From positions 62,001 to 126,000 of the forward strand of contig NZ_BBWK01000014.1 in NCBI RefSeq assembly GCF_001463765.1: DNA of 64,000 bases. The letters are read 5' to 3'. Below the pieces are notes generated by a model. That model ran no database searches. It was not told the DNA's origin and saw nothing but the letters and a program-made list of their open reading frames with translations. Of the stretch, positions 1 through 64,000 are shown piece by piece (within the stretch, counting starts at the first letter, position 1; every line of letters begins with the position of its first letter). The DNA is from Aureimonas sp. AU4. GTDB lineage: Bacteria > Pseudomonadota > Alphaproteobacteria > Rhizobiales > Rhizobiaceae. The position numbers were made by a program, and so were the translations under genes.

Positions 1-539
1 AGCGTGGCGAGTAGGCGTTCGGCCTGGTCGGCCGCCTCGGCGCGACCCTTGCCCTGCCGGGCGAAAGCTCGCGCCGCCCCCAGCGCATCACGGGCGTTGT
101 CGACCTCGCCGGCCGCCATGCAGCATTCGCCCAGCCGCAGGTAGCCATCGGGATTGGTGGCATCGAGGGCCAGGAACTGAAGGTAGAAGTGAGCGGCCTT
201 GGCGATGTCGCCCTCGGTCTGAAAGGAAACGCCCATCAGATAGGGGGCGCGCGCCTCCAGCGGGTCGAGATGCATGACCTGCAGCGCCAGGTCGCGGGCG
301 GGCTGGTGGCGGCCGGCGGCCAGGAGCTGGCTCCCCTGCGTCAGCAACGCGGTCATGTGTTCGGTGGAAAGGCCGAGCGCGTTGCGCAGCGTCAGGCCCT
401 GACCCATGAGGTCGGCGATGCCCTTCGTGCGCTCGTCCATCTCGACGCCGTCCATGAGGTCGGCCACCATGTTGCTCGCGCGGGCGACGAAGTCCTTGGG
501 ATCGTCCTGACCGGGAAACAGGCCGTCGAGGATGGACAT
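1..539 (-). CDS. sctchaperone: LcrH/SycD-type translocator chaperone (partial, 3' end outside window)
   Basis: Class II type III chaperone of the LcrH/SycD/SicA kind, expected to bind the two hydrophobic translocators in the cytoplasm before secretion. About 179 residues are visible from ATG at 539, and the frame is still open at position 1, so the C terminus is missing. The family is normally about 160-170 residues. The N-terminal part (SILDGLFPGQDDPKDFVARA) leads into tandem TPR-like helices such as GRHQPARDLALQVMHLDPLE and the repeat around LRLGECCMAAGEVDNARDAL, where LcrH proteins have three TPRs. It is the last visible gene of the leftward T3SS arm, after sctX and sctY, so the translocator genes may follow outside the window. 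The family call is from TPR pattern, size and position; a generic TPR protein is the alternative. The symbol given is descriptive rather than a standard name. Confidence 0.72.
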   Translation of the reverse strand, partial: MSILDGLFPGQDDPKDFVARASNMVADLMDGVEMDERTKGIADLMGQGLTLRNALGLSTEHMTALLTQGSQLLAAGRHQPARDLALQVMHLDPLEARAPYLMGVSFQTEGDIAKAAHFYLQFLALDATNPDGYLRLGECCMAAGEVDNARDALGAARAFARQGKGRAEAADQAERLLAT

Positions 540-632
540 GGGCTGGCGCTCGCTCTGGCTGGGTGGCTGGTAGGTTCAGGTCTACCCGCTCTTGCCCCGT
601 GCCCTTGTGCCGAACGCGACAAGCCCCGCCTT

Positions 633-1055
633 TCAGACCTCCTCCTTCTCGGGTCCGCTCTCGCCGTGGCGCAGATATCCCTCCAGGGCGTCGCGCGCGC
701 GGGCCGGCTCGCCCAGTTCGAACAGGCAGCGGGAGCGCAGGTAGCGGCGCATGCGCTGGCGTTCGTTCAGGCGGTAGCTGCCGAAGCGCTCGGAAGGGAA
801 GGTGCGGTCGAGTTCGTCGAGAGAGGCAAGCGCCTCGCCCCAGCGTCGCTCCAGAAACAGGAGCACGGCCTGCGCCAGCATGACCTCCGCCGTTCCGTCG
901 CCCAGACGCCGCAGCGCCTGCGCCAGCACCAGCGCCCGCTCGTGGTAGCCGTGACGAAGCTGGACGTAGACGGTCAGAAGCAGGAAATCGCGCTGGCGCC
1001 GCGACAGGCGCGTGGAGGACCCGCCCCGCTCGGACGGGCGGGACAGGTCGCTCAT
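633..1055 (-). CDS. sctY: SctY (YscY family) T3SS chaperone for SctX
   Basis: Small TPR-like protein of 140 residues. Yersinia YscY is 114 residues and pairs with YscX, and both are needed for export of early substrates and bind the SctV gate. The N-terminal block LSRRQRDFLLLTVYVQLRHG followed by HERALVLAQAL closely follows the YscY pattern (Leu-Thr-Lys-Arg-Gln-Gln-Glu-Phe-Leu-Leu-Leu, then a helix ending in an HAERA-like turn). A second helical pair ends near GEPARARDALEGYL. The start at 1055 overlaps the sctX stop as ATGA, so the two are translationally coupled, as expected for a protein and its chaperone. A longer upstream extension in this frame lies antisense-like over sctX and has no coding character. 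Identification is by pattern and gene partner. Confidence 0.75.
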   Translation of the reverse strand: MSDLSRPSERGGSSTRLSRRQRDFLLLTVYVQLRHGYHERALVLAQALRRLGDGTAEVMLAQAVLLFLERRWGEALASLDELDRTFPSERFGSYRLNERQRMRRYLRSRCLFELGEPARARDALEGYLRHGESGPEKEEV

Positions 1056-1438
1056 CCGCGCAGGAGCATGGCGAGCGCGGCGCGAACTTCGGTATCCATG
1101 GTCATGTCGTCGCCCAGGAGGCGTCCCGCCGCGCCGAACAGGTCCCGGTCCTCGGGCTGGAGGTCGGCGGCCTGGCTTTCGCGCTCGAAGAAGAGCTGCA
1201 GCCCGGCACGCACGTCGCTGAGCGCGGCGGGCTCCAGAAGACCCGGATCGAGATTGGCGGGGATCAGGAGATCGGGAAGGCGCTCGTCGAGACGCGGCCG
1301 GTTCACGATCTCGTCCAGAGCCTGGACCTCGGGCAGGAAGGCGGGCGCGGCACGTCCATCCGCTGGCAGATGGACCTCGTCCTCGTGCTGCCACAGCGTG
1401 ACCGACTCGACGCCGACATCGAACGGCTTGATGCGCAT
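1052..1438 (-). CDS. sctX: SctX (YscX family) secreted T3SS component
   Basis: A 128-residue protein, close to the 122 residues of YscX. In Yersinia YscX is itself secreted, is needed for export of the needle and rod subunits, and acts with YscY at the SctV export gate. Visible features are a short variable N terminus, an LPADG motif near residue 25 where YscX has LPPDG, and a C-terminal helical half rich in Leu/Ala ending ALAMLLRG, similar to the C-terminal helix of YscX. Start chosen at ATG 1438 (MRIKPFD), because the 14 extra residues from 1480 look non-coding. The stop overlaps the start of sctY (ATGA). Distance from the upstream 771-residue gene is about 160 bases. The assignment is supported mainly by the adjacent, better-matched sctY. 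Confidence 0.66.
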   Translation of the reverse strand: MRIKPFDVGVESVTLWQHEDEVHLPADGRAAPAFLPEVQALDEIVNRPRLDERLPDLLIPANLDPGLLEPAALSDVRAGLQLFFERESQAADLQPEDRDLFGAAGRLLGDDMTMDTEVRAALAMLLRG

Positions 1439-1599
1439 GGGCCGAACTCCTGGCACGGGGATTGTAGGATCTCGAGGCACGTCCGACGGGAGGCCGTCGC
1501 GGGACGCGGCGGACCGCTTGGAGAGCAGGCCGGCGAGCCTGTCCGCCGAACAGGGTCTAGATCACGACCCGGCGGACGGCGCAACGCCGCCCGCGACGG

Positions 1600-3915
1600 T
1601 CAGCCCGTCGCGCGCAGGATGCTCTGCAGCGCGTCGTTCATCTTCGACAGGGCGGAGTTGGCCAGGTCGTAGTGCCGGTTGCGCTGCTTGTCCATGTTGT
1701 TGATGTCGTTCATCTTCTGCTGGCTGTCCTGGTTCAGCTGCGTCACCTTCGAGGCCAATCGCTGCGAGTAGGTGTTCCACTCGTTGTAGGTGTGCGCGGC
1801 CGTCTGAAACCGCTTGCCTTTTTCGTCGGAACTGCTCAGGAAGATATCGAAGCCGTCCGGACGGGTGATGCCCTTCTCGACCTCGGCCGGATGCATGGGG
1901 TACCCGATGGCTTCGCCCGTGACGCCGTTGTTGGAGTCCTCGAACATCATGGCGAGCTTGAACAGACGCTTGGTCTTGTCGCCGCCCGTGCCGCTCCGGT
2001 AGTCTTTGAAGAGATTGCGGCGCTTCTCTTCCGAGTCCGTCGCGCCATTGTAGGCCAGGCCGAGGGCCGCGCCGCCGTCCTTGATCTGATCGTTGGTGAA
2101 GGTGCCCATGGTCTGCTGCACCCAGTCCTGGAACTCGGCATAGTCCTTCAGATAGGCGTTCAGTTGCTTCACCGACTCGGTCTCGATCGTGACCTCGGCT
2201 TCGAGCGACTGGTTGTACTTGTTCTGCAGGTAGTAGATGAGCGTCGGCACGTCGAGCGGCTTGCCGTTGAACTCCGCCGGAATGGCGCCCGTCGCGACGT
2301 CGTAGCGGTTCTGCGCATACTGGAGGAGGCGTTTTTCCTGCGCGATGAACGTATCGTAGCCGCTGCGGATGAGGGCGCCCCCGTCCAGGCTCACGACGTA
2401 TACGGGGATTTGCGCCGTATCCGTATCGCTGGAGATGGTGGCCTTCTGGGTCTTCTCCGCCTTGGTGCCGTAGCCCGAGTCGTAATAGGCCTTGGCCCGG
2501 TTGTAGCGGTCCTGGATCTCCTTGAGCTGCGCCTCGATCTTGGTGGCGTCCATGACGGTACTCGTCGTGTCGGACGTGATCTTGCCCTCGATCTGGCTGC
2601 GCAGGAGCTTCAGCTGGTTGACGAAGACGAGCGAGTCGTCGAACGGCGCGGTTGCTCCCGGCGCCGACTTGTTTAGGCTCCCCGAGATCGACGAGATCAT
2701 CGTCTGGATCTTGTCGTACTGTTCCTTGGCGTCATCGGAGCCGCTGGCCGTCAGCGGAGCGCCTTCCTTCCAGCCGGGAGGCTTGGTCAGCGTCAGGCCC
2801 CGCACGCCCAGATCGACCTGACGCACCTCCTTGAAGAGGTTGGACGAAAGCAGCGTCTGCATGTCGGCTGCGCTGAGCTTGCCGATGTCTTCCTTCGTGA
2901 TGCTGGCGATGTTGATCGTGCGGTAGGTGCGCCGCGTGTCGACGGCCGCGTCCGTGGTGACGAAGAGCGACACGAGCGGGGCCTGCGTGACGTTGCCGCT
3001 CGCGTCCTTCACCAAGGGGGGCATCTCGATCAGGCGCTGCGAGCTGGACACGTTCTTCAGGACCCATTGCGTCTGATACGACGAGTGCCAGGTCTTGAAC
3101 TTGGCGAGGAAGTCCTCGGCCTTCGCGAGGGTGGTCAGTGACGACGCCTCGGTGCTGAAGCCGTCGGGCTCCTCCCGCACGCCATCCTCGTTGAACGCGA
3201 ACGGCAGCAAGTGGCCGCTGTCGGCGCCGTCCAGCGAGGGAAACAACGCCTCGGCGCCCGCCTTCACCAGGCTGTTGGCCGCTCCGCCCGCGCCCGATCC
3301 GGTGAGGTTGTAGTAGGGGATCGGCTCCGACATGCCGGGCGTCGGCTCGAGGCCGGTGGCCGTGCGCATGGTCGATTGGACGATCGTGGTGCCGCCCGCG
3401 TTCTTGCCCTTGTAGTAGACCTGATAGCTGCCGTCGGTGTTGCGCAGCGCTACCGAGTTCGAGTTCGTCTCGCCGACCAAGTTCAGGTAGCGCAACTGGT
3501 CGGTCTTGCGCCACGACAGGAAGGTGGCGGGCGTCAGCGTGTCGGGACCGGGCACCTTCGCCGTCGTTCCGGACCCGGCCGGTGTCCAGTCCGCCGCGCT
3601 GCTGGACGCGGCGGGGCGCTTCTGGACCGTGTTGCTGGTCGCGTCGATCTCGACATCATAGGAGACGGCACCCGTCGCAGGACGGCTGTCTTTCAATGTC
3701 AGCCGGCCAGCCGTCCCGTAGAGCAGGAGGTAGGTCTTCTGGCTGAGCGGGGTCCAGCTCTCGAAGTCCGCCATCGTGTAGCCGGCGTTCTTCTCCATCG
3801 CCGCTGCCTTGCCCTGCGCTGCCTCCGGGTCGGCGGTCGGGGTCGCGTTGGGCGCCTGCACCACGCTGAAGAAGGAGCTCCAGCCTTGGGACGGGCCTGT
3901 GATGATGCTCGACAT
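1600..3915 (-). CDS. Large T3SS-exported protein; candidate needle-tip (LcrV-position) protein
   Basis: A 771-residue soluble protein with no cysteine, no signal peptide and no membrane segment, with a Ser/Thr/Ala-rich N terminus (MSSIITGPSQGWSSFFSVVQ). These traits suit a T3SS substrate. The last ~60 residues form a long polar helix (KVTQLNQDSQQKMNDINNMD then LANSALSKMNDALQSILRATG), resembling the C-terminal helix of LcrV/PcrV tip proteins. The middle has further heptad-like helices (about residues 430-480 and 570-600) separated by beta-rich stretches. LcrV and PcrV are about 300-330 residues, so this would be more than twice the usual size. A good ribosome site (TTGGAG) sits before ATG 3915. 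It lies directly upstream of sctX-sctY-lcrH-like genes, where lcrV sits relative to lcrH in Yersinia. An effector or a regulator such as a ruler is possible instead. Confidence 0.5.
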   Translation of the reverse strand: MSSIITGPSQGWSSFFSVVQAPNATPTADPEAAQGKAAAMEKNAGYTMADFESWTPLSQKTYLLLYGTAGRLTLKDSRPATGAVSYDVEIDATSNTVQKRPAASSSAADWTPAGSGTTAKVPGPDTLTPATFLSWRKTDQLRYLNLVGETNSNSVALRNTDGSYQVYYKGKNAGGTTIVQSTMRTATGLEPTPGMSEPIPYYNLTGSGAGGAANSLVKAGAEALFPSLDGADSGHLLPFAFNEDGVREEPDGFSTEASSLTTLAKAEDFLAKFKTWHSSYQTQWVLKNVSSSQRLIEMPPLVKDASGNVTQAPLVSLFVTTDAAVDTRRTYRTINIASITKEDIGKLSAADMQTLLSSNLFKEVRQVDLGVRGLTLTKPPGWKEGAPLTASGSDDAKEQYDKIQTMISSISGSLNKSAPGATAPFDDSLVFVNQLKLLRSQIEGKITSDTTSTVMDATKIEAQLKEIQDRYNRAKAYYDSGYGTKAEKTQKATISSDTDTAQIPVYVVSLDGGALIRSGYDTFIAQEKRLLQYAQNRYDVATGAIPAEFNGKPLDVPTLIYYLQNKYNQSLEAEVTIETESVKQLNAYLKDYAEFQDWVQQTMGTFTNDQIKDGGAALGLAYNGATDSEEKRRNLFKDYRSGTGGDKTKRLFKLAMMFEDSNNGVTGEAIGYPMHPAEVEKGITRPDGFDIFLSSSDEKGKRFQTAAHTYNEWNTYSQRLASKVTQLNQDSQQKMNDINNMDKQRNRHYDLANSALSKMNDALQSILRATG

Positions 3916-3933
3916 GGGCGGTCTCCAAAAGGT

Positions 3934-4296
3934 TCAGAGGCGAAGAAGAACGCGCGCCGAGCGCGGCTCGGCGTCGCGCGGCGCGGGGGTGAACGGAGCG
4001 GCTGTCTTCGCGAGGCAGGATCGGAGCGCCTCGGCGAGCGCCTCGACGCGCTCCATGTCCTCGGCCAGCGCCATCATGCGCAGGATATGCAGCGCTTCCG
4101 AATCTTCGGCGACCCGGGGGTGGCGCAGGAGCTCTGCGGAAACGCGCGCGATCTCGCCGAGCACGGGCTCGAGCTCAGGCACCCGGCCGCGCTCCGCCAG
4201 CCTGCGCTCGATCTCCGCGGACGCCTTCGCCGCCGAGCCGATGCCGTTCTCGGGCTCGCTCCGCGGTGCGGGGGGCAGGGGGGAAAGAAAGCTCAT
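3934..4296 (-). CDS. Small T3SS-locus protein in the LcrG position
   Basis: A 120-residue, probably all-helical protein rich in Ala, Glu and Arg, with a Pro-rich N terminus (MSFLSPLPPAPRSEPENGI). It is the first gene of the leftward T3SS arm and ends 18 bases before the 771-residue candidate tip gene. In Ysc systems this place is taken by LcrG, a small cytoplasmic protein that binds LcrV and controls secretion. I cannot recognise LcrG sequence motifs, so a tip-protein chaperone or regulator is inferred from size, helicity and order only. Start chosen at ATG 4296; an in-frame start at 4356 would add 20 residues that look non-coding. The ribosome site is weak. Confidence 0.6.
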   Translation of the reverse strand: MSFLSPLPPAPRSEPENGIGSAAKASAEIERRLAERGRVPELEPVLGEIARVSAELLRHPRVAEDSEALHILRMMALAEDMERVEALAEALRSCLAKTAAPFTPAPRDAEPRSARVLLRL

Positions 4297-4525
4297 GAGG
4301 TCTTGTCGCCTGAGGCCGTCCGTCTTCGGTCGCGCGAGCCTTGTTTTTGGGCGCAATGCGCGTTGCCTGCTGTGCCGTATGATACACTTGCGGTTGGATC
4401 ATGGCCGCCCGATGCGCGCGGAGCGGCTAGGATAGGATGGGCCGGCCGCCGGTAGGGCCAGGGAATCGGGGAAGTCTCAACTGCAGTCCTATCGGGAACC
4501 TTTTCTCGCCATCCCAGCCCATGCG
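4297..4525. promoter_or_regulatory. Divergent intergenic region between the two T3SS arms
   Basis: This 229-base stretch separates the leftward arm (first gene ends at 4296) from the rightward sct operon (first start 4526). It must hold the promoters for at least the leftward unit. It has a locally lower G+C segment around 4330-4400, including TTGTTTTTGG and GTATGATAC (a 4-base inverted repeat with one central base at 4377-4385). I do not see a convincing -35/-10 pair or an obvious activator box, so no promoter is placed. Confidence 0.4.
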
Positions 4526-5002
4526 GTGGCGCCCGCTGGGCCGCCCTTGGCCGCGCCGGAGGATCTCCTCGTGCGCGCCGTGGTGTTCGCCGGCGAATTC
4601 GGGTCCGACGCCGCAGGCGGGTTCGCAGGGGCGCCCAGCCTCGCGCGCGCGCGCGCGGCGCAAGGCGAGGGGCGCCTGGGCGAGGCCGCGGCCATGCTTC
4701 TCGCCCTTCTGCGCGATCCCGCGCGGGCGGGCGAGGGCGCGCTCGGGCTCGCGGTCCTGGCGCTCGGGCGCGAGGATCTTTCGGATGCGGAGGCCTTCGC
4801 GCGCTTCTGCCTCGATCGGGGCGAGCGCTCGGCGCGCGCCTGCGCGGTAGCGGGGGTGGCGGCGCTGGAGCGGGGCGACCAGGCGGACGCGCAGCGCCTG
4901 CTCTCGGCGGCCGCGCGCATCGCCCGCACCGGCGGGGAGGCCGCCGATGACCTGCGCGGCGCCCAGCGCGTCCTTCTCCTGATGCAGCTCGGGTCCCGCT
5001 GA
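4526..5002 (+). CDS. TPR-like small protein heading the sct operon
   Basis: A 158-residue, Ala/Leu/Arg-rich protein with TPR-like helix pairs, for example ARARAAQGEGRLGEAAAMLL near residue 45 and VAGVAALERGDQADAQRLLS near residue 110. It has no signal peptide or membrane segment. It is the first gene of the rightward T3SS operon and lies 23 bases upstream of a second TPR-like gene. Small TPR proteins at this place in Ysc-type operons are needle-subunit chaperones or assembly factors (SctG), so it may be a diverged SctG or a partner of the next protein. The start is uncertain: GTG 4526 is the most upstream usual start, it lacks a ribosome site, and an in-frame GTG lies 45 bases downstream. Confidence 0.6.
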   Translation: MAPAGPPLAAPEDLLVRAVVFAGEFGSDAAGGFAGAPSLARARAAQGEGRLGEAAAMLLALLRDPARAGEGALGLAVLALGREDLSDAEAFARFCLDRGERSARACAVAGVAALERGDQADAQRLLSAAARIARTGGEAADDLRGAQRVLLLMQLGSR

Positions 5003-5025
5003 CCCCTCGCAAGGAACCGCAGACC

Positions 5026-5409
5026 ATGCTCGATTCCGAGGTCCCTCCGCTGCTCGACGTCGCCGACACGCGCCTTCTGGTGGAGATCGGCTTTCTCGCC
5101 TTGACGGCCGGGCGCTTCAGCGAGGCGCGGGAGATCTTCGAGGGCGCGCTCGCGGCCCGCCCGTCCGAGGAGGCGGGCGCGATCGGGATCGGGCTCACGG
5201 CGCTGGCGGCCGGCGATGTCCCGCAGGCGGTGCGTCATTTCCGCGCCCTGCCGCCGTCCGACGCGGCCTCCGCCTATCTCGGCCTCGCGCTTCTCAAGGC
5301 CGGCGAGCGCGAGGAGGCCGAGCGCCTGCTGCGCGATGTCGCCGCCCGCGCCCGGGAACCCGCCTTCCGGGTGCTGGCCCAAGCGACGCTGGATGAGATG
5401 GATCGCTAA
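5026..5409 (+). CDS. sctG: Probable SctG (YscG-like) TPR chaperone
   Basis: A 127-residue protein built of TPR-like helices: LVEIGFLALTAGRFSEAREI, then GLTALAAGDVPQAVRHFRAL and YLGLALLKAGEREEAERLLR. YscG (115 residues) is a TPR protein that, with YscE, wraps the C-terminal helix of the needle subunit YscF and keeps it monomeric. Length, repeat count and position two genes before sctI-J-K-L fit the Yersinia order G-H-I-J-K-L, and a YscE-like gene is present at 21375. The assignment is inference from architecture and context, since small TPR proteins diverge quickly. A purine-rich stretch (CAAGGAACCGCAG) precedes ATG 5026. Confidence 0.6.
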   Translation: MLDSEVPPLLDVADTRLLVEIGFLALTAGRFSEAREIFEGALAARPSEEAGAIGIGLTALAAGDVPQAVRHFRALPPSDAASAYLGLALLKAGEREEAERLLRDVAARAREPAFRVLAQATLDEMDR

Positions 5410-5462
5410 GGCTCCTTCCTCTGGACGCCGAGCGCGTGCGCCCTAGCGATCGCGATTTGGCT

Positions 5463-5491
5463 TTGCAATGAGGGCGTGCATTTCGTAAGGT
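5463..5491 (+). promoter_or_regulatory. Candidate housekeeping-type promoter upstream of sctI
   Basis: TTGCAA (5463-5468), a 17-base spacer, then TAAGGT (5486-5491) lies in the 142-base gap between sctG and sctI, the only sizeable gap inside the rightward operon before the secretin. This is a reasonable match to the -35/-10 pattern of a vegetative sigma factor and could start a separate sctI-to-sctU transcript. It was found by eye only. Confidence 0.35.
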
Positions 5492-5551
5492 CACTTTGGA
5501 TGCGCGTCCGGGAGGTCGGGCGGCGTCTCTCCTATCGAAAGGGTCCGACCC

Positions 5552-6037
5552 ATGGTGCTTCCGGTTGTTTCCACGACCGCGGTGGCGTCCGCGACGCCGC
5601 TCGGCTCCGCGGCTCCGGTGCCCGCGGCCGATCGGGTGCAGCTCTTCGAGGACGCGATGCAACGCCAGAACGGCGCGGCGGCTGCGACCACGCAGGCGCC
5701 CATGGTCGCGCAACCTCCGGTGGCGGGTACCGCGCAGGTGGATGCGGCCGGCGCCCTCGAACGCGCGCGCCAGGGGCTCGGCCTGCAGGGCACGCCCGCC
5801 GTGGTCGCGCCGCCCGCCAGCGGCGACATGATCCTCGAGGGCATGCAGAAGTTGCGCGGCGTCTTCGACAAGAGCGAGGGGCGCGTCAGCGAGGTCATGA
5901 GCCGCGCGGGAACCGACGCCGGCTCGCTCATGCAGATGCAGCTCGAGCTGACCAACTTCACCCTGCTCGTGGATCTCTCCTCCAAGCTCACCGGCAAGAC
6001 CACGCAGGTCTTCGACACGCTGATGAAGGGTCAGTAA
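5552..6037 (+). CDS. sctI: SctI, T3SS inner rod protein
   Basis: Subunit of the short inner rod (adapter) joining the SctR/S/T export gate to the needle inside the basal body, and an early secretion substrate. The 161-residue protein has a low-complexity Ala/Pro/Thr N-terminal half and the typical conserved C-terminal helices: SGDMILEGMQKLRGVFDKSE, then LMQMQLELTNFTLLVDLSSK and LTGKTTQVFDTLMKGQ, the signature end of YscI/PrgJ proteins. The N-terminal half makes it longer than YscI (115 residues). The ribosome site GAAAGGG lies 8 bases before ATG 5552. It is followed after two bases by sctJ. Confidence 0.9.
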   Translation: MVLPVVSTTAVASATPLGSAAPVPAADRVQLFEDAMQRQNGAAAATTQAPMVAQPPVAGTAQVDAAGALERARQGLGLQGTPAVVAPPASGDMILEGMQKLRGVFDKSEGRVSEVMSRAGTDAGSLMQMQLELTNFTLLVDLSSKLTGKTTQVFDTLMKGQ

Positions 6038-6039
6038 GG

Positions 6040-6861
6040 GTGGCGGGACGCAAGGCCGCTCGCGCGGCGACCGGGCTGGCGCTCGGCGCGCTGCTCCTGC
6101 TCGCGGGCTGCAAGACCGACCTCTACACCAACCTCACCGAGTACGAGGCCAACCAGATGCTCGCCGTGATGATGGCGAACGGCATCTCGGCCGACAAGCA
6201 GGCGATCGGCGAGGGCTTCACCGTGCTCGTCGAGAAGGACGACATGCTGCGCGCCATCGCGCTGCTCAACGACAAGGGCTTCCCGCGCAACACGCGCACC
6301 TCGATCGGGCAGGTGTTCCAGAAGTCGGGCATCATCTCCTCGCCCTTCGAGGAGCGCGTGCGCTACATCTACGCGCTCGGCGAGGAGGTCGCGCAGACCC
6401 TGTCGCAGATCGACGGCGTGGTGTCGGCGCGCGTGCACGTCGTCCTGCCCGAGGAGCCCCAGCTCGGCCAGCCCGTGCGGCCCTCCTCGGCGGCCGTCTT
6501 CATCAAGCACGAGCCGAACGTCGACCTCGAGTTCTTCGTGCCGCAGATCCGCCGGCTCGTGTCGAGCGCGATCGAGGGGCTCGACTACGCCGCCGTCACG
6601 GTGGTCCTCACCGAGGCGGCGCCCACCGAGGTGCAGCCGCTGCAGGTGGACGAGCGCATGGTCGAGATCCTGCCGGGCCTCTCGATCCGGCAGGCCGATG
6701 CCGGCCGGTTCTGGACGATTGCCTATGGTGTCCTCGGCGTCGCCGGCGTTGCGCTCGCAGGCTGCGTGGCGGGCCTCGTCTACTATCTTCGCAAGCGCCC
6801 CCGCCGTGCGCGCGTCAAGGGCGCCGCCGAGCCCGGCACGGCGCTGATGGAGCCGTCCTGA
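6040..6861 (+). CDS. sctJ: SctJ, inner-membrane ring lipoprotein
   Basis: Forms the inner MS-ring-like ring of the basal body with SctD. The 273-residue precursor starts at GTG 6040, two bases after the sctI stop and behind GAAGGG. It has a short signal sequence ending in the lipobox LLAGC, so the mature protein should be lipid-anchored at Cys. The conserved YscJ/FliF domain follows (TDLYTNLTEYEANQMLAVMM, the ring-building region with SQIDGVVSARVHVVLPE). A C-terminal membrane helix (about residues 222-248) is followed by a short basic tail. Length and layout match SctJ of other systems. Confidence 0.95.
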   Translation: MAGRKAARAATGLALGALLLLAGCKTDLYTNLTEYEANQMLAVMMANGISADKQAIGEGFTVLVEKDDMLRAIALLNDKGFPRNTRTSIGQVFQKSGIISSPFEERVRYIYALGEEVAQTLSQIDGVVSARVHVVLPEEPQLGQPVRPSSAAVFIKHEPNVDLEFFVPQIRRLVSSAIEGLDYAAVTVVLTEAAPTEVQPLQVDERMVEILPGLSIRQADAGRFWTIAYGVLGVAGVALAGCVAGLVYYLRKRPRRARVKGAAEPGTALMEPS

Positions 6862-6868
6862 GGCTCGG

Positions 6869-7612
6869 ATGGCGGAACGGGGAGGAGAGGAGCTTCTGGC
6901 GGGCCCCTGGGGGGACGAGCGGGCACAGGCGCGCCTGTTCCACTTCGGCTGCCGTCTGGCCGCCTCGCTCGCCCGCCCGTTCGACGACGCCGACCCGCTG
7001 CCGGGATACTGGGGGCCGGTCGCGGGCGTCGACGTCGCGGCGCTCGCCCGCCACCCCGACTTCGCCGCCCCGCTCGCGCAAGCGGTCGCGCGGCACCGCG
7101 GGGTTCCCGGTCTCGACGCCTCGCGCCTCGCGCATGTCAGCCACCGCGCGGGCGGGCGCCTCGCGCTCCTGATCGCGACCGCCGCGCGCGGCGATCTCGC
7201 CGAGGTCGCGCGGCTCGTCTCGGCCGCCGTCTGGCACCGGCGGATCCTGCGCCTCGCGCTGCGGGCCGAGCGCGCGCGCATCCGCACGCTTCTCGGCGTC
7301 GAGAACTACAACGCCGCCACGCAGGAGGTTCCCACCCTCCATCCCTCGCTCGCCTTTCTCGATGCGGGCGACCCGTACTGGGACCGCGCCCGCGGGCCGG
7401 ACGAGGCGGACGGCGCGCGGGCGGTGGTGGAGCACGGCTCCGGCATCCTCCTGGCCTGCGCGAGCAACGCCGATCCCGCGCTCGGCGCGATGGCGGCCGT
7501 GCGCCACGGTCTCGACCTCGACGCCGCCCCGCCGCTGCCCGAGGCCCTGGAGCAGCATCTCGTCAAGCTCGTGCGCCGGAGGGTCCCATCGTGGTCGGCA
7601 CTTATCGGCTAG
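6869..7612 (+). CDS. sctK: SctK, sorting-platform accessory protein
   Basis: Cytoplasmic protein of 247 residues between sctJ and sctL, where sctK lies in Ysc operons. SctK links SctD to the SctQ pods of the sorting platform. The sequence has no signal or membrane segment and shows the WGPVAGVD and [20 protein letters not shown] segments typical of this poorly conserved family, for which size and position carry much of the weight. YscK is about 209 residues. Its 3' end overlaps the start of sctL by 22 bases. Confidence 0.82.
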
Positions 7613-8235
7613 CCGAGTTCGGCTTCCGCCTCGCCTCGGGCGCCCATCTCCTGCGCCGGGCCGACGTCGAGACGCTGGAGACGGCGGTCGCGCTCGTCAC
7701 GGCCGCCGAGGAGCGCGCGGCGGCGATCGAGGCTTCCGCCGCGGACGCCTTCGAGGCCGAGCGGCGGCGCGGCTACGAGGACGGGCTGGCCGCCGCGCGG
7801 CTCGAGGCGGCCGAGCGGCTTCTGGCCGAGAGCCTGACGCTCGACCAGCGGCTCGACGAGGTCGAGGGCGAGCTGGCCGAGCTCGTCGCGCAGGGCGTGC
7901 GCAAGCTCGTGGCCGAGTTCGACGAGCGCGCCAAGGCCGAGTCCATGGTGCGTGCCGCGCTGACGCAGATGCGGCGCGAGAAGAAGGCCGAGATCCGCGT
8001 CTCGCGCGAGCAGCTGCCCGAGCTTCGCGCCGTGGCCGAGCGGGTGCGCGGCGAGTTTCCCGAACTGCTTCTCGTCGACGTCCTGGGCGACGACACGCTG
8101 CAGAGCCCCAACGTCGTGGTGGAAACGGCGATCGGGCGCGTCGAGGGCGATCTCGGCCGCGCCGCGGGCGACCTCGAGCGCGCGCTGCGCGGCGTCGGCG
8201 CGCTGCGCGCGCAGGCAAGGGAAGAGCCCCGATGA
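7591..8235 (+). CDS. sctL: SctL, ATPase regulator/stator
   Basis: FliH/YscL-type protein of 214 residues that dimerises, binds the ATPase SctN and tethers it to SctQ. The N-terminal half is a charged coiled coil ([20 protein letters not shown]); the C-terminal half has the conserved globular region with [20 protein letters not shown] and a final helix. It starts at GTG 7591 behind GGAGGG, inside the 3' end of sctK. The stop overlaps the sctN ATG (ATGA), coupling the stator to its ATPase. Confidence 0.92.
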
Positions 8236-9614
8236 TCCGCGCCGAGCTTTCGGGCATGGCGGAGCTCGCCGCGGAGCGCCGCGAGCGCATCGGCCGCCGG
8301 ATCGGAGCCGCGCCCGCGCGCATCGCGACCGAGATCGCCCGCTTCCAGCCCTTCGGCGTCACGGGCCGCGTGCGCAAGGTGGTCGGCACGATCATCCATG
8401 CGGCGGTGGCCGAGATTCAAGTCGGCGAGATCGTGGAACTCGTGAACCGGCGCGCCGGCACGCGCCTCTACGCCGAGTGCGTCGGCTTCCTCGACGAGGA
8501 GGCGTTGCTGTCGCCGATCGGCGAGACGCAAGGGGTCAGCCCGCAGACCGAGGTCCACCGCACGGGCCGCGTCCAGCAGGTGGCCGTCGGGCCCGGCCTC
8601 AAGGGGCGCGTCCTCGACGGCATGGGCAACTTCGTGGACGGGCTCGACACGCCCTTCCAGCCGCTCGCCTACTATCCGGTCTACCAGGACCCGCCCGACC
8701 CGATGAAGCGGCGCGTGATCGACAAGCCGCTGCCGCTGGGCCTGCGCGCGCTGGACGGCATCCTCACCTGTGGCGAAGGCCAGCGCATGGGCATCTTCGC
8801 CGCCGCCGGCGGCGGCAAGTCCACGCTTCTCTCCATGCTGGTGAAGGGCGCCGACGTCGACGTGACCGTGCTGGCGCTGATCGGCGAGCGCGGCCGCGAG
8901 GTGCGCGAGTTCATCGAGCACGACCTCGGGCCCGAGGGCATGGCGAAGTCGGTGATCGTGGTGGCGACCTCCGACAAGAGCTCGATGGAGCGCGCCAAGG
9001 CCGCCTTCACCGCCACCGCGATCGCCGAATACTTCCGCGACCAGGGCCAGCGCGTCCTGTTCCTGATGGACTCGGTGACGCGCTTCGCCCGCGCCCAGCG
9101 CGAGATCGGGCTGGCCGCCGGCGAGCCGCCGACGCGGCGCGGCTTCCCGCCGTCCGTCTTCGCCAACCTGCCCAAGCTGATGGAGCGGGTCGGCATGAAC
9201 GACAAAGGCTCCATCACCGCGCTCTACACCGTGCTCGTCGAGGGCGACGACATGAACGAGCCGGTGGCCGACGAGACGCGCTCGATCCTCGACGGACACA
9301 TCATCCTGTCGAGAAAGCTCGCTTCGGCCAACCACTATCCCGCGATCGACGTCCTCGCCTCCAAGAGCCGCGTCATGAACGCGGTGACGACGCGCGAGCA
9401 CCGCCAGATGGCGAGCCGCATCAACCAGTGGCTCGCCACCTATGCGGACGTCGAGCTTCTCGTGAAGGTCGGCGAATACAAGCGCGGCGCCGATCCCGAC
9501 GCGGACCTCGCGATCGCCAAGTACAAGCACATCAACGCCTTCCTGCAGCAGGCGACCGACGAGTTCGACAGCTTCCAGGCCGTTCTCGACAAGCTGGCGG
9601 CGGTGACGCGATGA
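8232..9614 (+). CDS. sctN: SctN, T3SS ATPase
   Basis: Hexameric cytoplasmic ATPase at the entrance of the export channel; it strips chaperones and unfolds substrates. The 460 residues match the family in length. Visible are the F1-like beta-barrel N-terminal domain, the Walker A loop AAAGGGKST (about 190-198), the LIGERGREV motif (about 217), the Walker B strand VLFLMD (about 275-280), and the motor region [20 protein letters not shown]. Start at ATG 8232 overlaps the sctL stop; the open frame extends further upstream but would only read through sctL out of frame. All nucleotide-binding residues appear intact. Confidence 0.97.
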
Positions 9615-9627
9615 GCGGGGACGCGCG

Positions 9628-10107
9628 ATGATCGGCCAGATGAAGGTGCTCCTGCGCGTCAAGGACCTGAAGCAGGACCAGGCCTTCCGCGAGCTGCAGC
9701 GCCGCCGCGCGGCGGTGCGCGAAGCGGAGGAGGAGACGCGGCAGGCGGACGCCGCCGTCACGGAGAGCCAGCGCACGATGGAAACGCGCGAGGACGCGAT
9801 CTTCGCGGGCATCCTCGGTCGCGTGGTGGACCTCAGCGAGATCGACGCCACGCACGGGCGCGTAGTGGCGCTGGTGCGCGAGCACACGGTCCTGACCGAC
9901 ACGCGCGAGCGCGCCGTCCACGTCGAGGCGCGCCTGCGCGACGAGGCCGAGACCCAGAGCGGCGTCTACCAGGCGGCCGTGAAGGTGCGCGACAAGTACA
10001 CGATCCTCACCGACGACCTCGTCCAGGCGCGCGACGCCGAACGGGCGCTCGCCGAGGAGGTCGAGATCGAGGACATGTTCTCGCGTCCCCGCAAGCCGGT
10101 GTCCTGA
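9628..10107 (+). CDS. sctO: SctO, central stalk of the T3SS ATPase
   Basis: A 159-residue, highly charged, almost wholly alpha-helical protein without Cys or Trp, directly after sctN. SctO (YscO/FliJ family) forms an antiparallel two-helix coiled coil inserted in the SctN hexamer and contacts the SctV ring. The helices run roughly over residues 1-60 (KDLKQDQAFRELQRRRAAVR) and 75-150. Start at ATG 9628 is 13 bases after the sctN stop. Sequence conservation in this family is low, so position and coiled-coil form are decisive. Confidence 0.88.
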   Translation: MIGQMKVLLRVKDLKQDQAFRELQRRRAAVREAEEETRQADAAVTESQRTMETREDAIFAGILGRVVDLSEIDATHGRVVALVREHTVLTDTRERAVHVEARLRDEAETQSGVYQAAVKVRDKYTILTDDLVQARDAERALAEEVEIEDMFSRPRKPVS

Positions 10108-10117
10108 GGAGCCGCCC

Positions 10118-10843
10118 ATGACCCGCATCACGGGATTCGACACAAGCGCGGCGACCGAGCGCCGCGAGGGGGCCGAGGCGCACCGGCGCGAGGGCGAGCG
10201 CGACCTGACGGGCGGGCTCAAGCGCTTCCACACGGCGGGCGAGAACCTCCAGTCCGGCACGGGCCTCGGCGAAAGCCGCACCGGCGGCGAGGAGGGCGAT
10301 CGCCTGCGCCGCTTCGCCGAAAGCCTGAAGCGCGCCGACGCGAACCCGGACGGCGACGACGCCGCCTTGCCCGATCCGCGCCTTCTGGCGGTCGCCGAAC
10401 CGGGACGGCCCGCAGCCGTGGTTGTCTCATCCCTCGACGGCGCGGCGGAGCGGCGCGCCGATGCGCTCGCGCAGGGCGAGCGCATTGCACGCATGGTGGA
10501 AGGAGCGCTGCGCGCCGAGCTGTCGCCCGTGCCCGGACGCCCGCTCACCTTGAGCTTCGAGGCCCTGCGGCCCGGCGAGGCGGCGGGCGCGATCGCCGGC
10601 GTGTCGCTGACCCTGCACGAGGGCATGCTCGACGTGACGCTGCGCCGAAATCCCGACGGAACGCAGGACGCCCTGTTCCTGCAATCGGCCCAGGCGCTCG
10701 CCGAGCGGCTCGGCCAGCGCTATCCCAGGCGCGTCGTGCGCGTCCTGGAGGAGGCCGCGGGGGCGGTGGAGCGCGAGGCGGCGGAAGGCCCTTCGCGCCC
10801 CAGCGTCTTCGACCTCTTCGCGCGTCGGGACGAGCGCTCGTGA
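10118..10843 (+). CDS. sctP: SctP, needle-length ruler / substrate-switch protein
   Basis: A 241-residue protein between sctO and sctQ, the place of sctP (YscP/FliK). The family is secreted during assembly, sets needle length, and switches SctU to late substrates through a C-terminal T3S4 domain. Here residues 1-100 are hydrophilic and low in order (Glu/Arg/Gly-rich), and residues 120-225 form a compact part (LTLSFEALRPGEAAGAIAGV, then GMLDVTLRRNPDG) compatible with the T3S4 fold. It is much shorter than YscP (over 450 residues), suggesting a short needle if the ruler model holds. Its stop overlaps the GTG of sctQ. Confidence 0.78.
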   Translation: MTRITGFDTSAATERREGAEAHRREGERDLTGGLKRFHTAGENLQSGTGLGESRTGGEEGDRLRRFAESLKRADANPDGDDAALPDPRLLAVAEPGRPAAVVVSSLDGAAERRADALAQGERIARMVEGALRAELSPVPGRPLTLSFEALRPGEAAGAIAGVSLTLHEGMLDVTLRRNPDGTQDALFLQSAQALAERLGQRYPRRVVRVLEEAAGAVEREAAEGPSRPSVFDLFARRDERS

Positions 10844-11940
10844 CCCTCTTTCAACCCGACCGGTTCTTCACGCCCGCGGACGGCGGCGGCGCGGACGGCC
10901 TTCTCCTGTGGAACCGCTTCGTCGCCGGTGCCGGCGAGGCGAGGCCGGTCGGTGCCGGCGGCGTCTCGCTGCGCTACGAGCTGGCCGAGGCGCCCGCGCC
11001 CCAGACCTGGTGCGTGCGCCTTCTCCTGCCCGAGGCGATGGGGTCGGGCGCGATGCTCGTATGCCCGCGCGCCTTTCCGTTCCGCGAGATCGCGGGCGTC
11101 GAGCTCGACGCTTCGGATCTCGGCGCCCTGCCGGCGGAACTGCGCGGCGCGATCCTCCTCGGCATGCAGGGAGCCCTGGCCCGCGCAAGCGGCTTCGGCG
11201 CCGGCGCCTTGCCCCGCATCGGCGAGGACGGGCCGCTGTCGGCCCTGCGTGACCCGGCGCTCGAATGGCTCGCGGTGACGCTCGAAGGTGTCGCATCCGC
11301 TGAGGTTTCCGCCCATGTCGGCGCGCGGCGCGGCGACCTCCTGCGCCTTCTCGGAGCGCCCGGTGACGGGCCCATGCCGCAAGGCGCGCTTGCGGGCGGG
11401 CTGGAGGTGCCGGTCGACCTGACGGCGGGTCGGATCGACCTGACGCTCGCCGAGCTGCGCCGCATCGAGCCCGGCGACGTCGCGGTTCTGGCCGCCATGC
11501 CGGCCGACCAGCTCCATATCCGCGCCGGGCAGTTCCGCTTCGTGTTCACGCAAGGGGAGGGCGGCTGGACCTCGTCGGGCGCGCTTCCCATCCCGCGCCA
11601 GCGACCCCGCACCCTGTTCGGCGGCCTCGAAGCCGCCCAGCGCCAGGAAGATCCCGTCATGTCCGACCAGCCCGCCGATCGCGAGACCGCGCCCGACACC
11701 CTGTCGATCGAAGACCTGACGCTCGGCGTCGACTTCGATCTCGGCCGTGTCGCCGTGCCCTTCTCGACGCTCCAGAGCTGGACGCGCGGAACCGTGGTGC
11801 CACTCTCGCCGCCCTCCACCGAGCCGGGCGTCGCGGTCACGATCCGCATCAACGGCGATGCGGTGGGCACCGGCGACATCGTGCGCATCGACGACCGCAT
11901 CGGCGTGCGTATCACGCGCCTGGCCGCGCCCACCCGCTGA
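10840..11940 (+). CDS. sctQ: SctQ, sorting-platform (C-ring) protein
   Basis: Core of the cytoplasmic sorting platform, a 366-residue FliM/FliN-like protein that binds SctL and SctK. The N-terminal two thirds are variable. A first SpoA-like domain lies around residues 195-245 (ITLTLAEL-type region, LTAGRIDLTLAELRRIEPGD) and the C-terminal SpoA domain around 300-360 (LTLGVDFDLGRVAVPFSTLQ, then GDAVGTGDIVRIDDRIGVRI). It starts at GTG 10840 overlapping the sctP stop. An in-frame internal ATG with its own ribosome site at 11659 predicts a separate 93-residue SctQ-C product. A linker rich in Gln/Pro/Asp precedes that site. Confidence 0.92.
   Translation: MTLFQPDRFFTPADGGGADGLLLWNRFVAGAGEARPVGAGGVSLRYELAEAPAPQTWCVRLLLPEAMGSGAMLVCPRAFPFREIAGVELDASDLGALPAELRGAILLGMQGALARASGFGAGALPRIGEDGPLSALRDPALEWLAVTLEGVASAEVSAHVGARRGDLLRLLGAPGDGPMPQGALAGGLEVPVDLTAGRIDLTLAELRRIEPGDVAVLAAMPADQLHIRAGQFRFVFTQGEGGWTSSGALPIPRQRPRTLFGGLEAAQRQEDPVMSDQPADRETAPDTLSIEDLTLGVDFDLGRVAVPFSTLQSWTRGTVVPLSPPSTEPGVAVTIRINGDAVGTGDIVRIDDRIGVRITRLAAPTR
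11645..11661 (+). promoter_or_regulatory. Internal ribosome binding site and start for SctQ-C
   Basis: AGGAAG at 11645-11650 stands 8 bases before an ATG (11659) that is in frame with sctQ at codon 274. Initiation here would give the 93-residue C-terminal SpoA domain alone. Yersinia YscQ, Salmonella SpaO and others make such a short form by internal initiation, and it assembles with the full-length protein. The site lies in the low-complexity linker, as in those systems. Confidence 0.7.
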
Positions 11941-11959
11941 CAGGCAAGGCCGCGCCCGC

Positions 11960-12604
11960 GTGATCGATCCGCTCAACCTCATCTTCATCGTCGCGGCGGC
12001 CGCGCTGTTTCCCTTCCTGGCGGTCGTGGCGACGAGCTTCATCAAGCTGTCGGTCGTGTTCCTGCTCGTGCGCAACGCCATCGGCGTGCAGAACATCCCG
12101 CCCAACATGGCTCTGAACGCGCTCGCCATCATCCTGTCGGGCTACATCATGGCGCCCGTGGCGGTGGAGACGTTCAACATCCTGTCCGCCCAGCCGAGCC
12201 TCGACATGGGCTCGGCCGCCGGCATCCGCGCGGCCTACGACGCAGGCTCGGGACCGCTCACCGAGTTCCTGAACCGCCACGCCTCGATGCGCGAGAAGAT
12301 GTTCTTTCTGGAGGCCGCCCGCTCGCTCTGGCCGCCGGACCTGGCAAGCCAGCTCACCGAGACGAGCATGGCCGTGGTGCTGCCCTCCTTCACGGTCACG
12401 CAGCTGCGCGAGGCCTTCGAGATCGGCTTCCTTCTCTACCTACCCTTCATCGCCATCGACCTCATCGTCTCCAACATCCTGCTCGCCATGGGCATGATGA
12501 TGGTGAGTCCGCTCACCATCTCGCTGCCCTTCAAGCTCTTCCTGTTCGTCATGATCGACGGCTGGTCGCGCCTGATCCTCGGCCTGGTGAAGAGCTATGT
12601 CTGA
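11960..12604 (+). CDS. sctR: SctR, export-gate protein
   Basis: FliP/YscR-type protein of the helical SctR5-S4-T1 export gate in the inner membrane. The 214 residues carry four hydrophobic segments and the family signatures FIKLSVVFLLVRNAIGVQNI and PSFTVTQLREAFEIGFLLYL, with MGMMMVSPLTISLPFKLFLF near the end. Start taken as GTG 11960 (VIDPLNLIF), 19 bases after the sctQ stop, with AAGG upstream; the open frame before that overlaps sctQ. Very highly conserved family, so the call is firm. Confidence 0.97.
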   Translation: MIDPLNLIFIVAAAALFPFLAVVATSFIKLSVVFLLVRNAIGVQNIPPNMALNALAIILSGYIMAPVAVETFNILSAQPSLDMGSAAGIRAAYDAGSGPLTEFLNRHASMREKMFFLEAARSLWPPDLASQLTETSMAVVLPSFTVTQLREAFEIGFLLYLPFIAIDLIVSNILLAMGMMMVSPLTISLPFKLFLFVMIDGWSRLILGLVKSYV

Positions 12605-12622
12605 CAAGGCGGAGAGAAGCCG

Positions 12623-12889
12623 ATGACCCCCGACGTCGCGCTCCAGCAGATCCAGGAGGCCATGCTCCTGGTCATGGTCCTGTCCATGCCGCCGATCATC
12701 GTGGCGTCCGTGGTCGGCATCCTCGTCAGCCTTCTCCAGGCGCTGACGCAGATCCAGGAGCAGACCGTCTCCTTCGCGATCAAGCTGATCGCGGTGGCGG
12801 CGACGATCGCGGCCATGGCCGGGCTGCTCGGCTCCGAGATGGTGAACTTCTCGATCAAGCTCTTCGACGGCTTCCCGAGCATGACATGA
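12623..12889 (+). CDS. sctS: SctS, export-gate protein
   Basis: FliQ/YscS-type protein of 88 residues, the normal size, with two membrane-buried helical hairpins (AMLLVMVLSMPPIIVASVVG and SFAIKLIAVAATIAAMAGLL) separated by the conserved QALTQIQEQT loop that closes the gate. ATG 12623 is preceded by GGCGGAGAGAAG, a strong ribosome site. It lies between sctR and sctT. Confidence 0.97.
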   Translation: MTPDVALQQIQEAMLLVMVLSMPPIIVASVVGILVSLLQALTQIQEQTVSFAIKLIAVAATIAAMAGLLGSEMVNFSIKLFDGFPSMT

Positions 12890-12899
12890 CGGACCGGTC

Positions 12900-13835
12900 A
12901 TGAACGGCGTCGCGGACATCGCCCGGCTCTACTTCTCGCTGTTCGACCGCGAGATCATCGCGCTGATCCTGACGCTGCCGCGCATCTACGCCTTCATGCA
13001 GGTCTCGCAGCTTCTGGCCGACACCGCCGTGCCGCGCCTGCCCAAGACCGCCGCGATCCTCTCGCTCTCGGTGATCGCGGTGCCGATCAACTACGCCTAT
13101 GTGGACGCGTTCGACCGGACCGTGCCCGCCTTCGCGCTCCTGATCCTGAAGGAATACGCGATCGGCTTCGTGCTCGGCTACATCGTCGGCTGGATCTTCT
13201 GGGCCGTGCAGTCGGCGGGCGCCTTCATCGATAACCAGCGGGGCGCGGCGATCGCGGCCTCGATCGACCCGCTCCAGGGCCACGAGACCTCACCGCTCGG
13301 CATTCTCTTCTCCCAGGCCTTCCTGACCTACGTCTACACGACCGGCGCGATGCTGCCGATCCTCGGGCTGCTCTACCAGAGCTACGAGCTCTGGCCGGCC
13401 ACGCGCGGCGTGCCGATCCTCAGCCCCGAATTTCCGACGCTGGCGCTCGCGGTCGCCGACAACGCGCTGCGCATCATGGTGATCATCGCGGGACCGGTGG
13501 TGGCGGTCATGTTCCTCGCCGAGTTCGCGCTCGCCATGGTCAGCCGCTTCGCGCCGCAGGTCCAGGTCTTCATCCTCGCCATGCCGATCAAGAGCGCGCT
13601 CGCGATCCTGATCCTGATCTTCTACTTCTCGCGCCTCCTGCCCTACGGCGTCGAGCAGCTCGGCACCTTCCGGCCCTTTATCGACCGCTTCTACGCGGTG
13701 ATGCAGTTCTCGAACGCCGTGCCCGTGCCGCCAGCGGGCGAGACGCGGCCGACCGAGCCGCACGCCCGGCCGATCGAGGTTCCCGCGCCTCGTCTTCCCC
13801 CGCCGCAGACCGAGCCCCAGGAGGTCGTCCCATGA
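12900..13835 (+). CDS. sctT: SctT, export-gate protein with Pro-rich tail
   Basis: FliR/YscT-type inner-membrane protein that caps the export-gate helix with SctR and SctS. The 311 residues include the conserved GFVLGYIVGWIFWAVQSAGA and IDNQRGAAIAASIDPLQGHE motifs, with about six to eight hydrophobic segments up to residue 260. Typical SctT proteins end near residue 260. Here a hydrophilic tail of about 45 residues rich in Pro (VPAPRLPPPQTEPQEVVP) follows, probably cytoplasmic. Its stop overlaps the sctU ATG (ATGA). Confidence 0.96.
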   Translation: MNGVADIARLYFSLFDREIIALILTLPRIYAFMQVSQLLADTAVPRLPKTAAILSLSVIAVPINYAYVDAFDRTVPAFALLILKEYAIGFVLGYIVGWIFWAVQSAGAFIDNQRGAAIAASIDPLQGHETSPLGILFSQAFLTYVYTTGAMLPILGLLYQSYELWPATRGVPILSPEFPTLALAVADNALRIMVIIAGPVVAVMFLAEFALAMVSRFAPQVQVFILAMPIKSALAILILIFYFSRLLPYGVEQLGTFRPFIDRFYAVMQFSNAVPVPPAGETRPTEPHARPIEVPAPRLPPPQTEPQEVVP

Positions 13836-14956
13836 GCGAGGGCGGCGAGAAGACCGAACTTCCGACCCCCAAGAAGGAGCGCGACGCGCGCGAGAAGGGG
13901 CAGGTCGCGCGCAGCCAGGAGGTCGTCACCACGGTCTCGCTGCTCGCCGTCGTCGCCTATGTCTGGACGCGGTGGGGCGCGATCACCGAAGCCTTCGTCG
14001 GTATGTTCGACCAGATGGCGAAGCTCGCGACCGGCGACTTCCGCACCGTGGCGTTGCCGGCCGTCTTCTACGCCTTTCGCGAGAGCGCCTTCCTGCTCCT
14101 GCCCGCGCTTGGCGTCGTGATCCTGGCGGGCATCGCGGCCAACTACGCCCAGTTCGGATCGCTCTTCTCGTTCGAGAGCATCGCGCCCAAGCTCGAGAAG
14201 ATCAGCCCCGCCGCCGGCTTCAAGCGCATCTTCTCGATGAAGCAGGTGGTCGATCTCCTGAAGTCGATCCTCAAGATCGTCTTCCTGTCGGTGCTTCTCT
14301 ACATCGTCCTGCGCGGGGCGATCGGCCCCTTCATGAACTCGCTGGAATGCGGCATCCCCTGCATCGCGGACGTCACCTCGACGATCCTGTTCCAGACGCT
14401 GGCCTATTCGGCGGTGGCCTTCATCATCGTGGCGGTGGCCGACTTCGCCTACCAGAAGCATTCCCACACCAAGAGCCTCATGATGTCGAAGGACGAGGTG
14501 AAGCGGGAATACAAGGAGAGCGAGGGCGACCCGCACATCAAGGGCAAGCGCAAGCAGCTCGCCCACGAGCTCGCCATGAGCGACGGCGGCGCTGCGGCCC
14601 GGAAGGGGACCGCCCTGGTCGTGAACCCGACCCATTTCGCAGTCGTGCTGCACTACAAGGCCGGCGAGACGCCGCTGCCGACCGTGACCGCCAAGGGGCA
14701 GAACGCGATCGCCGCCTATCTTCGCCGCGAGGCGGAGGAGGCGGGGGTGCCCGTGTTCCGGAACGTCACGCTGGCGCGCGCGCTCTATGCCGACGCCGAT
14801 CTCTACGAGCCGGTTCCCGACGAACTGTTCGACGCGGTGGCGGAGGTGCTGGCCTGGGTGTCCCGGCACGAGGACACGCTCTACCGGCAGCGCCTGCCCC
14901 ATGGCGTGATCGACATGGACGGCGGAGATCATCGCCCGGAAGGACGTGCCTCGTGA
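13832..14956 (+). CDS. sctU: SctU, autocleaving export-switch protein
   Basis: FlhB/YscU family, the inner-membrane protein that controls the switch from early to later substrates. The 374 residues start with the family signature GEKTELPTPKKERDAREKGQ. Four hydrophobic segments follow (about 31-48, 84-104, 143-162, 186-205), then a cytoplasmic domain with the autocleavage motif NPTH at residues 265-268, intact. The last 20 residues are a polar extension. Coupled to sctT by ATGA. It is the last gene before the 220-base leader of the secretin gene. Confidence 0.97.
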   Translation: MSEGGEKTELPTPKKERDAREKGQVARSQEVVTTVSLLAVVAYVWTRWGAITEAFVGMFDQMAKLATGDFRTVALPAVFYAFRESAFLLLPALGVVILAGIAANYAQFGSLFSFESIAPKLEKISPAAGFKRIFSMKQVVDLLKSILKIVFLSVLLYIVLRGAIGPFMNSLECGIPCIADVTSTILFQTLAYSAVAFIIVAVADFAYQKHSHTKSLMMSKDEVKREYKESEGDPHIKGKRKQLAHELAMSDGGAAARKGTALVVNPTHFAVVLHYKAGETPLPTVTAKGQNAIAAYLRREAEEAGVPVFRNVTLARALYADADLYEPVPDELFDAVAEVLAWVSRHEDTLYRQRLPHGVIDMDGGDHRPEGRAS

Positions 14957-15033
14957 CTGACGCGCCGCAGCATATCCTCATGAACTTGCTTGGGCCTGAA
15001 CGCCGGAAAACATGCGGCAGCCGCGCAACGCTA

Positions 15034-15053
15034 CGTCATCCTTGTTGATGACG
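15034..15053. promoter_or_regulatory. Inverted repeat between sctU and the secretin gene
   Basis: CGTCATC (15034-15040), 6 bases CTTGTT, then GATGACG (15047-15053): a perfect 7-base inverted repeat in the 220-base gap after sctU. It has no T-run after it, so an operator or a weak terminator is possible. A TATGCT hexamer lies just downstream (about 15062-15067) and could be a -10 box for the secretin transcript. Confidence 0.35.
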
Positions 15054-15137
15054 GGGGTTGGTATGCTGGTATCGGCCACTCGCGCTCTGATAGAAAGCTT
15101 TGACGTTCCGGCAAGGATCGGGTCCCGCATCCCCCTT

Positions 15138-15166
15138 CCGCCAGACTCGTATTCCTCTGGCGGAGG
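15138..15166 (+). promoter_or_regulatory. Hairpin overlapping the secretin ribosome site
   Basis: CCGCCAGA (15138-15145) pairs perfectly with TCTGGCGG (15156-15163) across a 10-base loop. The right arm contains the first two bases of the Shine-Dalgarno stretch GGAGG (15162-15166) that precedes GTG 15177. In the mRNA this stem would sit on or beside the ribosome site and could restrain translation of the secretin. Confidence 0.45.
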
Positions 15167-15176
15167 TGACGGACCC

Positions 15177-17585
15177 GTGAAGACTGCCCCCATACCCCCT
15201 CATCCCGCCGCCCGCCGCCCTTACGCCGCCGTCTCGAGGATCGGCCGCGGCGCCATCCCGCTTCTCGCCCTCACGCTTCTGGCCGGCTGCAACGGATCGG
15301 GCCTCGGCGCGGTCGAGGACGTGGCCGGGCCGACGGGCCAGCCGCGCCTGGAAAACGGCGCGCCGGAACGGCGGGGGCCCGTGGTGGACGTGCGCGCGAT
15401 CAACGCGGCGGGCGTCGCGCGCACGGCGCAGCCCTTCACCGGCTATGTCGGGCCGCAGCGCGTCGAATACGCCCCCAACACGGTGCAGCTCACGCAGGAC
15501 CTCAACGAGCTCAAGACCAGCAACACGACCGGCTTCGATCCCAACGAGCGCATCACGGTCGACTTCCAGAACGCCAGCGTCAACTTCGTCCTGCAGCAGC
15601 TTCTCGGCGGCGCGCTGGGCCTCAACTACGTCGCGCCCGACAATCTTCCCGGCACGATCACCTTCCGCACCGAGACCCCGATCCCGAAGAGCCGCGTCAT
15701 CGACGTCGTGCGCGACCTTCTCGCCCGCAACGACCTCGTGATCCGCAACATCAACGGCGTCTACCACGTCGGCTCGGCCGCCGTAATCCAGGGCCTCGTC
15801 GCCAACGCGGCCATCGGCTCGGCCGGCGAGGAGGTGACGCGCATCGTCAAGCTCGGCAAGGGCAACGCCGCGCAGGTCGTCCAGCTCGGCAACGCGCTGG
15901 TGCCCGGCGGCGTCGTCCTGCAAACCTCCTCCTCGCCCAACACCGTGGTGCTGCGCGCCTCGCCCGACGAGGCCGACGGGGTGGAGCGCCTGCTGCGCAC
16001 CATCTCGCAGTCGGCTGTCGGCGACGGCACGGTGGCGATCCTGCCGCTCAGCCAGAGCGAGCCGACCGCCATCGCCGAGCGCGTGACCGCCTTCTACGCC
16101 TCGACGATCCGCGGCGACGAGCCGCCCGTCACGGTCTTGCCGCTCGAGGCGCAGCGCGCGCTCCTCGTCGGCACGCCCGACGCCCAGCAGATGAACGGCG
16201 TCCGGCTTCTCGTGCAGCAGCTCGACCGCTCCACCACCGACGTCTCGTCCTTGCGCGTCATTCCCCTGACGCACCTGCGGGCCGAGGAGATCGCGCCCCA
16301 GGTGAGCCGCGTCTTCGGCTCCGGCGTCGAGACGCCGGCCAGCAACACGCGCGCCGAGCAGCGCGCCGCGCTGACCGACGTCAAGCGCTCCAGCCCCAAC
16401 AGCCGGCTGTTTCCCCGCGCCCGCCTGCCGGGCGCGGGCGAGGGACCCTTGTCGGACGGCGAGCTCGACACGGGCACCGGCACGACGCTCGCGCCCCCGC
16501 CGGCTCTCGGCGTCTCGCCCGACCCGAGCGGTCAGGTGCAGGGCGGCCAGCTGCAGGGCGGCACCGCGACGGGTAGCCGCCTGGCCGCCGGCCAGGACGC
16601 GGCGGCCGGCGACGAGGCGGCGGCGATCCAGGGCGCCGGCGTCTCGCAGAGGACGACCCCGCAGGTGGCGCAGCCGACGAGCGGCGAGATCCGCATCGTG
16701 CCCGACACGCGCACCAACACGCTTCTGGTTTATTCGAGCTACCGCATCTACAACCAGATCCGCGAGATCGTTCAGGCCCTCGACGTGCCCGAGGCGCAGG
16801 TCGTCATCGAGGCGACCGTGATCGAGGTGACGCTCAACGACCGGCTCGAGCGCGGCGTCCAGTTCTTCCTGGAATCCAACGGCATCGGGGCCGGTTCGGG
16901 CATCCCTTCCGCCGTCTCACCCACCAGCGGCGGCATCGTCGGCTTCTCGGGCACGCTCGGCAACATCAGCGTCAACGCCGTTCTCACGGCACTGCGCGAG
17001 GTGACCAACGTCAAGGTCGTGTCCTCGCCCTATCTCACCGTCCTCAACAAGCGCACCGCGCGCCTCGTGATTGGCGACCAGATCCCGTTCGCCACCGCCA
17101 CCCAGTCCTCCAACAACCTCGGCAACGTCACCGTGACGCGCGAGATCCAGGTCGTGGACACCGGCGTCGTGATGGAGATCACCCCGCAGATCCACGCCAA
17201 CAACTCGGTCGATCTCCAGATCAGCCAGTCGGTCTCGACGCCCGTCGCCAGCAGCCAGTCGCAGGACCTGACGCCCACCATCGCGACACGCGACCTGCAG
17301 AGCCAGATCCTCGTCCAGTCGGGCCGCACGGTCCTGCTCGGCGGCCTGATCCAGGACCGTGTCGAGAACTCGCGCACCGACGTGCCGGTGGCCGCCGACC
17401 TGCCGGTGATCGGCAACCTCTTCCGTCAGAAGACCAAGGAAGCGCGTCGCAACGAGCTTCTGGTCCTCATCACGCCGCGCGTCACGCGCACCTCGAACGA
17501 GCTCGAAAGCATCACCCGCCTCCTGCGCTCGGCCCAGGTCGACGGCGGCGGCATACCGCGCGAGCCGGCGGTCGTGAAGCCCTGA
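15177..17585 (+). CDS. GspD-type lipoprotein secretin, probable outer-membrane ring of this T3SS
   Basis: Outer-membrane secretin of 802 residues. From GTG 15177, behind GGAGG, it has a signal sequence with lipobox LLAGC (Cys 38). The N0 domain spans about 125-198 (ITVDFQNASVNFVLQQLLGG). Three KH-like repeats N1, N2 and N3 follow, and N3 carries a Gly/Gln-rich insertion (around PSGQVQGGQLQGGTATGSRL). The secretin core begins near VVIEATVIEVTLNDRLERGV and ends with VAADLPVIGNLFRQKTKEAR and LLVLITPRV. N0-N1-N2-N3 with a lipobox is the layout of type II GspD proteins, whereas most SctC proteins are 500-700 residues with N0-N1-N3. It lies between sctU and a convergent sctD with no other type II genes nearby, so use as SctC is inferred from context. 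A longer start at 15012 is possible but would bury the signal peptide. Confidence 0.85.
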   Translation: MKTAPIPPHPAARRPYAAVSRIGRGAIPLLALTLLAGCNGSGLGAVEDVAGPTGQPRLENGAPERRGPVVDVRAINAAGVARTAQPFTGYVGPQRVEYAPNTVQLTQDLNELKTSNTTGFDPNERITVDFQNASVNFVLQQLLGGALGLNYVAPDNLPGTITFRTETPIPKSRVIDVVRDLLARNDLVIRNINGVYHVGSAAVIQGLVANAAIGSAGEEVTRIVKLGKGNAAQVVQLGNALVPGGVVLQTSSSPNTVVLRASPDEADGVERLLRTISQSAVGDGTVAILPLSQSEPTAIAERVTAFYASTIRGDEPPVTVLPLEAQRALLVGTPDAQQMNGVRLLVQQLDRSTTDVSSLRVIPLTHLRAEEIAPQVSRVFGSGVETPASNTRAEQRAALTDVKRSSPNSRLFPRARLPGAGEGPLSDGELDTGTGTTLAPPPALGVSPDPSGQVQGGQLQGGTATGSRLAAGQDAAAGDEAAAIQGAGVSQRTTPQVAQPTSGEIRIVPDTRTNTLLVYSSYRIYNQIREIVQALDVPEAQVVIEATVIEVTLNDRLERGVQFFLESNGIGAGSGIPSAVSPTSGGIVGFSGTLGNISVNAVLTALREVTNVKVVSSPYLTVLNKRTARLVIGDQIPFATATQSSNNLGNVTVTREIQVVDTGVVMEITPQIHANNSVDLQISQSVSTPVASSQSQDLTPTIATRDLQSQILVQSGRTVLLGGLIQDRVENSRTDVPVAADLPVIGNLFRQKTKEARRNELLVLITPRVTRTSNELESITRLLRSAQVDGGGIPREPAVVKP

Positions 17586-17611
17586 GCCAGCCGGCGAGAG
17601 GACGGCCCCCA

Positions 17612-17640
17612 CGGCGTTCCAGCACGCCGGGCCGGACTTG
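17612..17640 (+). terminator. Weak stem-loop after the secretin gene
   Basis: CGGCGT (17612-17617), loop TCCAGC, ACGCCG (17624-17629) begins 26 bases after the secretin stop. No T-tract follows beyond ACTTGT, so it is at most a weak intrinsic terminator. Confidence 0.3.
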
Positions 17641-17848
17641 TCCCCCGGCCTCCCGCCCTGCTCGGTCGACTCTGGCTTGAACCGGAGAGCGGTGCCGTTG
17701 TCGCGACGCCGCCGGTCCCGTTCGATACCTCGATCCCGGTCGCGCGGGCCGCGCTCACCCGATCCGGCGTCAGCGCGACGGCATCATGCTCGAGGGTGGC
17801 CTACGATGTCAGGCGGGAATGAACGCCCGCGTGGGCCAGCGCGTCCAG

Positions 17849-18138
17849 CTAGTCCGCGAGCAAAGCGAGCGCGCGAACCGCCTCGCTGTTCCCGCCGGGT
17901 GCGACGGGCAACTCGTAGCCGTCCTCGGTGTGAGGGAGCGTGCGAGCGGTCAGGTCCGCCGCGCAGGCTTGGCGCCCGACCGCATCGATTGGCGATCCAC
18001 CCGGCCGCAAGACGTGTCGGCGGGAAGGCCCCTGAGAAGCGAGCCCTTCTCCTGCTGGCCAATGCGCGGCGTGAACGTGTCCAACGCCGCCAGCCCGAAA
18101 TCCGGGACGGCCTGCCGGAATTCGTCCGTGACGTTCAC
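17849..18138 (-). pseudogene. Possible frameshifted coding remnant between the secretin and sctD
   Basis: The 594-base gap 17586-18179 contains no intact gene I can support. On the minus strand two frames read like protein when joined: from GTG 18138 VNVTDEFRQAVPDFGLAALD running to about 17975, then in another frame TEDGYELPVAPGGNSEAVRA ending at a TAG at 17849-17851. Together they would make roughly 95 residues of ordinary composition. This suggests a gene broken by a frameshift, or a decayed fragment of a larger gene. I do not recognise the family. It could also be chance, since G+C-rich DNA gives long open frames. Confidence 0.3.
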
Positions 18139-18148
18139 GGCGCCTTGC

Positions 18149-18179
18149 GAACGCCCGTCCTCGACAGGTCCGGGCGTTC
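18149..18179 (-). terminator. Hairpin directly after sctD
   Basis: GAACGCCCG (18149-18157) and CGGGCGTTC (18171-18179) form a perfect 9-base stem with a 13-base loop, starting one base beyond the stop codon of the leftward sctD gene. There is no U-rich tail, so a terminator or mRNA-stabilising structure is inferred from position only. Confidence 0.45.
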
Positions 18180-20381
18180 CTACCGCACGATCCAGTTGAC
18201 GTTCGTGCCGAAGATGACGGCGGACACGTCGTTGCCGCGCGCGACCGCGACGCCGAGCTCGCCGACGCTGGCGATGCGGCTGTTGCGATCCGGGGCGGCG
18301 CCCTCGTGGAGCTTGCGCCCGCCGCGCAGCTGCACGAAGCGGTTGACGCTTCCCAGATTCGCGCCCGCGATGTCGAGGTCGTAGCGCGCGAGGTCCCGCG
18401 TGATGAAGCTCACGAAGTCGGGGTTGCGCGTCACCTCGTCGAGATACACCGAATCGACCGAGAGGCCGGCACGCGAGGCGCAGTCGTCGACGCGGCTGGG
18501 GTTCAAGGCGGCTTCCAGGACCAGCGGGCGCGTCTCGGCCGCCACGCTCTGCAGCGTCAGGTCGGAACTGACCGACAGAAGGTCGAGCCAGAACAGGATG
18601 CCGGACACGTTCGCGGGGGTGATCTCGGCCCCACGCCAGCAGGCGGCCTGCGGCTCGGCGCCCTCGCGCCGGCGGATCGGGGCGTAGCGCTCCTCAAGGC
18701 TCGCCTGCGGGCGGGCGAGGCGCAGCGCCTCCAGCGCGCGGTCGATGCGCGGTCCGTCGCCGACCCCCGGCATGCCCTTGGAGTTCCAGACGCCGATGAG
18801 GTCGCGCACCGCCTTGTTGTTGGCTTGGCCAGGATCGGTGGGCTCGGCGGCGACGAGGCGGGGGGCGGCGTCCGGCTCGGTCGCGCCGGTCTCCTGCGCG
18901 ACCGTGGCCGTCGGCGCCGTGCGGGCCGCGAGCGCCTGCGAGGCGGCGCCCTCGGCCGCGTCCTCCATGAAGGGCGTGCCGACGCGGCGCACCGCCCGGC
19001 CGGCCGCGATGCCTCCGCCGCCCTCGATCACGGAGGCGAGGTCGAGCGGACGCCCGCTCGCCGGCTGCGCCAGCGTCGCGGCGTCGGGCACGGCGGCGGC
19101 GCGGTTGGCGAACACGTCCTCCAGCTTGTAGTCGCCGGCCGTCAGGCGGTCGGGGTCCATGCGCACGTCGCCGGCCGCGAGCGGCGCATCGCCGAGCACC
19201 AGCGCCGGGCCGCCGGGCGCGGGGCGCAGCGAGCCGTCCGGGTTCTGGAGCTGCACCAGCGAGCGCAGGGGAATGAGCTTGGCGTACTGGCTGGAATAGG
19301 CCTGGAGGAAGCCCACCCAGCTGTCGACCTTCTCGGACGGAAGAACGCCGCTGATCTCGGCGAGCGAGCCGTCGAGGCGCAGGAGCGTGAGCGGCGCGAT
19401 GCCGGAGCGGTCCGACAGGGTCTGGATGTCGGCGAGCAGCGTGTCGCGCGTGCGGATCTGCGAGGACACCTTCTGCAGGCCGATGATGCTGCTTTCCACG
19501 AGCCCCGTGACGCGCTGCGCCTCGGCGGGGTCGAGGATCGTGCCGGTGAGCGTCGCCTCGGCGCGGTTCGACAGCTGGAAGTCGACGCCCGGGGCCTCGC
19601 TCTTGAGGAGCTGCGCGATCTCGGCGCGCATGGATTCCAGGACCCCGACGCGCACGCGCGCCGCCTCGTCGGCCGTGCGCACGTCCTGCAGCACGGCGCG
19701 CCGCTCGGCGGGCGTCTCGACGAAGCCGGTCACGAACACGGCGCCGTCGACCTCCTGGCGGGCGGCGACGTCGCGCGCGAAGGGAAGGGCGCGCAGCGCC
19801 GTCTCGACGCGCTCCAGCGTCGGGCGGGCCTGGGGTTGTGCTCCGGCCGTGCCAGGGCCGACGCCCATCGTGGCGAAGGCCGCCGCGCCCACGGCCGCAA
19901 CCGCGATGCCGGCCGCGACAGGAAGGCCCCAGCGCAGCAGGGCGGGCCGCTCGCCCGCCGGGCGCGGGACGCCGTCCGCGCGGCCGCGCCGCAGCCGCAG
20001 GCCGGGACGGCGGACCTTCACGGGCGTCGGCGTCTCGCCCTCGCCGAGCGAGGACCAGTTCGCGCTGGCAAGGCCCGTCGTGAAGCGCGTCGTGCCGACC
20101 CAGACGACGTCGAGCGGCTCGAGGTCCACCGGCTCGCCGTCGGCGGCAAGCTGCACGCCGGTCTGGGTGCGGGCGGGACCCGCGCCCCCCGCCAGCGAGA
20201 CCTTGCCGTTCTGCACGCGCAGCCTGACATGGCCCGGCAGGAGGCTGACGTCGAAGATCTGGATGTCGTCGTCGTCGCCCGAGCCGAGGACGTAGTCGCC
20301 GTCCACGAGGAAGACGTCCACGCCGGACTGCACGCCGGTCAGGATCTTCAGGATGATGGGATCGCCGGCCGCGTCGGTCAT
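18180..20381 (-). CDS. sctD: SctD, inner-membrane ring protein with long C-terminal extension
   Basis: Outer of the two inner-membrane basal-body rings; its cytoplasmic FHA-like domain holds SctK and the sorting platform. Residues 1-110 are the FHA-like domain (ILTGVQSGVDVFLVDGDYVL, then LPGHVRLRVQNGKVSLAG). A single membrane helix lies at about 149-172, followed by periplasmic ring-building (BON-like) modules to about 380 (FVTGFVETPAERRAVLQDVR, then ATLTGTILDPAEAQRVTGLV). SctD usually ends near residue 400-430. Here about 350 more residues follow: a low-complexity Ala/Pro linker (385-520) and a terminal domain (520-733) with two Cys (about 581 and 634) in an otherwise Cys-free periplasmic part. 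The start at 20381 has GGGGGG upstream. It is transcribed toward the secretin gene. Confidence 0.88.
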   Translation of the reverse strand: MTDAAGDPIILKILTGVQSGVDVFLVDGDYVLGSGDDDDIQIFDVSLLPGHVRLRVQNGKVSLAGGAGPARTQTGVQLAADGEPVDLEPLDVVWVGTTRFTTGLASANWSSLGEGETPTPVKVRRPGLRLRRGRADGVPRPAGERPALLRWGLPVAAGIAVAAVGAAAFATMGVGPGTAGAQPQARPTLERVETALRALPFARDVAARQEVDGAVFVTGFVETPAERRAVLQDVRTADEAARVRVGVLESMRAEIAQLLKSEAPGVDFQLSNRAEATLTGTILDPAEAQRVTGLVESSIIGLQKVSSQIRTRDTLLADIQTLSDRSGIAPLTLLRLDGSLAEISGVLPSEKVDSWVGFLQAYSSQYAKLIPLRSLVQLQNPDGSLRPAPGGPALVLGDAPLAAGDVRMDPDRLTAGDYKLEDVFANRAAAVPDAATLAQPASGRPLDLASVIEGGGGIAAGRAVRRVGTPFMEDAAEGAASQALAARTAPTATVAQETGATEPDAAPRLVAAEPTDPGQANNKAVRDLIGVWNSKGMPGVGDGPRIDRALEALRLARPQASLEERYAPIRRREGAEPQAACWRGAEITPANVSGILFWLDLLSVSSDLTLQSVAAETRPLVLEAALNPSRVDDCASRAGLSVDSVYLDEVTRNPDFVSFITRDLARYDLDIAGANLGSVNRFVQLRGGRKLHEGAAPDRNSRIASVGELGVAVARGNDVSAVIFGTNVNWIVR

Positions 20382-20412
20382 GAAGCCCCCCGTCTCGCAT
20401 CCCCTCCTGAAA

Positions 20413-20425
20413 CGACATCATGTCG
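20413..20425. promoter_or_regulatory. Palindrome in the sctD / regulator divergent region
   Basis: CGACAT-C-ATGTCG is a 6-base perfect inverted repeat with one central base, 32 bases upstream of the sctD start in the 247-base region that separates sctD from the divergent Crp/Fnr-like gene. A second shorter repeat CTGCC-ACTAG-GGCAG lies near 20490-20510. Either could be an operator for the adjacent regulator; neither resembles the TGTGA-N6-TCACA CRP site. Confidence 0.35.
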
Positions 20426-20628
20426 GAACCCGGCGAGCGGGCGAGGGTACGGATCGTCACGTTCGGGACAGCTATACGCGGTTAGCCGACCTGCCACTAG
20501 GGCAGATTGCACGCTTGGCGGGCAAAATGACTTAGGGTAAAGCCGCCGGGCGGACAGGGCGCGGATCGAAACTTCGGAGCGGCGATGAGGTGGCATCCGG
20601 ACGGGGCGGCGCGCAAGGGGCGGGTGCC

Positions 20629-21375
20629 ATGCCCGGCGGCCCCGTGAACGCCCCGCGCGCCGCCGGCGCGCCGCGCGAGCGCATCGCCTTCCGGCAGGGG
20701 TCGGAATTCTCCACGCTGTCGCCCGCCGTCGCCTCGCGCCTGTCGCAGATCGGGAGCGTGCGGCTCTACGGTCCGAACGAGTTCGTCTACCTCCAGGACG
20801 ACGAGGCCGATCACCTCTACTTCGTGCGCTCGGGCCACATCCGCCTGTCCTACCTCCTGGAGGACGGCTCGGCCGTCCTCTTCGCGATCCTGCCGCCCGG
20901 CGAGAGCTTCGGCGAGCTCGGCGTTTTCGCGGGCGGCACCCATCACGACATGGCGACGACGATCGGCACGTCCTCGGTCTTCCGCGTGCCGGCGGCCGAG
21001 TTGCGCGAACTCGACGGCCAGGGCGGCGAGACCGCGCTCGCGCTCGGGCGCACCGTGGCCCGGCGCTACCGGTCCTATATCGCGCTCACGCGCTCGCTCG
21101 GCCTCAAGACGCTGAACGGCCGGCTGTCGCAGGCGCTCCTGCGCCTGTCCGACGACCTCGGCTCGACCGCGCCCTTCGAGGGGCGCCAGGTGCCTGCGGT
21201 GGGCGCCTTCGTGACGCAAGGGGATCTCGGCATGATGGCGCGGGGCGCGCGCTCCAACGTCAACCGTGCGTTGAAATCCTGGGAGAGGGCGGGGTGGATC
21301 GCGGTGCGCGAGCGTGCGATCCTGATCGTCAACCGACCGCGCCTCGAGGCGCTCTGGCTGGAGGAGGGCCTGTGA
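20629..21375 (+). CDS. Crp/Fnr-family transcriptional regulator of the T3SS locus
   Basis: A 248-residue regulator with a cyclic-nucleotide-binding-type beta-roll (about 25-140, PNEFVYLQDDEADHLYFVRS, then PPGESFGELGVFAGGTHHDM), a dimer helix, and a Crp-type winged helix-turn-helix (VTQGDLGMMARGARSNVNRA). The N-terminal cysteines of Fe-S FNR proteins are absent. The phosphate-binding cassette of CRP has Arg-Ser/Thr-Ala after GEL; here that place reads HHDMATT, so canonical cAMP binding is doubtful. Start at ATG 20629 behind AAGGGG; GTG 20590 is an alternative. The stop overlaps the start of sctE (TGATG), tying this regulator to the needle chaperone and needle genes. A role as T3SS activator is inferred. 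Confidence 0.88.
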   Translation: MPGGPVNAPRAAGAPRERIAFRQGSEFSTLSPAVASRLSQIGSVRLYGPNEFVYLQDDEADHLYFVRSGHIRLSYLLEDGSAVLFAILPPGESFGELGVFAGGTHHDMATTIGTSSVFRVPAAELRELDGQGGETALALGRTVARRYRSYIALTRSLGLKTLNGRLSQALLRLSDDLGSTAPFEGRQVPAVGAFVTQGDLGMMARGARSNVNRALKSWERAGWIAVRERAILIVNRPRLEALWLEEGL

Positions 21376-21662
21376 TGCCCGATGACGAGGCGCCCGTGGC
21401 GATGAACGACCTGGCGGAGCGCCTGATGGCACCCGAAGGTCCCCTAGAGGCAGGTCGCCATGCCGAGCGTCTCGACAGTCTTCGCCAAGACGTGAGGCGG
21501 CAGATGCGGTCGGGGGCCGCGCCCGAAACCTACGCTAGACTTGAGCGCGTGGCGCGAGCGCTTGATCACGCCAGGGTTGTCATGCTAGCCATGGCCTCAC
21601 GATCGACGCCGGATGTCTCAGAACCCCGCCGATCTTCTTTCTTTGGAGGAATGGATCGATGA
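21375..21662 (+). CDS. sctE: SctE (YscE family) needle co-chaperone
   Basis: A 95-residue helical protein that ends exactly where the needle gene begins (ATGA overlap). YscE/PscE/SsaE proteins are small two-helix chaperones that, with the TPR protein SctG, bind the needle subunit in the cytoplasm. The segment AERLDSLRQDVRRQMRSGAA followed by PETYARLERVARALDHARVV matches the family pattern of a long helix, a Gly/Pro turn and a second helix. It has extra residues at both ends compared with the 66-residue YscE. It starts by overlapping the stop of the regulator gene. Confidence 0.75.
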   Translation: MPDDEAPVAMNDLAERLMAPEGPLEAGRHAERLDSLRQDVRRQMRSGAAPETYARLERVARALDHARVVMLAMASRSTPDVSEPRRSSFFGGMDR

Positions 21663-21979
21663 GCACCACCTGGGGCGCGGGCTCGACCGCGGAACTGTAT
21701 CGCCAGACGCGGACCGGCGCGGATCTCGCGACCGACGGCAAGTTCGTCAACCGCGACGGCTTCGACCTGATCTGGCGCCAGAAGGAACTCGGCGACCAGA
21801 TGTCGAAGATCGAGGACGACATCCGCGCCATCGAGAAGAACGCCAACCTCTCGGACACCGAGAAGATGTTCGCCATGCAGATGGCCATGAACACCTGGTC
21901 GGCGGTCTCGAACCTGCGCACCAACATGCTGAAGTCGGTCGCCGACACGCTGAAGTCGATCGCGCGCAACGTGGCCTGA
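21659..21979 (+). CDS. sctF: SctF, T3SS needle subunit
   Basis: Extracellular needle filament subunit of 106 residues. The C-terminal half is the family signature helix: MAMNTWSAVSNLRTNMLKSV then ADTLKSIARNVA. The N-terminal helix contains DFDLIWRQ-like hydrophobic positions and the turn region NANLSDTEKM corresponds to the conserved loop between the two helices. MxiH and YscF are 83-87 residues, so the N terminus is about 20 residues longer. GGAGGAATGG upstream gives a ribosome site. A strong terminator follows at 22045. Confidence 0.93.
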   Translation: MSTTWGAGSTAELYRQTRTGADLATDGKFVNRDGFDLIWRQKELGDQMSKIEDDIRAIEKNANLSDTEKMFAMQMAMNTWSAVSNLRTNMLKSVADTLKSIARNVA

Positions 21980-22044
21980 CCGTCCTGTTCGGCACAGCCG
22001 CCCGCATCGGGCGCTCGTGCCGTCTTGAATTCGCCTGATACGGG

Positions 22045-22078
22045 AAGGCCGGTGCTCAGCGCCGGCCTTTTCCTTTTG
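22045..22078 (+). terminator. Rho-independent terminator after sctF
   Basis: AAGGCCGG (22045-22052) pairs with CCGGCCTT (22062-22069), and the stem can extend inward with one G-U pair. TTTCCTTTT follows. It lies 65 bases after the needle stop codon and before sctW, so it should end or attenuate the regulator-sctE-sctF transcript. Confidence 0.8.
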
Positions 22079-22103
22079 AGGCCGCCTTCCGGGAGACAGA
22101 GCC

Positions 22104-23399
22104 ATGGCCGGAGCCATCGAGACCACCCGCCAGAATGTCGCCGCGCTCAGCGCGACCTCGCCGGTCGGCGCGGAGGTCATGCGGGCCGTTCAGGGCAACT
22201 ATCGCGGCGAAACGGTCGAGACGTCTTCGGAAGCCTCCAAGCTCGAGGACGCGAAGGAGGAGATCGGCATGGCGGTGGCGCACCGCGCCGACAAGAAGAC
22301 GCTCGGTCAGCGCCAGGTGCGTCAGGGCCAGGGCGCCAACCTCCAAGCCATCGCGCGCATCGCCGACTACTACGACAAGCTGCCCGACATGCCCCGCGAG
22401 AGCGAGCTGCAGGGGCTCGTTGAGGACCTGACGCGCATGCAGGAACTGCTGCAGGGCGGCGGAGGCGGCGGGGGAGGCTCGGCGACCGCCGAGGACGTGC
22501 TGCGGCTCCTTCAGCGCTTCGATCCGGACTCGACCCACCAGTTCGCCGCGCTCGAGATCGCCCGCGACTTCTTCGCCGCAAGCGGCGGGGACGAGGCTTT
22601 CCAGGCTCTGCTCGACCAGGCGCATGCCGCCTACGGGCGGGGCGATCTCGGCCGCGACGTGCGTGCGGGCTTCGCGTCCGCCGAGGTCGCCGCGCGCGCC
22701 AGCGCGACGATGGAGACCGACCCCGCCCTGTTCCGAGACGCCTATCGCCAGATGGCGCGGGAGACGCCGGACATGGGGCGATTGTTCGATGCCTTCCGCG
22801 CCTTCGACCCGCTCAAGAACTTCGACGAGATCGTCGCCGCCTTCATGGAGACGGCGGGGCGCGACCTCGCCGCCACCGGTCCCTCGGCCGACCCGGTACA
22901 CCTCCACGGCCTCCTCACCGAGCTCGGCAAGCTGAAGAAGATGTCGACCACGTTGGAGATGGCCGAGGATCTTGCGCGAACCACCAACCGGCTCCTGCGG
23001 CCCGACGACCAGCCGACCGATTATTCCAAGGTCAAATGTCCGGCCTGCCGTGCGCGCGAGAGTCGACAGGAGGTGTTGAAGACCCCGTCGGTGTGCAGGA
23101 CATGCCGCTCGGGAGCCGCGCTGGACATCGCGGGCCTGATGCTCTCCTACGCCTCGCGCCAGTCCGCAGGCTCCGGCGACGCGCGTCAGCTCCTGCACCC
23201 CTATGCGCAATGCTCGCTCGCCACCCAGGTCGCCTTCGCCAACGGGCTCCACGACATGCACCGCCAGCTCTCCGACGAGATCATGCCCTCGCCCCAGGCT
23301 CGCCTTCAGCAGAGCGCGGCGCTTTCCGCCCTGAACGAGGAACTGGTGAACGCAGAAGAGGCCGCCTGGCAGGCCGAAGCGCAGCGGGGCGTGGCATGA
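22104..23399 (+). CDS. sctW: SctW, T3SS gatekeeper (YopN-TyeA fusion) with CxxC pairs
   Basis: Gatekeeper of the YopN/MxiC/HrpJ family that holds back effectors until contact. The 431 residues have an unstructured secretion-type N terminus, the HrpJ-like helical region (about 45-300), and a C-terminal stretch compatible with a fused TyeA domain (AFANGLHDMHRQLSDEIMPS then a final helix ending ELVNAEEA). A Gly8 linker lies at about 118-125. Between the two parts (residues 310-336) is KCPAC ... VCRTC, with Cys at 312, 315, 331 and 334, a zinc-ribbon-like arrangement I do not know from other gatekeepers. Start ATG 22104 follows GGGAGA. It overlaps the downstream SycN-like gene by 4 bases, as expected for a protein and its chaperone. 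Confidence 0.72.
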   Translation: MAGAIETTRQNVAALSATSPVGAEVMRAVQGNYRGETVETSSEASKLEDAKEEIGMAVAHRADKKTLGQRQVRQGQGANLQAIARIADYYDKLPDMPRESELQGLVEDLTRMQELLQGGGGGGGGSATAEDVLRLLQRFDPDSTHQFAALEIARDFFAASGGDEAFQALLDQAHAAYGRGDLGRDVRAGFASAEVAARASATMETDPALFRDAYRQMARETPDMGRLFDAFRAFDPLKNFDEIVAAFMETAGRDLAATGPSADPVHLHGLLTELGKLKKMSTTLEMAEDLARTTNRLLRPDDQPTDYSKVKCPACRARESRQEVLKTPSVCRTCRSGAALDIAGLMLSYASRQSAGSGDARQLLHPYAQCSLATQVAFANGLHDMHRQLSDEIMPSPQARLQQSAALSALNEELVNAEEAAWQAEAQRGVA

Positions 23400-23767
23400 C
23401 GCTGTCCACGGCCAGCCGCGAGACGATCGCCGCCTTCGCCGCCCAGCTCGGCCTGCCGCTCCCGGCCTCGCCGGACGGCAGCTACTCCTTCGCCTTCCGC
23501 CAGTCCGGCCTCGTCACCTTCACGGCGGCGGAGGGGTCGGAGAGGGTGGTGATGAGCTTGGCGCGCAGCGTCCATCTCGACGACGCGAGCGAGGAGCGCC
23601 TTCTGCAGCTGGCCGGCCCGGACCCGACCACGGGGCAGTTCCTTCACGCCGGCACGACGCGCGACGGCTCGGCGCTCCTCGCGGTCTCGCTGGACGAGGG
23701 CTTCGACCTGCCGGCGGTGGAGGCCGGCCTCCAGCGGCTTCTGGCGGCGGGCCGCGCGATCGGCTGA
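23396..23767 (+). CDS. sycN: SycN-like chaperone of SctW
   Basis: A 123-residue class I type III chaperone, the same length as Yersinia SycN, which with YscB binds the N terminus of YopN. The pattern agrees along the whole protein: an N-terminal helix (ETIAAFAAQLGLPLPASPDG), beta-strands (SGLVTFTAAEGSERVVMSLA), then a central FLHAG segment and the terminal LAVSLDEGFDLPAVEAGLQR helix. SycN has the matching [20 protein letters not shown] block. Its start overlaps the sctW stop (ATGAC). It is the last T3SS gene on this side, convergent with cysG 19 bases later. Confidence 0.78.
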   Translation: MTLSTASRETIAAFAAQLGLPLPASPDGSYSFAFRQSGLVTFTAAEGSERVVMSLARSVHLDDASEERLLQLAGPDPTTGQFLHAGTTRDGSALLAVSLDEGFDLPAVEAGLQRLLAAGRAIG

Positions 23768-23786
23768 CCGGACGCCCCGTCGGAGC

Positions 23787-25313
23787 CTAGCCGGCCGCGC
23801 GATCCGACAGGCGCGAGGTCGGCGCCTCGGCGCGATCCATGTCGTCGTGCCCGGCCAGCGCCGCCGCCTCGACGTCGCCGAAGACGCGGCCGACGCCGAT
23901 CAGGATCGGTCGGTCGACGCCGATCCGCCGGACGATCGCGCCGAGCTCGTTGAGGCGGCCCACCGCGCGCGTCTCGTCGGGGCGCGAGATCGAGGCCGCG
24001 ACCGCCACCGGCGTTTCGGGCGCAAGGCCGTGGGCCATGAGCTCGTCGGCGATGCGCGGGGCCATACGCCCGCCCATGTAGAAGATCGTGGTGGCGTGGT
24101 CGTCGGCGAGCGCGCGCCAGTCCGTCTGCTCCGGCAGGTCGCCCTTTTGCGAATGCCCGGTGACGAAGCGCACGGACTGCGCGCGGTCGCGGTGGGTCAG
24201 CGAGACGCCGAAGCCGGCCGCCAGCGCCGAGGCCGCGGTGATGCCGGGCACGATCGCGACCGGAATGCCCTCCATGCGCAATTCTGCGATCTCCTCGCCC
24301 GAGCGCCCGAAGACCGACACGTCGCCCGACTTCAGGCGCACGACATGCTTTCCGGCCTGCGCGAACTGCACCATCAGCCGGTTGATGTCCTCCTGCCGGC
24401 AGCTCTCGCGCGCGGCGCGCTTGCCGACCAGCATGCGCTTGGCCTCGCGGCGCGCCAGCTCCAGGATGTCGTCCGAGACGAGGTCGTCGAACAGGATCAC
24501 GTCGGCGGCCTGGAGCGCGCGCACCGCCTTCAGCGTGAGAAGCTCGGCATCGCCCGGCCCCGCGCCCACGAGGGTCACGCGCCCGCCCGCCTGCGGGCGG
24601 TTGGCGAGGTCCTGAACGAAGCGGCGCGCGTCGGCCTCCGCGCCCGCGTCCGGCAGGCGGCGCGTGAAGGCGTCGTCCGAGAAGCGCTCCCAGAAGGCGC
24701 GGCGCGCGGGACCGGGCGCCAGGCGCTCCATCACCTCGGCGCGCACGCGCGCCGCCATGCGCGCCCAGCCGGTCAGGGTCGCGGGCAGAAGCGTCTCGAT
24801 GCGGCGGCGGATCGCCTGGCCGAGGATCGGCGCCGCCCCGTCGGTCGAGATGCCGACCACGACCGGCGAGCGGTTGACGATCGTCCCGAACCGGAACTGG
24901 CAGAAGCGCGGCTTGTCGATGACGTTGACCGGCACGCCGCTCGCCCGCGCGGCGCAGAAGAAGGCCTGGGCCTCGCTCTCGCTCTCGCAGTCGGCGACCG
25001 CGAGCGCCGCGCCTGCGAAGACGTCGAGGCTCCAGGGCCGGTCGTGGTGGCGGATCCGCCCGTCCGGGAAGGGGAGGGCAAGGACGGTGCGCATCTCCTC
25101 GCCGATCTCGCCACTTGCGCAGTAGAGATCGACCGCCGCGCCGGCCGCGGCCAGGAGCTCGGCCTTCCAGGCCGCCGCGTCGGAGCCGCCGCCCATGACG
25201 ACGCGCTGGCCCTTCAGGTCGAAGAACACGGGCAGCGTCGCGAGGTCGCCCATGCGCTGGGGGCGCTGGCGGGACGTCTCGGCGACGCCGAAGGGCTGCG
25301 ACACGGATTCCAT
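23787..25313 (-). CDS. cysG: Siroheme synthase CysG (trifunctional)
   Basis: Makes siroheme from uroporphyrinogen III for sulfite and nitrite reductases. The 508 residues contain the N-terminal precorrin-2 dehydrogenase/sirohydrochlorin ferrochelatase domain (VFFDLKGQRVVMGGGSDAAA, then STDGAAPILGQAIRRRIE) and the C-terminal SAM-dependent methyltransferase (VTLVGAGPGDAELLTLKAVR, RLKSGDVSVFGRSGEEI, IFYMGG). Length equals the 457-residue E. coli enzyme plus an N-terminal extension and a longer linker. Start chosen at ATG 25313; ATG at 25253 (MGDLATLPVFF) is a shorter option. No sulfite-reductase genes are adjacent. It stands alone between the T3SS and a divergent deacetylase gene. Confidence 0.95.
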   Translation of the reverse strand: MESVSQPFGVAETSRQRPQRMGDLATLPVFFDLKGQRVVMGGGSDAAAWKAELLAAAGAAVDLYCASGEIGEEMRTVLALPFPDGRIRHHDRPWSLDVFAGAALAVADCESESEAQAFFCAARASGVPVNVIDKPRFCQFRFGTIVNRSPVVVGISTDGAAPILGQAIRRRIETLLPATLTGWARMAARVRAEVMERLAPGPARRAFWERFSDDAFTRRLPDAGAEADARRFVQDLANRPQAGGRVTLVGAGPGDAELLTLKAVRALQAADVILFDDLVSDDILELARREAKRMLVGKRAARESCRQEDINRLMVQFAQAGKHVVRLKSGDVSVFGRSGEEIAELRMEGIPVAIVPGITAASALAAGFGVSLTHRDRAQSVRFVTGHSQKGDLPEQTDWRALADDHATTIFYMGGRMAPRIADELMAHGLAPETPVAVAASISRPDETRAVGRLNELGAIVRRIGVDRPILIGVGRVFGDVEAAALAGHDDMDRAEAPTSRLSDRAAG

Positions 25314-25511
25314 CGACCGTTCCCGGGATATGCCTTGGCGGCAGGAGCCACACTTTGCCCCCGCCCGCAACAAGGGCGCAAAGGCCGGCGCGGACAAGGG
25401 CGGGTTTTCAACCGCCCGCCTCATGTCGTCGGCCGGCGCCGCGATGCAAGGGTGCCCCGGTGCGGCTCGGGTTGCTGGGGCCGGCATCCGTCTGCCATGA
25501 GGGGCGGACGG

Positions 25512-26300
25512 ATGCGGCGCGACGAGGTCGACGGCATGGACGAGGCTTGGGCCGCGCTGGATGCGGCGCTGGAGGCGCGGGCGCGCGCGAAAGGGCCGTT
25601 GCGCCTCTGGTGGCGCGACGACGACGCCGTTCGCTGGACGCCGGCGCTCGCGCGCCTCGTGGCGCTTGCCGGAAGCGTCCGCGCGCCGCTCGCGCTCGCC
25701 GCCATCCCCGCCGGGCTCGACCCGGCGCTGGCCGCAACTTTGGAGGGGGCGGGCGGCGAGGTCGCGGTTCTCCAGCACGGCTTCGCCCACCGCAACGCGG
25801 CGCTACGCGGCGAGCGTGCGGTGGAGCTCGGCGGCGGGCGGGACACGCGGGACCTCCTTGGCGACCTCGGGGCGGGGCGCGAAACGCTGGCGGCGGCCTT
25901 CGGCCCGCGCTTCCTTCCCGTCATGGTGCCGCCCTGGAACCGGATCGAGGCACGGATCGCCGAGGCGCTGCCCGGGCTCGGCTTTCGTGGCCTGAGCGCC
26001 TTCGGCGGCGAGGGCGAGCAGCGCGTGCCGGGCTTGCGGGTCGCGAATGCGCATCTCGACGTCCTGCGCTGGAAGGGCGGGGCGCATTTCGCCGGCGAGG
26101 CGAAGCTCATCGCCGAAACGCTCCTGTGGCTGGAACGGCGCGCGGGCGATGGGGCGGCGCCCTTCGGCCTCCTCACCCACCATCTCGACCACGACGAGGC
26201 GACCTGGGCCTTTCTCGAGCGTTTCCTGCGCTGTCTCCTGCGTCACGCCCGGCCGATCGGGGCGGACGAGGTGTTCGGCCTGGTGGCGCCCCGTGGTTGA
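25512..26300 (+). CDS. Atypical polysaccharide deacetylase-like protein
   Basis: A 262-residue cytoplasmic-looking protein with a NodB-type metal-hydrolase pattern in unusual form: LRLWWRDDDAVRW near residue 33 (acidic metal and base residues), a histidine pair in LQHGFAHRNAAL (about 97-108), VPPWNRIEARIAEALPGLGF (about 140) and GLLTHHLDHD (about 220). The same set recurs in the C-terminal half of the fusion protein at 39900, so these are paralogues of a distinct branch. The substrate is unknown; a sugar N-deacetylase in polysaccharide or envelope metabolism is the family-based guess. Start uncertain among ATG 25497, 25512 and 25536; 25512 follows GAGGGGCGG. It overlaps the next gene by 8 bases. 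Confidence 0.75.
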   Translation: MRRDEVDGMDEAWAALDAALEARARAKGPLRLWWRDDDAVRWTPALARLVALAGSVRAPLALAAIPAGLDPALAATLEGAGGEVAVLQHGFAHRNAALRGERAVELGGGRDTRDLLGDLGAGRETLAAAFGPRFLPVMVPPWNRIEARIAEALPGLGFRGLSAFGGEGEQRVPGLRVANAHLDVLRWKGGAHFAGEAKLIAETLLWLERRAGDGAAPFGLLTHHLDHDEATWAFLERFLRCLLRHARPIGADEVFGLVAPRG

Positions 26301-27144
26301 ACCCGTCGTCCGCCCGGCCGGCGAGGCCGACATCGAGCCCGTCGCCGACCTTCTCCACCGCCTGATGAACCCGAAGATTTCGCCCGCGCGCTGGCGGCGC
26401 GTCCTCGATGATCCCTGGCGCCCGGCGGGCTTCGAGCGCGGCTGGCTGGTGGAGGACGAGGGGCGCATCGTCGGCTTCATGGCGACGATCTACAGCCAAA
26501 GGCCGACGCGTCTCGGCGCCCGCCTCTTCTGCGACCTCGGCGCCTGGTATCTCCAGCGCGCGTATCGCGGCACCGGCATCGGCGAGGCGCTGCTGCGCGC
26601 CGGCATGGCGCGCGCCGACACGACCTACGTCACCCTGACCGCCCGGCGCGCCACGGGCCGGCGCATCCGCGCGCTCGGCTTCCAGATCCTCGACGAGCAT
26701 CGCGAGGTCTTCTCGCCGCGCAGCCCGCGCCGCGTGGCGCCGCTGCGCCTCCTCGCCGACCCCGCGCGCCTGGATGCCGACGCGCGTCGGCGCCTCGCGG
26801 ACCACGAGGGGCTCGGCCTCCGGTCCGCCATCGTCGCGGCGGACGGGCCGGCGGCGCTCGTCCTCCTCCACCTCAAGCGCAAGGGCGAGGACGTGCTGCA
26901 CCACGACCTTCTCCACTGCGGCGATCCGGCGATCCTGGCGAACCACGCGCAGGCGCTCGCCGATCTTCTCGTGGCGGAAGGCGTGCTCGCGGTGGACCGC
27001 CGCTTCCTGCCGCCCGGCGGCGCGGGGGGCGCGGCCGAGCCCATTGCTCTGGCGCGCTGGTTCCGCCCGGCGGACGGCGTCGAGGCGAGCGACGTCGATC
27101 TTCTGTACAACGAGACGCTGCTTCTCGACTTGAAGCTTCCCTGA
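26293..27144 (+). CDS. GNAT-family acetyltransferase
   Basis: A 283-residue protein whose N-terminal 150 residues form a GNAT N-acetyltransferase domain: an alpha/beta start (VVRPAGEADIEPVADLLHRL), FMATIYSQRPTRLGARLFCD, and the acetyl-CoA loop YLQRAYRGTGIGEALLRAG, followed by TARRATGRRIRALGFQILDE. The C-terminal 130 residues look like a second, degenerate GNAT-like half. It starts at GTG 26293 inside the 3' end of the deacetylase gene, so the two are coupled and may modify the same amino sugar. The acceptor is unknown. Confidence 0.78.
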   Translation: MVEPVVRPAGEADIEPVADLLHRLMNPKISPARWRRVLDDPWRPAGFERGWLVEDEGRIVGFMATIYSQRPTRLGARLFCDLGAWYLQRAYRGTGIGEALLRAGMARADTTYVTLTARRATGRRIRALGFQILDEHREVFSPRSPRRVAPLRLLADPARLDADARRRLADHEGLGLRSAIVAADGPAALVLLHLKRKGEDVLHHDLLHCGDPAILANHAQALADLLVAEGVLAVDRRFLPPGGAGGAAEPIALARWFRPADGVEASDVDLLYNETLLLDLKLP

Positions 27145-27218
27145 CGGGGGCGCCGTCTGCCATGATGCGGGCGTGCCGCGCCGCCCGCCCGGCGCCCCGC
27201 GTGGTTTCCAAGGGTCGC

Positions 27219-29129
27219 ATGCCCCCGCTTCTGGCCGTCGAGAACCTGTCGATCGAGTTCCGCACGCTGGAAGGGCGGCTTCGCGCGGTGGACGACCTGT
27301 CCTTCGCGGTGAGGCCCGGCCGCACGCTCGCGCTGATCGGCGAGTCGGGATCGGGCAAGTCGGTCACCGCGCAGACGATCCTCGGCCTCCTGCCGGGCGT
27401 GGCGCATCGTCTCACCGGGCGCATCCTGTTCCGTGACCCGAAGGGAAGCGGCGCCCCGGTCGACCTCGCCGCGCTGCCACGCAACGCGCCGGCCTTCCAG
27501 GCCATTCGCGGCGACCGCATCGCCATGGTCTTCCAGGAGCCCACCGCCGCGCTCTCGCCCATGCACACGATCGGCGAGCAGATCGGCGACGTCCTGCGCC
27601 GCCACCGCCCGGGGCTCGATGCGGCGGGCGTGCGCGCCGCGACGCTGGAGGCGCTGCGCGAGACCGGCTTCCCGGACCCGGAGCGGGCGGCCTCCGCCTA
27701 CAGCTTCCAGCTCTCGGGCGGGCTCTGCCAGCGGGCCATGATCGCCATCGCGATCCTGTGCCGGCCGGCCCTCATCATCGCGGACGAGCCGACCACGGCC
27801 CTCGACGTCACCGTCCAGGCCGAGATCCTGCGCCTCCTGCGCCGCATCCAGGCCGAGCACGGAACCGCGCTTCTCCTGATCTCCCACGACCTCGGCGTCG
27901 TCGCGACCATGGCCGACGAGATGGTGGTGATGCACCACGGCGCGGCGATGGAGAGCGGCGCGGTGCCCGAGCTCTTCGCCGATCCGCGCCACCCCTACCT
28001 CAAGGCGCTGATGCGCTCGGTGCCGCGCCTCGGCCGCCCGCGCGGCGAGCGCCTGCGACCGCTGCGCGAGATCCAGGTCGCCGACGCCATGGCGGGCTTC
28101 CGGCGCCGGAGCGGGGAGAGGCGCGAGGGCGAGGTGCTTCTGGAAGCGCGCGGCCTCGACCGCACCTTCCGCTCGCACGGCTTCGGAGGCGGCCCGCCGC
28201 ACCACGCCCTGCGCGGCGTCGATCTCGTGATCCGGCGCGGCGAGTGCCTGGGGCTGGTCGGCGAAAGCGGCTCGGGCAAGACCACGCTGTCGCGCATCCT
28301 CGGTCGCGACGAGACGCCGGACCGGGGAAGCCTCGCCATGCGGGGGGCGGGCGGGGCGATGGAGGATGTCCTCGCGCTGCGCGGCCCCGCGCTGAAAAGC
28401 TGGCGTCGGCGCGTCCAGTACGTCTTCCAGAACCCCTATCTCGCGCTCGACCCGCGCATGAGCGTCGAGCGCATCCTCGCCGAGCCGCTCGAGATCCACG
28501 GTATCGGCACGTCGCGCTCGCGGCGCGAGCGGGCGCGCGAGCTGCTCGCCCTCGTCGGCCTGCCCGAAACGCATCTCTCGCGCTTTCCCCACGGCTTCTC
28601 GGGCGGGCAGCGCCAGCGGATCGGCATCGCGCGGGCTCTCGCGCTCGAACCCGAGCTCATCCTCTTCGACGAGCCGGTCTCCGCGCTCGACGTCTCGGTG
28701 CAGGCGCAGGTCCTCAACCTCCTGGCCGACCTGAAGCGCGAACTCGGCCTCACCTATCTCTTCGTCTCCCACAACCTCGCGGTGGTGGATTATCTGGCCG
28801 ACCGCATCGCCGTGATGGCGGATGGGCGCGTCGTCGAGGTCGCGCCGCGCGAGGCGCTGTTCTCGCAAGCGGTCCACCCCTATACGCGGCGCCTGATCGC
28901 CTCGATCCCCGAGCCCGATCCCGCGCGCCCCATCGACTTTTCGGCCTTCGAGCCCGGCCGCGCTCGCGACCGTGCCGCCTGGGGGTGGCCCTTCGTGGCG
29001 CGGGACGGGACGGGTGAGCCGGACCTTCTGGATCTGGGCGGCGGCCACTTCGTCCAGGCGTTCGAGGACGGGCGGCGCGACCTCGGCGCGCGCCCGGTTG
29101 CGGGGACGCTGGCGCCATGCGAGCCTTGA
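27219..29129 (+). CDS. Fused two-domain ATPase of a peptide ABC importer (YejF type)
   Basis: Single 636-residue chain with two complete ABC domains, energising an oligopeptide/microcin-C-like importer. First domain: Walker A GESGSGKS (about 42-49), signature SGGLCQR (a variant in place of SGGQxQR), Walker B LIIADEPTTALD. Second domain: Walker A GESGSGKTT (about 348), signature FSGGQRQRIG, Walker B LILFDEPVSALD. This DppD-DppF-like fusion is typical of YejF. Start at ATG 27219 (MPPLLAVENL) behind CCAAGGG; ATG 27162 is less likely. The first signature has Leu-Cys where most have Gln-Gln/Arg. The 3' end overlaps the next start. Confidence 0.93.
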   Translation: MPPLLAVENLSIEFRTLEGRLRAVDDLSFAVRPGRTLALIGESGSGKSVTAQTILGLLPGVAHRLTGRILFRDPKGSGAPVDLAALPRNAPAFQAIRGDRIAMVFQEPTAALSPMHTIGEQIGDVLRRHRPGLDAAGVRAATLEALRETGFPDPERAASAYSFQLSGGLCQRAMIAIAILCRPALIIADEPTTALDVTVQAEILRLLRRIQAEHGTALLLISHDLGVVATMADEMVVMHHGAAMESGAVPELFADPRHPYLKALMRSVPRLGRPRGERLRPLREIQVADAMAGFRRRSGERREGEVLLEARGLDRTFRSHGFGGGPPHHALRGVDLVIRRGECLGLVGESGSGKTTLSRILGRDETPDRGSLAMRGAGGAMEDVLALRGPALKSWRRRVQYVFQNPYLALDPRMSVERILAEPLEIHGIGTSRSRRERARELLALVGLPETHLSRFPHGFSGGQRQRIGIARALALEPELILFDEPVSALDVSVQAQVLNLLADLKRELGLTYLFVSHNLAVVDYLADRIAVMADGRVVEVAPREALFSQAVHPYTRRLIASIPEPDPARPIDFSAFEPGRARDRAAWGWPFVARDGTGEPDLLDLGGGHFVQAFEDGRRDLGARPVAGTLAPCEP

Positions 29130-31120
29130 TGCCCATGCGACCCTGGCCGTGCCCGACCCGTTTCAGGCCCGCCCCGCCGATGCGCCCGAACCCGATCCGT
29201 CGCCTGCTGCCGGCCCTGGCTCTCCTTGCCGGGCTGCTCGCGCCCGGCCTCTCCCCGGCACAGGCCCTGCCCGAGCCGCCGCTTCTGGCCGGCGAGGTCG
29301 CGAGCGGCGCGCTGCCGCCGATGGCCAAGCGCCTGCCCGCCGAGCCGCTGCGCACCGACCTTTCCGCCATGAACCGCGAGCCCGGCCGCTACGGCGGCAC
29401 GCTGCGCCTGATCGAGACGCAGGCGCGCGACACGCGCCGCATGGTGGTGTTCGGCTATGCCCGCCTCGTGGGCTACACGCCGGACGGGCGCATCGAGCCC
29501 GACGTCGCGCGCAGCGTCGATGTGGAGGCGGGGCGGATCTTTACCTTCCACCTGCGTCCCGGCCATCGCTGGTCGGACGGCGAGCCCTTCACCGCCGAGG
29601 ACTTCCGCTATTACTGGGAGGACGTCGCCAACGATCCCAAGCTCGGCAAGAACGGCCTTCCGCGCCAGCTCCTGGTGGACGGCAAGGGGCCGGCGGTCAC
29701 CTTCCCGGACGCGGAAACGATCCGCTACGAATGGGCCGCGCCCAATCCGGACTTCCTGCCCTCGCTCGCCGCCTCGCTGCCGCTCGAGATCTTCCGGCCC
29801 GCCCACTACCTCAAGCAGTTCCACGCCCGCTACGCCGACGCGGCGGCGCTCGAACGGCGCCTCAAGGACGAGGGCCAGCGCAACTGGCAGGCGCTCCACT
29901 TCAAGCACGACCAGAGCTACAAGAACACCGATCCGGACCTGCCCTCGCTCCAGCCCTGGGTGCTGGCGACGCGTCCGCCCGCCGACCGCTTCCTGTTCCG
30001 CCGCAACCCCTACTTTCACCGCGTCGACGGCGAGGGGCGGCAGCTGCCCTATATCGACGAGGTCTCGATGGGGATCTCGAGCGCCGGCCTCATCCCCGCC
30101 ATGACCTCCTCGGGCCAGACCGACCTCCAGACCACGGCTCTGACGCTCGGCAACTACGCCTTCGTGAAGGCCGCCGAGGAGCGCTCCGACTACGACGTCC
30201 TGCGCTGGCCGAGCGGCCGGGGCTCGCGCATGGTCCTGTTTCCCGACCTCAACGCCGGCGATGCCGACTGGCGCGCTCTCCTGCAGACGAGCGACTTCCG
30301 CCGCGCGCTCTCGCTCGGCATCAACCGCGAGGACATCGCGCAGGCCATCTATTACGGCCTCGCGCGCCCGGCCGCCGACACGGTGCTGCCGGCCTCGCCG
30401 CTCTTCGAGCCGGACCTCGCCACGCGCTGGGCGCATTTCGATCCTGCCGCGGCCAACCGTCTTCTCGACGGGCTCGGGCTCACGGGGCGCGACAGCGCCG
30501 GCACGCGGCGGATGGCGAACGGGCGGCCGCTCGACCTCGTCGTGGAGTTCGCAGGCGAGGACGGCGAGCAGACCGACGTCCTCCAGCTCATCGCCGAGGA
30601 CTGGCGGCGCATCGGCGTGCGCATGCTGTTCAAGGCCGTGGAGCGCGACTCGCTCGCCTCGCGCCTGTCCGCCGGCTCGCCGGTCATGACGGTGGGAAGC
30701 GGGCTGGAGAACGGCGCGGCGCGGGCCGAGGACAGCCCGGCCGCGCTCGCCCCGACGGACTCCTCGCAACCCTCCTGGCCGGCCTGGGGCCTCCACTACG
30801 AGAGCGGCGGCAAGCTCGGCGAGGCGCCCGCGCTCCCCTTCGCCTCGCGGCAGCTCGAGCTGAACGGGCGCTGGCGGCGCACCCTCGACCCGGCCGAAAA
30901 GCGGCAGGTCTGGCAGGAGATGCTCCGGCTCGACACCGACGAGGTGCCGCGCATCGGCATCGTGGCCGACGTCGACCAGATCATCGTCGCCTCGCGGCGC
31001 CTTCGCAACCTGCCGCGCACGGGGCGCTGGAACTTCGAGCCGGGGGCCTATTTCGGCTCCTACCGTCCCGACACGTTCTTTCTCGCCGACGATGCGACGC
31101 TCGCCTCGGGATCGCGGTAG
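29117..31120 (+). CDS. Periplasmic peptide-binding protein of the ABC importer (SBP family 5)
   Basis: Extracytoplasmic substrate-binding protein of 667 residues with a basic n-region, a hydrophobic core (LLPALALLAGLLAPGLSPAQA) and a type I signal-peptidase site, so periplasmic and not a lipoprotein. The SBP_bac_5 features are visible: RIEPDVARSVDVEAGRIFTF, HLRPGHRWSDGEPFTAEDFR, and FRRALSLGINREDIAQAIYY. YejA-like proteins of this length bind longer peptides or peptide-nucleotide antibiotics. ATG 29117 overlaps the ATPase gene; ATG 29180 (MRPNPIRRLL) would give a more normal signal peptide and may be the real start. Confidence 0.92.
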   Translation: MRALMPMRPWPCPTRFRPAPPMRPNPIRRLLPALALLAGLLAPGLSPAQALPEPPLLAGEVASGALPPMAKRLPAEPLRTDLSAMNREPGRYGGTLRLIETQARDTRRMVVFGYARLVGYTPDGRIEPDVARSVDVEAGRIFTFHLRPGHRWSDGEPFTAEDFRYYWEDVANDPKLGKNGLPRQLLVDGKGPAVTFPDAETIRYEWAAPNPDFLPSLAASLPLEIFRPAHYLKQFHARYADAAALERRLKDEGQRNWQALHFKHDQSYKNTDPDLPSLQPWVLATRPPADRFLFRRNPYFHRVDGEGRQLPYIDEVSMGISSAGLIPAMTSSGQTDLQTTALTLGNYAFVKAAEERSDYDVLRWPSGRGSRMVLFPDLNAGDADWRALLQTSDFRRALSLGINREDIAQAIYYGLARPAADTVLPASPLFEPDLATRWAHFDPAAANRLLDGLGLTGRDSAGTRRMANGRPLDLVVEFAGEDGEQTDVLQLIAEDWRRIGVRMLFKAVERDSLASRLSAGSPVMTVGSGLENGAARAEDSPAALAPTDSSQPSWPAWGLHYESGGKLGEAPALPFASRQLELNGRWRRTLDPAEKRQVWQEMLRLDTDEVPRIGIVADVDQIIVASRRLRNLPRTGRWNFEPGAYFGSYRPDTFFLADDATLASGSR

Positions 31121-31126
31121 GCCGAC

Positions 31127-32125
31127 ATGCTGCGCTATCTCCTGTTCCGCCTCGTCACCATGGTCTCGACGCTCGCCGTCGCCAGCGTCCTGATCTTCAC
31201 GATCATCCAGCTGCCGCCCGGCGACTACCTGACCAACTATATCGGCGAGCTGCGCGCCGAGGGCGAAACGCAGGCCTACGAGAAGGTCGCCTTCCTGCGG
31301 GAGCAGTACGGCCTCGACCAGCCGCTCCCGGTCCAGTACCTCCGCTGGATCACAGGCTTCGTGCGGGGCGACTTCGGCTACTCGTTCGAATATGCCGCGC
31401 CCGTCTCGCAGGTGATCGGCGACCGGGTGTTCCTGACGCTCGTCCTGAACTTCGCGACCGTCCTCTTCGTGTATCTCGTTGCCTTTCCGCTCGGACTGTT
31501 CATCGCGCGGCGCAAGCACAGCTTCGCCGACCGCTCGCTGACGCTGGCCGGCTATCTCGGGCTGGCGACGCCCAACTTCCTGCTCGCGCTCGTCCTTCTC
31601 TACCTCGCCAACTGGCTGTTCGGCGTCTCGATCGGCGGCCTCATGGACCCCGCCTACGCGGAAGCCGACTGGTCGGCCGCAAAGATCGGCTCGGTGCTCG
31701 CCCATCTCGTGGTGCCGGTGGTGGTGATCGGCCTGTCGGGAACGGCGGCCATGATCCAGCGCCTGCGCGCCAACCTCCTCGACGAGCTGCGCCGCCCCTA
31801 TGTCGTGGCGGCGACCGCGCGGGGACTGTCGGACGGCTTCGTCCTGCGCAAATACGCGCTGCGCTCGGCGCTCAATCCGTTCGTCTCCGACATCGGCGAT
31901 CTCCTGCCGCAGATCGTGTCGGGCTCGGTGATCATCTCGGTGATCATGTCGCTGCCCACCACCGGGCCGATGCTCCTCTCCTCGCTGCGCAGCCAGGACA
32001 TGTATCTCGCCGGCTCCTTCCTGATGTTCCTGGCGATCCTGACCGTGGCGGGCATGCTCGTCTCCGACATCGCGCTGGCGCTGATCGACCCGCGCGTGCG
32101 CCTCACCGGGCAGCGCGCGTCGTGA
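31127..32125 (+). CDS. Peptide ABC permease, YejB/DppB type
   Basis: Inner-membrane permease of 332 residues with an N-terminal membrane helix (MLRYLLFRLVTMVSTLAVAS), the DppB-type periplasmic loop, and five further helices. The cytoplasmic coupling (EAA-like) loop is visible in PYVVAATARGLSDGFVLRKY ALRSALNPF. It starts 6 bases after the binding-protein stop and its stop overlaps the GTG of the second permease, forming one transport operon. Confidence 0.94.
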   Translation: MLRYLLFRLVTMVSTLAVASVLIFTIIQLPPGDYLTNYIGELRAEGETQAYEKVAFLREQYGLDQPLPVQYLRWITGFVRGDFGYSFEYAAPVSQVIGDRVFLTLVLNFATVLFVYLVAFPLGLFIARRKHSFADRSLTLAGYLGLATPNFLLALVLLYLANWLFGVSIGGLMDPAYAEADWSAAKIGSVLAHLVVPVVVIGLSGTAAMIQRLRANLLDELRRPYVVAATARGLSDGFVLRKYALRSALNPFVSDIGDLLPQIVSGSVIISVIMSLPTTGPMLLSSLRSQDMYLAGSFLMFLAILTVAGMLVSDIALALIDPRVRLTGQRAS

Positions 32126-33282
32126 GCGAGGCCGTCGTCCACTGGGTGTCGCAGAAGCCCTTCGATCCCGAGCGGCTTGCGGGCGAGCACACGAGCGTCA
32201 GCTCGGCCTATGCGCGCGCCTCGCAGCGCCGCCTCTTCTGGTGGCGCCTGCGCCGCCATCGCCTCGCGGTCCTGTCGCTGGTCTTCCTCGTGCTCGCCTA
32301 TCTCGTGGCCGCCGCGGCCGAGTTCGTCGCCCCGACCGGCGTCGCGACGCGCGACACGCGCCACATCTTCATGCCGCCGCAGGCGCTGCATCTCTTCCAC
32401 GAGGGGCGCTTCCTCGGGCCCTTCGTCTACGCGCGGGAGGGTTCGCTCGACATGGAGACGCTGCAGCGCCGCTACCGCGAGGACCGCACGAGGCCGCTGC
32501 CGCTGCGCTTCTTCTGCCGGGGCGAGCCCTACCGCTTCTGGAGCCTCGTCGAGGGCGAACGTCACCTCTACTGCGCGCCGGACGGGGGCACCGCCTTCCT
32601 GCTCGGCTCGGACCGGCTCGGGCGCGACATGCTCTCGCGGCTCGTTCACGGCGCGCGCATCTCGCTGACGATCGGCCTCGTCGGCGTCACGCTCACCATG
32701 GCGCTGGGTCTGCTCTTCGGGGGGCTCGCCGGATATCTCGGCGGCTGGGCCGACTTCTGGCTGGGGCGCGCGACCGAAATCCTGCGCTCGCTGCCGCACC
32801 TGCCGATCTGGTTGGCGCTCTCGGCGGCGCTGCCGGTGACGCTCGACCCGCTTCTCGTCTACTTCCTGATCACCGCGATCCTGGCCTTCCTGGAATGGCC
32901 GGGCCTGGCGCGGGCGGTGCGCTCGAAGCTCCTGTCCCTGCGCGAGGAGGACTTCGTGGCGGCGGCCGAGATGATGGGGGCGGGGCCGGCGCGCATCATC
33001 TCGCGCCATCTCCTGCCGAACTTCATGAGCCACATCGTGGTGTCGGCCGCGCTCGCCATCCCGACCATGATCCTGGCCGAGACGGCGCTGAGCTTCCTCG
33101 GCCTTGGCCTGCGCGCGCCGATCACGAGCTGGGGCGTGCTGCTCACCGAGGCGCAGAACATCGAGGCGGTGGTTCTCTACCCCTGGCTGCTTCTGCCCAT
33201 GGCGCCGGTCATGGCGACGGTGCTCGCCTTCTCGTTCCTGGGCGACGGCCTACGCGACGCGCTCGATCCCCTGTCGGACTAA
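32122..33282 (+). CDS. Peptide ABC permease, YejE/DppC type
   Basis: Second permease, 386 residues, started at GTG 32122 overlapping the previous stop (GTGA). A long cytoplasmic N terminus precedes TM1 (AVLSLVFLVLAYLVAAAAEF). About 110 periplasmic residues follow (to about 160), as in YejE. Then FLLGSDRLGRDMLSRLVHGA and the helices of the DppC family, with the coupling loop EEDFVAAAEMMGAGPARIIS. The last 33 bases overlap the 3' end of the convergent cyclase gene. Confidence 0.94.
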   Translation: MSEAVVHWVSQKPFDPERLAGEHTSVSSAYARASQRRLFWWRLRRHRLAVLSLVFLVLAYLVAAAAEFVAPTGVATRDTRHIFMPPQALHLFHEGRFLGPFVYAREGSLDMETLQRRYREDRTRPLPLRFFCRGEPYRFWSLVEGERHLYCAPDGGTAFLLGSDRLGRDMLSRLVHGARISLTIGLVGVTLTMALGLLFGGLAGYLGGWADFWLGRATEILRSLPHLPIWLALSAALPVTLDPLLVYFLITAILAFLEWPGLARAVRSKLLSLREEDFVAAAEMMGAGPARIISRHLLPNFMSHIVVSAALAIPTMILAETALSFLGLGLRAPITSWGVLLTEAQNIEAVVLYPWLLLPMAPVMATVLAFSFLGDGLRDALDPLSD

Positions 33283-34509
33283 GGACGCGGCACTCTCGCG
33301 CGGCAGGAGGCCGTGCAGCACCGTCTCGTGGTGGGTGCCGCGCAGCGTGAAGCGGCCGATCGGGCGCCACTGCGCGGGATCGCAGCGCGCGACGTCGTCG
33401 GTCGCGAGCACCGGAACGCCGAGGCGCTTGGTTTCCTTCTCGATGCGCTCCGCCTCGTTGACCGAGGGGCCGATCACCGAGAAGCTCAGCCGCTGGCGGA
33501 TGCCGATATTGCCGAGGCGCACGTCGCCCACGCACATGGCGATGCCGAACTCGATCGGCACCTCGCCCGCCGCCGCGCGCCGCCGGTTGACGACCTCGCG
33601 CGCCTCGCGCGCGGCCCTGGCCGCCGCGACCGCGCGCCGGCTCGCCTCCGCTTCCGAGGCCTCGCCGTCGCGGATCGGGAAGACCGCGAGCACCGCGTCG
33701 CCGATGAAGGCGAGAATTTCCCCGCCCGCCTCCACCGCCGCGCGGCCCGCGCAGTCGAAATAATCGTTGAGGAGGTGGAGGTAGCGGTCCTCGCCGAGAT
33801 CTTCGGCCAGGCCCGTCGAGTCGCGAAGATCCGAGAACCAGACGAGCGCCCGGACCTGGCTGCCGCTGCCGAGCCGTATGCGCCCGCTGAGCACCTCGTG
33901 CGCGACGGTAGGGCCGAGATAGGTGTCGGCGACGCTCGTGATGAGGCGCGGATAGATGTTGAGCTTGCACAGGAGCGCCATGTAGCGCTGCAGCTGGCGC
34001 AGCGTTTCCACGACCGTGTCGTGGAAGCCGCCCGGCGCGCGCGTCGCCCAGGTCACGTAGAGGCCTAGGTCGTCGGAGCGCAGCGGCAGCACCGAGCGCT
34101 CCGTGAACATCTCGTTCCGGAGGCCGATGAGGTCCGTGTAGCCCTCCGCGCGCAGCTCCTCGTAGAGATCGAAGGGCAGGGGACCGTGGCCGTCCAGGCG
34201 CGCGCGCATGAAGGTCTCGCGATGGTCCAACATCCACTTGATGGGACTGCGCAGCCACTCCTCCGAGTCCTCCTCCTGATGGGGGAAGCGGTTGGTGGAG
34301 ATGCCGTTCTGCGCCGTCCAGAGGACCGTCTCGGCCTCGAACAGGGGATGAAGCGTCGACCAGGCCATGCGGCAGCGGTCGATCGGGATGCCGACGTGGT
34401 TGAGCTTTCGCGCGAGCGCCTCCAGCATCACCTCGGGCGGCTTCTCGGCCAGCGCCTGGCGCAGGAGCCAGTCGCCGACCTCGAGGATCTTGGACGTGTT
34501 GAGCACCAT
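33250..34509 (-). CDS. Class III adenylate/guanylate cyclase
   Basis: A 419-residue soluble cyclase. The N-terminal ~200 residues are a sensor-like region of unknown fold (WLLRQALAEKPPEVMLEALA and a PAS-like middle). The C-terminal catalytic domain (about 215-405) has the first metal Asp in LVWFSDLRDSTGLAED, GGEILAFIGDAVLAVFPI with the second metal Asp, and the transition-state Asn and Arg in SVIGPSVNEAERIEKETKRL. All key catalytic residues appear intact, so it should make cAMP or cGMP. It is the last gene of a leftward cluster with a cNMP-binding protein and a metallo-hydrolase. It starts 8 bases after the hydrolase gene. Confidence 0.93.
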   Translation of the reverse strand: MVLNTSKILEVGDWLLRQALAEKPPEVMLEALARKLNHVGIPIDRCRMAWSTLHPLFEAETVLWTAQNGISTNRFPHQEEDSEEWLRSPIKWMLDHRETFMRARLDGHGPLPFDLYEELRAEGYTDLIGLRNEMFTERSVLPLRSDDLGLYVTWATRAPGGFHDTVVETLRQLQRYMALLCKLNIYPRLITSVADTYLGPTVAHEVLSGRIRLGSGSQVRALVWFSDLRDSTGLAEDLGEDRYLHLLNDYFDCAGRAAVEAGGEILAFIGDAVLAVFPIRDGEASEAEASRRAVAAARAAREAREVVNRRRAAAGEVPIEFGIAMCVGDVRLGNIGIRQRLSFSVIGPSVNEAERIEKETKRLGVPVLATDDVARCDPAQWRPIGRFTLRGTHHETVLHGLLPRESAASLVRQGIERVA

Positions 34510-34517
34510 GACAGCCT

Positions 34518-35381
34518 CTAGGCCGGCAGGCGGTCCGCCACGGGTGCGAGATCGAAGCGAAGGCCCGGTCGGCCGGCGACGGCGCCGGGGAAGGCGGCCT
34601 GCGCCTGCGCTTCGATCCGCGCCAGGTCGGCGTCGGACCGCTTGTGGGAATGATGGAACAGGACGAGCCGCTCGATGCCAGCCCGGCGGCAGAGGCGAAT
34701 CCCCTCCTCGTACGAGGAGTGTCCATACCCTTTGAAAAGCGGCATTTCCGCGTCGGTGTAGGTCGTGTCGTAGACGAGAAGGTCGGCGTCGTGGAGAAAG
34801 CGCTCCAGCGCCTCGTCGCGGCTTCCCGGCAGGTGCTCGTGGTCGGTCGCATAGACGAGCGAGCGACCGCCCGCCGCCGCGCGGTAGGCGACCGCGCCGT
34901 TGGGATGGCGCAAGGGCGCGGTCGCGACCGTGATGCCGGGCGCGGGATCTAGCCGGTCGCCCGGGCGAAAGGTGACGTAGTCGATCTCGGCCTTGAACTT
35001 CTCGAGGCCCACCGGATGGAAGGGGGGGCGGAGGAAGTCCGCCAGAAGCTCACGGCAGGTCTTGCCGTCCTGCATGTGCCCGGCGTGGATGCGGATACGG
35101 CAGGCGGGATCGTAGAAGGGCGCGAAGTAGGGCAGGCCCATCACGTGGTCGTAGTGGGCATGGCCGAGGAAGAGGTCGATCTCGCGCCGCTTCTCGGCAT
35201 GGATGCGGTTGCCGAGCGGCACGATGCCGGTGCCCGCGTCGAAGATCAGCATCCGCCCGCCGGCCTCGACCGAGACGCAGCAGGTCTTGGCGCCGAAGCG
35301 CGAGGGGTCGTCGGGGGCGACGGGAAGCGTTCCGCGCGCACCCCAGATCTCGAGCCGCAGGGCCGCGGGCTCGGCTGTCAC
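34518..35381 (-). CDS. Metallo-beta-lactamase-fold hydrolase
   Basis: A 287-residue MBL-fold hydrolase with the zinc motif LGHAHYDHVMGLPYF (HxHxDH), GAKTCCVSVEAGGRMLIFDA early in the fold, ATDHEHLPGS for the bridging Asp, and LFHHSHKRSD for the last His. This branch (RNase Z/PhnP/cyclic-phosphodiesterase-like) often cleaves phosphodiesters. Lying between a cyclase and a cNMP-binding protein, a cyclic-nucleotide phosphodiesterase role is a reasonable guess but unproven. Start at GTG 35381, overlapping the stop of the cNMP-binding gene (GTGA). Confidence 0.85.
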   Translation of the reverse strand: MTAEPAALRLEIWGARGTLPVAPDDPSRFGAKTCCVSVEAGGRMLIFDAGTGIVPLGNRIHAEKRREIDLFLGHAHYDHVMGLPYFAPFYDPACRIRIHAGHMQDGKTCRELLADFLRPPFHPVGLEKFKAEIDYVTFRPGDRLDPAPGITVATAPLRHPNGAVAYRAAAGGRSLVYATDHEHLPGSRDEALERFLHDADLLVYDTTYTDAEMPLFKGYGHSSYEEGIRLCRRAGIERLVLFHHSHKRSDADLARIEAQAQAAFPGAVAGRPGLRFDLAPVADRLPA

Positions 35382-35842
35382 GTGGGAAGGGCGGCCGCCG
35401 CGCGGGCCGCCACGAGCTCGGAGGAGGTGCGGTTCAGCCGCATCGCCATCTCGCGCAGCATGATGCGCGCCATCGAGGGGAAGGCGTCCAGCATGTCGGA
35501 CAGGCATTCCTTGCCGATGCGCAGCGTCGCGACGTCGGTCAGCGCGCGCACGCTGGCGGTGCGGGGGATGTCGCACAGGATGCCGATCTCGCCGACGATG
35601 TCGTTGCGGCCGAAGCGCGCCAGCTCGATGTCGCCGATCGGCGAACTCGCCAGCACCGCCACCTCGCCCGACAGGATCAGGTAGGCGCTGTCGCCCATGT
35701 CGCCCTGGTGGAACAGCGTGTCGCCCGCCGAGAAGCGCATCGCCTGAGAGGTGAAGGCGATCAGTTTCAGCCGGCTCGGCTCGATGCCCTGGAACAGGGG
35801 CACGCGCCGCAGGATCTCCACCTCGTCCGCAAGAAGGCTCAT
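35378..35842 (-). CDS. Stand-alone cyclic-nucleotide-binding protein
   Basis: A 154-residue protein consisting of one cNMP-binding domain (about 15-125) and a C-terminal helix, with no DNA-binding domain. The phosphate-binding cassette is canonical: VGEIGILCDIPRTASVRALT, with Glu and the Arg-Thr-Ala signature that contact the ribose and cyclic phosphate. It should be a cAMP/cGMP receptor, perhaps acting on the ABC protein encoded just upstream or on the cyclase. Coupled to the hydrolase gene by overlap. Confidence 0.92.
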   Translation of the reverse strand: MSLLADEVEILRRVPLFQGIEPSRLKLIAFTSQAMRFSAGDTLFHQGDMGDSAYLILSGEVAVLASSPIGDIELARFGRNDIVGEIGILCDIPRTASVRALTDVATLRIGKECLSDMLDAFPSMARIMLREMAMRLNRTSSELVAARAAAALPT

Positions 35843-35882
35843 GGCTGCTCAAGGCTCCGTCGCGACCGGCCGCCTCCGGCCG

Positions 35883-38597
35883 TCATCGCGCGTCCGCTGG
35901 TGACGATAGGATGGGCTCGCGCGACTTCGCAAGACCATCGTCCGCGACCCGTCCGCGCTCGAAACGCACGATGCGGTCGAAAGGTTCGCCCTGGCCCGGC
36001 GAGGAGGCGACCCAGAACAGGCCGAAGGGCCGCGCGGGATCAGCCGCGCGCTCCAGGACGGCGGCGACGATGCGGGCCTGCGTGTCGGCGTCGAGCGCCG
36101 ACAGGCACCGGTTGGCGACGAGGTAGTCGGGCGCCTTCAGGAGGGCGCGGGCGAGCGTCAGCTTCTGCTGCTGGCCGAGGCTGAGGCGCTTGGCGCCCGC
36201 GCCGAGATCGAACTCGAAGGCGGTGCGCAGCACCACCGCGCCGAGGTTCGACTCGCCGATCGTCTCGGCCAGGAGCTCGTCGATCCGCGCCGAGGCCTTG
36301 GGCGTTGCGTCCGCCACGCGCCCGAAGACGATGTTGTCCTGGAGCGTGGCGGCCGGGTTGAAGCTGTCCGGATCGTGGAACACCACGGTCTCGCGCACGA
36401 GCGGCGAGGCGATCTGGCGAAAGAGGGTCCGCGCCTCGACGACGCGCGCGCGCAGGCTCTCGTCCACGAGGCCGAGGCGGTAGCGCGGCTCGACATAGGA
36501 AAGGGCGAGGCGGATCAGCGAGCCCCGGTCCTCTCCGGTCTCGATCGGGCCGGTCGGCGTGCCGAGCCGCAGGACGAGCTGCCGGTAGAAGTCGATCTCG
36601 TCCGGCCGGATGATGTCCATGCGCCGCAGGAGGGGGTTGTCGGAGCCGATCTCGCCGAAGAGCTCGACGAGCGTGGTCGCGATCTGGAGGCCCATCGCGG
36701 CCAGCGTGTCGCCGAGGCCGGTCTGCTGCAGGACGCGCCGCGCGTCGGAGCGCACGAGAAGGCGGGTCGCCGCCGCCTCGTCCTCGCGCGAGGCCCCGAA
36801 CACGATGTTCTCGAGGATCGTCGCGTGGCGAAGGAAGCTGCCGGGGTCGAAGCGCTCCACCGCGCCGCCCAGGCCCTCCTCGGCGAGCCGCGCGGAAAAT
36901 AGCGCCCGGGCGGCCAGGACCCGCTCGCCGGCCTCGGGCGCATGGGCGTCTGGCACGCGCCCCGCCAGCCCCAGACGCCGGACGTCGCGCTTGAGGTCGA
37001 CGATCGCGATCGCCTCCTCGATCAGCGCGATCTCGCGGTCCGGCTGGGCGGGCAGGACGGAGCGGTCGACCCAGTCCTCGCGCGCGTCCAGCGTCGTGTT
37101 GCCCGAAGCCGCCGCCTCGTGCCGCATCTGTGCCTCGAGGCGCGTCTCGGGCGGATGCATGCCGGGCACGGGATAGTGCATCAAGGGGTAGAGCAGCGCC
37201 TCGCGCAGCGTCGACTGCGGGTAGTAGGGAGCAGCCTCCGCATAGGCGAGACGCCGGCCCGTCACCGCCTCCGGCCAGCTGGCGAGCGGGCGCCCGGCGA
37301 GCTCGATCTCGCCGGTGGCCGGAGGGGCAAGGCCCACCAACGCCTCGGCGACGCTTTCGGCGCCCTCGCCGAGCGGGCCGAGCGCGGCGACGCGCTCGCG
37401 CAAGGGGAGCTCCAGCGTCACGCCGCTCGCCAGAACGGCGCCCGTGTCGTCGCGGATCGTGGCGTCGAGAAGCCGGAACCCGCCCGCCAGCTTCGACACG
37501 CCCGCCGCGCCCGCCGCCTGCGCGGCCGGGTCGACGAGGCCGCCGATCTCGAACTGCTGGGCGACCTGCTCGTACTTCACGTCGACGTCGAGCCGCATCA
37601 GGTCCCAGTCGATCAGGTCCTTGAGCGGCGAGGGCAGCTCGCGATAGGCCGCGATCACCGCCACCAGCTCGCCGATGTCGATCTCGCCCTTGATCGCGAA
37701 GTAGCCGCCGAACATGTAGAAGATGAAGGGCGTCGCCTGGCTCAGGAAGTTGTTCAGGAATTTGACGAAGAACTTCCACTGGTAGATGTCGAAGCGGATC
37801 AGGAAGATCCGGCCGAGCTGCTCCGAGATGCGCGCCCGCACGATGTTCGACGTGTCGTTGGTGCGTATCGTGGGCATGGACTCGATGATCTCGCCGACCG
37901 TGCCGGCCAGGCGCCGCGCCGTCAGCTGCCGCTCGCGCCCCAAAATCAGGAGCCGGCGGCGCATGCGCGGGATCAACACGGCCTGGAACAGCGTCACGCC
38001 GAGCGCGATCGCCCCGAGCGTCCAGCTCTGCAGGAAGATGAAGACCATCGCCGTCAGGATCTGGCTGGCGAGGTAGAGCGGCTGGACGAAGGCGTCGCCG
38101 ATGAAGCCGCCGATCGGCTCCAGCTCGTCCTTGATCATGGAGGCGACCTCGGCGGGCCGCACGCGCCGGAACTGGCGGATCGGGAAGCGCAGCACCCGGT
38201 CCACCATCTCGTAGCGCATGCGCCGCAGCATGCGCTCGCCGAGTCGTCCCTTGTAGGTGTTGAGGTAGAACTTGAACGCGCCGTTCACGATCACGAAGAA
38301 CAGGAACAGCGTCGACAGGACGAACAGCGCTTCCATGCGCTGGAGGGACGTGCCGTCGAGGAGAACCAGATGGTCGGGCCCGCCGAGAAAGGCCGGCAGC
38401 GGGAGCGTCAGCGTGAAGTAGCGCAGGCTCGCGCCCGCGCCCTCGAAGCCCTCGCCCTGGATCGGTCCGTTGATGATGAGCTTGGGCAGGTTCAGGGACA
38501 GGAAGAGCGGGATGATGGAGAGAAGCACCACCACCAGCATCCAGATCTGTTCCCGGCGCGTGTGGCGCCAGACGTAGCGGTAGAGGGAGGTGGCCAT
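35883..38597 (-). CDS. Large ABC exporter-like protein with degenerate nucleotide-binding domain
   Basis: A 904-residue protein. The N-terminal ~330 residues are a type I exporter membrane domain (IWMLVVVLLSIIPLFLSLNL, ALFVLSTLFLFFVIVNGAFK and further helices). The C-terminal ~540 residues derive from an ABC ATPase but are twice the normal size and damaged. Walker A reads GPLGEGAES (no catalytic Lys), Walker B and glutamate are replaced in DYLVANRCLSALD, and the switch His is absent (LFWVASSPGQ). LSLGQQQK (signature) and the SALD D-loop remain. It contains three copies of a TLRENI-like segment (STLREALLYP, ATILENIVFG, ATLQDNIVFG). It heads the cNMP cluster. Start at ATG 38597; GTG 38627 adds 10 residues. 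Confidence 0.88.
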   Translation of the reverse strand: MATSLYRYVWRHTRREQIWMLVVVLLSIIPLFLSLNLPKLIINGPIQGEGFEGAGASLRYFTLTLPLPAFLGGPDHLVLLDGTSLQRMEALFVLSTLFLFFVIVNGAFKFYLNTYKGRLGERMLRRMRYEMVDRVLRFPIRQFRRVRPAEVASMIKDELEPIGGFIGDAFVQPLYLASQILTAMVFIFLQSWTLGAIALGVTLFQAVLIPRMRRRLLILGRERQLTARRLAGTVGEIIESMPTIRTNDTSNIVRARISEQLGRIFLIRFDIYQWKFFVKFLNNFLSQATPFIFYMFGGYFAIKGEIDIGELVAVIAAYRELPSPLKDLIDWDLMRLDVDVKYEQVAQQFEIGGLVDPAAQAAGAAGVSKLAGGFRLLDATIRDDTGAVLASGVTLELPLRERVAALGPLGEGAESVAEALVGLAPPATGEIELAGRPLASWPEAVTGRRLAYAEAAPYYPQSTLREALLYPLMHYPVPGMHPPETRLEAQMRHEAAASGNTTLDAREDWVDRSVLPAQPDREIALIEEAIAIVDLKRDVRRLGLAGRVPDAHAPEAGERVLAARALFSARLAEEGLGGAVERFDPGSFLRHATILENIVFGASREDEAAATRLLVRSDARRVLQQTGLGDTLAAMGLQIATTLVELFGEIGSDNPLLRRMDIIRPDEIDFYRQLVLRLGTPTGPIETGEDRGSLIRLALSYVEPRYRLGLVDESLRARVVEARTLFRQIASPLVRETVVFHDPDSFNPAATLQDNIVFGRVADATPKASARIDELLAETIGESNLGAVVLRTAFEFDLGAGAKRLSLGQQQKLTLARALLKAPDYLVANRCLSALDADTQARIVAAVLERAADPARPFGLFWVASSPGQGEPFDRIVRFERGRVADDGLAKSREPILSSPADAR

Positions 38598-38769
38598 GAA
38601 CGCTCGGCGCCGCTCCGGAATAGGCACGAGGACTTATTGGCCGGAGGAGCGCAGGAAGCGCCCGCCGCGTCAAGCGGAGAGCCGCCCCCGAGGCGCGGCG
38701 CTTGCGGGGCGGCGGGGGCCGCGTTAGGCCACGGGCGAACCCGTTTGGAAAACCGCGCGGCTCAAAGCG

Positions 38770-39912
38770 ATGCCATCCGTCCCGCCGGCGCTTCGCCCGC
38801 CGATCAGCTTCTACGCGCCCCTGAAGTCGCCGGACGATCCGGTGCCCTCGGGCGACCGCACGATGGCACGCCTGCTTCTCTCAGCGCTCGAGCGGGCGGG
38901 CTTCGCGCCGGAGGTGGCGAGCCGCTTCAGCGCCTTTTCCGGCGACGGCGCGGCGCAGGCCGAGCTCGCCGCCGCCGGGGCCGGGGAGGCGGAGCGGGTG
39001 GCGGGGGACCTTTCGGGCCGCCCCGTCGGCTCACGACCGCGCCTCTGGTTCACCTATCACAGCTACTACAAGGCGCCCGACCTCCTCGGCCCCGCCGTCT
39101 CGCGCCGGCTCGGCATCCCTTACGTTCTCGCTGAGGCCTCGCATGCCGACAAGCGCGCGGGCGGCCCCTTCGACATGTTTCATCGCAAGGCGACGGACGC
39201 GGCGCGGGCGGCCGACCTCCACCTCGTTCTTGCCCGCCGCGACGAAACGGCCCTGCGCCGCCTGCGGGGCGACGGGGAGGGGATCGTGTTCCTTCCGCCC
39301 TTCGTGGAGGAAGCCGGATCGGGCGAGCCCGCGCCCCTCTTCGCGGCGGGTCCGCTGCGCCTCGTGACGGTCGCCATGATGCGGCCGAGCGACAAGCTCC
39401 GTTCCTACCGGCTCCTTGCCGAGGCGCTGGCGCGCGCGCGCTGCTCTTGGAGGCTGGAGGTGGCCGGCGACGGTTCGGCGCGCGGCGAGGTGGAGGCGGC
39501 CTTCGCCGGTTTCGGAGAGCGCGTGCGCTTCCACGGCCTCGTCGCCGATCCCGTCCGGCTCGCCGCGCTGGTCGAGGGCGCCGACCTCCTTGTCTGGCCG
39601 GGTGTCAACGAGGCTTTCGGCATGACCTATCTGGAAGCCGCCCGACACGGGCGTCCGGCGCTCGCCATGCGCTACGGCGGCGTGCCGGACGTGGTGGAGG
39701 ACGACGTGTCGGGCCTTCTCGTCGAGCCGGAGGACGCCGGCGCCTACGCCGCCGCGCTGGATCGTCTGGCCGCGGACCGTGCCTGGCTCGCCCGGCTCGG
39801 GGCCGGCGCGCGGGAAAGGGTCCGGACGCTCCATGGCTTCGAGGCGGCCGCGCGGCGTTTGCGCGAAGCGCTCGCGCCGCTCCTGTCGCGAGGCGTCCCA
39901 TGCGCGTCCTGA
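38770..39912 (+). CDS. GT4-type glycosyltransferase
   Basis: A 380-residue retaining glycosyltransferase of the GT-B fold. The C-terminal half shows the GT4 pattern: LRLVTVAMMRPSDKLRSYRL, VEGADLLVWPGVNEAFGMTY with the E-x-F-G-x-x-x-x-E-A motif (NEAFGMTYLEA), and VEDDVSGLLVEPEDAGAYAA. The N-terminal half has the acceptor region WFTYHSYYKAPDLLGPAVSR. It is the first gene of a rightward polysaccharide unit and overlaps the next start by 13 bases. Donor and acceptor sugars cannot be read from sequence. Confidence 0.9.
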   Translation: MPSVPPALRPPISFYAPLKSPDDPVPSGDRTMARLLLSALERAGFAPEVASRFSAFSGDGAAQAELAAAGAGEAERVAGDLSGRPVGSRPRLWFTYHSYYKAPDLLGPAVSRRLGIPYVLAEASHADKRAGGPFDMFHRKATDAARAADLHLVLARRDETALRRLRGDGEGIVFLPPFVEEAGSGEPAPLFAAGPLRLVTVAMMRPSDKLRSYRLLAEALARARCSWRLEVAGDGSARGEVEAAFAGFGERVRFHGLVADPVRLAALVEGADLLVWPGVNEAFGMTYLEAARHGRPALAMRYGGVPDVVEDDVSGLLVEPEDAGAYAAALDRLAADRAWLARLGAGARERVRTLHGFEAAARRLREALAPLLSRGVPCAS

Positions 39913-41798
39913 TCGCGGTTACCCATCTCCTGGGCGTCGGCCATCTCGCCCGGGCGGCGCTCCTCGGTCGGGGCCTCGTGGCCGCCGGCCACGAGGTCTG
40001 CCTCGCCAGCGGCGGCCGACCGGTCCCGAACCTCGACGTTTCCGGCCTGGGTCTCGTGCAGCTTCCCCCCGTCCACTGCCGCGACGCCGACTTCCGCGTC
40101 CTGTGGGGCGAGGATGGCCAGGTGCTGGACGATGCGCTGCGCGGCGCGCGGCGCGAGGCGCTGCTCGGCGCCTTCCACCGCACCCGTCCCGACGTGGTGG
40201 TGACGGAAACCTATCCCTTCGGTCGCCGGTCGCTGCGAGCCGAGTTCGAGGCGCTGGTCGCGGCCGCCTGGGACCGGCCCGACCGCCCGGCGCTCCTCGC
40301 ATCGGTGCGCGACATCCTGAACCCGCCCTCCAGGCCGGAAAAGGCGGCGTGGGCCGAGCGCGTCGTTGCGGAGCGCTACGACGGCGTCCTCGTCCACGGC
40401 GACCCAAGCGCCGTGCCGCTGGAGCGGTCCTGGCCGGTGGGCGAGGCTCTCCGCCCGCGCCTCCTCTACACGGGCTACGTCGCCGACCGCCCCGCGCTGC
40501 CCGGCGGGCCGCGCGGCCGGGAGATCGTGGTCTCGGGCGGCGGGGGCACCGCCGGCCTGCCGCTGTTTCGCGCAGCCGTCGCCGCCTCGCGCCTCGGCGG
40601 CGGGGAAGGGCCGCCCTGGCGCGTCCTCGTCGGCCACGGCGTGCCGGAGGCCGAGTTCGCCGCGTTGGCCGCCGGCGCCCACGAGCGGCTCGTGGTGGAG
40701 CGCGCGCGCCCCGACTTCCCGGCGCTTCTCGCCCGCGCCGCCGTGTCGGTCAGCCAGAGCGGCTACAACACGGTTTTGGATCTCTCCGCTGCCGGCACGC
40801 CGGCCGTCCTCGTGCCCTTCGAGGAGGGCTCGGAGCAAGAGCAGCGCCTGCGCGCCGAGGGGCTGGCGGCGTCGGGACGCGCCGTGCTCCTGCCCGCCGC
40901 CGATCTGTCGCCCGAGGCGCTGGTCCGCGCGGTGGAGACGGCTCGCGAACTTCCGCAAGGCGCCGGTGCGTCGGTGAACACGGAGGGCGTCGCGCGCAGC
41001 GTCGCGCTGGTCGAGGCGGCCGGCGCGCGCGCGCAGCAGACGGCGCAAGCCTGGGTCGCGCTCGGCTCGGCACTGGACGAGCGAGCGGCGTCCGGGCGCC
41101 CCGCGACCCTTTGGTGGCGCGACGACGACGCGGCCGAGCCCACCATGGCGCTGGACACGCTTCTCGCCCTCCATCGCCGGACAGGCGTGCCGCTGGCGCT
41201 CGCCGTCAGCCCGCACCTTGCGACGGACGCCCTGGCCCGGCGACTTGAGGGCGAGGACGCGGCGATCCTCGCCCACGGCATAGCGCACCTCAACCACGCG
41301 CCGCCGGGCGAGAAGCGGCGCGAGCTGGGGGGGCGTCCCGCCGACGAGATCCTGCCCGAGCTCGCCGAAGGGCTCGCCGCGCTCCGCCAACTCTTCGGCG
41401 CGCGGACGCTGCCTGTCCTCGTGCCGCCCTGGAACCGGATCGATGCAGGGCTCGTGCCGGGTCTGGCCGCGCTTGGCTATCGCGGCCTCTCGACCTTCGG
41501 CGCGAGATCCGGGGCCTCGCGCGACGGGCTCGCCGTCGCCAACACCCATTGCGACCCGATCCTCTGGCACGGCGGGCGAGGGCTGGCCGACGAGGCGGAA
41601 ACGCTTCGGAAGCTTGCCCGTGATCTCGCTCGCGACGAGCCGGTGGGTCTCCTGACCCACCATCTCGTCCACGACCCGGCGGTCTGGCGCTTCGCGGAGC
41701 AACTTCTGGAGCGCTTGGCGGCCCATCCCGGCGCGCGGTTCGCGGACGCCCGCGAGGTGTTCGACCTCCAACCCCCACACGAGGAGGCGCCGCGATGA
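39900..41798 (+). CDS. Fusion of MurG-like glycosyltransferase and atypical polysaccharide deacetylase
   Basis: A 632-residue two-domain protein. Residues 1-370 are a GT28/MurG-like GT-B transferase: LIAVTHLLGVGHLARAALLG at the N terminus, REIVVSGGGGTAGLPLFRAA, and the donor-binding SVSQSGYNTVLDLSAAGTPA. Residues 385-632 are a deacetylase-like domain paralogous to the protein at 25512: PATLWWRDDDAAEPTM, LAHGIAHLNHAP, VLVPPWNRIDAG, VGLLTHHLVHD. The fusion suggests that one enzyme adds a sugar and the other removes an acetyl group from it. Start at ATG 39900. It overlaps the dehydrogenase gene by 4 bases. Confidence 0.88.
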   Translation: MRVLIAVTHLLGVGHLARAALLGRGLVAAGHEVCLASGGRPVPNLDVSGLGLVQLPPVHCRDADFRVLWGEDGQVLDDALRGARREALLGAFHRTRPDVVVTETYPFGRRSLRAEFEALVAAAWDRPDRPALLASVRDILNPPSRPEKAAWAERVVAERYDGVLVHGDPSAVPLERSWPVGEALRPRLLYTGYVADRPALPGGPRGREIVVSGGGGTAGLPLFRAAVAASRLGGGEGPPWRVLVGHGVPEAEFAALAAGAHERLVVERARPDFPALLARAAVSVSQSGYNTVLDLSAAGTPAVLVPFEEGSEQEQRLRAEGLAASGRAVLLPAADLSPEALVRAVETARELPQGAGASVNTEGVARSVALVEAAGARAQQTAQAWVALGSALDERAASGRPATLWWRDDDAAEPTMALDTLLALHRRTGVPLALAVSPHLATDALARRLEGEDAAILAHGIAHLNHAPPGEKRRELGGRPADEILPELAEGLAALRQLFGARTLPVLVPPWNRIDAGLVPGLAALGYRGLSTFGARSGASRDGLAVANTHCDPILWHGGRGLADEAETLRKLARDLARDEPVGLLTHHLVHDPAVWRFAEQLLERLAAHPGARFADAREVFDLQPPHEEAPR

Positions 41799-43144
41799 GC
41801 GAGGCCCCGACGAACCCCCATGCCGCCGAGCTTCTCGCGCGCATCCGCCGGCGCGAGGCGCGCGTCGGCATCATCGGGCTCGGCTATGTCGGCCTGCCTC
41901 TGGCGCTGGCGCTCTGCCGCGCCGGCTTTCCGGTGCTCGGGTTCGACATCGACGAGCGCCGCGTCGCGCTCCTGAACCGGGGCGAGAGCGGCATCCGCCA
42001 CATCGCCTCCGACGCGATCCGCGAGGCGATCGCCGAGAACCGCTTCGAGGCGACGGCGGATTTTACGCGCCTCGGCGAGGCGGACGCCGTCCTGATCTGC
42101 GTGCCCACCCCGCTCACGCGCCAGCGCGAGCCCGATCTCGGCTTCGTGGAGCGCGCGAGCCGCCAGATCGCGCAAGTGCTGCGGCCCGGCCAGCTGGTCG
42201 TCCTGGAATCCACCACCTGGCCCGGCACGACGCTCGAGGTCGTGAAGCCGATCCTGGAGCGGGGCGGCGAGCGATCGGGCGAAACCTTCTTCCTTGCCTT
42301 CTCGCCGGAGCGCGAGGATCCCGGCAACCCGGACTACGGCACGCGCGACATCCCGAAGATCGTGGGCGGCGACGGCGCGGACGCGCTTCTTCTCGCCGAC
42401 GCGCTCTACGGCGCGGCCATGGCCTCCACCGTGCCGGTCCCCAGCCCCTCGGTCGCCGAGGCCGTGAAGCTCACCGAGAACATCTTCCGCTCGGTCAACA
42501 TCGCCCTCGTGAACGAGCTGAAGGTCGTTTACGACGCCATGGGCATCGACATCTGGGACGTGATCGGGGCCGCCGCCACCAAGCCCTTCGGCTTCATGCC
42601 CTTCCAGCCGGGGCCGGGCCTGGGCGGCCACTGCATCCCGATCGACCCCTTCTACCTCGCCTGGAAGGCGCGCGAGTTCGAGGTGCCGACGCGCTTCATC
42701 GAACTGGCCGGCGAGATCAACACGGCCATGCCCCGCCACGTGGTGGACCGCCTGGCCGAAGCGCTCGACCGGCGATTCCGGCGCGGGCTCAACGGGGCCG
42801 AGATCCTCGTGCTCGGCGTCGCCTACAAGCGCAATGTCGAGGACACGCGCGAGAGCGCCTCGTTCCGCCTGATCGAGATCCTGGAGGACCGGGGCGCCGT
42901 GACGCGCTACCACGACCCCCACGTGCCCGAGATCGGGCCGACGCGCGAGCACGCGGCGCTCGCAGGCCGTCGCTCGGTCGAGCTGACGCCCGAGACGGTG
43001 GCCGGCTTCGACGCGGTGCTCGTCGCCACCGACCACGACGACGTGGACTACGCGCTGGTGGCCCGCCACATGCGGCTCGGCCTCGATACGCGCAACGCCT
43101 TTGCCAGGCGCGGGCTCGACCTCGGTCGCGTCGTCAAGGCCTGA
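41795..43144 (+). CDS. Nucleotide-sugar dehydrogenase (UDP-GlcNAc/UDP-glucose type)
   Basis: Oxidises a UDP-sugar at C6 to the uronic acid, supplying a charged residue for polysaccharide. The 449 residues carry the NAD-binding loop VGIIGLGYVGLPLALALCRA, the substrate loop FSPEREDPGNPDYGTRDIPK, the helix AEAVKLTENIFRSVNIALVN, and the catalytic Cys in GPGLGGHCIPIDPFYLAWKA. The GHCIPIDP form with the NPDYGTRDIPKIVGG segment resembles WbpA/WecC-type UDP-N-acetylhexosamine dehydrogenases more than Ugd, but the substrate is not settled. The stop overlaps the convergent glycosyltransferase by 11 bases. Confidence 0.93.
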   Translation: MSEAPTNPHAAELLARIRRREARVGIIGLGYVGLPLALALCRAGFPVLGFDIDERRVALLNRGESGIRHIASDAIREAIAENRFEATADFTRLGEADAVLICVPTPLTRQREPDLGFVERASRQIAQVLRPGQLVVLESTTWPGTTLEVVKPILERGGERSGETFFLAFSPEREDPGNPDYGTRDIPKIVGGDGADALLLADALYGAAMASTVPVPSPSVAEAVKLTENIFRSVNIALVNELKVVYDAMGIDIWDVIGAAATKPFGFMPFQPGPGLGGHCIPIDPFYLAWKAREFEVPTRFIELAGEINTAMPRHVVDRLAEALDRRFRRGLNGAEILVLGVAYKRNVEDTRESASFRLIEILEDRGAVTRYHDPHVPEIGPTREHAALAGRRSVELTPETVAGFDAVLVATDHDDVDYALVARHMRLGLDTRNAFARRGLDLGRVVKA

Positions 43145-44429
43145 CGGGCGGCGTGGCGGCGAGGCTCTCGTCCAGGAGCCGCGTGAGCGTCGCGATGCCC
43201 GTGTCGAGCGAGAAGTCGCGGCGAAGGCGCTCGAACGCGGCGAGGCCGAAGCGCTCGCGCGTCGCCGGGTCTGCGATCGTCTCGCCGAGCACCCGTGCGA
43301 GAGCCTCGGGCTCGGCGGGCGGGACGAGCCGGCCGGTCTCGCCGTCGGTGACGAATTCCGGCACGCCCGCGTAGCGCGTCGACACGATGGCGAGCCCTTG
43401 GCTGGCCGCCTCCATCAGGACGTTGGGCAGCCCGTCGCGATCGCCCGCGTCCCCTTCGCGGCAGGCGAGCGCGAAGAGGTCGGCCTCGCGCAGCGCCGCG
43501 ATCACCGCGTCCTGCGGCTGCGAGCCGCGCCATTCGATGCGATCCGACAGGCCGAGCGTGTCCGCCTGCGCCTTCAGCGCCGTCTTGAGCTCGCCCGAGC
43601 CGACATGGACGAGGCGCCAGTGCCGGTCGGCGGGAAGGCTTGCCAGCGCGCCGAGAAGGTCGCCGAACCCCTTCTTGGCGACCATGCGCCCGACCGTCAC
43701 GATCCGCACGGGGTCGGCCGGGTCGCGCCCGTCGCGCGCCGCGGCGCGCTCGGGCGGCGGGGGAAAGCGCGACAGGTCGAGCCCGTGATAGGCGAGGCGC
43801 ACGCGGTCCGGGTCGCCCGGCGGCGAGAGGCGCCGCAGCTCCTCGAATCCCTGCCGCGTGCAGGTCACGCCGAAGCGGCTTTCGGCGATCTTCTCGCGCT
43901 TCTCCCAGTCCGAGGTGGTCCAGATGTCCTTGGCATGGGCCGAGAAGCTGAACGTGCCGGCGCGAAGAAGCGAGGCGTAGCGCGCGACCGAGGCGGGCGT
44001 ATGGAGGAAGTGGACGTAGATATGGGGAAGCGCGGGGTCGAGCTCGCGCGCCAGGACCAGCGCCTGGCCGAGCCGGCGCATCCGGTTGGGCGAGGGGTCG
44101 CGCCGCAGATCGCGCAGCGCCGCCCGCAGGAAGGCGCGCCATCCCGGCAGGCGGCGCGCGTGGAGGAGGCCGCGCAGGACGCGTAAGGGCTGGCGGTAGA
44201 GATATTCCGGCAGGTAGTGGACGCTCGCCCGGATGCGCCGGTGCAGCTCGTGCAGCGCCCCGTCGGTCGGCTCGCGCAGGGACCAGATCTCGATCGCGAA
44301 GCCCGCCGCCTCCAGCGCCAGGATCTCCTGCGCGACGAAGGTCTCCGACAGGCGCGGATAGCCCTTCACCACGACCGCCAGATGCCGCGCCGGCGCGCCC
44401 GGCAGGGCGGCGTCGCTCTCGGCCCTCAT
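43134..44429 (-). CDS. GT4-type glycosyltransferase
   Basis: A 431-residue GT-B glycosyltransferase typical of exopolysaccharide loci. It opens with VVVKGYPRLSETFVAQEILA, a conserved start of colanic-acid-type transferases. FSFSAHAKDIWTTSDWEKRE lies at the end of the first domain, and VRIVTVGRMVAKKGFGDLLG plus DGLPNVLMEAASQGLAIVST (E7E-like motif region) in the second. It is coupled by ATGA to the upstream GT28-like gene and runs toward the dehydrogenase. Confidence 0.92.
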   Translation of the reverse strand: MRAESDAALPGAPARHLAVVVKGYPRLSETFVAQEILALEAAGFAIEIWSLREPTDGALHELHRRIRASVHYLPEYLYRQPLRVLRGLLHARRLPGWRAFLRAALRDLRRDPSPNRMRRLGQALVLARELDPALPHIYVHFLHTPASVARYASLLRAGTFSFSAHAKDIWTTSDWEKREKIAESRFGVTCTRQGFEELRRLSPPGDPDRVRLAYHGLDLSRFPPPPERAAARDGRDPADPVRIVTVGRMVAKKGFGDLLGALASLPADRHWRLVHVGSGELKTALKAQADTLGLSDRIEWRGSQPQDAVIAALREADLFALACREGDAGDRDGLPNVLMEAASQGLAIVSTRYAGVPEFVTDGETGRLVPPAEPEALARVLGETIADPATRERFGLAAFERLRRDFSLDTGIATLTRLLDESLAATPPVRP

Positions 44430-45688
44430 GCGCGGACGGCGCTCAGCCCGGCGCGCTTCGTTTCGGGATGCAGGAGGGCATGGGTCGCCTCCTCGATCCG
44501 GTCGAGCCCGTCGAGAAGGCCCGGCGGGAAGCTCGCCGAGGGCAGGGGCTGGCGGGCGAGCGCGCGGATCGCCTCGGCCATGACGCGCGGGTCGCGCCGC
44601 CCGCCCGGCTCCAGCATGGCGCCGTCCAGCATGGCGACGAGGCCGAGCTCGGCGGCGCGCTCGGCCCGGATCGTCTGCTCGAGGCGCGGCGTGCGGCGCG
44701 GCACGATCAGCGCGCGCTTGTCGAACGACAGGATCTCGCAGAACGTGTTGTAGCCGCCCATGGCGATCACGCCCTCGGAGCGCTGCATGAGATACTCGAT
44801 CTTGGTGTCGAAGGTGATCGCGTCGACGCGCGGAAGCTGCGCGATGCGCTCCATGAAGGCGGCCCGGCGCGAGCGGGGAATGAAGGGGCCGAACACCAGA
44901 AGCGCGCCGAGCGGGATCTCGCCGTCCGCCTCGTAGGCCGAGATCACCCAGTCGATGAGTTCCTCGCCGTCGCCCCCGCCGCCCGTCGTCACCAGCGCGA
45001 AGGGCTCGCGCGTCAGGCGCGGATAGCGCGTGGTCTGGGGGCGGGGCGGCAGCTCGCGGCGGATATAGCCGGTGTAGTTGATGCGCCGCGCCACCGCCTC
45101 GGGAAGGTCGAAGGGGGCGAGCGGCTCGTGGATCTCGCGCAGGCCGTAGATCCAGATCTCGTCGTAGAAGCGCTCCAGCGCGTTGAGCGCTCCCTTGCGC
45201 CGCCACTCGGGCACGATCACCTCCGGCTCGTCCAGGATGTCGCGAAGGCCGAGCACGATGCGCGTGCCCGCCGCGCGCAGGTAGGCGAGCGTGTCGAGCA
45301 GCTCGTCGCGGAAGCCCGCCGGCTCCTTGTCGACGATTAGGATGTCGGGCTGCAGGCTGCGGGCGGTCGCCATGATCACGGCCGCGCGCATCGCCACCGT
45401 TTCCTCGAGGTCCAGCGAGAGGCTGGAGGTCGAGTAGGTGCCGTCCGGCAGCTTCACCACGCCCGGCACGCGCACGAAGTCGATGCCGTCGCCGAACTCG
45501 AAGCTGCCGATCATCGGCGAGCCCGAGATGATCACGATCGAGGGCCGCCCGAGCCCGGGGGCCAGGCGGTTGGCGATGGCGCGGCATCGCCGGATATGGC
45601 CGAGCCCGAACGTGTCGTGGCTGTAGATGAGGATGCGAGGGGCCCGCGCGGGTTCGCGTCGATCGGCCGGAAAGGGCGAATTCAGCAT
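44426..45688 (-). CDS. GT28/MurG-like glycosyltransferase
   Basis: A 420-residue GT-B protein. ILIYSHDTFGLGHIRRCRAI at the N terminus is the nucleotide-sugar transferase start also seen, in altered form, in the fusion protein at 39900. FALVTTGGGGDGEELIDWVI and GVIAMGGYNTFCEILSFDKR form the donor site. It lacks membrane segments. Start taken at ATG 45688 (MLNSPFPADR); a GTG at 45733 adds 15 residues that look non-coding. It is the first gene of the leftward glycosyltransferase pair, divergent from a cyclic-di-GMP gene. Confidence 0.88.
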   Translation of the reverse strand: MLNSPFPADRREPARAPRILIYSHDTFGLGHIRRCRAIANRLAPGLGRPSIVIISGSPMIGSFEFGDGIDFVRVPGVVKLPDGTYSTSSLSLDLEETVAMRAAVIMATARSLQPDILIVDKEPAGFRDELLDTLAYLRAAGTRIVLGLRDILDEPEVIVPEWRRKGALNALERFYDEIWIYGLREIHEPLAPFDLPEAVARRINYTGYIRRELPPRPQTTRYPRLTREPFALVTTGGGGDGEELIDWVISAYEADGEIPLGALLVFGPFIPRSRRAAFMERIAQLPRVDAITFDTKIEYLMQRSEGVIAMGGYNTFCEILSFDKRALIVPRRTPRLEQTIRAERAAELGLVAMLDGAMLEPGGRRDPRVMAEAIRALARQPLPSASFPPGLLDGLDRIEEATHALLHPETKRAGLSAVRA

Positions 45689-45872
45689 ATGCGGATTCTC
45701 GAAGCTCGTCCTGCCGTGCCCGACCGTTTGCACCCATACTACGCCGCTTGGGGCCGGACGGGAAATCCGGTCTGCACAGGAAAACGAAAGCCGGGCTTTC
45801 GGCGGCCTTACGTTTGATCAACCATGTCCCTGAGGGGCTTGGTCACATCATTCCCCTAGCGTGCGCTGCGTC
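45689..45872. promoter_or_regulatory. Divergent region between glycosyltransferase and c-di-GMP genes
   Basis: This 184-base gap is locally less G+C-rich than its surroundings. It contains CGAAAGCC-G-GGCTTTCG (45785-45801), an 8-base perfect inverted repeat with one central base that could be an operator or a small hairpin. No convincing -35/-10 pair was found by eye. Confidence 0.4.
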
Positions 45873-48239
45873 ATGATCGCCTCGCTCGTCTCCCTGGCCG
45901 CCGACCATTCCCTCGGCTTCGTCGCGGCCGCCCTGGCCATCTGCCTCGTCGGCGGCTGGCTTCTGGCCGACATCATGCGCACAGCGAGCGCGACGCGCGC
46001 GCGCTACCAGCGGCTCTGGCTACCGGGGCTGGCGCTGGTCGCGGGCGTCACGGTCTGGACGACGCACTTCATCGCCATGCTCGGCTACAGGCCGGATCTC
46101 CTGCTCGGCTTCGACGGGGCGACCACGCTTCTCTCGGCGATCGCGGCGATCGTGGGGGTCGGCGTCCCGCTCGCGCTCTCGGTCCGCGTCGAGCACTTCG
46201 CGATTCGGGCCGCGCTCGGCGCCCTGGCCGGGCTCGGCATCGGGGTGATGCACCAGACCGGCATGGCGGCGATCGAGGGGTGCCTGCGCGAGACGCCGAT
46301 CGCCGTGAGCGTGGCCGCGTCGGGCCTGGGCGCCGCCTGTCTGGCGCTCGCGCGCGGACGGCCCGCGATCGGGCGCTCGCGCTGGCGGACCTGCGCGCTC
46401 TTCACGCTCGCGGTGACCGGCGCCCACTTCGCCTCGCTCGCCGGCACGACGATCACCGCGATCGACGGCGCGCGGGAGGGGGCGGACCACGGCATCCTCC
46501 TCAGCCTCTTCACCGCGATCGGCGCGGCCGTCCTGTTTCTGGGCGCCTTCGTCACGATCCTGGCCGCCAAGCGGTTCGACGCGCAGGAGCGGGCCCATTC
46601 GGCGATCCTGTCGACCGCGCTCGAGAACATGTCGAACGGGCTCCTCTACTTCGACGAGCTCAGCCGCCTGCAGCTCTTCAACCATCGCTACGCCGAGATC
46701 TTCGAGGTTGACGCCGCCGTCTTTCGCCTCGGCATGTCGCCGGGCGAGGTGATCGGCGCGATCGGCGACGCGAAGGGCTGGAGCGCCGAGCGGCGCCTGC
46801 GCGCCTGCGCGCGGGCCGAGGAATGGATGGGCGGAAGCCATCAGACGCTGTTCGACTACGTGATGGACAATGGCCGCACGATGGAGATCGAGCTGCGGCC
46901 CGTGGCGACGGGCGGCGTGGTGATGACCTTCGACGACGTCACCAAGGATCGCGAGGCGCAGCGCCGCATCGCCGAGCTCGTGTTCCAGGACCCGCTCACG
47001 CGCCTCGCCAACCGGCGCGCGCTGCAGCAGCGCATGGAGGAGAACTTCCACCCCAAGCAGCGCTTCCAGCTCCTGATGGTGGATCTCGACCGGTTCAAGG
47101 CCGTCAACGACACCTACGGCCACGGGGCGGGCGACGCGCTCCTGGTGCAGGTCGCGCAGCGCATCCTGGCGGTGGTCGGGGCGTCGGGCTTCACCGCGCG
47201 GCTGGGCGGCGACGAGCTGGCCATCCTCGTCCACGACGAGCCGGCGCGCGCCGTCGAGATCGCCGCGCGCATCGTCGAGACCGTCGCGCGGCCCTTCGTG
47301 GTCGACGGGTTCAGCGTCTCGATCGGCTGCAGCATCGGCCTGTGCGGCTCGGCCGAGGCGCGCGACGCGACGGAGCTGCTGCAAAGGGCCGATATCGCGC
47401 TTTACGAGAGCAAGCGCCGGGGACGGGGGCGCGTGTCCAGCTATCGCATCGGCATGCTGGAAGCGGTGGCCGAGCAGCAGGTGCTCGAGAACGACCTGCG
47501 CACGGCAATGGAGCGGGGCCAGCTGCACCTCGCCTATCAGCCGATCCTGTCGCTCGAAGCGGATCGCGTCAGCGGCCGCGAGGCCCTGATCCGCTGGGAG
47601 CACCCGCTCCACGGCGCCGTCGAGCCCGCGCGCTTCGTGCCGCTCGCCGAAGAGACCGGCCAGATCATCGAGATCGGCCGATGGGTCCTCGAGGAGGCGT
47701 GCCGCGAGGCCTCGACCTGGCAGGAGGGCTTGAGCGTCTCGGTCAACGTCTCGGCCGTGCAACTGCGCTCGCCGCTCTTCCTGTCGCACCTCACCCAGGC
47801 GCTCAACCGCAGCGGACTGCCGGCCTCGCGCCTCGAGATCGACATGACCGAGACGGCGATCGTGGAGGACGGGGCGCAGGTCGCGGGCGTGCTCCATGCC
47901 GTCCGCCAGCTCGGGGTGCGCGTGGCCATGGACGACTTCGGCACGGGCAACTCGTCGCTGGCGCACCTTCGCGACTTTCCGCTCGACCGCATCAAGATCG
48001 ACCCGCTCTTCGTCGCGACCGCCGACAGCGACCGGCATTCGCTGGCGGTGCTGCGCGGCATGACGCAGATCGCGCGCGACATGCGCATCGAGATCCTGGC
48101 CGAAGGGGTCGAGACGCAGGCGCAGATGGACCTCGTCGCCGCGGTCGGCTGCGACGCGGCGCAGGGCTTCCTGATCGGCCGCCCCGAGCGGCTGGAAGCC
48201 GGGCGCGGGGCGCTCGCCCGGCACGGCTCGGCGGCCTGA
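45873..48239 (+). CDS. MHYT-PAS-GGDEF-EAL cyclic-di-GMP signalling protein
   Basis: A 788-residue membrane protein. The first ~235 residues are an MHYT sensor with seven helices; the three motifs are present in variant form (VWTTHFIAML, GVMHQTGMAA, TGAHFASLAG), thought to bind copper for O2, CO or NO sensing. A PAS-like segment follows (LENMSNGLLYFDELSRLQLF). The GGDEF domain has RLGGDELAIL in place of GG[DE]EF, so cyclase activity is uncertain. The EAL domain keeps REALIRWEHPLHG, DMTETAIVEDGAQ and DDFGTGNSSLAHLRDFPLDR, consistent with an active c-di-GMP phosphodiesterase. Start taken at ATG 45873; GTG 45861 is 4 codons upstream. It lies beside polysaccharide genes. Confidence 0.93.
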   Translation: MIASLVSLAADHSLGFVAAALAICLVGGWLLADIMRTASATRARYQRLWLPGLALVAGVTVWTTHFIAMLGYRPDLLLGFDGATTLLSAIAAIVGVGVPLALSVRVEHFAIRAALGALAGLGIGVMHQTGMAAIEGCLRETPIAVSVAASGLGAACLALARGRPAIGRSRWRTCALFTLAVTGAHFASLAGTTITAIDGAREGADHGILLSLFTAIGAAVLFLGAFVTILAAKRFDAQERAHSAILSTALENMSNGLLYFDELSRLQLFNHRYAEIFEVDAAVFRLGMSPGEVIGAIGDAKGWSAERRLRACARAEEWMGGSHQTLFDYVMDNGRTMEIELRPVATGGVVMTFDDVTKDREAQRRIAELVFQDPLTRLANRRALQQRMEENFHPKQRFQLLMVDLDRFKAVNDTYGHGAGDALLVQVAQRILAVVGASGFTARLGGDELAILVHDEPARAVEIAARIVETVARPFVVDGFSVSIGCSIGLCGSAEARDATELLQRADIALYESKRRGRGRVSSYRIGMLEAVAEQQVLENDLRTAMERGQLHLAYQPILSLEADRVSGREALIRWEHPLHGAVEPARFVPLAEETGQIIEIGRWVLEEACREASTWQEGLSVSVNVSAVQLRSPLFLSHLTQALNRSGLPASRLEIDMTETAIVEDGAQVAGVLHAVRQLGVRVAMDDFGTGNSSLAHLRDFPLDRIKIDPLFVATADSDRHSLAVLRGMTQIARDMRIEILAEGVETQAQMDLVAAVGCDAAQGFLIGRPERLEAGRGALARHGSAA

Positions 48240-48260
48240 CGGGCGCGGCGCGATCCCTCG

Positions 48261-50246
48261 CTACTGCGTCACCGCGCGCACGTTGGAGGCGACCTCGCTC
48301 AAGGAGACCATGCCCTTGGTCATCACTCGGTCGGCCCCTTCGAGGCGGGTGCGCTCCTCCTGCGTCAGGCTGCGGGCCGACAGGACGATCACGGGAATGT
48401 CGCGGTCCCTGGGCCGGCTGCGCAGCGCGTCGAGGAAGCTGAAGCCGTCCATGACCGGCATGGTGAGGTCGAGCAGGATGACGCGGGGCCGCGCGGCCTC
48501 GACGCGGTCCAGCGCCTCGCGGCCGTTGCCGGCCTCCGACACGCTCCACCCGTCGCGCTCCAGCGCGTGGCGCAGCCGATCGCGCGCGTCCTCGTCGTCG
48601 TCCACCACCAGGACGTCGCCCGCCTCCTCGCGGAACCGGTCCATGACGAGCCGGAAGCTCTCCCACTGCACGGGCTTGGCGACGTAGTCCGAGGCGCCGA
48701 GCGAGGAGGCGAGCGCCCGCTCGCTGACGAAGGTCACCATGATCACCGGGATCTCGGCGAGCTCGGGATCGGCCTTCAGGCGCGCGAGCACGGTCCAGCC
48801 GTCCATGCCCGGCATCATGACGTCGAGGAGGATGGCGCGCGGGCGCATCTCCTTGGCCATGGCCAGGCCCGTCTGGCCGTCCGGCGCGGTGATGGCGGCA
48901 AAGCCCTCGCGCGCCAGGAAGCGCGTCATCAGCTCGCGCTGGGCCGTGTCGTCGTCGATCACGAGAACCGTGTGGCGCCCGGCCGTGTCGGTGCCCTGCG
49001 GCAGCTGGGCGGGGCCGGGGGCCGCGTCCGGTTCGGCGGCATCGGGCAGCCGCGCCGGAACGGTGAGGCGGAACGTGCTGCCCTCGCCGGGGCGGCTCTC
49101 CACCGACACGCCGCCGCCCAGCATCTCGCTGAAGGCCTTGGTGAGCGACAGGCCGAGGCCCGTTCCCCCGAAGCGGCGCGTGGTGGAGGCGTCGGCCTGG
49201 GCGAAGCGCTGGAAAAGGCGCTCCAGCTGCTCGGGCGTCATGCCGATGCCGGTGTCGCAGACCGAGAAGACCAGCGTGTCGCCGCGGCGCTCGGCGCGCA
49301 GCGTGATCGTGCCCCCTTGCGTGAACTTGGCGGCGTTGCTGAGGAGGTTGAGGAGGATCTGGCGCAGCTTGGTGATGTCGCTGTGCATGGCGCCGACCTC
49401 GCCCTCGAACTCGACCTCCAGCCGGTTGTCCTTCTTCTCGGCGAGCGCCCGGGCGGTCGCGGCGACGTCGGCGACGATCTCTGCGACGTCGAAGGTCTCG
49501 GCATAGAGGTCCATCTTGCCGCTCTCGACCTTGGACAGGTCGAGAACGTCGTTGATGAGGCCGAGGAGATGGCGGGCGTTGCTCTCGATCTTGCGGATGT
49601 CGCGCACGAGGTCGCCGGCCACCGCGCCCTCCTCGGCCTCCTCGATCAGCATCTCGCTGTAGCCGATGATGGCCGAGAGGGGCGTGCGCAACTCGTGGCT
49701 CATGTTGGCCAGGAACTGCGACTTGGCGAGGTTCGCCTCCTCGGCGGCCTGCAGCGCCTCCATCTTGGCGCGCTCGGCCAGGATCTGGGAGGTCGTCTCG
49801 TTGCAGGCGCAGAAGAGACCGTCGATGCTTCCGTCCTCGCCGTAGACCGGCGTGTAGGAGAAGGCGAAATGCGCCTCCTCGACGTGGCCGTTGCGCTCGA
49901 CCTGCAGGGCGATGTCGTCGAAGTGGACGGATTCGCCCTCGTGGACACGGGCCACGAGCGGGCCGATCTCGTCCCAGATCTCGCTCCAGGTTTCCCGGAA
50001 GCGCTGCCCGAAGGCGGCCGGGTGCTTGCTCTGGAGAAGCGCGATGTAGGGATCGTTGTACAGCATGATCCCGTCCTCGCCCCAGGCGAGGAACATGGGC
50101 TGGCGCGAGGCGAGCATCAGCGAGACCATGGTCTTAAGCGCGCGCGGCCAGCCCGATGGCGGACCCAGCGGCGTCGCCGCCCAGTCGGCCGCCCGCATGC
50201 GGCGGGCCATCTCGCCCTCGCCGCTCAGAAACCGCGCGCTCGTCAT
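48261..50246 (-). CDS. Hybrid histidine kinase with two receiver domains
   Basis: A 661-residue soluble kinase. A PAS-type sensor (about 20-140, WGEDGIMLYNDPYIALLQSK) is followed by HisKA with the phospho-acceptor His in SQFLANMSHELRTPLSAIIG, and an HATPase domain (LNLLSNAAKFTQGGTITLRA, FGGTGLGLSLTKAF). Two receiver domains follow: HTVLVIDDDTAQRELMTRFL with Asp in RAILLDVMMPGMDG, and DVLVVDDDEDARDRLRHALE with Asp in VILLDLTMPVMDGF. The last lysine positions are KPVQW and TKGMVS. No membrane segment or output domain is present, so it should pass phosphate to a partner not encoded here. Start at ATG 50246, 9 bases after GGAG; ATG 50255 directly abuts that site. Confidence 0.94.
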   Translation of the reverse strand: MTSARFLSGEGEMARRMRAADWAATPLGPPSGWPRALKTMVSLMLASRQPMFLAWGEDGIMLYNDPYIALLQSKHPAAFGQRFRETWSEIWDEIGPLVARVHEGESVHFDDIALQVERNGHVEEAHFAFSYTPVYGEDGSIDGLFCACNETTSQILAERAKMEALQAAEEANLAKSQFLANMSHELRTPLSAIIGYSEMLIEEAEEGAVAGDLVRDIRKIESNARHLLGLINDVLDLSKVESGKMDLYAETFDVAEIVADVAATARALAEKKDNRLEVEFEGEVGAMHSDITKLRQILLNLLSNAAKFTQGGTITLRAERRGDTLVFSVCDTGIGMTPEQLERLFQRFAQADASTTRRFGGTGLGLSLTKAFSEMLGGGVSVESRPGEGSTFRLTVPARLPDAAEPDAAPGPAQLPQGTDTAGRHTVLVIDDDTAQRELMTRFLAREGFAAITAPDGQTGLAMAKEMRPRAILLDVMMPGMDGWTVLARLKADPELAEIPVIMVTFVSERALASSLGASDYVAKPVQWESFRLVMDRFREEAGDVLVVDDDEDARDRLRHALERDGWSVSEAGNGREALDRVEAARPRVILLDLTMPVMDGFSFLDALRSRPRDRDIPVIVLSARSLTQEERTRLEGADRVMTKGMVSLSEVASNVRAVTQ

Positions 50247-50339
50247 GACTGGCATCTCCCCGGAGCGGACGAGACGCCGACCGCGCCCGAACCGATCCAA
50301 GGTTGCGCGCACGAGCCCGCGATCAAGGGCGGGCGCGGA

Positions 50340-51689
50340 TCAGTCCTCGAAGGAGCGGCGGTCAATGCCGTGGCGCTGGAGCTTGTCGTAGAAGGTCTTG
50401 CGCGGCAGGCCGAGGGCCTCCAGCGAGGCGCGCACCTCGCCCCGGTGCCGGCGCAGCGTCTCGCGGATCGCCTCGCCCTCGAAGCGCTCGACCCGCTCGG
50501 CGAGCGAACCGCCCGCATCGCGGGTCGGCGCCTCGGCGGGCTCGTCCTCCTCGCTCAGGCCGAGCGCCACGCGCTCGGCATAGTGCGAGAGCTCGCGCAC
50601 GTTGCCGGGCCAGTCGTGCTCAGACAAGGTCCGCCGCACCGCCGCGCCGATCTCGGGCAGGGGCCGGCCGAAGCGCCGCGCGGCGCGCCCGAGGAAGTGG
50701 TGGAAGAGGAGGGGGACGTCCTCGCGCCGCTCGCGCAAGGGCGGGATCCGAAGCGTCACCACGTTCAGCCGGTAGAAGAGATCCTCACGAAAGGCGCCGC
50801 GCCGGGCGGGATCGCCGAGATCGACCTTGGCGGCGGCCACCACGCGAAGGTCCAACTCGCGCCGCTCGTTGGTGCCGAGCGGCTCGACGCTGCGCGTCTC
50901 CAGAACCCGCAGGAGGCGGACCTGGAGCGCGGGGGGCATGGACTCGATCTCGTCCAGAAACAGCGTGCCCCCGCTCGCGTGCTCGATGCGCCCGACGCGC
51001 CGCCGGGCCGCGCCCGTGAAGGCGCCGGGCTCGTGGCCGAAGAGCTCGCTCTCGATCACGCTCTCGGGCAGCGCGCCGCAGTTGAGCGCCACGAAGGGGC
51101 GCGCGCGCCGCCGGCTCCAGGCGTGGAGCAGCGAGGCCACGACCTCCTTGCCCGATCCCGTCTCGCCCTCCACCAGGACGTCGACCTGCGTGTCGGCGAT
51201 CTGGCGCAGCGTGCGGCGCAGGCGCTGGATCACCGGCGTCTCGCCGATCAGCGGCAGGTCCTCGTCCACCGCCTCGGCGGCCTCGCGCAGCCGCCGGTTC
51301 TCTAGAACGAGACGACGCTTCTCGGCCGCGCGCCGCACGCTTTCCACCAGCCGGTCGGCGGCGAACGGCTTGGCGATGAAGTCGTAGGCCCCTTCCTTGA
51401 GGGCGCCGACCGCGAGCTCGACGTCGCCGTGGCCGGTGACGAGGATCACCGGCAGGTCGGGGTCGAGCGCGTGGAGGCGGCGAAACAGCGCCATGCCGTC
51501 GGTGCCGGGCATGCGGATGTCGGTGACGACCACCGCCGGCTCCGTGTCGGCGACCCGCTCCAGCGCCTCGGCGGCGGACGAGGCCCCCACGGCCTCCAGC
51601 CCGGCGAGGGCCAGGGTCTGGAGCGTGGCCGCGCGCAGGTGCGCCTCGTCGTCCACGAAGAGGATCCGGGGTTCGGCAGAATGGCTCAT
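50340..51689 (-). CDS. dctD: DctD, sigma-54-dependent C4-dicarboxylate response regulator
   Basis: NtrC-family activator of 449 residues. Receiver domain ([20 protein letters not shown], Asp in [13 protein letters not shown]). AAA+ domain with Walker A GETGSGKE, the sigma-54 contact loop GAFTGA intact, and Walker [12 protein letters not shown] Fis-type helix-turn-helix closes the protein ([20 protein letters not shown]). Coupled to dctB by a 4-base overlap, with dctA divergent behind a sigma-54 promoter, which identifies it as DctD rather than another NtrC-type regulator. It should bind the upstream site at 53536 and activate dctA. Confidence 0.95.
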
Positions 51690-53533
51690 CGGTTTTCCGC
51701 CCGCGGCAGATCGATCAGGAAGGAGGCGCCGCCGCCCGGCGCAGGACCGGCCGACAGGCGGCCGCCGAACTCGGAGACGATGTCCTGCGAGATCACGAGG
51801 CCGAGGCCCAGCCCGTCGGGCTTGGTGGTGGAGAAGGGCGTGAAAAGGCGCTCCATCTGCTCCGGCGAGAGGCCCGGCCCGTTATCCGTGACCGCGAGGC
51901 GCACCCGGCCCTCGCCACGTTCGAGCGTGATCGCAATGCGCGGCGCGGGATGTCCGCGCAGCGCGTCCATCGCGTTGCGCAGGAGGTTGACCAGAACCTG
52001 CTCGAGCCGCAGCCGGTCGGCCTCGACCGCGAACGAGCCCCCCGCGTCCGGCAATGCGACGGCGATGCCCTGCTCGGCGAGCCGCGTCGAGAGCATAAGC
52101 ATCGCCCCGTCCAGCGCCTCTCGCAGCTCGACCCGCGCACGCCCGCCGGCCGGGCGCCGCGCGATCGAGCGCAGCGTCCCCGTGATCGAGCCGACGCGCT
52201 CCGTCAGCCCGACGATGTGCGAAAGGTTCTCGCGTGCGGCCTCCTCTTGCGCGCGCTCCAGGAAGCGGCCGGCGTTTTCGGCATAGGTGCGGATCGCGGC
52301 GAGCGGCTGGTTGATCTCGTGCGCGACGCCCGCCGTGATCTGGCCGAGCGTCGCCAGGCGGTTGGCCTGCGCGAGGTCGTCGCGCAGGCGGATGATGCGG
52401 TTCTGCGCCTCGGCGCGCTCGGCCATCTCGCGCTCCAGCCGTCCGTTGGCGCGGGTCAGCTCGACGGTGCGCTCGGCGACCGCCTCCTCCAGCGCCTGCG
52501 CGGTGCGGGCGAGCGCGTCGCGCTTCTCCTGCTCGCGTCGCCGGCGCCGGGCGAGGAGAAAGGCGGCGAGCGCCAGGAGGAGCAGCGTCAGCGCGGCGAC
52601 GAGACGCGCGGGAATGCCCGCCGCGCGCCGTGCCCCGTCGACCGGCGAGAGGATGTGCAGGCGCCAGCCCTCCGGCCCGTCGGCGAGCGGGGCGACGGTC
52701 TCGACGAACCGCCCGGCCTCGCGGCCGCTGGAAAGGCGCCATTGGCCGTCCTCCAGCTGCCGCGCGCCGGGAAGGGGGGTGAGGTCGGCGTCGGGCGACT
52801 GCAGGTCGAGGCGGGCCTTGGCGATGTCGCCGACCGAGAGGGGGGCGACCGCGTGGAAGCGCCAGTCCGGCACGCCCGTCGCCAGGACCACCCCTTGCGC
52901 GTCGGTCACGAAGGTCGGGCGTCCCGTGCCGGCCCAAGCCCGCTCCACGGCGCCGAGCTCGACCTTCGCCACCACCACGCCGAGCGGCGCGCCGCCCTCG
53001 TCGACGCGTTGCGACAGGTAGATGCCCGGCCGCCCGCTGACCGTGCCGAGCGCGTATTGCTGGGCCGAGCCGCCGGCCATCGCCTGCGCGTAGTAGCGGC
53101 GGAAGCGGTAGTCCGATCCCACGAAGCTGTCGGGCTCGCGGTAGTTGCTGGCGGCCACCGCCCGGCCGTCCTTGTCCAGGAGGTAGATGACCTGCGCCCG
53201 CGTCTGCCCGGCGAGAAGCCGCAGCTTCTCGTTCACGGCCGAGAGGTTGGCGGCGAGCGGCAGGCGCAGACTGGCACGAATGCTGCCTTCCTGCGCGAGC
53301 ACGACCGGCACGGTGCGCTGGCGGTCGATCTCGGCGAGCAGCGCGGCGGAGGCGAGCGGCCAAGCGGCCTGGCCCTCCGCGGCCACCGCCGCCACGGCGC
53401 GGCGCTCGGCCAGGCGCCCCGCGCCCTCGGTCAGAAGGCCTCCGAGCGCGAGGAGGATCGCTAGCGCCGCGATCCGCTGGGGCGAGGGCCAGGGCCGGGA
53501 AGCGGGCGCCGGCGGCGGGACGGGACGGTTCAT
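51686..53533 (-). CDS. dctB: DctB, C4-dicarboxylate sensor kinase
   Basis: Membrane histidine kinase of 615 residues. TM1 is at about 20-38, a periplasmic double-PDC sensor spans about 45-290 ([20 protein letters not shown] and [20 protein letters not shown] are typical DctB segments), and TM2 is at about 300-322. A coiled coil follows, then HisKA with [20 protein letters not shown] and HATPase with [11 protein letters not shown] and [10 protein letters not shown]. It senses succinate, fumarate or malate and phosphorylates DctD. Start at ATG 53533, chosen because upstream sequence is the dctA regulatory region. Confidence 0.95.
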
Positions 53534-53535
53534 CC

Positions 53536-53553
53536 TGTGTGGATTATCGCACA
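53536..53553. promoter_or_regulatory. DctD-type upstream activator site
   Basis: TGTGTGGATTATCGCACA is an inverted repeat of the form TGTGyG-N6-CGCACA, similar to DctD sites of rhizobial dctA promoters. It lies about 120 bases upstream of the sigma-54 promoter and just before the dctB start, a usual place for an enhancer. A weaker related sequence may lie near 53568-53590. Confidence 0.6.
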
Positions 53554-53658
53554 AGGTCGGAGCCTGTCGAGCGGATCGCCGCACGCGCCGGGGCGCGAAA
53601 GCGGCACAACCCCGTCCCGAGCCCCGGCGTTCCGGCATATCTGCCCTGCGGGAACCAA

Positions 53659-53675
53659 CTGGCACGCGGCTTGCA
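53659..53675 (+). promoter_or_regulatory. Sigma-54 promoter of dctA
   Basis: CTGGCACG-N4-TTGCA is an exact match to the -24/-12 consensus, with the GG at 53661-53662 and the GC at 53673-53674. It stands 85 bases before the dctA start. Together with the adjacent dctD gene and the upstream inverted repeat it indicates RpoN/DctD control. Confidence 0.93.
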
Positions 53676-53759
53676 AGATGATCACCGGAGCCTTTGTCCG
53701 CCTCGCCGGACGGCTCCCGCCGGCCTGCCGGCCCCAAAAACCGCAAAGGGAGGAAGACC

Positions 53760-55103
53760 ATGGCCGCCAGCATGCCCGTCCACGCCGCCGAGCCGCCCCG
53801 GCGCAAGCCGCTCTACGCCCAGCTCTACGTTCAGGTTCTCGTCGCGATCGCCATCGGCGTCGCGCTCGGCCACTACTACCCCGCCTATGGCGAGGCGATG
53901 AAGCCGCTCGGCGACGCCTTCATCAAGCTCGTCAAGATGATCATCGCCCCGGTCATCTTCCTGACCATCGTCACCGGCATCGCCGGCATGAGCGACCTGA
54001 AGAAGGTCGGTCGCGTCGCGGGCAAGGCGATGATCTACTTCCTGACCTTCTCGACGCTGGCGCTGATCATCGGCCTCGTGGTGGCCAACGTCGTGCATCC
54101 GGGCTCCGGCCTCAACATCGACCCCGCCACGCTCGATACCAAGGCGGTCGCCGACTACGCGGCCAAGGCGCACGACCAGACGCTGGTCGGCTTCCTCCAG
54201 AACATCATCCCGACCACGATCGTCAGCGCCTTCGCGTCCGGCGACATCCTCCAGGTCCTGTTCTTCTCGGTGCTCTTCGGCATCGCGCTCGGCATGGTGG
54301 GCGAGCGGGGCCAGCCGGTCCTCTCCTTCCTGCAGGCGCTGTCGGCGCCGATGTTCCGCCTCGTCGCCATCCTCATGAAGGCGGCCCCGGTCGGCGCCTT
54401 CGGCGCCATGGCCTTCACGATCGGCAAGTACGGCGTCGGCTCGATCGCCAACCTCGCCATGCTGGTCGGCACCTTCTACCTGACCTCGCTGCTTTTCGTG
54501 GTGGTCGTGCTCGGCGCGGTCTGCCGCTACAACGGCTTCTCGATCTTCGCCCTCATCCGCTACATCAAGGAGGAACTCCTCCTGGTGCTCGGCACCTCGT
54601 CGTCGGAGGCCGCCCTGCCGACGCTGATGGAGAAGATGGAGCGCGCCGGCGCCAAGAAGTCGGTGGTCGGCCTCGTGATCCCGACCGGCTACTCGTTCAA
54701 CCTCGACGGCACCAACATCTACATGACGCTGGCCGCGCTGTTCATCGCGCAGGCCACCAACACCGACCTCACCTGGGGCCAGCAGATCCTGCTCCTGCTC
54801 GTCGCCATGCTCTCGTCCAAGGGCGCGGCGGGCATCACGGGCGCGGGATTCATCACGCTGGCCGCGACGCTCTCGGTGGTGCCGACGGTGCCGGTCGCCG
54901 GCATGGCGCTGATTCTGGGCGTCGACCGTTTCATGTCGGAGTGCCGCGCGCTGACCAACCTCGTCGGCAACGCGGTGGCGACGCTGGTGGTGGCGCGCTG
55001 GGAGGGCGAACTCGATACCGACCGCCTGCACGCGGCCCTGAACGGCCACGGCCCGGCGCCGGAATACGAGGCGCACGCGGTGCGTCCCGTTCCGGCCGAG
55101 TAG
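53760..55103 (+). CDS. dctA: DctA, C4-dicarboxylate:cation symporter
   Basis: Inner-membrane importer of succinate, fumarate and malate, 447 residues, the standard DctA size. Typical segments are [40 protein letters not shown], the serine-rich re-entrant loop [20 protein letters not shown], the substrate-binding [20 protein letters not shown], and [20 protein letters not shown]. The ribosome site AGGGAGGAAG precedes ATG 53760. It is transcribed from the sigma-54 promoter at 53659 and ends before a strong terminator. Confidence 0.97.
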
Positions 55104-55131
55104 GGCCGCCCCTCGACAGGACAGGACAGGA

Positions 55132-55159
55132 AAGGCCGGGCCTCGGTGCCCGGCCTTTT
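55132..55159. terminator. Rho-independent terminator after dctA
   Basis: AAGGCCGGGC (55132-55141) and GCCCGGCCTT (55148-55157) form a perfect 10-base stem with a 6-base loop, followed by TTC on the plus strand. It lies between the convergent dctA and LysR-type genes and could serve both directions, since AA precedes it on the other side. Confidence 0.85.
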
Positions 55160-55168
55160 CGTGTCCGC

Positions 55169-56071
55169 TCAAGGCCCGTCTGGCTGCGGCTCCTCGCCCT
55201 CGATCAGCGCGCGGCGCTCGGCCATCGCGGCTGCCAGGTCGTCGAGAAGCGCGCGCACGCGCGGCGCGCGGCGCAGGTCCGCATGGGTCAGGAGCCAGAG
55301 GTCGGTCGCAAAATCGGGCTCCGGCGCGCCGAGGCGCCTGAGACCCGGCCGCGCGTCGGCGACGAAGCAGGGAAGGTGGCCGACGCCGAGCCCCGCCTCC
55401 ACCGCCGCCGCCAGCGCCAGCACCGAGTCGACGCGGTAGACGAGCTGCGCTTCCGGCACCCGCTCCACCGCCTGGCGCACCACCTTCAGCGCGCCCATCG
55501 TCTCGCCGAGCGCCACCCAGTCGCCCTCAGTGCCGCCATCGCCACCCCGCGCGCCGTAGAGCGCCCAGGCGATGCGCGCCGCCTTGCGCCCCACCAGCGT
55601 GTCGGGGGGCCGGTCGGTCGCGCGCACCGCCACGTCCGCGTCGCGCCGCGACAGGTTCAGCGCCTGGTTGGCGATCAGGACGTCGAGGCGGATGCGCGGA
55701 TGGCGCCGGCGAAAGCCCGCGAAGGCTGGCGTCAGGAGGTGAAGCAGCAGGGAGTCGTTGGTGGTGACGCGGATCTCGCCCTCGAGCCCCGGCTCGGCAC
55801 CCGCCATGCGCAGGGAGGCCGCGTCGATCTCCTCGCCGAGCCGCAGCGCCAGCGCGGTGATCTGCGCGCCCGCCGCGGTCGGGACGAGGCGCTGCCGGTC
55901 GCGCTCGAAGAAGGTGAGGCCGGTCGCCGTCTCGGCCTGCCGCAGCCGCCGGAACACGGTGGAATGGTCGAGCCGCAGCGCGCGCCCCGCGCCCGGCAGC
56001 GTGCCCTGCGTCGCGACCGCCCGGATCAGGCGCAGATCGTCCCAGGACAGGCTGTCGATCGGACTGGACAT
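55169..56071 (-). CDS. LysR-family regulator, divergent from a quinone-detoxification pair
   Basis: A 300-residue LysR-type regulator. Winged helix-turn-helix at about 8-65 (LRLIRAVATQGTLPGAGRAL, then STVFRRLRQAETATGLTFFE). The co-inducer domain from about 90 begins EGEIRVTTNDSLLLHLLTPA. Start at ATG 56071 behind AAGGGG; a start at 56101 is less likely. It is divergent from the dioxygenase gene at 56213 across a 141-base region with an ATTGC-N6-GCAAT repeat, the usual layout for a LysR protein controlling its neighbour. Confidence 0.92.
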   Translation of the reverse strand: MSSPIDSLSWDDLRLIRAVATQGTLPGAGRALRLDHSTVFRRLRQAETATGLTFFERDRQRLVPTAAGAQITALALRLGEEIDAASLRMAGAEPGLEGEIRVTTNDSLLLHLLTPAFAGFRRRHPRIRLDVLIANQALNLSRRDADVAVRATDRPPDTLVGRKAARIAWALYGARGGDGGTEGDWVALGETMGALKVVRQAVERVPEAQLVYRVDSVLALAAAVEAGLGVGHLPCFVADARPGLRRLGAPEPDFATDLWLLTHADLRRAPRVRALLDDLAAAMAERRALIEGEEPQPDGP

Positions 56072-56108
56072 GTCACCCCTTCCGGCTGCGTCGCCCGGCA
56101 ATCATGCC

Positions 56109-56124
56109 ATTGCAAAAACGCAAT
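56109..56124. promoter_or_regulatory. Candidate LysR operator
   Basis: ATTGC-AAAAAC-GCAAT is a perfect 5-base inverted repeat with a 6-base A-rich centre, matching the T-N11-A form of LysR boxes. It lies 38 bases upstream of the regulator start in the divergent intergenic region, about 90 bases before the dioxygenase start. Confidence 0.55.
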
Positions 56125-56212
56125 TCCTACCCTCATTCACAAGGTCGATCATTGCGCATAGCTTTCGGGTCAGGCGACGCCACCGAGCCTCGCACGACCA
56201 GGGAGAAGCGCC

Positions 56213-57163
56213 ATGTCCAAGGGCCTGCACCATGTCACCGCGATCGCCCGCTCGGCGGCGCGCAACGTCGACTTCTACACGCGCGTTCTTGGGCTGCGGC
56301 TCGTCAAGCGCACGGTGAACTTCGACGACCCGTCCACGCACCACCTCTACTACGGCGACGGCGCCGGCGCGCCGGGCACGGTGCTGACCTTCTTCCCATG
56401 GGAGAACGCCGCCCCCGGCCGGCTCGGCGTCGGCGAGACGCAGGAGACCGTGTTCCGCGTGCCGGAGGGCTCGATCGGCTACTGGACGCACCGCTTCCTG
56501 GAGAAGGGCGTCGAGCACCAAGCGATCGTGCGCCGCTTCGGAGAGACCGTTCTCTCGTTCCAGGACGGCGACGGGATGCGCATGGCGCTGGTGGCGGTGC
56601 CGGGCGCCGAACGGGAGACCGGCTGGAGCGACGGCGCGGTTCCGCCCGAGCACGCGATCCGCGGCTTCCACTCCGTCAGCCTCCTCCTGGAGGAAGTCGG
56701 GGCGACGGGGGCGATCCTCACCGACGTCTTCGGCTTCCGCGAGATCGGCCGCGAGGGCTCGACGACCCGCTTCGCCGTGCCGGACCTCGGCGTCGGCGGG
56801 GTGGTCGACATTCGCGCCGTCGGCGGCTTCCTGAAGCCTCGCCCGGGCGCGGGCAGCGTCCACCACATCGCCTTCCGCGCCGCCGACGACGCGGCGGAAG
56901 CCGCGATGGTGCAGCGCCTTGCCGAGAACCACGGCTTGACCACCACCGAGCAGAAGGACCGCAACTACTTCCGCTCGGTCTACTTCCGCGAGCCCGGCCA
57001 CGTCCTGTTCGAGATCGCGACCGACATCCCCGGCTTCGCGGTGGACGAACCGCTGGAAAGCCTCGGGACCAGCTTGAAGCTTCCCGCGCCCTACGAGGCG
57101 CACCGCGCCGCCATCGAGGCGGTGCTGCCGGACCTCGGGCTGGGCGAGCGCCGCGCCGCATAG
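56213..57163 (+). CDS. VOC-family ring-cleaving dioxygenase (MhqO-like)
   Basis: A 316-residue tandem vicinal-oxygen-chelate protein. The N-terminal module begins GLHHVTAIARSAARNVDFYT with the first metal His pair. The C-terminal module has GSVHHIAFRAADDAAEAAMV and the metal Glu in PGHVLFEIATDIPGF. The RLVKRTVNFDDPSTHHLYYG segment is typical of the hydroquinone-type dioxygenases MhqO/MhqE/LinE. It is followed by an MhqD-like esterase, the pairing seen in quinone-detoxification operons. The exact phenolic substrate cannot be inferred. Confidence 0.9.
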   Translation: MSKGLHHVTAIARSAARNVDFYTRVLGLRLVKRTVNFDDPSTHHLYYGDGAGAPGTVLTFFPWENAAPGRLGVGETQETVFRVPEGSIGYWTHRFLEKGVEHQAIVRRFGETVLSFQDGDGMRMALVAVPGAERETGWSDGAVPPEHAIRGFHSVSLLLEEVGATGAILTDVFGFREIGREGSTTRFAVPDLGVGGVVDIRAVGGFLKPRPGAGSVHHIAFRAADDAAEAAMVQRLAENHGLTTTEQKDRNYFRSVYFREPGHVLFEIATDIPGFAVDEPLESLGTSLKLPAPYEAHRAAIEAVLPDLGLGERRAA

Positions 57164-57227
57164 GATGCGATGACATCACCGGACGGGTCCGCCCGTCCGG
57201 TTCGCCTTTTCGAGACGGACGAAACCC

Positions 57228-57854
57228 ATGACCGAGCTCTCCCACATCCACCGCTTCCGCGCCGGCGCCGTGCCGCGCGCGCCGCTTCTGCTGCTACACG
57301 GGACGGGCGGCGACGAGACCGATCTTCTCGGGCTCGGCGAGATGGTCGCGCCGGGCGCGAGCCTCCTGTCGCCGCGCGGGCAGGTGCTGGAGAACGGCAT
57401 GCCGCGCTTCTTCCGCCGTCTGGCGGAGGGCGTCTTCGACGAGGCGGACGTGCGCCGGCGCGCAGGAGAGCTTGCCGCCTTCGTGGGCGAGGCGCGCCAG
57501 GCCTACGAGCTGGCGGCGCCGGTCGCACTCGGCTTCTCGAACGGCGCCAACATCGCGGCGGCCCTCCTGCTCCTCCATCCCGGCGTGCTTTCGGGCGCGG
57601 TGCTGATCCGCCCGATGGTGCCGTTGCGCGAGCCGCCCGCAGCCGATCTGCGGGATCTGCCGGTTCTCGTCCTGTCCGGCGCGATGGACCCGATCATGCC
57701 GGCTGGCGAGGGCGAGCGCCTAGCACGCCAGCTGGAGGTGGCGGGCGCACGCGTAGAGCATCGCACGGTTCCCGCCGGCCACGGCCTGACGCAGATCGAC
57801 GTCTCGGCGGCGCGCGACTTCCTCGCCGCGCTGCCGCAGCCCGCGGCGGCCTGA
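57228..57854 (+). CDS. MhqD-like carboxylesterase/hydrolase
   Basis: An alpha/beta hydrolase of 208 residues, phospholipase/carboxylesterase family. Oxyanion region LLLLHGTGGDETDLL, nucleophile Ser in VALGFSNGANIAAALLLLHP, catalytic Asp in LSGAMDPIMPAG, and His in PAGHGLTQ, so the triad is complete. It lies 64 bases after the ring-cleaving dioxygenase. In Bacillus MhqD accompanies MhqO, and the pair is linked to resistance to hydroquinones and diamide-like compounds. Confidence 0.9.
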   Translation: MTELSHIHRFRAGAVPRAPLLLLHGTGGDETDLLGLGEMVAPGASLLSPRGQVLENGMPRFFRRLAEGVFDEADVRRRAGELAAFVGEARQAYELAAPVALGFSNGANIAAALLLLHPGVLSGAVLIRPMVPLREPPAADLRDLPVLVLSGAMDPIMPAGEGERLARQLEVAGARVEHRTVPAGHGLTQIDVSAARDFLAALPQPAAA

Positions 57855-57966
57855 GACGAGTTTGCTCCGAACAGGGCCCTGCGCGCGACATCCGTTGCGC
57901 GCGGGGCCGCGGGGCCGGGCATCCCGTTTCTGGCGGGCGCGGGGCCGTGGCCTTAGGATCGCGTTC

Positions 57967-58170
57967 ATGACGTCGATCGACCCCGCCTCCGCCACGGATT
58001 CGCGCCGCCGCGTGCCCGGCTCGCGCCGCGAGACGCTGCGCCGCTGGCGCGACGGCGCGCTGACGCTCGCCGCCTTCGGCCTCGTCGCGGCCTTCGTCTT
58101 CGGCACGCTGCCCGCGACCCACCGCGAGGCCCCGCCCGCGCTTCTGGCGGACGCGGCGCTGACGCGCTGA
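57967..58170 (+). CDS. Small single-span membrane protein
   Basis: A 67-residue reading frame with a basic N-terminal part (SRRRVPGSRRETLRRWRDGA), one membrane helix (LTLAAFGLVAAFVFGTLP) and a short tail. The positive-inside pattern suggests N-in topology. I do not recognise a family. It sits alone between the esterase and the drug-exporter gene; coding is supported only by its membrane-protein-like composition. Confidence 0.5.
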   Translation: MTSIDPASATDSRRRVPGSRRETLRRWRDGALTLAAFGLVAAFVFGTLPATHREAPPALLADAALTR

Positions 58171-58321
58171 CGCAGGGCCGCTCTTCGGCCCTTTTCCCCG
58201 ACGCGGAAGCGCATTAGTTTGCGCCCCTGACGATCCCCGTCGTCCGGCACGCGGCCGGCGATGGCGACGCCTTTGCCGCGCGCCGCGATCTTCCGCGGCC
58301 CGATCGATCGGTTCCGCCCTC

Positions 58322-59806
58322 ATGAATGCCGAATCCACCGTCCGCCGCCGGCCCCTGATCCTGGCCGCCGTGATGGCCTCCATGGCCATGATCGCCATCG
58401 AGGCGACCATCGTCTCGACCGCCATGCCGCAGATCGCCGGCCAGCTCGGCGACCTCCAGCTCTACGCCTGGGTCTTCTCGTCCTTCCTCCTGACCCAGAC
58501 CGCCACCACGGTGGTGTTCGGCAAGCTCGCCGACACGTTCGGCCGCAAGCCGGTGCTCCTCTTCGGGATCGCCGTGTTCCTGATCGGCTCCATCCTGTGC
58601 GGCTTCGCCTGGTCGATGACGAGCCTCATCGCCTTCCGGTTCATCCAGGGTCTTGGGGCGGGCGCGATCCAGCCGGTCGCCCTGACCGTCATCGGCGACC
58701 TCTACACGATGGAGGAGCGCGCCAAGATCCAGGGGTTCCTCGCCAGCGTCTGGGGCGTGTCCTCGGTGGTCGGGCCGTTCGCGGGCGGGCTGATCGTCGC
58801 CAACCTCAGCTGGGCCTGGGTCTTCTGGATCAACCTGCCGATCGGCCTTCTGGCGGCGGCGGGCTTCTTCCTGTTTCTGCGCGAGGACATGGTGCACGAG
58901 CGCCGGCGCGTCGACGGGCTCGGCGCCGGGCTCTTCGCCCTCAGTGTCGCCGCGCTCATGGTGGCGCTGACGGAAGCGGGAACGCAGGACTGGGCCGTCG
59001 CCGCCGTCTCGGCCGTCGTCTTCGTTGCGGCGCTCGCGCTGTTCTTCGCGCAGGAGCGGCGCGCCGCCGACCCGATGATGGACATGCGCCTCTGGTCGCG
59101 TCGCTCGATCCTCACCGTCAACGCCGCGACCCTCTTCAGCGGCATGTCGGTGATCGGCCTCACCACCTTCCTGCCGATGTACGTGCAGGGCGTGCTCGGC
59201 CAGTCGGCGCTGGTGGCGGGCTTCACGCTGACCGCGATGGTGCTGGGCTGGCCGGTGGGCGCGACGATCGCCGCTCGCAACTTCAAGCGCTTCGGCCTGC
59301 GGCCGACGCTGGTCTTCGGCGCCGTTCTGCTGCCGGTTGGCGCGATCGCCTTCCTGGTCCTCAGTCCCGGCATGTCGCCGCTCGTGCCCGCTCTCGGCTC
59401 GGTGGTGATGGGCCTCGGAATGGGCTTCCTCAACACCACCGCCATCGTGATGATCCAGGGGAGTGTGGGCTGGAGCGAGCGGGGCGCGGCCACCGCCTCC
59501 AACGTCTTCGCGCGAAACCTCGGCTCGACGCTGGGGGCAAGCGCGCTCGGCGCCGTGTTCAGCCTGTCGCTCGCGACCGGAGGCGGGCCGGCGGGCGGCT
59601 TCGAGGAGATCCGCCGCCTTCTGGAACAGACGGGAACGCTGGCAGCGGACGGCGCGGCGCGGCTGGCGCTCGGCGCCTCGCTGCACCTCACCTTCCTCGG
59701 CGTGTTCCTGATCGCGCTCGCGACGCTCGGCCTTGCGCTTCTCGTGCCACGGCCCGCGCCCGCCAAGACGGACGCACCGGTCGAAGCGCTGCCGGTCGAG
59801 GTCTAG
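58322..59806 (+). CDS. MFS drug exporter, DHA2 (EmrB/QacA) type
   Basis: A 494-residue proton-driven exporter with about 14 membrane helices. Family motifs: IAIEATIVSTAMPQIAGQLG (motif D1 region in TM1), GKLADTFGRKPVLLFGIAVF (motif A), FRFIQGLGAGAIQPVALTVI (motif B), and SSVVGPFAGGLIVANLSWAW (motif C, antiporter signature). It would export lipophilic toxic compounds. The stop codon shares a CTAG tetranucleotide with the stop of the convergent cutC gene. Confidence 0.94.
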   Translation: MNAESTVRRRPLILAAVMASMAMIAIEATIVSTAMPQIAGQLGDLQLYAWVFSSFLLTQTATTVVFGKLADTFGRKPVLLFGIAVFLIGSILCGFAWSMTSLIAFRFIQGLGAGAIQPVALTVIGDLYTMEERAKIQGFLASVWGVSSVVGPFAGGLIVANLSWAWVFWINLPIGLLAAAGFFLFLREDMVHERRRVDGLGAGLFALSVAALMVALTEAGTQDWAVAAVSAVVFVAALALFFAQERRAADPMMDMRLWSRRSILTVNAATLFSGMSVIGLTTFLPMYVQGVLGQSALVAGFTLTAMVLGWPVGATIAARNFKRFGLRPTLVFGAVLLPVGAIAFLVLSPGMSPLVPALGSVVMGLGMGFLNTTAIVMIQGSVGWSERGAATASNVFARNLGSTLGASALGAVFSLSLATGGGPAGGFEEIRRLLEQTGTLAADGAARLALGASLHLTFLGVFLIALATLGLALLVPRPAPAKTDAPVEALPVEV

Positions 59807-60525
59807 GCCGCGTCGACCGCCGCGCGAAGCCGCCGCACCTCGTCTTCCGACGTGTCGGCCGGCTCCGCGACGTCGAAGCCCCAGCGCGCCATCTCGGGAT
59901 TGGGGCGAAGGGGCCGGCGGCCCGAGGCGTGGATCTCGCGCGCGCCGGTGTCGCGCAGGAGGGCCGCCGCGTTGCCGGCGCGAACGCCGCTGCCCGGCAT
60001 GACGGCGATGCGTCCCTCCGCCTGCTGCACGAGCTGCGTCAGCGTCGGCACGGCATCTGGCGCGCGCAAGGCCCCGCCCGAGGTGAGGACGCGCTCGAAG
60101 CCGAGCGAGACGGCCGCCTCCAGCGCCTCGCCAAGATCGGGCGCGAGGTCGAAGGCGCGGTGGAGCGTCCGGCCCATTCCCTCCGAGGCGGCCATGAGCT
60201 CGGCCAGCGGTTCGGCGTCGAGCCGTCCGTCCGCGCGGTTCGCCCCGAAGACGACGCCCGCGAGCCCGGCCCGGCGCACGGCCTCGATCTCCAGCCGCAT
60301 CGCGTCCAGCTCCGCGCGGGAATAGCGGAACGGCCCCGAGCGCGGCCGGATCATGGCGTAGACCGGCACGGGCGCGCGCGCGGCCAGCGCGATCAGCCCG
60401 GGCGTCGGCGTCAGGCCGCCCAGCGCCAGGCTCGAGCAGAGCTCGATCCGGTCCGCCCCGCCGCGCAGCGCGGCGCCGAGGCCCTCCGGCGTGTCGACGC
60501 AGATTTCCAGAAGGGGACGGCTCAT
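59803..60525 (-). CDS. cutC: CutC family protein
   Basis: A 240-residue TIM-barrel protein of the CutC family, long linked to copper homeostasis although its enzymatic role is not settled. Family signatures: LEICVDTPEGLGAALRGGAD, RIELCSSLALGGLTPTPGLI, RPRSGPFRYSRAELDAMRLE, and VFGANRADGRLD. The start at 60525 is divergent from the sugar kinase, about 90 bases away. cutC beside GlcNAc-type kinases is common in alphaproteobacteria, which favours a role in amino-sugar rather than copper metabolism. Confidence 0.93.
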   Translation of the reverse strand: MSRPLLEICVDTPEGLGAALRGGADRIELCSSLALGGLTPTPGLIALAARAPVPVYAMIRPRSGPFRYSRAELDAMRLEIEAVRRAGLAGVVFGANRADGRLDAEPLAELMAASEGMGRTLHRAFDLAPDLGEALEAAVSLGFERVLTSGGALRAPDAVPTLTQLVQQAEGRIAVMPGSGVRAGNAAALLRDTGAREIHASGRRPLRPNPEMARWGFDVAEPADTSEDEVRRLRAAVDAA

Positions 60526-60616
60526 CGAGGTTCTCGCGGATGGCACGAGCGGGCGCTTCCCGCTAGGACGAGGCTTGAGCCTCACCCGATCCGCCGCCCT
60601 TGCCCGAAGCCCCGCC

Positions 60617-61522
60617 ATGACGCAACCCGCTTCCCCCCGCCGCCTCTGCGCCGATATCGGCGGCTCCTTCATCAAGTTCGCCGCGGTCGACGAGGCGGGG
60701 GCGCTGCGCGACGAGCGGCGCGTGGCCACCGCCACCGGCGACTGGCCGGCCTTCGCGGCGAGCCTTGCCGAGCTGTGCGGCGCGGCGCCGGCCAGCGTGC
60801 CGCTCTGCCTCTCGATCGCCGGCGTCGCCGATCCCGAGAGCGGGATCGCGACGGTGGCCAACATTCCCTGCGTCTCGGGCCGACGCCTGGGGACCGAGCT
60901 TTCGGCGGCGCTCGGGCGGCCCGTTCGGGTCGCCAACGACGCGGACTGCTTCGTGCTCGCCGAGGCGCAGCGGGGCGCCGCGCAAGGGGCGCGCATCGTC
61001 TTCGGCATCATCCTCGGCAGCGGCGTCGGTGGCGGGCTGGTGGTGGACGGGCGCATCGTGGAAGGGGCGGGCGGCGTCTCGGGCGAATGGGGCCACGGGC
61101 CGGTCATGGGCCGCCGGCTCGTCGGCACGCGCGCGCTGGAGCCCTTCGCGTGCGGCTGCGGGCAGGCGGGGTGCCTCGACGCGGTGGGAAGCGCGCGCGG
61201 CCTCGAGCGGCTCGACGCTTTCCTGAATGGCGCACCGCGCACGAGCCTTGCGATCGTGGACGCCTGGAACGAGGGCGAACGCGGGGCGGGCGAGGCGGTC
61301 GAGCTCTACCTCGACCTCGTGTCGGGACCGCTCGCGATGGTGGTGAACCTGACCGGCGCCAGCGCCGTGCCGGTGGCCGGCGGCCTGTCCAACTCGGAGC
61401 GGCTGGTCGCGGCGCTCGACGCGGCGGTGCGGGCCCGCATCCTGCGCCGAACCGCCGAACCCCTGGTCGTGCGCTCGGTGCTCGGCGCCGATGCCGGCCT
61501 GATCGGCGCCTCGCTGCTCTGA
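60617..61522 (+). CDS. ROK-family sugar kinase (N-acetylhexosamine kinase-like)
   Basis: A 301-residue cytoplasmic kinase. ATP phosphate loop LCADIGGSFIKFAAVD, sugar-binding and catalytic Asp in RVANDADCFVLAEAQRGAAQ, GIILGSGVGGGLVVDGRIVE, and the ROK zinc cluster ACGCGQAGCLDAVGSARGL. HGPV follows GEWG, close to the ROK signature of NagK/glucokinase-type enzymes. Probably phosphorylates N-acetylglucosamine or a related sugar. Start at ATG 60617. It runs convergent with the RND gene, 7 bases apart. Confidence 0.9.
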   Translation: MTQPASPRRLCADIGGSFIKFAAVDEAGALRDERRVATATGDWPAFAASLAELCGAAPASVPLCLSIAGVADPESGIATVANIPCVSGRRLGTELSAALGRPVRVANDADCFVLAEAQRGAAQGARIVFGIILGSGVGGGLVVDGRIVEGAGGVSGEWGHGPVMGRRLVGTRALEPFACGCGQAGCLDAVGSARGLERLDAFLNGAPRTSLAIVDAWNEGERGAGEAVELYLDLVSGPLAMVVNLTGASAVPVAGGLSNSERLVAALDAAVRARILRRTAEPLVVRSVLGADAGLIGASLL

Positions 61523-61529
61523 GACGGCC

Positions 61530-64000
61530 CTATTCGGCCGCCGGCCGCACCATGCCGCCGCCGTCGTTGGCGTGGGGGCCGAACTCGGTGACCCGCTTCC
61601 ACGATACGGACGGGTCGGGCGTCCAGGCCGCGTGCGCGGGGGCCGGCGCCTCGTCCACCGTGCCGTCGGCCCGGTTCGGCTTCACGAAGCGATGGAACAG
61701 GCGTCCCACCAGATGCCCGAGGTCGTCCATGATCGTGTAGAGGCTCGGAATGAAGACGAGCGACAGGACGGTCGAGACGAGGAGGCCGCCGATCACCGCG
61801 ATCGCCATGGGCGCGCGGAACTCGCCGCCCTCGCCGGTGGCCATGGCGGCAGGCACCATGCCGGCGGCCATGGCGAGCGTCGTCATGATGATGGGCCGGG
61901 CACGCTTGCGGCCTGCATCCACCACGGCCTCGCGCTGCGGCATGCCGTGGCGCTCCTGCTCCACCGCGAAGTCCACCAGCATGATGGCGTTCTTGGTGAC
62001 GATGCCCATCAGCATCAGGATGCCGATCACGACCGGCATGGAGACCGCGTTCTGGGTGAGGAGCAGCGCGCCCACCACGCCGCCGACCGAGAGCGGCAGC
62101 GAGGCGAGGATGGTGATCGGCAGGAAGACCGAGCCGAACAGGAGGATCAGCACCACCAGCACCATCATGATGCCCGCGCCCATCGCCATGGCGAAGCCGG
62201 TGAAGATCTCGCCCTGGATCTCGGCGTCGCCGACCGGCTGGATGCGCACGCCGGCGGGCAGGTCGCGCACCGTCTCGCCCGCCATGATGCGCGCCGTGCC
62301 CTCGCCGATCTCGTGGCCCGGCGCCATGGCGGTGCCGACCTTCACGAGGCGCTCGCGGTCGTAGCGCTCGATCGTCGAGGGCCCCTGGCCGAAGTCGATG
62401 GCGGCCACGGTCTCCAGCGGCACGGAACCGCCGGTGGCCGTCGACACGCGGAGGTCGCGAACGCTGGCGAGATCCCGCCGCGCGTTCTCCTCGATCTGCA
62501 CGCGGATCGGGACCTGACGCGTGCCGACGTTGAACTTGGCGAGGTTCGCCCCGACGTCGCCGATGGTCGCCACGCGCACCGTCTCGGAGATGGCGTCCGG
62601 CGCGATGCCGAGGTCGGCCGCCTCGTCGAGACGCGGCACGATGCGGATCTCGGGCCGGGCGAACGAGGCCATGGCGGTCGGATTCGAGAAGATCGCGTCG
62701 CGCCGCATCTCGGACTCGAGGCGCGAGGCGGCGTCCGACACCTTGTCGCCGTCCTGGCCGAGAAGCCCGACCGACAGGTCGCGCTCGCCGCGGTCGTTGA
62801 CGAAGTAGGAGCGCAGGTCCGGGATCGCCGCGAGCCTGGCGGTGATCACCGGCTCCAGGTCCTGCTGCGAGCGCTCGCGATCGAACTTGCGCGTCAGGTT
62901 GATGGTAAGGGCTGCGCGTCGCACCTCCAGCGTGCCCGTGGGCGAGGAGCCGCCGATCACCAGGACCGAGCGGACCTCGGGCAACTCGCGGATGCTGCGC
63001 GCGGCCTCGTCGGTGATGCGGCGCGTCGTCTCCAGCGTCGAGCCCGGTGGCAGTTCCACCGACGCCACGATGCGCGAGGCGTCCTCCTTCGGGATGAAGC
63101 CGGTCGGCAGAAGCGGGATCGCCTGGAGCGACAGCACGAAGAGCCCGACGCCCGCCGCCAGCGTCAGCCAGCGGAAGCGCACGGTGCCCGCCAGGAAGCG
63201 CGTGTAGGCGCGCATCAGCGGACCGTCGCGCCGCTCGGCCGCGTGCGGCTTGTTGAGATAGGCCAGCAGCACGACGAGGACGCCGGCGCCGACGAGAACG
63301 GCGCGCGACCATTCGGCCGCGGTTTGGAGGTCCACCGGCGGCAGGCGCGAGGCCAGCTCGCGCAAGGGGCCCGGCGCCCCGGGCGAGCCCGGCAGGAGGG
63401 CGAGCGCGAAGAGCGCGCCGCAGGCGAGGCCGGCGAGCGGTCCGAGCACGAGGAGGTAGCGCCAGGCCAAGCGCCGGAAGCCCGGGCCGTGGTGGCGGTG
63501 CGGCCGGAAGAAGTAGGCCGCCAGCATCGGCGTGATGAGGCGCGCCACGAGCAGCGAGAAGAACACCGCCACCGCGACCGTCAGGCCGAACTGCTTGAAG
63601 TACTGGCCGGGAATGCCGCCCATGAAGGAGACCGGCGCGAAGACCGCGATGATCGTCATGGTGATCGCGATCACGGCGAGGCCGATCTCGTCGGCCGCCT
63701 CGACCGAGGCGCGGTAGGGCGGCTTGCCCATGCCCATGTGGCGCTCGATGTTCTCGATCTCGACGATCGCGTCGTCCACCAGGATGCCGGTGACGAGGGT
63801 GATGGCGAGAAGCGAGACGAGGTTCAGCGAGAAGCCGAGCATCGACATGGCCCAGAAGGCCGGGATGGCGGCGAGCGGCAGCGTGATCGCGGCCACCGCC
63901 GTCGCGCGCCAGTCGCGCAGGAAGAGAAGCACGACCACGACCGCCAGGAAGGCGCCCTCGGCGAGCGTCTCCATGGCCGACTCGTAGTTGCCGTAGGTGT
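61530..64000 (-). CDS. RND multidrug efflux transporter, HAE-1 type (partial, 5' end outside window)
   Basis: C-terminal ~823 residues of an inner-membrane proton-driven efflux pump; full-length members have about 1030. The frame is open through position 64000. TM4 carries the proton-relay acidic pair in TLVTGILVDDAIVEIENIER, and TM10 has the conserved Lys in MGIVTKNAIMLVDFAVEQER. The second porter domain includes FIPKEDASRIVASVELPPGS. Between TM6 and TM7 is an unusually long cytoplasmic-side insertion with RPHRHHGPGF and extra hydrophobic stretches (about residues 190-240 of the visible part). The adaptor gene is expected beyond the right edge. Confidence 0.95.
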   Translation of the reverse strand, partial: TYGNYESAMETLAEGAFLAVVVVLLFLRDWRATAVAAITLPLAAIPAFWAMSMLGFSLNLVSLLAITLVTGILVDDAIVEIENIERHMGMGKPPYRASVEAADEIGLAVIAITMTIIAVFAPVSFMGGIPGQYFKQFGLTVAVAVFFSLLVARLITPMLAAYFFRPHRHHGPGFRRLAWRYLLVLGPLAGLACGALFALALLPGSPGAPGPLRELASRLPPVDLQTAAEWSRAVLVGAGVLVVLLAYLNKPHAAERRDGPLMRAYTRFLAGTVRFRWLTLAAGVGLFVLSLQAIPLLPTGFIPKEDASRIVASVELPPGSTLETTRRITDEAARSIRELPEVRSVLVIGGSSPTGTLEVRRAALTINLTRKFDRERSQQDLEPVITARLAAIPDLRSYFVNDRGERDLSVGLLGQDGDKVSDAASRLESEMRRDAIFSNPTAMASFARPEIRIVPRLDEAADLGIAPDAISETVRVATIGDVGANLAKFNVGTRQVPIRVQIEENARRDLASVRDLRVSTATGGSVPLETVAAIDFGQGPSTIERYDRERLVKVGTAMAPGHEIGEGTARIMAGETVRDLPAGVRIQPVGDAEIQGEIFTGFAMAMGAGIMMVLVVLILLFGSVFLPITILASLPLSVGGVVGALLLTQNAVSMPVVIGILMLMGIVTKNAIMLVDFAVEQERHGMPQREAVVDAGRKRARPIIMTTLAMAAGMVPAAMATGEGGEFRAPMAIAVIGGLLVSTVLSLVFIPSLYTIMDDLGHLVGRLFHRFVKPNRADGTVDEAPAPAHAAWTPDPSVSWKRVTEFGPHANDGGGMVRPAAE

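Follow-up and report, generated by a model that had tools for sequence, protein, structure and literature searches.

A GspD-type secretin as the probable outer-membrane ring of a Ysc-like type III secretion system in Alphaproteobacteria

That a type III secretion system (T3SS) can take the secretin of another machine is established, and the known cases include the passage of a type II secretion system (T2SS) secretin to the Chlamydiae (PMC3459982, PMC4793230, PMC6668835). Three secretin recruitments by T3SSs have been recognised (PMC3459982). The secretin domain of chlamydial CdsC clusters with phage pIV inside the T2SS secretins, and the protein carries a large unique N-terminal region (PMC3459982). 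Among rhizobial proteins, RhcC2 was donated by a Tad system and RhcC1 is a retained N-terminal stub of SctC (PMC3459982). The T3SS of Pseudovibrio has been described as a separate branch within the Ysc group whose genes are arranged unusually and whose closest counterpart is the cluster of Labrenzia aggregata (PMC4811931), and for the R. etli group only rhcC1 is reported in the accessible text of PMC3574062.

Here, we analyzed a 64,000-nucleotide stretch of the Aureimonas sp. AU4 genome, referred to below as the window (C14:62001-126000, from an assembly of 4.49 Mb in 139 contigs rated 100% complete). Our sequence comparisons make it very likely that a gene at 15177..17585 on the forward strand encodes the outer-membrane ring of a T3SS injectisome, and that it is a GspD paralogue taken over by a Ysc-like T3SS.

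A GspD-type secretin within a T3SS locus

Most of the T3SS genes in the window lie on the forward strand. sctJ (5476..6861; TIGR02544, 225.6 bits, cut-off 161.95) is an open frame whose true start is probably further in, and the sctN ATPase gene (7362..9614; NF005391, 718.8 bits, cut-off 657) is matched from about residue 320, the frame exceeding the gene. Two small genes (9628-10107 and 10118-10843, spanning 9628..10843) match no NCBIfam model and have relatives in some of the other loci; we take them to be sctO and sctP by customary position only. They are followed by sctQ (10840..11940; TIGR02551, 91.8 bits, below the cut-off of 100.8), sctR (11747..12604; TIGR01102, 255.4 bits, cut-off 208.6), sctS (12623..12889; TIGR01403, 94.3 bits, cut-off 76.5), sctT (12900..13835; TIGR01401, 208.3 bits, cut-off 163.05) and sctU (13832..14956; Pfam PF01312, 373.4 bits), all on the forward strand. 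A sequence-only reading of this DNA had placed the secretin gene between sctU and sctD, and this is where we find it, with sctU upstream (13832-14956, forward) and sctD downstream on the reverse strand (18180-20381). Further along, again on the forward strand, are a Crp/Fnr-type regulator adjoining the T3SS (20590..21375; Pfam PF00027 and PF13545), which has relatives in some of the other loci, the needle subunit gene sctF (21659..21979; Pfam PF09392, 43.2 bits, cut-off 29.4; TIGR02105, 32.2 bits, below its cut-off of 41.7), and the gatekeeper gene sctW with an HrpJ domain (22104..23399; Pfam PF07201, 54.4 bits, cut-off 25). The genes for SctV and the translocon protein SctB are on the same contig, outside the window (L006).

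Starting from the GTG at 15177, which has GGAGGTGA directly upstream, the secretin is 802 residues long; an in-frame ATG at 15012 is an alternative start that would give 857 residues. Its assignment as a GspD-type secretin of the T3SS draws on Pfam Secretin and Secretin_N matches, NCBIfam models and phylogeny. The best-scoring of all models was TIGR02517 (GspD), which matched over positions 2-600 of 600 at 340.6 bits and slightly missed its cut-off of 351.35. TIGR02516 (SctC) reached 101.2 bits, below its cut-off of 238.45, and aligned only through its C-terminal positions 191-461 of 463, covering N3 and the barrel alone. Nine relatives, our choice from the 32 described below, matched the GspD model at full length with 321-365 bits (four of nine above cut-off) and the SctC model with 87-114 bits. 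A SctC control protein gave the reverse pattern, with 480 bits for the SctC model versus 150 bits for GspD.

Profile-profile comparison with alphaproteobacterial GspD gave probabilities of 98.8, 87.8 and 97.4% for domains N0, N1 and N2, versus 4.0, 36.7 and 3.4% for the same domains compared with SctC. N0 (residues ~124-201), N1 (~217-283) and N2 (~284-352) are encoded at 15546..16232, and the beta-barrel secretin domain (residues 541-772; Pfam PF00263 and AlphaFold2 model) at 16797..17492, both on the forward strand. The AlphaFold2 model, which is of moderate confidence (mean pLDDT 66, pTM 0.40), shows N0 at residues ~129-200, N1 at ~220-279 and N2 at 285-352, followed by an N3 made up of residues 358-380 and 506-535. 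The N0-N1-N2-N3-secretin layout of GspD, which had been read from the sequence, is thus supported by the end-to-end match to the GspD model, the profile-profile matches of the N-domains and the AlphaFold2 model, with a VIA-align comparison among the further bases. An insertion in N3 had also been proposed. It is present as a 124-residue segment that is predicted to be disordered (residues 380-503, mostly with pLDDT <50; 16314..16685, forward strand), but it is Gly/Ala-rich (16% G, 15% A, 8% Q) rather than Gly/Gln-rich.

The lipobox (LLAGC) has its cysteine, Cys38, at 15288..15290 on the forward strand, as the earlier reading held, and the aligned cysteine is invariant in 33 of 33 window-type sequences, the window's own included. 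We scored lipoboxes with a simple pattern of our own, modelled on the lipobox motif. It matched 28 of the 33 window-type sequences and 22 of 23 alphaproteobacterial GspDs (counted as distinct rows, with L206 and L213 outside the count), and it was found in 2/28 other GspDs, 1/23 SctCs, 3/6 secretins of the rhizobial subgroup III described below and 3/10 Tad-like secretins. Given 22 of 23 for alphaproteobacterial GspD against 1 of 23 for SctC, the predicted lipid anchor looks inherited from the GspD donor and not special to the hybrid, and it serves as a marker of the donor that does not depend on the trees.

A PF00263 search (E<=1) of the whole genome returned three secretins, only one of them in the window, as the sequence-only reading had it. 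The second is the GspD of a separate gsp locus (L004:8850-11420; 399.5 bits, above the GspD cut-off), where GspE was detected and other frames resemble gspM, L, C, F, H, I, J and K in our own reading of the sequence. The third is short and lies near a second T2SSE-family ATPase gene; we take it to be Tad. Neither the secretin search (E<=1) nor the model scans yielded a canonical sctC anywhere in the genome. The earlier reading had called for this whole-genome check for another sctC and for gsp genes, and had named a canonical sctC elsewhere, together with a gsp operon lacking gspD, as the finding that would overturn it; we found neither, the gsp locus having GspE and its own gspD. The window secretin sits in a T3SS locus, in a genome where we found no other secretin that fits.

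The T3SS occurs patchily, with a close ortholog of the secretin in 3 of 21 genomes of the genus, as might be expected if it were a relict, or if it secreted with no outer ring of its own, the secretin gene being a passenger. We consider there to be only a very slight chance of this. The closest named relative with the secretin gene, Aureimonas jatrophae (94% identity), gave dN/dS values of 0.075 for the secretin (761 codons), 0.158 for SctD and 0.101 for SctU, and the secretin value indicates purifying selection on the gene; against L113 it was 0.213 (752 codons). Moreover, sctD, F, J, N, Q, R, S, T, U, V and W and the translocon gene sctB are all recognisable.

Origin and distribution of the secretin and its apparatus

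Our careful secretin tree used 272 columns from N3 and the barrel and 76 rows, reduced from 107 by leaving out two long SctC rows and 29 near-duplicate or side rows, among them pIV and the alphaproteobacterial GspD L222; L147, a secretin of uncertain role from genome G539, was included among the alphaproteobacterial GspDs. In this tree, the window-type secretins form one clade (100/100) within a 99/99 group that also holds 22 of 23 alphaproteobacterial GspDs and the subgroup III secretins, and within which no single sister stands out. Alphaproteobacterial GspD is not itself one clade, since one row out of 23, and in the larger tree three out of 29, groups with other GspDs. SctC (100/100) and Tad/RhcC2 (100/99) make up separate clades, so a phylogeny of the kind proposed in the sequence-only reading places the window type among GspDs and apart from both. 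A Tad/RhcC2-type identity for the window secretin was rejected on the basis of that separate Tad/RhcC2 clade. Joining the window clade with SctC was also rejected, at a modest p-AU of 0.038.

These data bear on whether the protein could be a strongly diverged SctC that regained N2 and converged on GspD. We regard this as the least probable of the alternatives considered here: the SctC model reaches only N3 and the barrel, N0 and N2 match GspD and not SctC, the lipobox is as in alphaproteobacterial GspD, and the tree and AU test point the same way.

The apparatus has a different history. In an SctV tree rooted on FlhA, the window-type systems again form one clade (100/100). The group that encloses it (83/91, not starred) otherwise comprises subgroup III, an unassigned G539 system and the systems of SctC-bearing genomes, a label given to any genome in which an SctC-type secretin occurs, in several cases on another contig. 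The best solved-structure match of SctV is 7alw, a 'low calcium response protein' (825.6 bits, versus 515.4 for SsaV). This match, the above-cut-off NF005391 score of SctN and the published Pseudovibrio placement all point to the Ysc group, the SctV tree itself carrying no named Ysc reference. Taken together, the secretin and SctV trees indicate that the secretin was exchanged and not the apparatus. The sequence evidence thus indicates that the system is a secretin swap, a GspD-type secretin on a Ysc-like export apparatus.

We next consider how widely this pairing occurs. When named genomes were scanned, 32 relatives came up, every one of them from Alphaproteobacteria, in Aurantimonadaceae, Devosia, Chelatococcaceae, Methylobacterium, Stappiaceae (Pseudovibrio, Labrenzia, Breoghania), Rhodobacterales and others; because it relied on two short peptide patterns, members elsewhere could be missed. 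In all 32 loci the secretin is accompanied by one or more T3SS genes (L116 and L142 with one recognised core gene only), so the pairing is more than chance. Queries with GspC, D, E, F and H-M of this genome (GspG left out) found gsp genes at none of the 32 loci, over 6.8-22.3 kb per locus. Of three T2SS loci used as controls, two yielded several gsp genes and one only gspK.

We also sampled 397 genomes evenly across the order, a set with which several of the 32 named genomes overlap; 17 of them matched the secretin at E<=1e-60. Twelve of these, the source genome included, scored at least 249 bits and all have SctR above cut-off; ten carry secretin and SctR on one contig, and the other two have sctD on the secretin's contig. 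The remaining five scored 207-218 bits, with SctR above cut-off in one, on another contig. The window-type secretin is therefore a minority type (12 of 397 genomes of the order), and of the 15 genomes with SctR above cut-off in a draw of 385 from the class, the source genome alone carries it. Among nine picked genomes (seven of the genus, one of the family, one of the order), SctR was above cut-off in exactly the three with a close ortholog.

A further possibility is that the gene is a second T2SS secretin that lies by chance among T3SS genes and works for the gsp machinery, or for both systems. Its GspD-like sequence and the gsp locus in the genome are in favor of this reading, which we hold to be improbable, if somewhat less so than the other two alternatives; with a gsp locus present, some cross-use may occur in this genome. 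Against it, the gsp locus has its own GspD, none of the 32 loci places the secretin near gspE, gspF or the like and every one is a T3SS locus, the window type forms a clade apart from T2SS GspD (100/100), and in 8 of 14 genomes with a window-type secretin, two of them Aureimonas, GspE was not found at E<=1e-60. The sequence-only reading had proposed the pairing of a T2SS-like lipidated secretin with a Ysc-like apparatus. That proposal stands in that this is the only fitting outer ring found in the genome; it has to be amended in that the pairing is no one-genome hybrid, the clade spanning several families of Hyphomicrobiales as well as Rhodobacterales, and in that the lipid anchor is not peculiar to the hybrid.

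SctD and the number of recruitments

The presumptive docking partner, SctD (18180..20381, reverse strand), has an FHA domain, a transmembrane segment (residues 152-170), a periplasmic ring part to residue ~383 and a linker (384-524), followed by an added domain (525-670, with Cys581 and Cys634) and an SctD-like C-tail (671-732). Pfam recognises the YscD cytoplasmic domain and BON, and TIGR02500 matches over 9-383 with 64.4 bits, below its cut-off of 86. The protein thus carries an insertion of ~285 residues, a ~140-residue linker plus a ~145-residue domain, ahead of its secretin-facing C-tail. Over its final ~60 residues there is a weak alignment to the ordinary SctD C-tail, as found in two proteins of subgroup III (E 5e-4 and 0.023).

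We recovered SctD from 26 of 36 window-type sources, 3 of 6 subgroup III loci, 4 of 10 SctC stretches and 1 of 2 others. Window-type SctDs measure 674-1170 residues by open frame, and a C-terminal profile matches all 26, of which 23 built the profile and three are independent; the two cysteines of the inserted domain are present in 23 of 23 aligned sequences. The domain is absent from the eight SctDs of other T3SS loci, where the profile matched the C-tail at most. Three rhizobial subgroup III SctDs lack the insertion yet face a GspD-like secretin, which means that the insertion is not strictly needed and may have another role.

We envisage the following path and assembly. An ancestral alphaproteobacterial Ysc-like T3SS would have taken over a GspD paralogue, which either replaced SctC or filled its place. 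The secretin would be exported by Sec and lipidated at Cys38, and that anchor would carry it to the outer membrane, where a separate pilotin may not be needed. Subunits would then oligomerise, with N3 and the secretin domain forming the gated barrel and N0-N1-N2 forming periplasmic rings that must dock on SctD instead of GspC. The SctD insertion may bridge the interface to the longer GspD-type periplasmic stack, or its extra height, and the needle and substrates would pass through a GspD-type channel.

GspD-like secretins were also found in the T3SS clusters of six rhizobial plasmids, and we infer from R. etli that these are the 'subgroup III' systems. Both of the two secretins scanned are above the GspD cut-off, the subgroup III secretins form a clade of their own (100/100), and the three SctDs found are of ordinary size (447-459 residues). 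Joining them with the window clade is not rejected in the secretin tree (p-AU 0.474). The SctV tree favors keeping the two apart, again without rejecting their union (p-AU 0.115), and a concatenate of seven apparatus proteins (22 of 26 rows, four long or sparse ones dropped) joins them with a support of 50. Genome G539 has a T3SS and one GspD-like secretin, whose contig showed no T3SS gene; GspE was not found there. We tentatively suggest, while considering it rather doubtful, that alphaproteobacterial T3SSs have taken GspD on one or more occasions, perhaps on two or three (the window clade, subgroup III and possibly G539), each time with a different SctD-secretin joint, the window clade using a cysteine-bearing docking domain in SctD and subgroup III doing without. 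If true, the inserted domain would have arisen specifically to join parts of two secretion machines that are not related.

More generally, such systems would offer a natural test of what allows the inner ring of a T3SS to work with an outer ring of foreign origin, and suggest that parts can be swapped between export machines. In practice, sctC-based detection may report these injectisomes as secretin-less, and annotation may label the genes as T2SS GspD, as the four of nine scanned relatives above the model cut-off illustrate.

Comparison with known systems

Chlamydial CdsC is likewise a T2SS-type secretin serving a T3SS (PMC3459982). Compared with CdsC as it is described in print, the window type differs in grouping with alphaproteobacterial GspD and in its Ysc-like apparatus; in our larger secretin tree, the pIV of phage IKe, a long branch, falls among other GspDs. 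Rhizobial RhcC1 and RhcC2 represent another secretin replacement in an alphaproteobacterial T3SS (PMC3459982). With an SctC profile, we detected separate RhcC1-like stubs in two other T3SS loci (L263 and L264, whose secretins are outside our trees), and none at E<=1 in the 36 window-type sources (the window, L006, L265, L266 and L112-L143, many of them partial) or the six subgroup III loci. Nor was RhcC1 matched by the 179-residue products encoded upstream of the secretin in two subgroup III loci.

The GspD of alphaproteobacterial T2SSs, such as that of the gsp locus in this genome, shares the layout, the lipobox and the 99/99 group with the window type, but sits in a gsp locus, as the window type does in none of 32 cases. 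Subgroup III T3SSs, represented by R. etli, also have a GspD-like secretin, and differ in their ordinary-sized SctD and separate secretin clade. The loci of Pseudovibrio (L125-L128, L141) and Labrenzia/Roseibium (L118, L123, L124) carry a window-type secretin and evidently belong to the same system; the main text of PMC4811931 uses 'GspD' and 'type II secretion' zero times, and its accessible passages do not discuss the secretin. A literature search, with most subscription journals outside its range, returned no published description of a GspD-type secretin in a Ysc-like alphaproteobacterial T3SS, and the accessible text of PMC3806328 and PMC3635987 describes no GspD-type secretin in this T3SS, nor does that of the papers cited above. 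Four elements do not appear in the descriptions we found: a donor from Alphaproteobacteria, a Ysc-like host apparatus, the wide occurrence within that class and the coupled change in SctD. To the recruitments already recognised, the system would add that of a GspD into the Ysc branch, seen in several alphaproteobacterial families with both environmental and host-associated members.

Genes in and beside the T3SS cluster

The window SctD (18180-20381, minus strand) carries an insertion of ~285 residues, with the ring part on one side and the C-tail on the other. Two cysteines are invariant in this insertion, and we saw no match to Pfam or to solved structures outside the ordinary SctD part of the protein. 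In A. jatrophae, a reading frame that resembles a protein kinase, as judged by eye from its sequence alone, lies between the secretin and sctD genes (L015:4191-5456). At the edge of the window's T3SS cluster, positions 1600-3915 (minus strand) encode a 771-aa protein without a match in NCBIfam, which is possibly a secreted component.

GspD-like secretins in other genomes

The GspD of other Aureimonas (genomes G001, G011 and G017; loci L017, L019 and L021) is ~710 aa long and differs in type from the gsp-locus GspD of the window genome. The 2.0-Mb genome G539, from an alphaproteobacterium that has a T3SS, encodes a single secretin, which is GspD-like and lies on a contig other than that of the T3SS (L260:7731-10577); a search of this genome for GspE found none. 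This secretin may represent a further recruitment of GspD by a T3SS.

Rhizobial plasmid T3SS clusters

A GspD-like secretin is also present in plasmid-borne rhizobial T3SS clusters of the R. etli type, at six loci (L220:12834-14936, L221:10828-12882, L223:9944-11974, L224:6894-8918, L225:6807-8900 and L226:7029-8897), where it is annotated as "secretin N-terminal domain-containing protein", "type II/III secretion system protein" or "putative General secretion pathway protein D".
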